Source: Candidatus Aenigmatarchaeota archaeon (lineage in GTDB: Archaea; Aenigmatarchaeota; Aenigmatarchaeia; QMZS01). Taken from it: 26,937 bases of DNA. The first letter of the stretch is position 1. Each line of letters starts with the position of its first letter. Shown here piece after piece: positions 1-26,937 of the stretch. The position numbers and the translations under genes are program-made. The stretch lies in contig JAFGCN010000023.1 of assembly GCA_016932615.1 (NCBI GenBank), positions 1-26,937 of the forward strand, given 5' to 3'. The notes under the pieces were generated by a model. That model made no database searches and was not told the DNA's origin. It saw only the letters and a list, made by a program, of their open reading frames with translations.

Positions 1-135
1 GACATTCTTGGCAGCGGAAAAGACCTGTCGGGCCTGCCGGAATATCTCTCAATTATTGCCGACAGCCGCAGGTTTACCTTCGAGAGGGCGGTCCAGCCAT
101 CAAGGCGGCTTTCAAAGTTTTCCCGGAGGCGGCTT

Positions 136-1806
136 ATGGAGGAGATACGCTGGCCGCAAAACTCTGGAACTTATGGTATTGGGGATGTTTCGAGCCCGGT
201 TGTGGTCATCTGCCCCGTCCAGGACAAAAATATCCAGGAACATGCCGTAAACGCCGGGGCAGCCGCGGCTGGGCCCTGCCTTACCCCCCGGGGAGTTGAG
301 CTTTTGATAACAAACACAATCTCGAACCCGAATATCCGTTATATAATCCTTGCAGGGAGGGACTCCGGGCATTTTACGGCGGACCTCATAGAAAACGTCA
401 GCTTAAACGGGGTTGACGCAAGCAAAAAGGTAATCGGGACGGTCTGCCCCTCTTTTCCGTACCTTCCAAACCTCCCGCCCGATGCGATAGAGCGGTTCAG
501 GCGCCAGGTTGAGGTGATAAATCTCATTGGCATCTTTGACCCCACCCTGATAACTCTTGTGGTCCGGCTTTGCCTCCAGCCGCCGGAAAACGCACATTCC
601 CTTTCGTATGACCGGGTGCAGAAGTCTCTTATGGACTACGTCGAGACGCCTAAGCTTTCAGCCCATATACTCTTCGATTCAGGCAGGTACGAGGAAGAGC
701 CGCTGATTGTGCCTTTTTCGATACTCGACATGCAGTCGATTCCGTATGAAGCATACTCTACTGTCGGGGCGACCATTTATTCCTCCACTCTCAGCGAGGC
801 GCACAAAGTGTCTCTTGACTTTCTCAGGAGGTCTGGAGTGTGGGTCAGGCGGGAGGGGGGAGTCATGTCTCTTGAAACCCTCTCGACCACAATCCTCCTT
901 GAAAATCTCGAAAGCGGTCTTTACCCGAAGGGCTACAGGCCTGTCGAGTCGGTAAAGACCGATGAGCAGCTCCGGCAGTTTCTTAAGGTTTACAGGTTTT
1001 GGAACTATCTTGTCCCATGGAGCACTGTTGCTTATGACCCTAAGCAGGAGCGTTTTTTCCCAGCTCTTGCCGAAGACAGGGACGTTTGCGAGTCTTATGG
1101 AAGCAGGGTCGCTGCCAAGGGAATAGAGGGCTGCAGCGAGGAGGAGAGAAATGAGATTGTGCAGCTTGTAAAAGCGTTCCAGGAAGAGCATTCTGACAAA
1201 ATCCCGTCCTTTCATGACCTTCTTGAGTTTTACGAGGAGCTTGAGGCCGTGCAGAGAGACACGTTCAACCAGATTCTGGCGGTTTCCGATGCCTGCTCGA
1301 TGGTCATTTCAGATGAGCTTACGGGCGCCCGGAGGCAGTACCTGCAGCTTCAGCTTTCAGATGACCTAAGGTCGGTTGACCCCAGAAAGATGCACACACC
1401 TTCCTTTGCGACATTTGTTCCCTATTTTAGAAAGGCCTATTACAAGGAGTATAATCAGGATGGGCTCATGAGGCGGGTTCTTGTGGCTTCAAACTCCCTT
1501 TCGGAAAAAGACGGCGCGGTAATTTCGGGAGCGGGCATTGGCAAAAAGGAAACTCTGAAATATGGCTGGTTATTTACTCCGATGGCTCACTTTCGCTCGG
1601 ACGACTGGTTTGGCTTTCCGGCAAGCGTTCACGGTGCGATGGCGCTTGCAAGGTTCATACTCTGGAGAGTCGACAGGACTGCGGGCAGGAGAGTGCCTCT
1701 TGGCTTTTATTCGCACCACATGTCTTCCTTTGGCCTGCCGGACTACGCGCTTGACAAGAGTGTTGTCGAGAATTTTTCGAGGTTTTTTCCAAAAATTGCT
1801 CCCTGA
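136..1806 (+). CDS. MtrA-like corrinoid domain fused to thymidylate-synthase-like domain
   Basis: The N-terminal ~150 residues read like subunit A of tetrahydromethanopterin S-methyltransferase (MtrA): a WP near the start, then SPVVVI, AGAAAAGPC, SNPNIRYIILAG and PNLPPDAIERF. His79 in RDSGHFTAD sits where MtrA has the histidine that binds cobalt of its corrinoid. The C-terminal membrane helix of true MtrA is absent. Instead ~400 residues follow, and the last ~80 resemble thymidylate synthase around its nucleotide-binding region (FRSDDWFGFPASVHGAM, then FYSHHMSSF, compared with RSxDxFLGxPFNIA and YSNH). I do not see the PCH catalytic cysteine, so thymidylate synthesis is doubtful. The start at 136 has GGAGG six bases upstream and leaves the usual short MtrA lead before WP. 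The same frame is open to the left window edge, so a longer N-terminus cannot be excluded. A one-carbon or corrinoid role is inferred. Confidence 0.72.
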   Translation: MEEIRWPQNSGTYGIGDVSSPVVVICPVQDKNIQEHAVNAGAAAAGPCLTPRGVELLITNTISNPNIRYIILAGRDSGHFTADLIENVSLNGVDASKKVIGTVCPSFPYLPNLPPDAIERFRRQVEVINLIGIFDPTLITLVVRLCLQPPENAHSLSYDRVQKSLMDYVETPKLSAHILFDSGRYEEEPLIVPFSILDMQSIPYEAYSTVGATIYSSTLSEAHKVSLDFLRRSGVWVRREGGVMSLETLSTTILLENLESGLYPKGYRPVESVKTDEQLRQFLKVYRFWNYLVPWSTVAYDPKQERFFPALAEDRDVCESYGSRVAAKGIEGCSEEERNEIVQLVKAFQEEHSDKIPSFHDLLEFYEELEAVQRDTFNQILAVSDACSMVISDELTGARRQYLQLQLSDDLRSVDPRKMHTPSFATFVPYFRKAYYKEYNQDGLMRRVLVASNSLSEKDGAVISGAGIGKKETLKYGWLFTPMAHFRSDDWFGFPASVHGAMALARFILWRVDRTAGRRVPLGFYSHHMSSFGLPDYALDKSVVENFSRFFPKIAP

Positions 1807-1818
1807 GCCGAGTTATGG

Positions 1819-2100
1819 CTATGCCGCCACCGAAACAATTATCAGGACCATAAGCACGATAAAGCCGGTTATGGCTGCAGTCCTTATGTTTCCGCCGAAT
1901 ATTTTTGACATCAGGTAGATTATTGGGGCAAGTATCATGATTGCCATTAGTGCTCCAATAGGGCCGCCGGTTGCAACTGTGTAGGCGAGGGAATCTAGAA
2001 GCTCCATCAGGAGCCCGAAAAGCTTTATGCTGCTTCTAATGGCGTCTTCAAGGAGAGTGTAAATTATCTTGAATACAATTGCTATAGGTGAATCCACCAT
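1819..2100 (-). CDS. Small membrane protein of unknown function (93 aa)
   Basis: The 93-residue product has two or three hydrophobic stretches (about residues 5-17, 45-67 and 72-92) and few charges, so it is probably an integral membrane protein. There is no signal peptide, cysteine pair or family motif that I recognise. It ends 12 bases from the stop of the convergent MtrA-like gene and begins 54 bases downstream of the dph2 stop, so it could be co-transcribed with dph2. Hydrophobic coding pattern and tight packing support it as real. The function is unknown. Confidence 0.6.
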   Translation of the reverse strand: MVDSPIAIVFKIIYTLLEDAIRSSIKLFGLLMELLDSLAYTVATGGPIGALMAIMILAPIIYLMSKIFGGNIRTAAITGFIVLMVLIIVSVAA

Positions 2101-2154
2101 AATATCTGTAGGATATGAAATAGGTATTTTCCTTGCGGGCTTTTGCTTTCCTGC

Positions 2155-3036
2155 TTATTCCAGGTCCCTGAGGTTTATCACCGGCTTTTTGAACGAGTTA
2201 TCCAGGATTCTTGGGCAGGCGGTGTTAATATAAGCATCATACGGAAGCCCCAGGAGCTTCTCGTCAGTTATTTCATCGAATATCAGGACTTCCGCCCTTT
2301 TGCCCTGTTGAGATAGTTTTTTCCTGAGTTCTCCAAATTCCTTATGGAATTGCCCGGGCTTTTTTGAAACCAATATTCCCACGCTTTTGGCATCCTTTAG
2401 CTTTTCGAGACGCGCGAACTTTTTCATCTGCTCTCGCTTTATATGCTCTGAAAGGTCGCTTATTTCTCCTTTCTCAAGGTCAATCCGGAGAACCCTCCCG
2501 TTTCCCGCACTGATTGCAAGGGGGTGGAATTTTCCCGAGCCGATGAATATGCTGAGCTCGCTATCGTTTTTTACCTCAGAGCAGCCAAGGATTATCTTTT
2601 TCTCCTCTACTGTTTTTCCCTGTTTTTTCAGGGTTTCCTCCAGCCAGTCGAGAGCCGGCTTGAACTGGACGGAGGAGTAGAGGGAGACGTTTTTTTCAGG
2701 AAGGCCTCTTAATTTTTCCTCCAGCCCTTTGGGGATTTCAGGCCTGTACTCAAGCGGGAGATAGATGACAGGCACATCGGTTTTGACTCCAAAGTCGGAG
2801 TGGCCCAGGTGAATAATCGCGCCGCACCCCATCAGTTTTGCCTCTTCAATTGGCAGGTCGCAGGCGCCATAGCAGGGCTCCCCGGAAATTATTGTTTCGA
2901 TTCCAACTTCCTTTTCTATTGCTTCTGAAATCTCCCCTGCCCGGGTTTTCAGGCCTTCAGGCGCCTGAAGGAGAACTCTCATGTATTTTTTGGATTTTAG
3001 TTCCTCCACGAGCCCCTTGAGATTCAGGTTAAGCAT
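2155..3036 (-). CDS. dph2: Diphthamide biosynthesis protein Dph2 (2-(3-amino-3-carboxypropyl)histidine synthase)
   Basis: This is the archaeal Dph2 type, a non-canonical radical SAM enzyme. It moves the 3-amino-3-carboxypropyl group of S-adenosylmethionine onto a histidine of translation elongation factor 2, the first step of diphthamide synthesis. The three widely spaced cysteines that hold the 4Fe-4S cluster are visible: Cys59 in EPCYGACD, Cys152 in ILGCSE and Cys274 in NTACPRI. Other family marks are LLQAPEGLK near residue 22, GCGAIIHLGHSDFG near 70 and GRVLRIDLEKG near 180. At 293 residues it is slightly shorter than typical archaeal Dph2. AT-rich sequence at about 3051-3075, including a TATA-like stretch, precedes the start. 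Later pathway genes (dphB, dph6) are not in the window. Confidence 0.93.
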   Translation of the reverse strand: MLNLNLKGLVEELKSKKYMRVLLQAPEGLKTRAGEISEAIEKEVGIETIISGEPCYGACDLPIEEAKLMGCGAIIHLGHSDFGVKTDVPVIYLPLEYRPEIPKGLEEKLRGLPEKNVSLYSSVQFKPALDWLEETLKKQGKTVEEKKIILGCSEVKNDSELSIFIGSGKFHPLAISAGNGRVLRIDLEKGEISDLSEHIKREQMKKFARLEKLKDAKSVGILVSKKPGQFHKEFGELRKKLSQQGKRAEVLIFDEITDEKLLGLPYDAYINTACPRILDNSFKKPVINLRDLE

Positions 3037-3101
3037 AACTAAAGCTTAAGCAGTAAATATCTAAATTTATAAAAATATTCCAAAAATTGCTTGACTTTCG
3101 G

Positions 3102-3626
3102 TTATTTGCCGCCCTTTTCAGGGCCGCCGCTGTCCTGCCCGACGAAGTACCACATTCCGCCGACTACCACCAGTATAATCACCAGAGCTGTCAGGTCGTT
3201 TGAGGACATGCCCATCATGCGCATGTTTCCGCCAAGAAGCATCCAGGCAAGAAGGACAATTACCACGAGAACGGCTATTCCTTTCCAGCCAGAAAAGCTG
3301 CTGGGCATCATGTTGCTGTTGGTAAGGCCGATTACTAGCAGTATTCCAAGAATCACGAAGAGGAAGGTCATCATCCCCACTGAAGTGTTGACAAAGAACT
3401 GCCCCATTGTGCTCCCGAAAGGAGTTCCCGCTGCAATGAAGAAGCCGACCGACAGGGCAATAAGCCCTGAAACGCCTCTTCCCGTCTTGTCGCTTCCGAA
3501 TATCTGGAGTTTTATCAAAAGCCCGAATATCATCGCAAAGGTTATTATCCAGGGGAACAGAACATTGTACAAGATTGTGCATAGATTTCCTGAAAGTCCC
3601 AGGTATGAGCAAATCGCTGATGCCAT
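3102..3626 (-). CDS. Multi-pass membrane protein of unknown function (174 aa)
   Basis: The product has about four hydrophobic segments (roughly residues 22-43, 52-70, 83-103 and 117-131) and a further one near 146-163, then a short Gly/Lys-rich tail. The N-terminus has two cysteines (ICSYLGLSGNLC). I recognise no family. This strand is preferred over a 215-codon frame on the opposite strand because the membrane pattern is coherent and a TATA-like AAATATATAC lies about 20 bases before the start, with the start ATG next to it. It is divergent from rtcB across a 71-base gap. The function is unknown. Confidence 0.7.
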   Translation of the reverse strand: MASAICSYLGLSGNLCTILYNVLFPWIITFAMIFGLLIKLQIFGSDKTGRGVSGLIALSVGFFIAAGTPFGSTMGQFFVNTSVGMMTFLFVILGILLVIGLTNSNMMPSSFSGWKGIAVLVVIVLLAWMLLGGNMRMMGMSSNDLTALVIILVVVGGMWYFVGQDSGGPEKGGK

Positions 3627-3671
3627 AATTACAGGAGGAAGTATATATTTACCTTCCGGGGCGGTTTTTTC

Positions 3672-3679
3672 TTATAAAT
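3672..3679 (+). promoter_or_regulatory. TATA box of rtcB
   Basis: TTATAAAT is centred about 22 bases before the rtcB ATG with no Shine-Dalgarno sequence between, which is the usual archaeal pattern for a leaderless mRNA. Confidence 0.6.
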
Positions 3680-3697
3680 CCCATTCCGGCTTTTATT

Positions 3698-5164
3698 ATG
3701 GCGCAAAAAAACGGAGGTTCGATAAAGGATCAGGTTAAGAAAATAAGCGACTTCGAGTATTTGATTGAAAAGTCTGCCCGGGCAGGAATGAGGGTGAACG
3801 CTAAAGCTATCCTTACCGACCGGCTCCTTGAGGCGGTTGAGGATGAGGCATTAAAGCAGCTGACTAATGTCGCCTGCCTGCCGGGAGTTATAGAGCCGGT
3901 TTGCGGAATGCCTGATATCCACTGGGGGTATGGCCTGCCCATGGGCGCGGTCGGGGCGTTTGACTCGAAAGAGGGGATCATTTCATCTGGCTGCACCGGA
4001 TTTGACATAAACTGCGGAATCCGCATGATTAAGACGAACCTTACCTATGACGAAGTAAAGCCAAAGCTTAGAAACCTTATCGACACCTTGTTCAAGAATG
4101 TCCCTTCGGGCGTCGGCTCAACTGGGCGGCTGAAGCTAACCCGGGACCAGCTTTCCGAAGTCCTGGTGAAGGGCGCTAAGTGGGCAGTCGAGAAAAATTA
4201 CGCTACAAAGAAAGACATCCAGCACATGGAGGAGTACGGGTGCATGGAAGGGGCTGACCCGAACAAGATTTCCGACCTTGCGATGAAAAGGGGGCTTCCT
4301 CAGCTAGGAACCTTGGGCGCAGGAAACCACTTTCTTGAGGTGCAGAGAGTCGAGCAGATTTTTGACAAGAAGACCGCTGAAGTTTTCGGAGTTGGTAAGC
4401 CCGACCAGGTTATAATAATGCTTCACTGCGGGAGCCGCGGCTTTGGCCACCAGGTAGCAACAGACTATCTGGAGATTCACGAAAAAGCCGCTAAAAAGTA
4501 CGGAATCGAGCTTCCTGACCCGCAATTAGTTTGCGCGCCGGTGGCTTCAGAGGAGGGGCAGAATTACTTTGCCGCCATGAAGTGCGCGGTAAATTACGCT
4601 TTTGTCAATAGAACTGTAATGACTTCGTGGGTCCGGGAGAGCTTCGAGCAGGTGTTTTTGAAGGACTGGGAGGAGCTTGAGATGGACCTGATTTACGACG
4701 TCTGCCACAACATCTGTAAATTGGAGGAGCACGAGGTCGATGGAAAGAAGAAGATGCTTTATGTCCACAGGAAGGGCTCGACTCGAAGCCTGCCTGCGGG
4801 GCATGAATTGATACCTGAAACTTACAAGACTGTCGGCCAACCGGTGCTTATTGCCGGCTCGATGGGAACTGCAAGCTACATCCTTGTCGGCGGAAGCAAG
4901 GCGAAGAACACCTTTTATTCGAGCTGCCACGGGGCAGGAAGAGTTATGAGCAGAAACGAGGCGATAAGAAGGTTCAAGGGAAACCAGGTAAAGTCAGATT
5001 TGGCAAACGTCGGCATAATCGCAAGGTCAACTTCCCCAATAGTCCTGGCAGAAGAGTCGCCAAACGCCTACAAGGACATAGATGAAGTCATAAAGGCAGT
5101 TGACGCAGCAGACATTTCCAGGAAGGTTGTCAGGGTTGTTCCGATTGGAGTTGTGAAGGGATAG
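3698..5164 (+). CDS. rtcB: RNA-splicing ligase RtcB (tRNA-splicing ligase)
   Basis: RtcB joins 2',3'-cyclic phosphate and 5'-hydroxyl RNA ends using GTP and Mn2+. In archaea it seals tRNA halves after intron removal. At 488 residues it has family length with no intein. Metal-site residues are present: Asp103 and Cys106 in GFDINCGIR, His211 in GAGNHFLEV, His243 in MLHCGSRG and His337 in DVCHNIC. The histidine that becomes guanylylated is His411 in SSCHGAGRVMSR. The C-terminus ends in the usual VVRVVPIGVVKG. The start follows a TATA box and needs no ribosome binding site. No archease gene, its usual cofactor, lies beside it in this window. Confidence 0.97.
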   Translation: MAQKNGGSIKDQVKKISDFEYLIEKSARAGMRVNAKAILTDRLLEAVEDEALKQLTNVACLPGVIEPVCGMPDIHWGYGLPMGAVGAFDSKEGIISSGCTGFDINCGIRMIKTNLTYDEVKPKLRNLIDTLFKNVPSGVGSTGRLKLTRDQLSEVLVKGAKWAVEKNYATKKDIQHMEEYGCMEGADPNKISDLAMKRGLPQLGTLGAGNHFLEVQRVEQIFDKKTAEVFGVGKPDQVIIMLHCGSRGFGHQVATDYLEIHEKAAKKYGIELPDPQLVCAPVASEEGQNYFAAMKCAVNYAFVNRTVMTSWVRESFEQVFLKDWEELEMDLIYDVCHNICKLEEHEVDGKKKMLYVHRKGSTRSLPAGHELIPETYKTVGQPVLIAGSMGTASYILVGGSKAKNTFYSSCHGAGRVMSRNEAIRRFKGNQVKSDLANVGIIARSTSPIVLAEESPNAYKDIDEVIKAVDAADISRKVVRVVPIGVVKG

Positions 5165-5246
5165 CTTTTGGAGTGCTTTTTTAGAACTCAGGATTCTAAC
5201 TTTCGAGACTGGTTTTGGCAATTATTAGATTAAAGTGTCTTAAACT

Positions 5247-8200
5247 ATGGAGGAGCCACTGTTCAACCCGAGAACCGTAAAGCGGCTAGTTTCAGATATC
5301 AAGATTTCGGCCAAGCAGAAAAGGGCAGCTGAAGACTGGCTTAATCTGCTTAAAGAAGGAAAACTTGAAAAAGAGAAACAAGGTTATTTCCCATTCGCAA
5401 ACATCCTTCTAAGAGACCTTTTGGGGTACGATATAAGCCTTGAGAGCCTAAAACACGAGGACAAGCACATGGAGTTCTCGTTCGAGGACAAAACAGGGTC
5501 AAAATTCGTGTGCTTTGAGGCGAAGGGCACGAAAACCGAAGATTTATGGGCATCTCAGCACCGAAACGAAAAAGTAAAAGAGACGCCCGTCAATCAAGTC
5601 AATCATTATATCTACGAATTAGGGATTCCGTATGGAGTTCTGACAAATTACAAGATATTTGTGCTTTTTGACAGAAGTGTGGGGAGTTCAAAATTCCACA
5701 AGTTCGATTTCTGCTCAATTCGGGAAAATCCGGAAAAACTGAAGGAATTCGTGGCTATCTTTTCAAGGGAGAGCTTAGAAGGCGGCTTTGTCGAAAAGCT
5801 GTCCGAGGCGTCAAAAGTCGAGGAGCGGAATTTCACAAAGGAGTTTTACAAGCTGTTCCACGAAACCCGCCTGATGATGCTCAAGGAATTCCGTGAGAAC
5901 GGCATTTCAAGGGAGGACGCGCTCCATTATGCCCAGCTTTATCTGAATCGCCTGATGTTTACATTCTTTGCTGAGGACACAGACAAGCTTTCCGAGCGGC
6001 TTTTCGAGAAAATGGTGACAGACGCCCTCAAAATGGAAACTTTGCTCTCCGACAGGTCAAACTACGTTTCCGCCACGATTTCTGACCTGTTCGGGCGGAT
6101 GAATGAAGGTTCGGAAACGCCCGTAAAAATCCAGCAATTCAACGGCGGCCTGTTCAAAGAAGAAATCCCTCAAACGGTGTACTTTAAGGACTTTAGGGAT
6201 TCAAAGTTTTTCGCCGAGGTTTACAAAAATTCCACGCTCAAAAAGGAGCCGGAACTCGACGAGGCGACAAAGCCGATTTTCACCAAGTACCAGAATAAGC
6301 TTAGCCCAATCATCAAAAACCTGCTTCTTATGGCGTCCTTTGACTTCAAGACCGAAGTAAACGTAAATATCCTGGGCCACATATTCGAGCAGTCGCTTTC
6401 GGATTTGGAGGAGCTTAAGGAAGGAAGCGAAGTGTCGAAACGCAAGAAAGACGGTATTTTTTACACGCCGGAGTACATTACAGACTACATCTGCCGGAAT
6501 ACGATTATTCCGTATTTGTCCAAAAAAGAGGCGAAAACCGCCAAAGAGTTGGTCAAAGAGTATTCTTCAGACATTTCCGAGCTTGAGGAGAAATTCCGGC
6601 GGATAAAGATTTTAGACCCCGCCTGCGGCTCAGGGGCGTTTTTGATAAAGGCGGTCGATGTCCTGCTTGAAATTCAAAAGGAAATCCAGAACTTCAAGCA
6701 GGAAAAGGGAGAATATTTTGCGACAGGCGCCACCGGCTCGCTTGGCTCGGGAAAACGGCTCAGCGCAAAAGACAAGCAGATGTCCCTTATCGGAGAAAGC
6801 TCAAAATGGGTCGAGGAAGACGAGGCAAGGGAAATAATCCAGAACAACATTTTCGGCGTTGACATAAACGAGGAATCGGTCGAGATAACAAAGCTCAGCT
6901 TATTCCTGAAGATTGCCAAGAAGAACAAGAAGCTGATAAGCTTGGACAAAAACATAAAGTGCGGAAATTCTTTGATTGACGACAAATCGGTTGACCCGAA
7001 GGCGTTCAAGTGGGAAGAGGAGTTTTCGGAGATTATGTCAAAAGGCGGTTTTGATGTGGTGATTGGGAATCCTCCTTATGTCAATATTGCCAACATTAGT
7101 GATGAAAATACCAGAACATTCTACCAAACTCATTATGCAACTGTTAAGAACAAGAGTGATCTGTATAGTATATTTACCGAAAAAGGAAAGAATCTTTTGA
7201 AGAAAGAGGGATTATTGAGTTTTATATTCTCAAACTCTTGGTTAGGCACAGATAGTTTCAGCAAATTTAGAGAGTTTCTTGTAAATGAAACAGAAGTATT
7301 ACGATTAATAAAACTGCCTCCAGGAGTTTTTGAAGATGCAATAGTTACAACAACCATACTTACCTTCCAGAATAAAATTCCCCCTAACAATCACAAAATA
7401 GAGCTTTTGGAATATGATAATGGAAAATTCGACAAAATGAATCATGACTTAGCATATGAAAGAATAAAAAGAACTCAGAATTTGACATTTTCTTTCGAGC
7501 CGGAAACTATATTTCATACAAAGACCGTAAGACTAGGAGAAATTGCGAATTTTTCTTTAGGAATAAAAACAAGTGATGACGAAAGATTTATTTTGGAAGC
7601 TAAAAAAGATAATGATACTTACCCTGTACTTAGAGGAAAAGACATTGATAGATATTATTCCGGCAAATCTAAAAAATGGATTTGGTACAAACCAAAACTT
7701 ATGATGGAGAAAGTAGGGGCGGGCCCAAGAAAAATAGAATATTTCAAAGTTCCATCAAAAATACTTTTTCAGGGAATATGTGGGGGGAGTATCAAAGCAA
7801 GCATTGATACCGAGAAACATCTTACAAACGACAAAATACATATCCTCTATTATCTGGAGAAGAATTACCGGGTATCCTATATTCTAGCTTTAGTAAACTC
7901 TAAATTTATTGATGCGTGGTTGAACTCCAATTTCAATAAACTTCTTGAAATAAAAATAAACCAGCTTCAACAAATCCCAATCCCAGAAATCCCGCCCTCC
8001 GAGCAAAAGCCATTTATCGAGAAGGCGGATAAAATGCTAAAACTTAACAAAGAATTTTACGAGAAGAGGGCGAAATTCCTCGACAGGGTCGCCCAAAACC
8101 TCAAAGTCGAGAAAAGCTCGAAAAGGGTCGAAAACTTCCACGAACTCGCCTTTTCGGACTTTTTGGCGGAGCTTGCCAAAAAGAAGGTCAAACTAACGCT

Positions 8201-8366
8201 AAAAGAGCAGGACGAGTGGTCGGAATATTTCGAGGGCTACAAAAAGGATTTGACCGGATTAAAGCAGGAAATAGAGAAGACAGACCGGGAAATTGACCAG
8301 ATGGTTTACAAGCTCTATGGCTTGACCGAAGAAGAGATTAAGATTGTTGAGAGGAGTTTGAAGTAA
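5247..8366 (+). CDS. Type IIG restriction-modification enzyme (Eco57I-like, endonuclease and adenine methyltransferase in one chain)
   Basis: One 1039-residue protein holds every part of a type IIG system. An N-terminal nuclease-like region has a candidate E-x-K pair at Glu91-Lys93 (CFEAKGT), preceded by GYFPFANILLRDLLGYD. A helical linker runs to about residue 440. The N6-adenine methyltransferase core has motif I DPACGSG at 457-463 and motif IV NPPY at 608-611. The C-terminal part resembles TaqI-type target recognition (LGEIANFSLGIKTSDD, YPVLRGKDIDRYY, INQLQQIPIP) and ends in a charged helical tail. Expected role: cut and methylate one strand-specific DNA site. It stands alone, with no separate restriction, modification or specificity gene. 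The DNA for residues ~612-911 is clearly AT-richer than the rest, suggesting exchange of the recognition part. The recognition sequence cannot be read from here. Confidence 0.88.
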   Translation: MEEPLFNPRTVKRLVSDIKISAKQKRAAEDWLNLLKEGKLEKEKQGYFPFANILLRDLLGYDISLESLKHEDKHMEFSFEDKTGSKFVCFEAKGTKTEDLWASQHRNEKVKETPVNQVNHYIYELGIPYGVLTNYKIFVLFDRSVGSSKFHKFDFCSIRENPEKLKEFVAIFSRESLEGGFVEKLSEASKVEERNFTKEFYKLFHETRLMMLKEFRENGISREDALHYAQLYLNRLMFTFFAEDTDKLSERLFEKMVTDALKMETLLSDRSNYVSATISDLFGRMNEGSETPVKIQQFNGGLFKEEIPQTVYFKDFRDSKFFAEVYKNSTLKKEPELDEATKPIFTKYQNKLSPIIKNLLLMASFDFKTEVNVNILGHIFEQSLSDLEELKEGSEVSKRKKDGIFYTPEYITDYICRNTIIPYLSKKEAKTAKELVKEYSSDISELEEKFRRIKILDPACGSGAFLIKAVDVLLEIQKEIQNFKQEKGEYFATGATGSLGSGKRLSAKDKQMSLIGESSKWVEEDEAREIIQNNIFGVDINEESVEITKLSLFLKIAKKNKKLISLDKNIKCGNSLIDDKSVDPKAFKWEEEFSEIMSKGGFDVVIGNPPYVNIANISDENTRTFYQTHYATVKNKSDLYSIFTEKGKNLLKKEGLLSFIFSNSWLGTDSFSKFREFLVNETEVLRLIKLPPGVFEDAIVTTTILTFQNKIPPNNHKIELLEYDNGKFDKMNHDLAYERIKRTQNLTFSFEPETIFHTKTVRLGEIANFSLGIKTSDDERFILEAKKDNDTYPVLRGKDIDRYYSGKSKKWIWYKPKLMMEKVGAGPRKIEYFKVPSKILFQGICGGSIKASIDTEKHLTNDKIHILYYLEKNYRVSYILALVNSKFIDAWLNSNFNKLLEIKINQLQQIPIPEIPPSEQKPFIEKADKMLKLNKEFYEKRAKFLDRVAQNLKVEKSSKRVENFHELAFSDFLAELAKKKVKLTLKEQDEWSEYFEGYKKDLTGLKQEIEKTDREIDQMVYKLYGLTEEEIKIVERSLK

Positions 8367-8437
8367 CTATTATATCCAAGGTGAGTATAGAATATATGCT
8401 GGAGCAAAACATACCTACAAAACTAAGCTTGTAATTT

Positions 8438-8941
8438 ATGAGGCAAAAAGTCGTCGTAAACGACCTGATGCAGAAGAATTATGTTTACTATCTGACCGAG
8501 CCAGTTGGAAAGAATTTCCACCCCGAATTCAAGCCAGACCTGACACCAAAAGAGATGCTTATGATGGGCGTCTTTGGCGGCAAATACATGACTGACTGCA
8601 AAGAGGAGTTTCCACAGGACTGGTTTCTAAAGGCAAAGCTTTGCCACGAGTTTCACGACCCGAAACTGAACTTCTTCGGTGTCAACGCCTCAAAGCCCCT
8701 CTCTTACTGGCGGGCGAAGGGCTGGATTTATTGGGAAGACCCGAGGGGCTGGTTTCAATGGTATTGTAGATATTATATGGGGAGGCGTTGCCCTGATGAT
8801 GAACGGCAAATAAGGAGGTGGAAGGCAATGAAGAGGCACATATCACAACTCCAGAAAAATTGCATGCAGGGAGACTTTAGCTGTAGGCGTAAGCAAAGGC
8901 AGGCGCTTTTGCACTGGGCTTATGACAGCCGGGGGCTTTAG
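8438..8941 (+). CDS. Conserved uncharacterised protein (167 aa)
   Basis: The protein begins KVVVNDLMQKNYVYYLTEP and contains MGVFGGKYMTDC, FFGVNASKPLSYWRAKGW, GWFQWYCRYYMGRR and RRKQRQALLHWAYDSR. From memory this is a widely distributed family with no assigned function, very rich in Trp, Tyr, Arg and Lys and very well conserved in its aromatic blocks. There is no membrane segment and no nucleotide-binding loop, and its several cysteines form no CxxC pair. The basic Arg/Lys-rich C-terminus could bind nucleic acid, but that is only a guess. It begins 71 bases after the restriction-modification gene and may be independent of it. A TATA-like GAATATATGC lies about 45 bases upstream of the ATG. Confidence 0.75.
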   Translation: MRQKVVVNDLMQKNYVYYLTEPVGKNFHPEFKPDLTPKEMLMMGVFGGKYMTDCKEEFPQDWFLKAKLCHEFHDPKLNFFGVNASKPLSYWRAKGWIYWEDPRGWFQWYCRYYMGRRCPDDERQIRRWKAMKRHISQLQKNCMQGDFSCRRKQRQALLHWAYDSRGL

Positions 8942-8968
8942 CATAAATATCGGATTCCATAGAATCGA

Positions 8969-9115
8969 ATGGAAGAGAAAATTAAGAAAAACCTGACAAT
9001 TACCCAAAAGGAGCACGACGAGTGGCACAGGAAGAACCCCGGCTATGACGAGAAAGACAAGAAGGCGCATAAGCTTTGCCACAAAAAGATTGGGCTCACT
9101 GTAAGGAAAAGCTAG
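8969..9115 (+). CDS. 48-residue charged ORF with His/Cys spacing (uncharacterised)
   Basis: A short ORF starting MEEKIKKNLTITQKEHDEWH and ending KIGLTVRKS. It is almost entirely charged or polar, with a His/Cys arrangement (HDEWH near residues 16-20, then HKLCHKK near 34-40) that could form a small metal site. TATA-like ATAAATAT at about 8943-8950 lies some 22 bases before the ATG, matching the leaderless layout of other genes here. It sits alone between the 167-residue protein and a convergent membrane protein gene. No family is known to me. Codon use and the promoter make it plausible but not proven. Confidence 0.5.
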   Translation: MEEKIKKNLTITQKEHDEWHRKNPGYDEKDKKAHKLCHKKIGLTVRKS

Positions 9116-9127
9116 TTTGCCTGGTGG

Positions 9128-9568
9128 TTACCGCCACAAAAAGTGCCAGGATAGCAGAGCTATCAGCAGCCCGAGAACGTAGCCCATGGGAATAATCTTC
9201 CTGCCCTTGAACTTAATCCATGGGTAATAGTCGGAAAATTTTGTCCAGTATTCCTTTGGCTTGACAGCAGGGTTTACCCAGTACCAGAAGAAGTCCTCCA
9301 GAATCATGCCCGAGAAGTACGCGCTTACAAGGATTCCAAAAAGCTGCGAGTTCCAGCCGTAGATTACCAGAGGAAGCGAGAGCAGAAGCGGCCACATGAC
9401 GACAAAGACATAGAAGTGGTAGCCCGAAAAGACGAAGTGCTTTCCCAGTTTTATCTTCCAGCCGACTTTGCGCTTGTCCCAGGGGTTTCTCCCCTCGACG
9501 TACGCTTCCCAAAAAGACGTGGCAATCATCGCTGCATAGATCCAGATGAAAACAAGCAGCGTGTTCAT
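9128..9568 (-). CDS. Membrane protein of unknown function (146 aa)
   Basis: Hydrophobic segments lie at about residues 3-20, 48-72, 75-92 and 127-143. Between the third and fourth is an aromatic, acidic loop (EDFFWYWVNP, then EYWTKFSDYYPWIK) that could sit at the membrane surface and resembles what is seen in lipid-acting membrane proteins, although no family is recognised. A TATA-like AATTTATATT lies about 20 bases upstream on its strand. It is convergent with the 48-residue ORF and divergent from the GAPDH-like gene. The function is unknown. Confidence 0.68.
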   Translation of the reverse strand: MNTLLVFIWIYAAMIATSFWEAYVEGRNPWDKRKVGWKIKLGKHFVFSGYHFYVFVVMWPLLLSLPLVIYGWNSQLFGILVSAYFSGMILEDFFWYWVNPAVKPKEYWTKFSDYYPWIKFKGRKIIPMGYVLGLLIALLSWHFLWR

Positions 9569-9668
9569 AATAGTTTTTTCCAGAATATAAATTAGTGGCT
9601 GATTCTACACAGAAGTAAGGAATGCCGAGTGTTTGATTGTAGTACAAAAGTGTCCGATTTTTCGAAAC

Positions 9669-9688
9669 TATAAATATGGCTTAAGCCA
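9669..9688 (+). promoter_or_regulatory. TATA box plus 12-bp palindrome before the GAPDH-like gene
   Basis: TATAAATA at 9669-9676 is followed at once by the perfect palindrome TGGCTTAAGCCA (9677-9688), ending nine bases before the ATG. This lies where a repressor would block polymerase recruitment. The core GGCTTAAGCC occurs again inside the gene at 10229-10238. The 129-base gap 9569-9697 holds nothing else that I recognise. Confidence 0.5.
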
Positions 9689-9697
9689 AGTTTATCT

Positions 9698-10855
9698 ATG
9701 ACGTCTAATTTTGGCTTTGTAGGATTTGACGGAACAGAAAACAAGCGGACAATTTTTGCAGCAGATGCAGCGAATAAGTACACGGGAAATGATGGCGACC
9801 TTAATGTTCTTTTGCGAAATCCCCATCCGACGGCAAGGGCAACACTTGCCTATATGCAAAGGGATTGCCAGAATGTCGTTCCTTACATAAGCGACGAAGG
9901 AACAAGACAGAAGTGGGAAGGGCATGGGGTAAAGGTAGCAGGGAATTATCAGGATTTCCTGAGAGCTTCAGATGCCTTGATGATAGGGACACCTTCTCAC
10001 CAGGAACCGCTTTATGTAAGAGACGGGCTCAACGAGGGATGTTTCATAGCCTTGATGGGCGGAGCGGACAGGGAAGAAATACTCAAGGACCTCGAAGAGA
10101 AGAAGTTTAACGTAGGCTGTGGATTGAAGGAGGACCTTACGGGAGAGTTTTTCTTTGGTATGCAAAACTATGGAGAATTCCTTGAGCGTGATCCTCAGTT
10201 GGTACAATGCACCAGCTGCAACACAACCGGCTTAAGCCGACTGGCTTATGCGGCAAGACCTCTGGGACTGACCAATATGGCGGGCAACATAGACAGGAGG
10301 ATTGCTGATCCGCCGGGATCGGCTAAGGGATACATCAATTCAGTAGAGTTTGGTGATAAGCCGGGACACCAGGGAGAAGATGCAGGGACAGTTTTCAAAG
10401 ATGTGGACTTTAAGATCAGGGCAAGCAAGATTCCCACAACCGTACCTCATGTCAACGACCTGATGCTGGTTTTTGAGGGAGAGGTCACACCTAAAGAACT
10501 TGTTGACGCTTTAGCAGGCACAAGCGGAGTGGTTGTGATGCCTTACAAGAGTGAAGGCAAGAAATACAGTGCTACAGGAAATATCCTGGAGAATGTCCAA
10601 ATCGGTCTCAGAAGGCCTTGGTCGCCAAATGTCTATGAAGCGCTGGTTTCTGAAGCGATAATCCCTGTAAACTTGGGTGACAAAACGATGCTACAGACAA
10701 AGTCAATGACCGAACAAATGTCTATCGCTGTTCCAAACCATGTGGAAGCGCTTCTTCTGAACATGAGATACCCCGAAAGTGAAGTCAGGAGAACTATAGA
10801 TGAGTCGCTTGGGCTTCTTCACGGCGTTTGGCCAGACAAATTGAGTGCATACTAA
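9698..10855 (+). CDS. Divergent type II (archaeal) glyceraldehyde-3-phosphate dehydrogenase-like protein
   Basis: The fold and order match archaeal type II GAPDH, which oxidises glyceraldehyde 3-phosphate with NAD(P) and phosphate. The catalytic cysteine is Cys174 in CTSCNTTGLSR. After it come RRIADPPGSAKGYIN (family RRAADPxExKKGPIN), GHQGEDAGTVFKDVD and KIPTTVPHVNDLML in the expected places. Two oddities stand out. It is 385 residues, about 45 longer than usual, and the N-terminal Rossmann loop is VGFDGTENKR where the family has NGYGTIGKR, so cofactor handling may differ. The gene is probably leaderless, with its TATA box about 25 bases upstream. A true GAPDH is the best call; a related dehydrogenase acting on another phosphorylated aldehyde is possible. 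Confidence 0.8.
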   Translation: MTSNFGFVGFDGTENKRTIFAADAANKYTGNDGDLNVLLRNPHPTARATLAYMQRDCQNVVPYISDEGTRQKWEGHGVKVAGNYQDFLRASDALMIGTPSHQEPLYVRDGLNEGCFIALMGGADREEILKDLEEKKFNVGCGLKEDLTGEFFFGMQNYGEFLERDPQLVQCTSCNTTGLSRLAYAARPLGLTNMAGNIDRRIADPPGSAKGYINSVEFGDKPGHQGEDAGTVFKDVDFKIRASKIPTTVPHVNDLMLVFEGEVTPKELVDALAGTSGVVVMPYKSEGKKYSATGNILENVQIGLRRPWSPNVYEALVSEAIIPVNLGDKTMLQTKSMTEQMSIAVPNHVEALLLNMRYPESEVRRTIDESLGLLHGVWPDKLSAY

Positions 10856-10864
10856 GACCAAAAT

Positions 10865-11137
10865 TTATTTTTTCGCTTTTTTCTTCTCATTTGGATTGCT
10901 TTTGCGCTGGCTTTGAAATATGTCGATGAACGCAAGGGCCAGGCCAATTCCAATCAGGCTGTAGCCAACTGCCCGGTTATCCCCGAAAATGATTCCTGCA
11001 AGGACAAAGGCAAACGCAATGCTTGCCAGCGTTGACAGGGGTTTTGGCTTCCTGCCTTTTAAGAGCAGGGCAACGAATGCGATTGCAAGAAGCGACAGCA
11101 ATGCCAGTACTATGTAAAGCGAAGCAACACCCACCAT
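10865..11137 (-). CDS. Small membrane protein with basic tail (90 aa)
   Basis: Three hydrophobic helices are predicted at about residues 5-26, 36-50 and 56-71. They are followed by a strongly basic tail rich in Lys (NEKKKAKK end), which by the positive-inside rule should lie in the cytoplasm. No family is recognised. A TATA-like TTTATAAC on its strand lies 20-26 bases before the ATG and is part of a perfect inverted repeat that reaches the start codon. It is convergent with the GAPDH-like gene, ten bases apart. The function is unknown. Confidence 0.62.
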   Translation of the reverse strand: MVGVASLYIVLALLSLLAIAFVALLLKGRKPKPLSTLASIAFAFVLAGIIFGDNRAVGYSLIGIGLALAFIDIFQSQRKSNPNEKKKAKK

Positions 11138-11160
11138 AACCTAATTATGGATTAGGTTAT
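11136..11160. promoter_or_regulatory. Perfect 10-bp inverted repeat across TATA box and start codon
   Basis: ATAACCTAAT at 11136-11145 and ATTAGGTTAT at 11151-11160 are exact reverse complements with five bases between. The right arm overlaps the TATA box of the leftward 90-residue membrane protein, and the left arm touches its start codon. It also spans the GIY-YIG stop at 11152, so it could be an operator or a terminator-like hairpin between the two genes. Confidence 0.5.
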
Positions 11161-11442
11161 AAATGCTTCAGTTTGGGCCGGGCCTCTTGCCTCAAAAAAT
11201 CTTCGTTTCTCGAACCTTGGCAGCTGCTTAATCGAATACTCAAGCTTTGCCGCTGCAACCTTGTCGGGAACTTTGACAGAACCCACCAGCCGGAATGGCC
11301 TCCGGGCCTTTGTATACTTTGCGCCCTTTCCTGCCCAGTGGGCTTTGAGGCGTTTACTCAGGTCATTGGTGATTCCGCAGTAATATGTGCCGTCCCTGCA
11401 TTCAAGAAGGTAGACAAACCAGTTGCTTGGTAAAGGAACCAT
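11152..11442 (-). CDS. GIY-YIG domain protein (UPF0213-like, 96 aa)
   Basis: A stand-alone GIY-YIG nuclease domain: the first tyrosine block is VYLLECRDGTYYCGI, followed by TNDLSKRLKAH with the conserved arginine, then KYTKARRPFRLV, and the glutamate that binds metal is in AAKLEYSIKQL. This length and pattern match the short YhbQ/UPF0213 type, which lacks extra DNA-binding domains and whose cellular role is poorly defined. It starts three bases after the stop of the 63-residue ORF, so the two are probably one transcript. Confidence 0.88.
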   Translation of the reverse strand: MVPLPSNWFVYLLECRDGTYYCGITNDLSKRLKAHWAGKGAKYTKARRPFRLVGSVKVPDKVAAAKLEYSIKQLPRFEKRRFFEARGPAQTEAFIT

Positions 11443-11445
11443 AAT

Positions 11446-11637
11446 TTACTTCAAAGGCAAAAACCTTTCCATAAAGGAGCGCGTCCTTGTTGCAAAACTG
11501 TCTTTTCTGCCGGCCTTCAAGCACAAAGCCAGGATCCCTTTGAATTTCTGCCCGTCTGAGTATATTTCCACAAGTGCAGGTAGGTCTGCTCTGCCCGCAA
11601 CCCTGGCGATTATCTCCATAATAAACCCCGCATTCAT
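11446..11637 (-). CDS. Small basic protein of unknown function (63 aa)
   Basis: A 63-residue frame beginning MNAGFIMEIIARVAGRADLP, with the remainder rich in Arg, Lys and Phe. An internal ATG at 11619 gives a 57-residue alternative. TATA-like TTATAAATATATT lies about 23-35 bases before the first ATG, in the space shared with the rightward M16 peptidase gene. It is followed after three bases by the GIY-YIG gene, which supports an operon and hence a real gene. No recognised domain. Confidence 0.5.
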   Translation of the reverse strand: MNAGFIMEIIARVAGRADLPALVEIYSDGQKFKGILALCLKAGRKDSFATRTRSFMERFLPLK

Positions 11638-11661
11638 TTCAAGTGTTTACTGGAGTATAGT

Positions 11662-11673
11662 AATATATTTATA
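11662..11673. promoter_or_regulatory. AT-rich TATA element shared by divergent genes
   Basis: TATATTTATAAC lies about 24 bases before the M16 peptidase ATG at 11692 and about 30 bases before the leftward small gene starting at 11637. It reads as a TATA box in both directions, so the two genes may compete for or share one promoter element. The M16 gene also has GGTGAT at 11681-11686. Confidence 0.45.
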
Positions 11674-11691
11674 ACCCATTGGTGATAATTT

Positions 11692-13155
11692 ATGGTGGAT
11701 AAGGGAGTGGAGAGTGGAGAGAAAAGGGCGGAAGGAGAGGCAATCGGCTCCGAAAAAGCGGTTTCTGTGGCCACTGGCAAGTCCGGGGGCGAAAGTAATG
11801 ATCCCGGAAAGGATTACGAAGAGTTTACTCTTGAGAATGGGTTTCGGGTGGCGTATCAAGCTACACCCACAAAAACAATCTCAGCCAAGATTAGGATTCA
11901 TCATGGCGCTTTGAACGAATTGCCTGGCCAGGAGGGATATCTGCATTTTCTTGAACACGTGCTCGGTGCAGGAGGCACAGCAAAATATACTCCTTTGGAG
12001 TTGAAAGACCAATTGGGCAGCTTTGGGTTCTTCAACGCCCATCCAGAGCTTACCAAGATGACTATTCCTGCAGACATCATCTCGGGTGACCTTGAGACCT
12101 ATCTGGACGTTATGTCGGAAATGCTGTTTCGCCCAAGTTTTGATTCTGCCGCACTGGAGGAAGAGCGCAAAAGGGTTTTAAGGGAAATTTCAGACCATAA
12201 GAGTGACCCCCATTATGAGGACTGGGAGGCCTTTGCAAAGGCCTTTTTTGGGGAAAATTCGCCTCAGGATTACCCCGTTATTGGGAAAGAGGCGGTAATC
12301 GAAAGCGCGACAGTTGATGGCTTAAAACATTTTTATGGAGAGGGCTTCAGCCCAAACAATATGGACTTGGTTTTGGTTGGGGGCTTGCCATCTGACACAA
12401 AAGAGCGGGTCCAAAAGTACTTTGATGAGTTTAGCAGAGGTCCTTCCAGGCGCATGAAGCTTCCAAGGAATCCTCTGCCACAGAGCCCGAAAATAATCCA
12501 TTCAAGCGCGCCTGACCTGATTAATCAGGCAAATACTTTAGAGAGCAGCGCTGAACTCAGTATGAATATTTACGCCCCAACTGCCTTGGATTCAGACTAC
12601 TATGCGTTTGAGGTTCTGGCCTATGTTTTAGGAGAGCCCGGCTTAACTTCCCGACTTTTTAAATCATTGAGCCGGGAGAAAGGCCTTGCCTATGGAATTG
12701 GGGCCAGTTATGATGCGGCGCTAAGCACGGGAACGCTTAGAATTAGAGGAAAAGTAGACTCATCCAAGGCGGAGCAGGCGATATCGGCAATTTTCGAAGA
12801 GATGCAACGCCTTCAGGATGAAGAGGTTTCCGTATCAGAGCTTGCCGAAGCAAAGAGAAAAGTGAAGTACCAGGCAGGGAAGGCAGAGGAGCTTAATGCC
12901 TGGCGGGCGAGTTTAATCAGTAGGGATATGGACGGATACCATAATACTGCAGAAATCCTCGCAGGAATTGAAAAAGTTACTGCAGAAGACGTGCAGAAGG
13001 CCGCTCAAAAGTATCTCCCAAGCGACCTTGCCGGAAACTACGCACTTCTTCTAAGAGACCCTCTCAAAGACCGGAAGGGCCAGACAATTGACGAGTGGGT
13101 GGCGTCTTACGTGAAGTCAGTGTCAGGCGAGCCGTCCGTAAGTGAGGGCATTTGA
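11692..13155 (+). CDS. M16 family zinc metallopeptidase (pitrilysin/insulinase type)
   Basis: The inverted zinc motif HxxEH is HFLEH at residues 85-89, and the third zinc ligand is expected at Glu165 in RVLREISDHK, 76 residues further on, as in the family. The following half (about 255-480) reads as the second, inactive M16 domain (GLTSRLFKSLSREKGLAYGIGASYD). The N-terminal ~40 residues are acidic and low in complexity and do not look like a signal peptide, so the enzyme is probably cytoplasmic. M16 enzymes degrade peptides or process proteins. GGTGAT five bases before the ATG supports this start. It stands alone. Confidence 0.92.
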   Translation: MVDKGVESGEKRAEGEAIGSEKAVSVATGKSGGESNDPGKDYEEFTLENGFRVAYQATPTKTISAKIRIHHGALNELPGQEGYLHFLEHVLGAGGTAKYTPLELKDQLGSFGFFNAHPELTKMTIPADIISGDLETYLDVMSEMLFRPSFDSAALEEERKRVLREISDHKSDPHYEDWEAFAKAFFGENSPQDYPVIGKEAVIESATVDGLKHFYGEGFSPNNMDLVLVGGLPSDTKERVQKYFDEFSRGPSRRMKLPRNPLPQSPKIIHSSAPDLINQANTLESSAELSMNIYAPTALDSDYYAFEVLAYVLGEPGLTSRLFKSLSREKGLAYGIGASYDAALSTGTLRIRGKVDSSKAEQAISAIFEEMQRLQDEEVSVSELAEAKRKVKYQAGKAEELNAWRASLISRDMDGYHNTAEILAGIEKVTAEDVQKAAQKYLPSDLAGNYALLLRDPLKDRKGQTIDEWVASYVKSVSGEPSVSEGI

Positions 13156-13225
13156 GCATGGCCTCAGAATTTCGAAAAGGCGAATATGGAAACCGGGCAG
13201 AGATTATGATTCTGGTTTTTCAAAC

Positions 13226-14647
13226 TCAGTAGCTCATTGTTTCTGCAGAGTCCCATTTCTGGTAGCTTTTCTGCAGGAAAGAGTGCCCCAGCGGGAAGAG
13301 GAGGGCGCTAAGCAGGAGCAGATACTGGCTGAAAAGCGGAAGGAATATCAGCGTGACAAGAATCGGGCAGGTGAGAAGGGAGTAGGACAAAAAGACCTTT
13401 GCGTTATACAGGAGTATGTTTGGCTGGAGCCCTGCAACCCTGATTGTGACAGATAGCGAGTAAAAAGAAGTGGCAAGGAAAACGAGGGTGGCGAGGGGCA
13501 GGTAACTGGAGTATCCGAGAATGGCGCCTGCAAGCCAAAGGACAATGATGCAAAGCAGGTCGAGCACCATGAAGCCGCGCACCTTGCTTTTTATGAGGTC
13601 TGACTGCTTAAGCGGGAAAAACCCGTATGATGTGAAAAGGTCAAACTCAGTCAGCCAGTTGTAAATGGTCGAGGAGATTGCCCCGAAAAAAACTGCGAAA
13701 ATGTAGAGGAAATTTATCCCTGGCATAAAGCCGGTAAGGGTTTGAAGGATTGCCCATACCAGCCCAAGGGGAATCAGGAGGGAAAATACGAGCTTTGCAA
13801 TCCCGCCTTCGCTTCGGCGCATGTCAAGGAAGTCTTTTGCTATGAGGTGCGAATACTGCCCAAAAGGCATAATCTTCGTCAGGGGAGAGAGGGAATTGTT
13901 GAATCGCCTTCTTTTGTCGGGGTAGTCGACTTTCAGGAAATTTATCGAAACTGCCGAAAGCAGGATTATTGCGGCAAGAGTTACCAGGACCTTCTGGGGC
14001 GAAGGCGAATAAAATATCGAGAGGGGAGTAAACAGCTCGAGCGGGCTTGTGCTGTATCTGATAAGGAGTGCTGCCAGCCCCAAAATTCCGGCAAGAACTG
14101 CGAGAAGGGCCTTTCTGGAATGCACGTAGACCGTCGAGAGAAAGAAAACCACCGAAAGCCCCAAGAGAAACGAGAGGGTGGCGGTCAGGAGAAGAAGCCC
14201 GACATGGTACGAGCTTATTCCAAGGAGAGGGGAAGCAATAGCAAGGCCGAGAATCGGGGGAAGAACCCAGAGGAAGAAGTAGAAGATTATGTCTTTGACA
14301 AAGAAGTTTGCAAATATTTCCTTTTCAGAAAGGGGGAGGGTTCTTGAAGAATACGTAATCATGCTCGCCTGCCCGAACCTTCGGTTCATAATCTCTCGCC
14401 CGAAGAGGCCGAAAGACCCGACGCTGACCCCGAAAAGAAGGTATATCAGGTGAAACACGCTTATCATCCTGCCAAGGGAATATATGGCCTGGAGGGCAGG
14501 AAGCATAAGCGAACCCAGGAAGGAAAAAGCCGCAAGCATTACGGGAAAAAGCGCGAAGTTAATCCCCCCGAACATCTTCGAGTGGACTCTCCATTCTTCC
14601 TTAACCATTGCCTTCAGGACAACAAGAGCCATCTTATCCACCGACAA
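13226..14647 (-). CDS. ABC-2 type transporter permease (473 aa)
   Basis: A strongly hydrophobic protein with about a dozen membrane segments in two sets, separated by a hydrophilic loop near residues 245-275 (DYPDKRRRFNNSLSPL) that would lie in the cytoplasm. Its start overlaps the end of the ATPase gene by 14 bases, which implies translational coupling and one transporter. The arrangement fits an ABC exporter or membrane-stress transporter, but I recognise no substrate-specific family. The 70-base gap to the convergent M16 gene holds nothing else recognised. Confidence 0.78.
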   Translation of the reverse strand: MSVDKMALVVLKAMVKEEWRVHSKMFGGINFALFPVMLAAFSFLGSLMLPALQAIYSLGRMISVFHLIYLLFGVSVGSFGLFGREIMNRRFGQASMITYSSRTLPLSEKEIFANFFVKDIIFYFFLWVLPPILGLAIASPLLGISSYHVGLLLLTATLSFLLGLSVVFFLSTVYVHSRKALLAVLAGILGLAALLIRYSTSPLELFTPLSIFYSPSPQKVLVTLAAIILLSAVSINFLKVDYPDKRRRFNNSLSPLTKIMPFGQYSHLIAKDFLDMRRSEGGIAKLVFSLLIPLGLVWAILQTLTGFMPGINFLYIFAVFFGAISSTIYNWLTEFDLFTSYGFFPLKQSDLIKSKVRGFMVLDLLCIIVLWLAGAILGYSSYLPLATLVFLATSFYSLSVTIRVAGLQPNILLYNAKVFLSYSLLTCPILVTLIFLPLFSQYLLLLSALLFPLGHSFLQKSYQKWDSAETMSY

Positions 14648-15353
14648 GCTCCAAAAAGAAGGATTCGAGCCGCTTTCTTTTTTTCAGCAGGGGGTTCATC
14701 TTTCCCTGGTAAATGAGCTTTCCCTGGTCGAGGACTCCAATGCTGGTGCATATCTCTTCGGCAATCTCAAGCACGTGAGTCGAGAAGAATACTGTTCCGC
14801 CACGGAGCGTGTATTGGCGGAGGTAATCCTTTACTTTTTTCTGGATAACCGGGTCGAGATTTATGAGGGGCTCGTCGATAAAGACCATTTCGGGCTCGTG
14901 CATGAAGCACTGGGCGAACATGAGCTTCTGCCTTGTCCCCCTTGAGAGGTCCTTGCAAAGAACCGTTCTCTGGTCCTGGAACCGAAGGCGCTTAAACCAC
15001 TCGTCGCACCTTTCCTTTATTTTCTTCTTCTCCATTCTTCTTATAGAGCCGGCAAAGTGGAGGTATTCTTCTGCCGTGAGAAATGAGGGGGGGTTTTCCT
15101 GCTCAGGCATAACCCCTATGGCGGCCCTTACGCCGATAGGGTCTTTAAGGACGTCGAGGCCCAGAACACTTGCCTTTCCTCTTGTGGGCTTTATCTGCCC
15201 GGTAAGCATCTTTATCATGGTAGTCTTTCCTGAGCCGTTTGCCCCCAAAAGCCCGAAGAGTTCGCCCTTTGAAACCGAAAAGGTCGTGTTGTTTACCGCG
15301 GCAAGGGGGCCAAACTTTTTGGTCAGCCCCCGCGCCTCAATTACGGCTTTCAT
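14634..15353 (-). CDS. ABC transporter ATP-binding protein
   Basis: Walker A is GANGSGKTT (about residues 35-43), the Q-loop is in GVMPEQENPP, Walker B is MVFIDEP and the switch histidine is in FFSTHVLE. The signature motif is LSRGTRQK rather than LSGGQ, as seen in several ABC-2 exporter ATPases. At 239 residues it is a single nucleotide-binding domain. It powers the overlapping permease. A TATA-like ACTATATTC lies about 25-30 bases upstream. The TrmB-type regulator ending 46 bases upstream, on the same strand, could control it. Confidence 0.93.
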   Translation of the reverse strand: MKAVIEARGLTKKFGPLAAVNNTTFSVSKGELFGLLGANGSGKTTMIKMLTGQIKPTRGKASVLGLDVLKDPIGVRAAIGVMPEQENPPSFLTAEEYLHFAGSIRRMEKKKIKERCDEWFKRLRFQDQRTVLCKDLSRGTRQKLMFAQCFMHEPEMVFIDEPLINLDPVIQKKVKDYLRQYTLRGGTVFFSTHVLEIAEEICTSIGVLDQGKLIYQGKMNPLLKKRKRLESFFLELVGG

Positions 15354-15399
15354 AAACTATACCTGGGATTTAGAGAATATAGTCAAATTGAAAGGTAGG

Positions 15400-16110
15400 C
15401 TAATCTTTTTTAGAAGCATCCCACATAATCTCAAAGTAGCTCTGATAGGTGTCTGCAAGCTCTTTGCTCTTTATCCTTATGGAAAGAAAAGGGTCTGAGC
15501 AGATTATGATGCCAACCCTATCTCCGTAGATTATCGTTGTTGCCCGGTAAGAGTATTTTTCAGGCAAAAATCTCATTGTCGTGGTCTTTGATTTTATTAT
15601 ATCAGGCCTTTTCTTTATCAGCTCCCTTTCGTGGATATTTTCCCTTTCAAGCGCCTTCATGAAGTGTGTCAGGAAGAAATCGATCTTTTTGCTCCTTACG
15701 TCTTCGGAAATAATGCAGTAGTCTTTCTTTTTTTCAAGAATCTCATCCACCATTGCTTTCATTCCTTTCGTTCCCCTGAAAATTTCGACCGCTGGCTCTT
15801 GCTTTTCCTTTAATTGGGACATTTTTTTTAGCTTTGGAAGAATCTCCATCAGGGCCGCTTCTTTTTCCTTAAGCTGATGAAGCATCCTTTCCGGATCAGA
15901 CGCCTTGAACTTCTTGGCCTTGTTTTCGGTAACGAAGGATGCAAGGCCTTTTTCAACAAGCGACTCAAGAATCCGGTAAGTTTGTGTTCTCTCTATTTTT
16001 GTCTTTCTTGAAACCCCAAGGACCGAGGACTCTCCAATCATGAGAAGCGCAAGATACACTTTTGCTTCTTTTTTGTCCAGCCCAAGCCGTTCCAAAACTG
16101 CATCTTCCAT
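15400..16110 (-). CDS. TrmB-family transcriptional regulator (fourth, divergent paralog)
   Basis: An N-terminal winged helix (LGLDKKEAKVYLALLMIGES, then KTKIERTQTYRILESLVEKG at about residues 30-50) is followed by a ~150-residue TrmB-type effector domain with EIFRGTKGMKAMVDEIL, RFLPEKYSY, IIYGDRVGIII and the C-terminal AxxYQSYFEIMWDAS. Effectors of TrmB proteins are often sugars, but none can be named here. The ATG at 16110 is chosen because homologs start just before this helix; a frame further upstream adds 32 unlike residues across the promoter. The recognition helix (ERTQTYR) differs from KATVYD of the three paralogs at 18.6-25.8 kb. The start is followed on its upstream side by TATATAAATA at 16123-16132. 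Position suggests control of the ABC transporter, the operon at 16200, or both. Confidence 0.87.
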   Translation of the reverse strand: MEDAVLERLGLDKKEAKVYLALLMIGESSVLGVSRKTKIERTQTYRILESLVEKGLASFVTENKAKKFKASDPERMLHQLKEKEAALMEILPKLKKMSQLKEKQEPAVEIFRGTKGMKAMVDEILEKKKDYCIISEDVRSKKIDFFLTHFMKALERENIHERELIKKRPDIIKSKTTTMRFLPEKYSYRATTIIYGDRVGIIICSDPFLSIRIKSKELADTYQSYFEIMWDASKKD

Positions 16111-16199
16111 AATAGTAGAGGGTATATAAATACTTGATGTGTAATTTGCACAACAAGGAAACAAATAGATAAGGATACTACTATGTTTAGGTGAGAAAA

Positions 16200-17405
16200 A
16201 TGGCATGGAAAGAAGTTGAGACTACCCTTGCAGCAAGGGATTATCCCTGTAGAGCAGACAAACTGTTTTGGGAGCTTTCAGGCGATGTCTATGCCAGAAA
16301 AGTGGACAATGTATCTGTGGCTAGTGGCGACAACTCTATGAAACTAAAGTCCTACGCCAGAGATGGAGTGGATGCAAATGTGGAACTGGCTCTGGGAAAA
16401 GGCCGATTTGATGATATTTGCTCAATACTTCCGCACGTTATTTCTTCAACAGGGAACCGTAAGGAGAAGGCTTATTCCCTTGATGTGGGCTTGAATCTGG
16501 GAAGATTTGCCGAAGGTGAAGGCGGGCTTAAAGTACCGTACTTGGAGCATGTGGTCTATAGTCCGGAAGAATCGGGCAAAAGTTCCAAGGGATATGACCC
16601 TAAGAACTTCTTGGTGTCGCTGGTGTTTCCGGAAAATATTCGAAGGAAACTTGAGCATTACGGGGATTGTTCTGCCATGGATAAGGATTTGCCGGAAGCC
16701 GAGCTTGCGTTGCTTATTGGAGAGGCTGCCCTGAAAGACGGCTTCGAAAGATCTGAGAAGGTCTATAAGTGCGTAACTCCCGTATGCCCGCCTCCAATGA
16801 GAATGGACTATAATGAGCTGCTGGACTTCATAAGAAAAAGCCCCAGTTTAAAACTGGAGGGCAGATATGTTGAGAACACAAAGGGTGGAAAAAAGGAGTC
16901 GGTTTTGGCAGATATTACCCCCAGCCATCTTTCCCTGGAGTGTCTTTTGATAGACCGGTATAATACAAAGCTTAGCCGCGATAAGCTGATAACGCCCATA
17001 TTGGAATCCACTGAAGTTGAGTTCAGCCCCAGCGCTGCAATTGGGCTTAATGAAAGATACGAAGGTTTTTTTGAAACCTTGGGCAAGGGCTTTGCCAAGA
17101 ATGTGCGGGCTTTGGGCAAAAGAAAATTCCTTGCTGGTAAGCGCACTTCAGTAAGAGACTCCCGTGGAGCCATGAGGGAACTGGGATCCATTCCTTTATC
17201 TGCCGGCTATAAGTTGCTGGATGAACCTTTGGGCCTCAGTGAGAGAAAAGAGCAAGCCAAGAGAGAAGCAGAGCTCAAGGACTTCTTTGAACGCACTCTC
17301 TCCAAAGGCGGGGTCAAAAGGCCGGATGGAAGCACCTGCCTGGCGGTAATGGACAAGAAGTGCCTTACGGATAAGTTTGATGAAAAGAGGAAAGAGGGTG
17401 TTTGA
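16200..17405 (+). CDS. Uncharacterised protein, first gene of a three-gene operon (401 aa)
   Basis: I recognise no family. The protein starts AWKEVETTLAARDYPCRADK, is mostly soluble, and has a Lys/Glu-rich C-terminus (LSERKEQAKREAELKDFFER) likely to be helical. Scattered cysteines, including VCPPP and TCL, make no clear metal motif. The ATG at 16200 has TTAGGTGA at 16187-16194; a GTG at 16191 lies inside that ribosome site and is unlikely to be the start. It is divergent from the TrmB-type gene at 15400-16110, with 89 bases between. Its stop codon TGA is part of the ribosome site of the next gene. The function is unknown, as for its two partners. Confidence 0.75.
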   Translation: MAWKEVETTLAARDYPCRADKLFWELSGDVYARKVDNVSVASGDNSMKLKSYARDGVDANVELALGKGRFDDICSILPHVISSTGNRKEKAYSLDVGLNLGRFAEGEGGLKVPYLEHVVYSPEESGKSSKGYDPKNFLVSLVFPENIRRKLEHYGDCSAMDKDLPEAELALLIGEAALKDGFERSEKVYKCVTPVCPPPMRMDYNELLDFIRKSPSLKLEGRYVENTKGGKKESVLADITPSHLSLECLLIDRYNTKLSRDKLITPILESTEVEFSPSAAIGLNERYEGFFETLGKGFAKNVRALGKRKFLAGKRTSVRDSRGAMRELGSIPLSAGYKLLDEPLGLSERKEQAKREAELKDFFERTLSKGGVKRPDGSTCLAVMDKKCLTDKFDEKRKEGV

Positions 17406-17416
17406 GGTGACTGAAA

Positions 17417-17794
17417 ATGGGACTAAAGCAAACGAAGATATTGGGCAGGCCTTACCCTGATGAGCAAATGCTCGTGTATGAGGGCCCGGAAGTCTTTCAG
17501 GTTGGAAATCTCCTCTATAAAGAGCTATTTGCCCATGGGAGAATATTCTCAGACGTGGGCAAGAAGCGATTCATACAGCGCTCACTTAACTACCGGGAAC
17601 TGAAAAAAAGGACGGGTCTAGAGGAATCTCGTCTTAAGGCCGCTCTTGTTAATCTCCTTGAGCAGAATTGCGTGCAGTTACTTGATGGGAGGTATATCAT
17701 GAATCTGGGTGGTGCGTCAGCTCTCGAGGAATATGTGGCAGAGTGCGAGGTGCAAGGCGTAAGTCTGCCCCTGGCAAAGGGGGGCTTGAGGTGA
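17417..17794 (+). CDS. Small winged-helix-like protein in the unknown operon (125 aa)
   Basis: The middle of the protein reads as a helix-turn-helix with a wing: LNYRELKKRTGLEESRLKAAL followed by LLEQNCVQLLDGRYIM at about residues 55-95. The N-terminus (ILGRPYPDEQMLVYEGPEVF) is not recognised. GAGGTGA at 17404-17410, overlapping the stop of the previous gene, serves as ribosome site. It may bind DNA, or act as a scaffold in a complex, as small winged helices can. No specific family named. Confidence 0.7.
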   Translation: MGLKQTKILGRPYPDEQMLVYEGPEVFQVGNLLYKELFAHGRIFSDVGKKRFIQRSLNYRELKKRTGLEESRLKAALVNLLEQNCVQLLDGRYIMNLGGASALEEYVAECEVQGVSLPLAKGGLR

Positions 17795-17800
17795 CGGAAA

Positions 17801-18463
17801 ATGGCAAAAGTATATAGAGGTTCTGGCTTAAAGTTAGATAGTCCCTTGCTGAGAGAGTTATACGAACAAAAAGACAGGGATGAAATGAGGCCCCATGGGT
17901 GGGAGATTGATGGCTATTTTAGTAAGGCAATCCGCAGTGTGCATCGGGAGATAAATGAGTTCAAACATGGAACTAACGGTGAAATCCTGAAAGAAAGGAA
18001 AAGGCTGGCAATAGCGGCGGGAAAGGCATTCGATAGCCCTAAAGACCTGCATTGTAAGGGTTGCGGGGGGGAGGTTTCAGCAGCTAGGGATAAGAGCTAC
18101 ACCCTGCCTATAGTCAGGTACTATTGTGCTCCATGCAGTGAATGGTCTCGTAGGTTCATGCTTAACCGTTCCCTTGAAGACTTGAGGGACTGGAGAAACA
18201 ATCCCCGGGGCACTATCGAAGAAGATATAAAGAAGGGTACTAATTGGAGGAAAATTAACGTAGAATCTGACAGAAAAGACCTTGAGGATTATCTGGAAGC
18301 TTCAAAAAAACAGAAGTATTACGTCCATATGGAAGATGTTGGATATAAGTGCCCTCACTTCGATTGCGGTTTGGTTATAGGGGGCGAACCAATTCCTTAT
18401 ACTACTGAGGACGAGAAGAAAAAGAGAATTTATGTCTGCGGCGTTTGCGAAAGAGAAATCTGA
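17801..18463 (+). CDS. Double zinc-ribbon protein, last gene of the unknown operon (220 aa)
   Basis: Two treble-clef or ribbon-like sites are visible. Site one uses Cys85-x2-Cys88 (HCKGCGG) and Cys109-x2-Cys112 (YYCAPCSEW). Site two uses Cys184-x4-Cys189 (KCPHFDCG) and Cys213-x2-Cys216 (VCGVCERE) at the very C-terminus. Between them lies an Arg/Trp-rich helical stretch. The N-terminal 80 residues are charged and helical. GAGGTGA at 17788-17794 contains the previous gene's stop codon. Zinc ribbons often bind nucleic acid or protein partners. No known family is recognised. Confidence 0.74.
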   Translation: MAKVYRGSGLKLDSPLLRELYEQKDRDEMRPHGWEIDGYFSKAIRSVHREINEFKHGTNGEILKERKRLAIAAGKAFDSPKDLHCKGCGGEVSAARDKSYTLPIVRYYCAPCSEWSRRFMLNRSLEDLRDWRNNPRGTIEEDIKKGTNWRKINVESDRKDLEDYLEASKKQKYYVHMEDVGYKCPHFDCGLVIGGEPIPYTTEDEKKKRIYVCGVCEREI

Positions 18464-18501
18464 ATGCCGGGCTGAGTCCGGACACCATTCTCTTTTTGTG
18501 C

Positions 18502-18554
18502 TTGCCAGAGTATCAGGTTGAGCCGGTCGCCATAAGTGATAAATGCTGCTGGGG
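18502..18554 (-). pseudogene. Relic of a TrmB-type regulator gene (53 bp)
   Basis: These 53 bases match 18717-18769, inside the neighbouring regulator gene, at 49 positions in the same direction. On the minus strand they encode PAAFITYGDRLNLILWQ, the conserved core of the effector domain, and all four differences are third-position synonymous changes. Homology stops sharply on both sides, and no start, helix-turn-helix or remaining domain is present. The 148-base gap 18464-18611 holds nothing else that I recognise. Confidence 0.7.
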
Positions 18555-18611
18555 TGATTCTCAGTATTAGGTTACCCCCTCGAAAATTTCTCTTCAGGAG
18601 CAAATCTTCAC

Positions 18612-19358
18612 CTAATCTTCAGGGCTTGTTTTTGAAGCATTCCAGATTATGTCAAAATAGGAGCGAAACGCCTTGGCAAAGCAGGGGTCTTTTATGCTTA
18701 TCACCAGGGGGTCCGATTGCCAGAGTATCAGGTTGAGCCGGTCGCCGTAGGTGATGAATGCTGCCGGGGAATTGTTCTTTTCGGGGTAATATCTTGCCTC
18801 TATAGTTGGGCAAAACGCCTTTACTTTCTCTACTTCTTCTTTAGCTTCTTTTTTGTTTGCAACAATAGTCCTGCCAAGTGGAATGGTGGTCTTCAGGTTT
18901 TTGAGTGGATGCACCAGCCGATGCCCCATTATGCCCATCATCTGCATCGAAGCCCCCAGCGCCAGAACCGGCTTTCCTGCTTTTGCCATATCCAGGAACA
19001 TGGACTTTACTGCGGCTTTTCCTTCAAGGACTTTTATCTCCCTTTCCGCTTTGTTAGAGGAATAGTATTTTTCAAGCGTTGGGTAAATTTCCATTATCGC
19101 GTTCATTTTGCCTTCCAGTATCTCAATCAGGCACTTGGGGTCGACGGGAGAATAATAATTTCGCCCTTCCCGGTTTACATGTGAAGCAAGGCCTTTTCTT
19201 TCAAGAACTGACAGCAGGTCATAAACCGTTGCCTTGTGGACCTTTAGCTTTGAAACCAGGGCGGGAGCGGTTGTTTCCCCGGTTTTTAGGAGAAGGTGGT
19301 ATAGCTTTGACTCAAGGTCAGTCAGTCCAAATTCCCTTAATGCTACTTCAACCTCCAT
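18612..19358 (-). CDS. TrmB-family transcriptional regulator (cassette 1)
   Basis: The N-terminal winged helix includes LTDLESKLYHLLLKTGETTA and the recognition helix KVHKATVYDLLSVLERKGL (about residues 37-60). It is followed by a TrmB-type effector domain with EIKVLEGKAAVKSMF, ALGASMQMMGIMGHR, FITYGDRLNLIL and AFRSYFDIIWNAS at the C-terminus. It is a close paralog of the regulators at 23742-24476 and 25105-25839. It is divergent from the S-component gene at 19434, so it is probably a repressor of the S-component, radical SAM and ECF operon. The MEVEVALREFG start is shared in style with its paralogs (MEP...). Its own promoter is unclear: the TATA-like element nearby fits the rightward gene better. 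Confidence 0.88.
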   Translation of the reverse strand: MEVEVALREFGLTDLESKLYHLLLKTGETTAPALVSKLKVHKATVYDLLSVLERKGLASHVNREGRNYYSPVDPKCLIEILEGKMNAIMEIYPTLEKYYSSNKAEREIKVLEGKAAVKSMFLDMAKAGKPVLALGASMQMMGIMGHRLVHPLKNLKTTIPLGRTIVANKKEAKEEVEKVKAFCPTIEARYYPEKNNSPAAFITYGDRLNLILWQSDPLVISIKDPCFAKAFRSYFDIIWNASKTSPED

Positions 19359-19365
19359 AATATGG

Positions 19366-19402
19366 TATATAAATACTTAGGTAGTAGGATTTGCGACGAC
19401 GA
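19366..19402. promoter_or_regulatory. Promoter and operator-like dyad of cassette 1
   Basis: TATATAAATA (19366-19375) suits a rightward start near 19396. An 18-base block at 19369-19386 (ATAAATACTTAGGTAGTA) is nearly the same as blocks at 24483-24500 and 25848-25865. A dyad follows: AGGTAGTA, eight bases, then GACGACGA at 19395-19402, with core GTAGT and ACGAC. The dyad lies between the TATA box and the inferred start, as expected for a repressor site. Confidence 0.5.
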
Positions 19403-19433
19403 AATTAAACAGCAGGAAAATGCAATCACGAGT

Positions 19434-20006
19434 ATGGGACAAAAAACATTAGTTGGAGGATTTAGCACAAAGGAGCTTACTGTGTGCGCCCTTTTTGGAG
19501 CGCTGCTCTTTTTCCTGGTTTTCCTTTTGGGGGCAGGGGTGGTGACTGTAACGGGGATCCCTGTTTCAGGTGGGCTTGCAAACATGATGGTGGCTCTTCT
19601 GGTGCTTACTATTGGAAAGAGGATTGTCGATAGATTTGGCTCTGCTGCGCTGATATGTGTGGTGTCAGGAATACTTGCAATACCGACCATCAGCTGGGGC
19701 CCTCCAGGTGTTTACAAGGTATTCCTTCTCTTGGCTATAGGGCTTGCCTATGACATTCCCTATCATTTGCAGAGGCAGAACCGGTGGAGAGAATTTATAG
19801 CAGGCGGCACGGTAGGGGTTATTGCTGCGCCAACAATGTACTTGTTTCTCTCTGTCCTGGGCCTTCCTGGAGCGGACAAGCTGGCGCCTTTAGTGGCAGT
19901 TTTCATGGTCGTCTACGCAGTCCTTGCCTCGGCTGGCGCGCATTTTGGAAAATGGATATATGAAACCAAGCTAAAGAACCGGGCTTTTTTGAGGGCGCTT
20001 AGCTAG
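19434..20006 (+). CDS. ECF transporter S-component-like membrane protein (cassette 1, 190 aa)
   Basis: A hydrophobic protein with about six membrane segments and family-like marks: KELTVCALFGALLFF at the N-terminus, TGIPVSGGLANMM, PTISWGPPGVYK in a loop, LGLPGADKL and the C-terminal KWIYETKLKNRAFLRA. These correspond one-to-one with the proteins at 24548 and 25913. The start is set at 19434 (MGQKTLVGGF) because the paralogs start there; the frame continues 72 bases upstream into the operator. As an S component it would bind a small molecule and pair with EcfT and the ATPase downstream. Substrate unknown; no match in my memory to a characterised vitamin S component. Confidence 0.72.
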   Translation: MGQKTLVGGFSTKELTVCALFGALLFFLVFLLGAGVVTVTGIPVSGGLANMMVALLVLTIGKRIVDRFGSAALICVVSGILAIPTISWGPPGVYKVFLLLAIGLAYDIPYHLQRQNRWREFIAGGTVGVIAAPTMYLFLSVLGLPGADKLAPLVAVFMVVYAVLASAGAHFGKWIYETKLKNRAFLRALS

Positions 20007-20020
20007 ATGAGGTGACAAAA

Positions 20021-21343
20021 ATGACAGATTCCATTTCTTTAGTGAACACTAACTATGCTTCTAACCCCATGAACCTGATGGGGAAGCCAAGGCCGGAAGG
20101 CATTTCTTCTCCGGCGGTCAGGCCGCAGCTTGGCCTGGCATCCCTTGGCGCTTACTTGGGGTGTTATATGCCTGAAACTAAAGTCTATCTGGTCGATGCT
20201 GTTTTGGAGAATCTGGCTCCTGAGGAAACCGCAAAGCGCGCATTGAATGAAGCTCCGGGAGCCATTGGCGTTTCGTCTACCTACCACAACCTGAAAGAGG
20301 CCTTGGGAGTGTTAAGGAGCGTAAAAAAAGATGCTCCTGATACCATTACAATTCTTGGTGGGCCTGGGGCAAGGTCCCTTTTCGACATTGCTGGCGGAAA
20401 AGATGTGGAGTATGTAAACTACGCGGTTATGGGGGACGGGGAATTGGATTTAGAAAGAATACTTGAAAAAGCCAGCATCCCAAAGGAAACTCAGTTCACT
20501 CAGGATTTTGTGTCTCTCAACATACTGCCAAGCGCCTATGACCTAAACCCGGAAACGGAAAGGCCATACCTGGACATGTTTGATGTTGAAGGGTATTTTA
20601 AGGCAAACAGGGAGCTTGGGTTTCACGGAAGGCCAAGCGATGGAAAGCTCTTGACTGACTACACCTGCAAGGGTTGCGGCTGGAGAAGGTGCGCACACTG
20701 CAGCACAGAAACTCCCTGGCGGGGTAGAAGCCCAAAGCGGCTTGGGCGGGACTTACAAAACATTAAGGACTTTTACGGGGAGAACTGTGAGCTTTTCATT
20801 GTAGATGATAACCCTACTACGGGGCCGGATAGTTGGATAATTGAAACTTACCGGACACTTGGAGAGTCTGGCTTTCCCTGGCATACTCAGATAAGGGTGG
20901 ACGAAGCGCTTAAAAAATGCGGCGGAAAGCTTCCACAGATAATGGCCGACTCTGGATGTACAAGCGTTTCCATTGGCGCAGAAAGCGGTTCCCAGAAAGT
21001 CCTGGATGCACTGAAAAAGGGGATAACTCCTCAGCAAACCCTGGATGCAGTAAAAGCCTTTGGCGATGCTGGAATTAAGACAAGCATGTTCCTGATGTAT
21101 AACTGCCCCGAAGAAGACAAGTCAGACCTTGATAGAACTCTTGAAATGGCCCGGAAAGCCATTGAAACCGGAAACATAGAATCGGTTCTTGCGTTTGAGT
21201 ATGTGCCAATACCCGGCTCCAGGGCTTACCGCCAGAGGCGGCCTGGGGGAAATATTAAACAAGGCGAAAAGGAATATTTTCGGGACAAGCTCCTGGAAAT
21301 CGGGAGAGGGAAGGCGGCGGTAATTCCCGGGACGTACAAATAA
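20021..21343 (+). CDS. B12-binding-type radical SAM protein (440 aa)
   Basis: The N-terminal ~130 residues resemble a B12-binding Rossmann domain (RPQLGLASLGAYLG, VYLVDAVLE, GAIGVSSTYHN, ITILGGPGA, MGDGELDLERIL). They lack DxHxxG, as in many B12-dependent radical SAM enzymes. The radical SAM cluster is unusual: Cys216-x2-Cys219-x4-Cys224-x2-Cys227 (CKGCGWRRCAHCS), so the 4Fe-4S cluster is probably held by Cys219, 224 and 227 in a CX4CX2C layout. The barrel follows (LFIVDDNP, VSIGAESGSQKVLDALKKG, TSMFLMYNCPEED). GAGGTGA at 20009-20015 supports ATG 20021; an upstream GTG lies within this site. It sits between the S component and ECF motor genes, so its product or substrate may be what is imported. 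Reaction unknown. Confidence 0.85.
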   Translation: MTDSISLVNTNYASNPMNLMGKPRPEGISSPAVRPQLGLASLGAYLGCYMPETKVYLVDAVLENLAPEETAKRALNEAPGAIGVSSTYHNLKEALGVLRSVKKDAPDTITILGGPGARSLFDIAGGKDVEYVNYAVMGDGELDLERILEKASIPKETQFTQDFVSLNILPSAYDLNPETERPYLDMFDVEGYFKANRELGFHGRPSDGKLLTDYTCKGCGWRRCAHCSTETPWRGRSPKRLGRDLQNIKDFYGENCELFIVDDNPTTGPDSWIIETYRTLGESGFPWHTQIRVDEALKKCGGKLPQIMADSGCTSVSIGAESGSQKVLDALKKGITPQQTLDAVKAFGDAGIKTSMFLMYNCPEEDKSDLDRTLEMARKAIETGNIESVLAFEYVPIPGSRAYRQRRPGGNIKQGEKEYFRDKLLEIGRGKAAVIPGTYK

Positions 21344-21357
21344 GGAGATAATCTTAT

Positions 21358-23004
21358 TTGAGAACTTGTACAATTATGCTGGAAATCCGGGACCTTTCAT
21401 TTTCCTATATTGGCGAAAAGAAGGTTCTGGATGGAATTAACTTGTCTCTTGACAAGGGCTTGTTTTGCCTTATCGGGCCATCGGGATGCGGAAAGTCGAC
21501 TCTTTGCCTTGCCCTGAACGGGCTTATCCCCCAGTCAATCCCGGGAAAGCTTGAGGGGAGAATTACTGTCGGCAAGCTGGATACTCAAAAGAAGCCGGTA
21601 AGTGAAATTGCCCGCTTTGTTGGGCTTGTCTTCCAGAATCCCGACTCGCAGCTTTTTTCGCTTTGCGCAGAGGACGAGATTGGCTTTGGTCCCTGCAACC
21701 TTGGCCTGCCCTGGAAGGTGGTAAGCGAAAGGGTGGACGAATCCATCGGGCTTCTGGATATACCACACCTTCGAAACAAAAGCCCTGAAGAAATGAGTTC
21801 GGGCGAAAAGCAAAAAGTAGCGATTGCCTCAGCCCTCTCGATGAAGCCCAGGATTCTTGTGCTTGACGAGCCGACAGCAAACCTGGACCCTGTTTCAGGA
21901 GAGGAAATATTCAGGATTGCAAAGCGGCTGGGAAAGAAGATGCTTGTGTTTATGGCAGAGCATGACATAGATAAGGTCATGAGTTATGCTGACCGTGTTG
22001 GAGTTATGGCCAGGGGCCGGCTTGAAATTGTCGGAGAGCCGCATCAGGTCATAAACCATCCCGATTTTCAGAAGTACCTTGAGCTTCCTGAAGTCGCCCG
22101 TGCAGGAGCGCTTGTTGGCCTCAAAAGCCTTCCCCTTGCGCCGCAGGACCTTGCAAGGAAAATCCGGCTCAGGAAGCGCCTTCCAAGGGAGCGGGCTTTT
22201 AAGAATGGAAAGGCGATAATTGAAACAAAAAGTCTTGAGTTTGGCTATGAACAGGCAAAGCCGATTCTTAAGGGTATAAGCCTTAAAATTCACAGGGGAG
22301 AGTTCGTTGCGATAGTTGGGGGAAACGGGGCAGGAAAATCAACGCTTGTTGCCCATTTCAATGGGCTTTTAAAGCCGACGAAAGGGGAAGTAAGAGTTGG
22401 AGGAAAAAGCACCCGCGGCCAGGAAGTTTCGGCGCTGGCGCGAAAAGTGGGCTATGTATTCCAGAACCCGGACCTCCAGATTTTTGAGGATACGCTTCTT
22501 GAAGAAGTCTCTTTCGGGCCGAGAAACATTGGCCTCTCTAAATCCGAAACTTCAGGAAGGGTTGAAGAGGCGCTGCGCTCGGTCGGGCTTTGGGAATTTA
22601 GAAATGCTGACCCATTCTCGCTTTCAGTGGGCCAGAAGAGGAGGGTTACGATTGCGTCAGTCCTTTCAATGAAGCCGGAAGCGGTAATCGTTGACGAGCC
22701 CTCAACGGGTCTTGACCCCAGGACTTCTGAAGGGGTAATGGCTCTTTTGAGAAAGATGAACCGGGAAGGCAAAACAATTATCCTTGTCACTCACGACATG
22801 GACCTTGTGGCCCAGTTTGCAAGGAGGTGCATTGTGATGGATTCCGGGAGAATTGTTGCCGACGGGACTGTAAGGGAGGTATTTTCCGATATGGCTCTTC
22901 TCGAGAAGTCCCGGCTAATGAGGCCCGAGATAAGCAAAGTAGGCGCCCTGATTGGAGAGCCGCAGATAGCTACAATAAGCGACCTTTTGAGGTGCGTATC
23001 ATGA
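21358..23004 (+). CDS. ecfA: Fused double ECF transporter ATPase (EcfA1-EcfA2 in one chain, 548 aa)
   Basis: Two complete ABC ATPase domains stand in tandem. Domain one: Walker A GPSGCGKST (about residues 40-48), signature MSSGEKQK, Walker B ILVLDEPTANLDP, switch His in MAEHD. Domain two starts near residue 285: Walker A GGNGAGKST near 320-328, signature LSVGQKRR, Walker B AVIVDEPSTGLDP, switch His in VTHDMD. This is the energy-coupling ATPase pair of an ECF importer fused in one protein, where many organisms have two genes. The TTG start at 21358 follows GGAG at 21344-21347; ATG at 21376 (MLEIRDLSFSY) is the alternative and fits the usual N-terminus well. The stop overlaps the EcfT start by four bases. 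Confidence 0.92.
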   Translation: MRTCTIMLEIRDLSFSYIGEKKVLDGINLSLDKGLFCLIGPSGCGKSTLCLALNGLIPQSIPGKLEGRITVGKLDTQKKPVSEIARFVGLVFQNPDSQLFSLCAEDEIGFGPCNLGLPWKVVSERVDESIGLLDIPHLRNKSPEEMSSGEKQKVAIASALSMKPRILVLDEPTANLDPVSGEEIFRIAKRLGKKMLVFMAEHDIDKVMSYADRVGVMARGRLEIVGEPHQVINHPDFQKYLELPEVARAGALVGLKSLPLAPQDLARKIRLRKRLPRERAFKNGKAIIETKSLEFGYEQAKPILKGISLKIHRGEFVAIVGGNGAGKSTLVAHFNGLLKPTKGEVRVGGKSTRGQEVSALARKVGYVFQNPDLQIFEDTLLEEVSFGPRNIGLSKSETSGRVEEALRSVGLWEFRNADPFSLSVGQKRRVTIASVLSMKPEAVIVDEPSTGLDPRTSEGVMALLRKMNREGKTIILVTHDMDLVAQFARRCIVMDSGRIVADGTVREVFSDMALLEKSRLMRPEISKVGALIGEPQIATISDLLRCVS

Positions 23005-23729
23005 AGTTTTACCAGTACATCCACAGGGATTCCGCTGTCCATCGCCTTGACCCCAGGGCGAAACTGCTCTGGCTCCTTCTCTTCTCAAGCATTGTTTTCA
23101 TCACACAGAACGAAGGGCTGGTCCTGGCGATATTTGGCCTGACACTTCTTTTTGCGGCTCTTGCAAAGCTTCCAAAAGGCCAGATATGGGAAAACACCAA
23201 ATTCTTTGTGATTCTCATGCCGATTGCTTACCTTGTTCTTTACTTTCTTCTCCTTGGAATTTCCGCTGAGGCATTTTGGGGAAGCTTAGTATTTTCTGCA
23301 AGGTTTCTGGTCCTGATTTTTGCTTCGGTGATTTTCACGATGACCACCAGCACCCGAGACCTGATGCTTGCTCTTTCAAAGTTGAAGCTTCCATATTCAT
23401 TTGTCTTCATGCTTACAGTTGCTATTCGCTTTATCCCGGTCATAATGGCTGAAATCAACAACGTAATCTGCGCCCAGAAAGTGAGGTGCTACAACCCGGA
23501 GCTTAAATGGAACAGTCCAGTTGAAAGCATGAAGCGCTTTGTGCCTATTCTCATACCTGTCCTTATGCTGCTCTTAAAGCGCGCAAACGAGCTTGCTCTT
23601 TCTGTCGAGTCAAGGGCGTTCAACCCGAAAGGAAAAGTCACTTACCCGGAGCGTCTTAAGTTCAGGGCTTGGGACTGGGCGTTTACACTTGCAATTATCG
23701 GGCTGTTTCTGTTTGTCCTGTGGGCTTAG
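23001..23729 (+). CDS. ecfT: ECF transporter transmembrane component EcfT (242 aa)
   Basis: A membrane protein with several hydrophobic segments and the two coupling helices of EcfT: AIRFIPVIMAEINNVICAQKVR and KRANELALSVESRAFN. These carry the short Ala-Arg type motifs that fit into the ATPase grooves. The N-terminus YIHRDSAVHRLDPRAKLLWLL is also family-like. The ATG overlaps the ATPase stop (ATGA) and has GAGGTG at 22989-22994. It would work with the fused ATPase and with each of the three S-component-like proteins. The gene ends 12 bases before the convergent regulator of cassette 2. Confidence 0.93.
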   Translation: MKFYQYIHRDSAVHRLDPRAKLLWLLLFSSIVFITQNEGLVLAIFGLTLLFAALAKLPKGQIWENTKFFVILMPIAYLVLYFLLLGISAEAFWGSLVFSARFLVLIFASVIFTMTTSTRDLMLALSKLKLPYSFVFMLTVAIRFIPVIMAEINNVICAQKVRCYNPELKWNSPVESMKRFVPILIPVLMLLLKRANELALSVESRAFNPKGKVTYPERLKFRAWDWAFTLAIIGLFLFVLWA

Positions 23730-23741
23730 GGTGGGCAATGA

Positions 23742-24476
23742 TTAGGATCTGGATACGAGCCAAATCATCTCGAAGAATTTCCTGAAAGCGTCAGCGAACC
23801 TCTGGTCCCGGATGATGACTACAAGCGGCTCGTCTGAGCAGGTCAGAAGGGTTAGCCGGTCTCCGTATGTAGCAAAGGACACGGTGGAGAAATATTCTTC
23901 GGGGTAGAACCTTACCTTTGCGATTGGAAATATCTGGCTCAGCCCTGATGCAAGCTCTCTTACGTCAGACTTGTCCACGAAAATCGCCTTGGCAGAGATA
24001 CCTTCTTTTTTGAACTTGTTTAGAAACTGCATCGCCCGGTGCTTCATCACAGGAATCATCTGGAGCGCGCTTCCGACAGTATATAGCTCACCTCCAACTT
24101 CGCAGACATCACTGAAATATGCTTTCAGCCCCTCCATCCCATCGATTACCCGAACCTCCCTCTTTGGGCTTTTTGAGGTATGCATTTTTTCGAGGAGGGG
24201 AAAGACAGATTCAAAGCAGCTTTTTTTCTCTTCAAGCATCTCGAAAAACTTCTTTGGGCTTTCAGGGGAATAGACCTCCCTGCCACGCCGTTTCATGTGC
24301 GTTACGAGCCCTTTTCTTTCAAGATTGGAGAGGGCATTGTAAACCGTTGCCTTGTAGAATTTTATCCGCTTTACTATTTCCGGGGCGGTAGATTCGCCGA
24401 ACCTTAGCAAATCCAGGTATATTTTGCTCTCTGCATCTGTAAGGTCAAACTTCTTTAGCACACTTCCCGGCTCCAT
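23742..24476 (-). CDS. TrmB-family transcriptional regulator (cassette 2)
   Basis: The winged helix has LTDAESKIYLDLLRFGESTA and recognition helix KFYKATVYNALSNLERKGL (about residues 38-58). The effector domain carries EVRVIDGMEGLKAYFSD, TVGSALQMIPVMKHRAM, FATYGDRLTLL and AFRKFFEMIWLVS. It is paralogous to the regulators of cassettes 1 and 3 and, like them, divergent from an S-component gene. The recognition helix differs from the others mainly by Asn in place of Asp after KATVY. Its probable target is the S component at 24548. The convergent neighbour on its 3' side is ecfT. Confidence 0.88.
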   Translation of the reverse strand: MEPGSVLKKFDLTDAESKIYLDLLRFGESTAPEIVKRIKFYKATVYNALSNLERKGLVTHMKRRGREVYSPESPKKFFEMLEEKKSCFESVFPLLEKMHTSKSPKREVRVIDGMEGLKAYFSDVCEVGGELYTVGSALQMIPVMKHRAMQFLNKFKKEGISAKAIFVDKSDVRELASGLSQIFPIAKVRFYPEEYFSTVSFATYGDRLTLLTCSDEPLVVIIRDQRFADAFRKFFEMIWLVSRS

Positions 24477-24482
24477 AATCAG

Positions 24483-24516
24483 ATAAATATTTAAGTAGTC
24501 TATAGCAAGACTACTT
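24483..24516. promoter_or_regulatory. Promoter and perfect operator dyad of cassette 2
   Basis: ATAAATATTTAAGTAGTC (24483-24500) is the shared 18-base block. The dyad is exact: AAGTAGTC at 24493-24500, eight bases, then GACTACTT at 24509-24516. It lies between the TATA-like ATAAATAT and the S-component start at 24548, and is a likely binding site for the divergent regulator. Confidence 0.6.
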
Positions 24517-24547
24517 TTTTGTTAAACATGGCATACCAAATAGAGGT

Positions 24548-25108
24548 ATGGTTGGAAAATTGGCTACCCGGGACTTAGCGGTTTGCGCTCTCTTTGGAGC
24601 TCTGGTGTTTGCCGGTGCCTACCTGCTTGGAACAGGCATTATCGCGCTTACAGGCATACCTGCTACGGGGTCCCTCCTGAATATGGCTTATTCGCTGATG
24701 GTCATAATCGTTGGAATAAAGGCGGTAAACAAGTTTGGGGCGGCAACGCTCATTCTTCTTGTGGAAAGTGCCCTTGCAATTCCCACGACTATATTTGGCC
24801 CTCCTGGCATGTACAAGCTGGCAATTGCGCTTTTAGTGGCTCTTCCGCTTGACTTTCTTCTGGAAGCTTCGAAAAGGAGCAATATCTCGCTTTACTTTGC
24901 AGGGGCAGCCGGTGCTGCATTGAACACCTTGCTTGTCTGGGCTTTCCTGAGCTTTCTTGGGCTTCCTGGTGCAGAGCAGTTGGGTGCTGTTTTGCTCCCA
25001 CTTGCTGCTGCAAGTGCTATCCTGGGGCTTGTAGGCGCGTATATAGGGGTCTGGCTTTTTGACAATAAGCTGAAGAAGCGGGCTTTTATAAGGCAAATGG
25101 GTGGCTAA
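24548..25108 (+). CDS. ECF transporter S-component-like membrane protein (cassette 2, 186 aa)
   Basis: Same family as the proteins at 19434 and 25913: RDLAVCALFGALVFAG, TGIPATGSLLNM, PTTIFGPPGMYK, LGLPGAEQLGA and the C-terminal VWLFDNKLKKRAFIRQ. About six membrane segments. No motor genes follow; the gene ends by overlapping the convergent regulator of cassette 3 by a few bases, so it must borrow the fused ATPase and EcfT if it is an active transporter. The ATG follows GAGGT directly, a poorly spaced ribosome site. Confidence 0.72.
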   Translation: MVGKLATRDLAVCALFGALVFAGAYLLGTGIIALTGIPATGSLLNMAYSLMVIIVGIKAVNKFGAATLILLVESALAIPTTIFGPPGMYKLAIALLVALPLDFLLEASKRSNISLYFAGAAGAALNTLLVWAFLSFLGLPGAEQLGAVLLPLAAASAILGLVGAYIGVWLFDNKLKKRAFIRQMGG

Positions 25109-25839
25109 TCTTTGGCCAAAGACCACAGCATCCTAAAATATCCCCTAAAGGCGTTTGCAATAGCGGCGTCTTCAATCATAATCACTACAATCTCGTCTTC
25201 CCAGATATTCAGGGCAAGCTTGTCACCATAAATATTGAACGCAACCGGAGAGTTGAATTCGGGAGGGTAATATTTGATTTCTATATTTGGTATCATCCGC
25301 TTTACCTCTTCTGCGCCCTTTCTTACTTCTGGCTTGTCGACTAGCAGGGTTTTTGGGTGAAGCGATTTTTTGTTGAAGCTCTTAATCTGCTGAATAGACC
25401 GGTGTCGCATAACGGAAAAAACCTGAAGGGAGCTTCCAAAAGATAGTATTTCTTTTTCTTCAGTTGCCATGTCGTTCATCATTGACCGAAATCCATCTTT
25501 TCCCACCAGGACACTGATTTCTCTTTGCGGTTTATTTGTAGAGTAGTATCCTTTTAAAATGGGGTGGACCTGCTGCAGGGCATCCATTTTTTCCTTTAGA
25601 AGTTCAGTTAGCTTATCCGGGTTTAGGGAATAGTATACCCGGTGATTTTTCTTTTGCACATGGGCAACCAGGCCCTTTCTTTCAAGGGCAGAGAGGATGT
25701 CATAAACGGTTGCCTTATAGAGCTTTAGCTGGCTTATCAGGGCAGTTGCAGTTGTCTCTCCGCTTTTCAAAAGGCTAAGGTAGACCTTTGACTCAAGATC
25801 AGTAAGCCCGAATTCCCGAAGCGCTTCCTGCGGTTCCAT
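25105..25839 (-). CDS. TrmB-family transcriptional regulator (cassette 3)
   Basis: The winged helix has LTDLESKVYLSLLKSGETTA and recognition helix KLYKATVYDILSALERKGL (about residues 38-58). The effector domain shows EISVLVGKDGFRSMMND, SFGSSLQVFSVMRHRSIQ, FNIYGDKLAL (Lys where the paralogs have Arg) and AFRGYFRMLWSLAKD. Closely paralogous to cassettes 1 and 2 and divergent from the S-component gene at 25913. Its 3' end overlaps that of the cassette 2 S-component gene. Probably a ligand-responsive repressor or activator of cassette 3; the ligand is unknown. Confidence 0.88.
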   Translation of the reverse strand: MEPQEALREFGLTDLESKVYLSLLKSGETTATALISQLKLYKATVYDILSALERKGLVAHVQKKNHRVYYSLNPDKLTELLKEKMDALQQVHPILKGYYSTNKPQREISVLVGKDGFRSMMNDMATEEKEILSFGSSLQVFSVMRHRSIQQIKSFNKKSLHPKTLLVDKPEVRKGAEEVKRMIPNIEIKYYPPEFNSPVAFNIYGDKLALNIWEDEIVVIMIEDAAIANAFRGYFRMLWSLAKD

Positions 25840-25847
25840 AATAGGGG

Positions 25848-25881
25848 TTAAGTATTTAAGTAGTAGTGTAGCTTACGACTT
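25848..25881. promoter_or_regulatory. Promoter and operator-like dyad of cassette 3
   Basis: TTAAGTATTTAAGTAGTA (25848-25865) is the third copy of the shared block. The dyad is AAGTAGTA (25858-25865), eight bases, then TACGACTT (25874-25881), seven of eight positions paired. The spacing equals that of the other two cassettes. The S gene has its own ribosome site GGAGG at 25906-25910. Confidence 0.55.
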
Positions 25882-25912
25882 ATAGGTAAATCCTGCCTGG
25901 CCAAAGGAGGAT

Positions 25913-26476
25913 ATGGTAGGAACATTTACGACAAAGGAGTTAGCAATATGCGCTCTCTTTGGAAGCATGGTTTTCGTAGTAGGGTATGTTCTGGGAACAA
26001 TTGTCATCTCCATGACGGGAATTCCCTTTACTGGCGGGATTCTAAACATCCTTGTGGCGGCGATAATATTTTTCAGTGGAATCCGGCTGCTTAACGAAAA
26101 GTTTGGGGTAGGGGCACTGATGTTTACGATAGTTTCGATAATTGCTATTCCTACGACGATTGTGGGGCCTCCTGGCGTGGCTAAGGTGGCGGTTGGCTTT
26201 TTGTCCGGGCTTGTATTTGACCTTGTGCTTCGTGTGGCCCCGAAATCAAAGTATCGTTTTGCGCTTTCCAGTAGTTTGGGAGTTTTGGCGTCATTTTTCT
26301 TAAGTCTCTGTTTGATGCTCTACATACTTCACCTTCCTTCTGCAGAGCAGCTTTTGTCTATGGCATATGTGTTAGTTCCATTATATGCTGTCCTGGGCGC
26401 ACTAGGTGGACACTTGGGCTCATGGCTCTATGAATCCAAGTTGAAAACCAGGGCTTTTTTCAGGGCGATTAAGTAG
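25913..26476 (+). CDS. ECF transporter S-component-like membrane protein (cassette 3, 187 aa)
   Basis: Third family member: KELAICALFGSMVFVVG, TGIPFTGGILNIL, AIPTTIVGPPGVAK, LHLPSAEQLLS and SWLYESKLKTRAFFRAIK at the C-terminus. About six membrane segments. GGAGG three bases before the ATG is a clear ribosome site, so the message has a leader that contains the operator dyad region. No motor genes follow; the next gene begins nine bases downstream of the stop and is probably in the same transcript. Confidence 0.73.
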   Translation: MVGTFTTKELAICALFGSMVFVVGYVLGTIVISMTGIPFTGGILNILVAAIIFFSGIRLLNEKFGVGALMFTIVSIIAIPTTIVGPPGVAKVAVGFLSGLVFDLVLRVAPKSKYRFALSSSLGVLASFFLSLCLMLYILHLPSAEQLLSMAYVLVPLYAVLGALGGHLGSWLYESKLKTRAFFRAIK

Positions 26477-26485
26477 GTGCTAAGT

Positions 26486-26937
26486 ATGAATAGAACGATT
26501 TGGGTTGGTGAAATAAAAAAAGACTCCTCTTATATAGCTGATGCTAACCTCTGTGTTATTGGGTATGATAAGGGGAAAAACGAATACAAAAATCCTAAAA
26601 AAAGAGTATATGATATCGCAAAAGAACTGTCAAGATACACCATTCCCGAAGCGGACGAGACTCGAATTCTTTTTTCGGGAGATAGTTATCTACTGGAAGG
26701 TCCGGATGTGCGGGGGATTATAGCTTTGGCAAAAGTAGGATTCTATTCAGACGATAATTTTGACGGATTTACTGGGGTTTTTACCGGTATCGAGCCCTCT
26801 GGCTTGAATTTACTTCAGGGAAGAAGAGAACCTCTCTTTGTTATGAAGCAGTATCCTTGGCATGATGTGGCTTTGCCAAAAGGCGCCAAAGAAATGCTCA
26901 ATCTAGCGACAAAATTTAAGATTTATTTTGAAGGTAC
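26486..26937 (+). CDS. Uncharacterised protein, cut by the right window edge
   Basis: The frame from ATG 26486 (MNRTIWVGEIKKDSSYIAD) stays open for 150 codons to the end of the window. GGTG at 26476-26479 lies six bases before the ATG. The visible part is soluble, with blocks such as TRILFSGDSYLLEGPDVRG, GFYSDDNFDGFTGVF and EPLFVMKQYPWHDVALP; I recognise no family. Its place nine bases after the cassette 3 S gene suggests a role tied to that cassette's substrate, as the radical SAM gene may be for cassette 1. AT content is somewhat higher than in neighbouring genes. Confidence 0.65.
   Translation, partial: MNRTIWVGEIKKDSSYIADANLCVIGYDKGKNEYKNPKKRVYDIAKELSRYTIPEADETRILFSGDSYLLEGPDVRGIIALAKVGFYSDDNFDGFTGVFTGIEPSGLNLLQGRREPLFVMKQYPWHDVALPKGAKEMLNLATKFKIYFEG

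What the first reader, a model, noticed from the sequence alone, without database searches (positions are those of the whole stretch)
16200..18463. Three-gene operon of unrecognised proteins with winged-helix and double zinc-ribbon partners
Three tightly packed genes, each opened by a GGTGA-type ribosome site (the two internal junctions place the stop codon inside GAGGTGA), encode a 401-residue unknown, a small winged-helix-like protein and a protein with two four-cysteine sites. None matches a family known to me. The set could be a nucleic-acid-handling complex or a lineage-specific defence or mobile-element module.
Basis: partly seen in the sequence, partly recalled or inferred. Interest (0 to 1): 0.6.

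Follow-up and report, generated by a model that had tools for sequence, protein, structure and literature searches.

The report
Orphan three-gene operon in an archaeon
Three tightly packed archaeal genes really are there and match nothing in the databases; relatives of the largest turn up in only a few related archaea, without the other two genes, at sites where close relatives have no gene, and they change fast, so this looks like an optional gene cassette of unknown job rather than a core cellular machine.

Summary
Genes A (16200-17405, 401 aa), B (17417-17794, 125 aa) and C (17801-18463, 220 aa) lie on one strand with gaps of 11 and 6 nt. Each has a GGTGA ribosome site, and none matches a known family (Pfam, NCBIfam, PHROGs, PADLOC, PDB sequences). 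The idea of a conserved three-protein complex is not supported. A profile finds relatives of A in 7 other genomes of the 156 searched in its phylum, all without B or C, which were found nowhere else. A defines a small, undescribed family. Its short copies lie between rps10 and the thermosome gene in some genomes of one genus, and that interval is empty in two of their sisters. They evolve fast (dN/dS 0.38-0.65, thermosome 0.06), exchange halves by recombination, and one is broken. Best reading: an accessory cassette divergent from a TrmB-like regulator, in which A is the effector, B probably an HTH regulator and C a zinc-ribbon nucleic-acid or polymerase binder, perhaps for genetic conflict. 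Accessory status is well supported; the biochemical role is inference (about 0.3). No structure could be obtained: both single-sequence models failed (pLDDT 35 and 32).

The parts
16110..16199 (.). Intergenic region between the divergent TrmB-like regulator gene and gene A; holds TATA-like TATATAAATA (16117-16126) and the GGTGA ribosome site of A
   Evidence: sequence; promoter resemblance to another genome's TrmB locus did not stand out from background
16200..17405 (+). Gene A, 401 aa, full-length member of an undescribed protein family; Cx4C (191, 196) and Cx7C (380, 388)
   Evidence: family by profile search in 8 of 156 phylum genomes, alignments
17417..17794 (+). Gene B, 125 aa, probable helix-turn-helix/winged-helix protein, no detectable relatives
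   Evidence: weak HTH matches; no homologue
17801..18463 (+). Gene C, 220 aa, two four-cysteine zinc-ribbon-like sites, no detectable relatives; first ribbon weakly DksA/TraR-like
   Evidence: phrog_54 DksA-like E=0.003, TraR C4 E=0.88; no homologue
15400..16110 (-). Divergent TrmB-family transcription regulator, candidate local regulator of the trio (start at ATG 16110, not 16206)
   Evidence: Pfam TrmB E=4.4e-16; best relative 46% identical in G039 also has a divergent, unrelated orphan gene
18502..18554 (-). 53-bp, 92% identical duplicate of the 3' part of the next TrmB gene (18717-18769), 39 nt after gene C: trace of a rearrangement at the trio's downstream edge
   Evidence: the repeat finder D1; translation

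Best explanation
The trio is an accessory operon of an archaeon, transcribed from its own promoter divergent from a TrmB-family regulator. Gene A is the core or effector. It belongs to a small undescribed family that comes and goes between related genomes, sits beside small orphan partners that differ from site to site, evolves fast and exchanges parts by recombination. B is most likely an HTH DNA-binding protein that controls the operon or brings A to DNA. C is a double zinc-ribbon protein that most likely binds nucleic acid or RNA polymerase. I think the likeliest role is a conflict-type module (defence, counter-defence or self-maintenance) acting on nucleic acid in the cytosol. Shown: gene order and packing; A family membership, patchiness, an insertion-like site in a sister genus, and speed and mosaicism of the short paralogues. 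Inferred: co-transcription, the roles of B and C, regulation by TrmB, the conflict role. The biochemical activity of A is unknown.
For: Tight packing with ribosome sites. A family in only 8 of 156 phylum genomes, in 4 taxonomic families (five weaker hits were inspected and are other proteins). In one sister genus the rps10-thermosome interval holds A-family genes in three genomes and is empty in two; the same interval holds an IS-like transposase ORF in G146. Partners differ: u140, u243 or a tandem paralogue near the thermosome, u157 near rpl4, B and C here, with no profile relation among them. dN/dS of A-family pairs is 0.38-0.65 against 0.06 for the thermosome of the same genomes. Recombination swapped the 3' half of the short A gene between G153 and G154; the G147 copy is broken. 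Trio codon usage is among the least typical of the window's genes. HTH and zinc-ribbon signals as.
Against: No member matches any PADLOC defence model or PHROG convincingly (best PADLOC hits E=0.002-0.006 on one or two members with unrelated names). G+C of the trio equals its surroundings, so recent foreign origin is not indicated. Speed and mosaicism were measured on short and divergent paralogues in a sister genus, not on this trio, for which no close relative exists. Other orphan genes at the same sites are equally fast, so speed is not specific to A. The recombination tract also covers the thermosome 5' end, so it is ordinary homologous exchange.
Confidence: 0.3

Rival explanations
1. Ordinary lineage-specific regulatory operon: B and C are transcription accessory factors and A a cytosolic partner, controlled by the neighbouring TrmB regulator in response to a metabolite; nothing to do with conflict or mobility.
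For: Divergent TrmB gene, HTH and zinc-ribbon signals, host-like G+C.
Against: A's relatives have no B or C beside them; patchy distribution, empty sites and fast evolution are unlike a stable regulatory machine.
Confidence: 0.25
2. Remnant or cargo of an uncharacterised archaeal virus or plasmid integrated in the chromosome.
For: Orphan genes, variable site in relatives, IS-like ORF at the same interval in one relative, a DksA/TraR-like ribbon (mostly phage and plasmid proteins) as C's best weak match.
Against: No integrase, replication or structural virus gene beside the trio; no match of A or C in phage records or of C in plasmids, none in viral contigs; G+C as host.
Confidence: 0.2
3. A two- or three-gene toxin-antitoxin-like unit: A toxic, B the DNA-binding antitoxin that represses the operon.
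For: Small HTH gene packed behind a larger unknown gene; accessory, decaying and recombining relatives of A.
Against: A's relatives have no B-like partner, and solitary copies persist, which a toxin without its antitoxin would not easily do; no toxin fold or motif found.
Confidence: 0.1
4. Not a functional trio: A is a real gene, but B is a chance ORF or decaying gene and C an unrelated neighbour.
For: B's codon usage is no better than a shifted frame; no homologue of B or C anywhere searched.
Against: B fills the space between A and C exactly, with a matching ribosome site at each junction (D2), and carries a weak HTH signal.
Confidence: 0.1

Closest known systems
TrmB-family regulators with divergent target genes (archaea)
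   Same: A TrmB gene lies head to head with the trio (15400-16110), as TrmB-type regulators often lie beside their targets (established knowledge)
   Different: The trio is not a sugar transporter or enzyme; the nearest TrmB relative (G039, 46%) faces a different orphan gene; a shared operator could not be shown above background
DksA/TraR zinc-finger proteins (PHROG 54)
   Same: First ribbon of C reads CxxCG..V..AR....C..C, like TraR; weak profile match E=0.003
   Different: Spacer of 20 rather than about 17 residues (TraR spacing from memory), a second ribbon at the C-terminus, no curated cut-off reached (TIGR02419 10 bits against 59.7)
RPC82/TFIIE-type and CRISPR-associated winged-helix proteins
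   Same: Residues 54-106 of B read as an HTH followed by a wing-like strand
   Different: All scores below cut-off (HTH_9 13 bits against 23.4; WH_III-A E=0.01); no CRISPR or RNA polymerase genes alongside
Lineage-specific uncharacterised gene families of uncultivated microbes (for example the 404,085 FESNov families, PMC10849945)
   Same: An orphan family without known domain in uncultivated archaea; such families are common
   Different: I could not check whether the A family is in that catalogue; its patchy, mosaic pattern was worked out here

Membership tests
Known anti-phage defence system (PADLOC) | Component proteins match PADLOC models | tested here: not met
   A: none; B: WH_III-A E=0.01 only; C: none; A-family members: best E=0.0024 on one or two members with unrelated names
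Known anti-phage defence system (PADLOC) | Trio protects against viruses | not testable with these tools
   needs an experiment
DksA/TraR family (gene C) | Profile score above the curated cut-off | tested here: not met
   TIGR02419 10.2 bits against 59.7; phrog_54 E=0.003 only
DksA/TraR family (gene C) | CxxC...CxxC zinc finger with an adjacent N-terminal coiled coil | tested here: inconclusive
   cysteines present in the sequence; structure model of no use
Winged-helix DNA-binding protein (gene B) | Significant match to a winged-helix model | tested here: inconclusive
   HTH_9 E=0.07-0.11 below cut-off; WH_III-A E=0.01
Conserved three-gene system | A, B and C kept together in other genomes | tested here: not met
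   A relatives without B or C in all 7 other genomes
Virus or plasmid element | Homologues in virus, phage or plasmid collections, or hallmark genes alongside | tested here: not met
   negative; no integrase or hallmark gene in the flanks; A was not run against plasmids
A family (defined here) | Profile match over the full length with the conserved M-x-W/Y start, mid Cx4C-x2-P and C-terminal SC-x7-C | tested here: met
   G095 keeps one cysteine of each pair; G028 is cut by the contig end

The most novel reading that the evidence does not exclude
The A family is the core of a new kind of modular archaeal conflict system: a fast-evolving, recombining effector that joins interchangeable small partners at variable chromosomal sites, here with a DNA-binding protein and a zinc-ribbon factor that may target RNA polymerase.
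Probability: 0.12. Interest if true: 0.8.

Novelty: new variant of a known kind. Interest (0 to 1): 0.36.

Why it matters
Small archaeal genomes are full of orphan genes whose role is unknown. This one can be tied to a defined family with features of accessory genes: presence or absence at one site among sister genomes, swapped halves, changing partners, fast evolution. If the family proves to be a conflict system it would add a defence or selfish module in a poorly known branch of archaea. If not, it is still a clean example of how such cassettes turn over.

Tried and rejected
(1) Structure: single-sequence AlphaFold2 of A and of a B-C read-through gave mean pLDDT 35 and 32; no fold search was run on them because low-confidence models give meaningless matches. 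(2) The Tannerella match from the single genome-contig scan is a chance 8-residue match inside what reads as an outer-membrane efflux-type protein. (3) Five extra profile hits at E=1e-4 to 0.04 lie in other proteins, such as a reverse-gyrase-like protein, a TnpB-like protein and a kinase or Nudix locus. (4) C's hit in G049 is a frame with five stops. (5) Internal duplication in A: none by profile comparison. (6) Conserved operator between TrmB and A: the alignment with G039 beats dinucleotide shuffles, but unrelated intergenic stretches score as high (68-82 against 64), so I dropped it. (7) Link to the ABC exporter 13226-15353: in relatives the exporter pair stands without the TrmB gene and the trio. 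(8) DUF693, eL27 and similar weak matches to A are below any cut-off. (9) Sigma-70 promoter and terminator scans gave chance numbers. The organism could not be named.

Full report
OBSERVATION. The window holds three + strand genes: A (16200-17405, 401 aa), B (17417-17794, 125 aa) and C (17801-18463, 220 aa), with gaps of 11 and 6 nt. Each has GGTGA a few nt before its ATG, and at both internal junctions the stop codon overlaps TGAGGTGA (repeat D2). Only about 5 of 19 other window genes have such a site; most look leaderless. GGTGA pairs with the 3' end of archaeal 16S rRNA (established knowledge), so this marks ordinary operon-internal translation starts. B and C are in frame with one another, separated by TGA and two codons.

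IDENTITY. None of the three matches Pfam, NCBIfam, PHROGs, PADLOC or PDB sequences significantly. The window is archaeal by content: MtrA, a diphthamide-synthesis protein, TrmB regulators, and thermosome and archaeal ribosomal proteins in family relatives. The genome is 1.26 Mb in 29 contigs. Neighbours are a TrmB gene on the other strand with an ABC exporter pair behind it, and TrmB, radical-SAM and transport-type ABC genes downstream.

A FAMILY. A single-sequence search found two relatives in 156 phylum genomes. Profiles extended this to 8 genomes including our own, and a further round added only hits that on inspection are other proteins. Full-length members: G150 (362 aa), G112 (382 aa), G095 (349 aa) and G028 (336 aa, cut by the contig end). 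Short (210-252 aa) and divergent (about 284 aa) paralogues occur in G150, G153, G154 and G147. Profile comparison confirms that the groups belong together (probability 97-99% to the full-length set). Conserved features are the start M-x-W/Y, P78, P144, C196-x2-P199 and E206. The window, G150 and G112 proteins keep C191, C196, C380 and C388, whereas G095 keeps one cysteine of each pair. No hydrophobic segment or catalytic motif stood out on reading the alignment, and no internal repeat was found.

CONTEXT OF THE FAMILY. In none of the other genomes do B or C accompany A. B and C were not found in the phylum, nor in the seven A-bearing genomes at E up to 5 (the tool notes that an empty answer without a positive control is weak). 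Elsewhere A stands alone (G112, G095, G028), or in tandem with a short copy (G150), or beside other small orphans: u140 and u243 near the thermosome in G153 and G154, u157 near rpl4 in G150 and G154. These partners match no Pfam family and are unrelated to each other, to A, and to B and C by profile comparison.

ACCESSORY CHARACTER. In the sister genus, rps10 and the thermosome gene are divergent neighbours. The interval is empty in G149 and G152, occupied by an IS-like transposase ORF in G146 (a different genus of the same family), and occupied by A-family genes and orphans in G150, G153 and G154. Pairwise dN/dS of A-family genes is 0.38-0.65 against 0.06 for the thermosome of the same genomes; the other orphans at these sites are similar at 0.37-0.52. 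G153 and G154 are identical over two runs of 214 and 281 bp that cover the thermosome 5' end and the 3' half of the short A gene, while the 5' half of A is 80-90% identical. G150 and G147 share the other 3' version. The G147 copy is broken by frame changes. The family therefore behaves as optional, recombining, sometimes decaying genes. For the window's trio itself there is no close relative to compare; its codon usage is among the least typical of the window's genes, its G+C is host-like, and a 53-bp duplicate of the next TrmB gene lies 39 nt after C, a trace of rearrangement.

MECHANISM. A's chemistry is unknown and I do not claim one. B carries a weak HTH signal and is most simply a DNA-binding regulator. 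C carries two four-cysteine sites, the first weakly like DksA/TraR. The divergent TrmB gene is a candidate regulator: its best relative (46%, G039) also faces an orphan gene, but an unrelated one. Promoter similarity between the two loci beat shuffles but not real intergenic background, so it is not used. The likeliest reading is an accessory, possibly conflict-type cassette acting on nucleic acid (0.3). Rivals are a regulatory operon, a virus or plasmid remnant, a toxin-antitoxin unit, and a non-functional grouping. Defence, phage, plasmid and viral-contig searches were negative.

LIMITS. Only one phylum could be searched with profiles. The organism could not be named.

VERDICT. Observation confirmed; interpretation partly supported. 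This is a real orphan operon whose large gene belongs to an undescribed, patchy, fast-evolving archaeal family. The trio as a unit is so far known from one genome.

Noticed in passing
window 5247-8366 (+): Type IIG restriction-modification gene (Eco57I/MmeI-like, TaqI-like specificity domain) with a G+C dip to 34% around 7000-8000, suggesting acquired DNA.
   Followed up: partly
window 18502-18554 and 18717-18769: 53-bp, 92% identical duplication of the 3' end of a TrmB gene directly downstream of gene C.
   Followed up: partly
window 15400-16110, 18612-19358, 23742-24476, 25105-25839 (all -): Four TrmB-family regulator genes in one 27-kb window; three of them (18612-19358, 23742-24476, 25105-25839) stand head to head with similar small predicted membrane proteins (19362-20006, 24548-25108, 25913-26476).
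   Followed up: partly
window 136-1806 (+): MtrA-like domain (methanopterin methyltransferase subunit A family) at the start of a 556-aa protein.
   Followed up: no
L025 5381-7335, L027 5519-7492, L006 763-3142: Variable orphan-gene island between rps10 and the thermosome gene in one archaeal genus, empty in sister genomes, with recombination reaching into the thermosome 5' end.
   Followed up: yes
L028 5175-6519 and L029 5937-7277: Pair of a divergent A-family gene with a 157-aa orphan next to rpl4, kept in two genomes; a 454-aa ATPase-like gene sits beside it in one only.
   Followed up: partly
L101 4822-6157: Nearest relative of the trio's TrmB regulator faces a 184-aa orphan with apparent membrane segments, not the trio.
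   Followed up: partly

Follow-up and report, generated by a model that had tools for sequence, protein, structure and literature searches.

Our results indicate that a single energy-coupling factor (ECF) motor, consisting of a fused double ATPase (EcfAA') and the coupling protein EcfT, probably serves four paralogous S proteins in this archaeal genome, and that the cassettes composed of a regulator gene (R) and an S gene were probably duplicated as units, three of them with a common candidate operator type. The window analysed is the whole stretch of 26,937 nucleotides, and searches were extended to the genome assembly (1.26 Mb, 29 contigs, 97% complete). Gene content (RtcB, diphthamide synthesis and TrmB regulators) marks the organism as an archaeon, and its genome size and relatives suggest a lineage of the DPANN type. 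The original prediction, which as a whole is partly supported, had placed three S-component-like genes, each divergent from a TrmB-type regulator gene, beside one EcfT and one fused ATPase. The coordinates of all six R and S genes proved correct (Table 1), the paralogy of S1, S2 and S3 is evident in all pairwise comparisons (40-42% identity over 184-185 residues, BLASTP E 1e-45 to 1e-48), R1 to R3 are 40-48% identical, and the genome-wide search returned one EcfT and one fused ECF ATPase. A fourth cassette, a B12-type radical SAM (rSAM) gene and an intergenic palindrome had been overlooked.

Table 1. Genes and candidate operators of the four R/S cassettes and of the ECF motor; positions refer to the window unless a contig is named.
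Feature	Position	Strand	Remarks
R1, TrmB-type regulator (HTH + PLD-like domain), divergent from S1	18612-19358	-	PF01978, 54.2 bits
Candidate operator GTAGT-N10-ACGAC, R1/S1 intergenic	19381-19400	+	pattern search
S1, S-component-like membrane protein	19434-20006	+	40-42% identical to S2/S3; first gene of motor operon
Radical SAM protein, B12-binding-like N-terminal domain	20012-21343	+	PF04055, E 1e-12
EcfAA', two fused ECF ATPase domains	21358-23004	+	TIGR04521/TIGR04520 over cut-off, two stretches
EcfT, transmembrane coupling protein	23001-23729	+	PF02361, 91.5 bits; sole EcfT in genome
R2, TrmB-type regulator, divergent from S2	23742-24476	-	PF01978, 57.9 bits
Candidate operator AAGTAGTC-N8-GACTACTT, perfect 8-bp arms, R2/S2 intergenic	24493-24516	+	
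S2, S-component-like membrane protein, modelled	24548-25108	+	AlphaFold model m6b65cf7ffedf; structure match 5EDL
R3, TrmB-type regulator, divergent from S3	25105-25839	-	PF01978, 61.0 bits
Candidate operator GTAGT-N10-ACGAC, R3/S3 intergenic	25860-25879	+	pattern search
S3, S-component-like membrane protein	25913-26476	+	40-42% identical to S1/S2
S4	contig C20, L009 5874-6434	-	fourth cassette; 51% identical to S2
R4, divergent from S4	contig C20, L009 6510-7250	+	fourth cassette

The two halves of EcfAA' are the strongest ECF-ATPase matches of the genome (274 and 191 bits), the next-best matches being other ABC ATPases with at most 170 bits, and both halves retain Walker A, signature, Walker B and H-loop. 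The first coupling motif of EcfT reads VRC, not ARG. The EcfT start overlaps the ATPase stop, and only 5 bp separate the S1 stop from the rSAM start, so that S1-rSAM-EcfAA'-EcfT reads as one operon. An alternative upstream ATG exists for S1 at 19362; the start at 19434 agrees with the lengths of the paralogues. A dedicated operon, characteristic of group I, is thus present for S1, whereas S2, S3 and S4 lie outside one. The co-occurrence expected of an S-component with EcfT and ECF ATPases in the same genome is seen in the operon, in the single EcfT and in a decayed EcfT-S pair of the sister genus.

Sequence searches find S-components poorly. For S1 to S3, no Pfam or NCBIfam family scored above its curated threshold. 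The best S-component-like match was Trep_Strep, under the cut-off, with E 0.2 for S1 and 0.53 for S2; no match below E 0.2 was obtained with PF12822 or any other Pfam S-component family, and none at E 1 with the YkoE family. Neither an alignment profile of the S proteins nor the single sequences retrieved a PDB sequence at E 10, a tblastn search of plasmids with S3 was negative, and related loci sought in a wider contig collection with a single sequence and with the alignment yielded none that was confirmed. The coding sequences are under purifying selection, codon position 2 being conserved far above position 3.

A structure was predicted for S2 from an alignment of four sequences (pLDDT 74, pTM 0.72), and according to this model S2 has the six-helix S-component fold, in line with the original prediction. 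With VIA-align, the best match was 5EDL, the thiamine S-component YkoE (Z 15.0, 174 aligned residues, rmsd 3.5), followed by FolT, RibU, ThiT and other S-components at Z 10-12.6; since Z values below about 13 can reflect a mere common helical arrangement, only the YkoE match stands clear. Foldseek likewise placed 5EDL first (probability 1.00), with an E value of 0.019 that is not significant alone; the fold assignment therefore draws on three lines combined, namely VIA margin, operon and docking motif. This motif lies in helix 1, which carries CALFGA (AxxxA) in S1, S2 and S4 and CALFGS (AxxxS) in S3. Contact with EcfT is made through AxxxA, which the non-transporter look-alikes MreD and sensor-kinase folds lack (PMC11109136), and a role of the small-xxx-Ala motif of helix 1 in EcfT docking has also been described elsewhere (PMC5037267).

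The claim that several S proteins are served by one motor agrees with the gene counts, four S genes and one EcfT; the motor would then be physically shared. Alternatively, S1 alone could partner the motor, as in the dedicated group I importer YkoE-YkoD-YkoC, and S2 to S4 could act as solitary facilitators or membrane receptors. The motor operon indeed contains S1 alone among the S genes, the ATPase fusion and the closest fold match both recall the dedicated YkoEDC system (PMC5037267), and the S-component fold is also used for receptor domains (PMC11109136). We nevertheless consider this arrangement unlikely: all four S proteins keep the small-xxx-small docking motif of helix 1 that receptors lack, S2 and S3 adjoin EcfT, two S genes likewise stand beside EcfT in the sister-genus remnant, and one operator type is common to S1, S2, S3 and the motor operon.

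As for the ligand, three loop signatures, TGIP, GPPGxxK and LP, are common to S1-S4. In known S-components both termini are cytoplasmic and the ligand is bound on the outer side; if this topology applies here, the signatures would occupy the outward-facing loops 1, 3 and 5. Among the charged residues, Lys90 alone is also invariant in a distant relative (G027) and in a decayed sister-genus copy (G007). Because this lysine is invariant and probably faces outward, a nutrient with an anionic group, bound near Lys90, is suggested.

Given the clear margin of YkoE in the fold comparison, thiamine or a part of it deserves consideration as the imported compound. A fused ATPase is shared with YkoD (PMC5037267), and P38-xx-G41 of the S proteins is the counterpart of the YkoE helix-2 kink Pro44-xx-Gly47. 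Thiamine is not favoured, since the position of Trp49, which stacks on the pyrimidine in YkoE, is occupied by Leu or Ile when assigned by P-xx-G-x-W spacing. The other YkoE contacts are Glu77 and Gln95, and helix 3 of the S proteins has no conserved acid. No RNA family, riboswitches included, was detected in the window, L009 or L010, and hence no TPP riboswitch in the window or on the contig of cassette 4; together with the negative search of the YkoE Pfam family, this makes thiamine import very improbable. A riboflavin importer as in other members of the phylum was likewise not favoured, as no S protein matches PF12822 and no RbkR is found here.

The rSAM gene offers another view of the substrate. 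Its relatives in the phylum are only 26-31% identical, and its best NCBIfam matches, ApyD and rSAM_ocin_1, fall far below the cut-off; a function as RiPP maturase was rejected, as the gap between S1 and rSAM has no room for a precursor gene. The S proteins might import a cobamide, or a cobamide precursor, for this enzyme. It is encoded within the operon and was counted as the only B12-binding match over the cut-off in the genome, though the domain match is borderline (PF02310, E 1.7e-7, 31.5 bits, just below the cut-off of 32.1), and an MtrA-like corrinoid-type domain is encoded on the same contig (136-1806). That gene is 18 kb distant, however, no rSAM lies near the sister-genus remnant, and the S proteins lack a match to PF12822 or another Pfam S-component family below E 0.2, so that we regard cobamide import as quite unlikely. 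A different proposal, which we put forward as speculative and rather doubtful, is an import-and-modify system, in which a new S family, multiplied as R/S modules on one fused motor, captures an anionic compound that is then processed by the co-encoded B12-type rSAM protein. To our knowledge, such a system has not been described for ECF transporters, and none of the papers searched joined radical SAM with energy-coupling factor, S component and operon.

A divergent R gene lies beside all four S genes. The R proteins comprise 244-248 residues, and R1-R4 constitute one clade (95/95), which excludes R0 and the other TrmB proteins compared, from this genome and from the sister genus. The fourth copy, on contig C20, and congruent quartets bear out the expectation that the R/S pair recurs as a unit: S2 and S4 are separated from S1 and S3 with a bootstrap of 90, and R2 and R4 from R1 and R3 with 99, an agreement that two quartets reach by accident one time in three. 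Because the S and R quartets group alike, the cassettes were probably duplicated as units. A local triplication alone, as proposed, does not account for them, as there are four cassettes and the nearest relative of S2 is the unlinked S4. The other R-like genes, in this genome and in the sister genus, have no S neighbour. The 3' end of R3 overlaps the end of S2.

The structural model of the R protein (pTM 0.49) aligns with TrmBL2 over its whole length and also matches PLD-type domains, whereas its alignment with TrmB (2F5T, a 233-residue fragment) is confined to chain residues 110-242. TrmB continues for about 100 residues past the PLD-like part, which form the C-terminal portion of its sugar-binding domain; the R proteins lack this portion and may bind small molecules in the PLD-like domain. 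The R proteins thus share the TrmB-type winged helix and the PLD-like domain with TrmB and TrmBL2 and differ from them in the missing C-terminal extension, in the candidate operator and in the pairing with S genes. None of the papers searched named both TrmB and 'ECF transporter'.

A further TrmB-type regulator, R0 (15400-16206, minus strand), is encoded immediately ahead of an ABC ATPase gene and another ORF (14634-15353 and 13226-14647, both minus strand), a grouping that appears to be a second regulator-transporter set unrelated to EcfT. R0 was rejected as a cassette regulator, for it falls outside the R1-R4 clade, has no GTAGT-N10-ACKAC upstream and adjoins the ABC ATPase gene.

The pattern GTAGT-N10-ACKAC occurs at exactly three sites in 1.26 Mb, all of them in the three R/S intergenic regions of the window, and the reversed control pattern occurs eight times in the genome. 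At the control rate, the chance of three sites in these 219 bp is about 4e-10, a value that makes the sites look more surprising than they are, since paralogous cassettes share ancestry and their sites, partly inherited, are not fully independent evidence. The palindrome sits between the two opposed start codons and beside a TATA-like box; judged by itself, it is of no more than modest strength in cassettes 1, 3 and 4. In cassette 4, ATTAGT-N10-GCTAAT is found in the same register, once in the genome, in the R4/S4 intergenic region, and the recognition helix, KATVY in R1-R3, reads SANVY in R4. Because R1-R3 share a single operator type that is absent from the rest of the genome, they probably constitute one cross-regulated regulon, and the notion that each importer has its own sensor becomes doubtful. 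R4 probably runs its own cassette separately.

These shared features also raise the question of whether the cassettes differ in ligand at all. They might be redundant copies that import the same compound and serve dosage, which would be compatible with a shared motor; the common TGIP, GPPGxxK and LP signatures and the single operator type of R1-R3 agree with this. At 40% identity, and with the residues between the signatures differing, the copies would be old for an array kept for dosage, and R4 and its operator have diverged; we regard redundancy as a serious but less probable reading.

Members of the S family are present in only three of 156 genomes of the phylum. In two genomes of the sister genus, G007 and G006, remnants lie at the same locus beside TYW1 (97% identical between the two). 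In G007 (C60, L010 13797-15610), an EcfT gene 61% identical to the one described here carries an internal deletion; a frameshifted S gene comes 110 bp after it and is itself succeeded by a second S fragment. In G006, only a scrap of EcfT is left at the locus. Between the two S remnants of G007, the translations alone suggest a small gene pair, nucleotidyltransferase-like and HEPN-like. G027 has a distant S relative (C1, L017 1279-1812, E 4e-9), possibly a solitary S-like protein, and no EcfT was detected there. An intact relative with S-EcfT linkage was not found in any other genome. Judging from the EcfT and S remnants of the sister genus, the ancestor of the family probably had this importer, which one genus lost while the present lineage multiplied the cassette.

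The resulting layout falls between classical group I and group II. YkoEDC, the group I thiamine importer of Bacillus subtilis, gives the best fold match and likewise has a fused double ATPase, one operon for its S, ATPase and T genes, and a Pro-xx-Gly kink where helix 2 begins. The present system differs in that one motor is accompanied by several S paralogues, that TrmB-type regulators take the place of the THI-box riboswitch and that the operon contains a radical SAM gene; it also lacks, by motif spacing, the thiamine-stacking Trp, and shows no sequence-level match. Group II systems (RibU, ThiT, BioY, PanT and FolT on EcfA-A'-T) resemble it in the small-xxx-Ala motif of helix 1 and, if the motor is shared as proposed here, in that one motor serves several S proteins. 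Their S proteins, however, belong to different families and are scattered, whereas the present S proteins are all paralogues of a single family, three next to the motor and each with its own divergent regulator, and the two ATPases form one protein. Of the remaining EcfT loci read in the phylum, the majority belong to riboflavin operons of the type RbkR-RibU-EcfA-EcfT, in which EcfT and an ECF ATPase likewise accompany a regulator gene and an S gene. Those archaeal operons have a RibU-type S protein (PF12822), a CTP-dependent riboflavin kinase regulator and a single ATPase, and their EcfT is only about 25-32% identical to the one described here.

We propose that the EcfAA' and EcfT motor would drive import for S1, S2, S3 and S4, of which S1 is encoded with the motor and the B12-type rSAM protein, S2 and S3 just downstream and S4 elsewhere. 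R1-R3 would bind the palindromic operator GTAGT-N10-ACKAC between the divergent starts and, presumably as direct repressors, would regulate both themselves and the S genes, the S1-rSAM-motor operon among them, so that scarcity of the nutrient would raise capture proteins and motor jointly. R4 has a changed recognition helix and operator and would control cassette 4 apart. Should this model apply, an S family without a match over the cut-off in Pfam, NCBIfam or PDB sequences is tied to the motor by operon, docking motif and fold, and the R/S cassette, with an operator unique in the genome, illustrates how an importer family on a common motor can gain regulated specificities one by one. In a small genome, it would mark a nutrient dependence that expanded in one lineage and was lost in its sister genus.

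Some further genes of the window were recorded. An ORF without a Pfam or NCBIfam match (26477-26937, plus strand) starts within 10 bp of the S3 stop and is truncated by the contig end; it is probably co-transcribed with S3 and perhaps is a ligand-processing gene. The gene at 136-1806 (plus strand) encodes a protein of 556 residues with an N-terminal MtrA-like domain (corrinoid methyltransferase subunit; PF04208, 117 bits). An Eco57I/MmeI-like restriction-modification enzyme of 1039 residues is encoded at 5247-8366 (plus strand).
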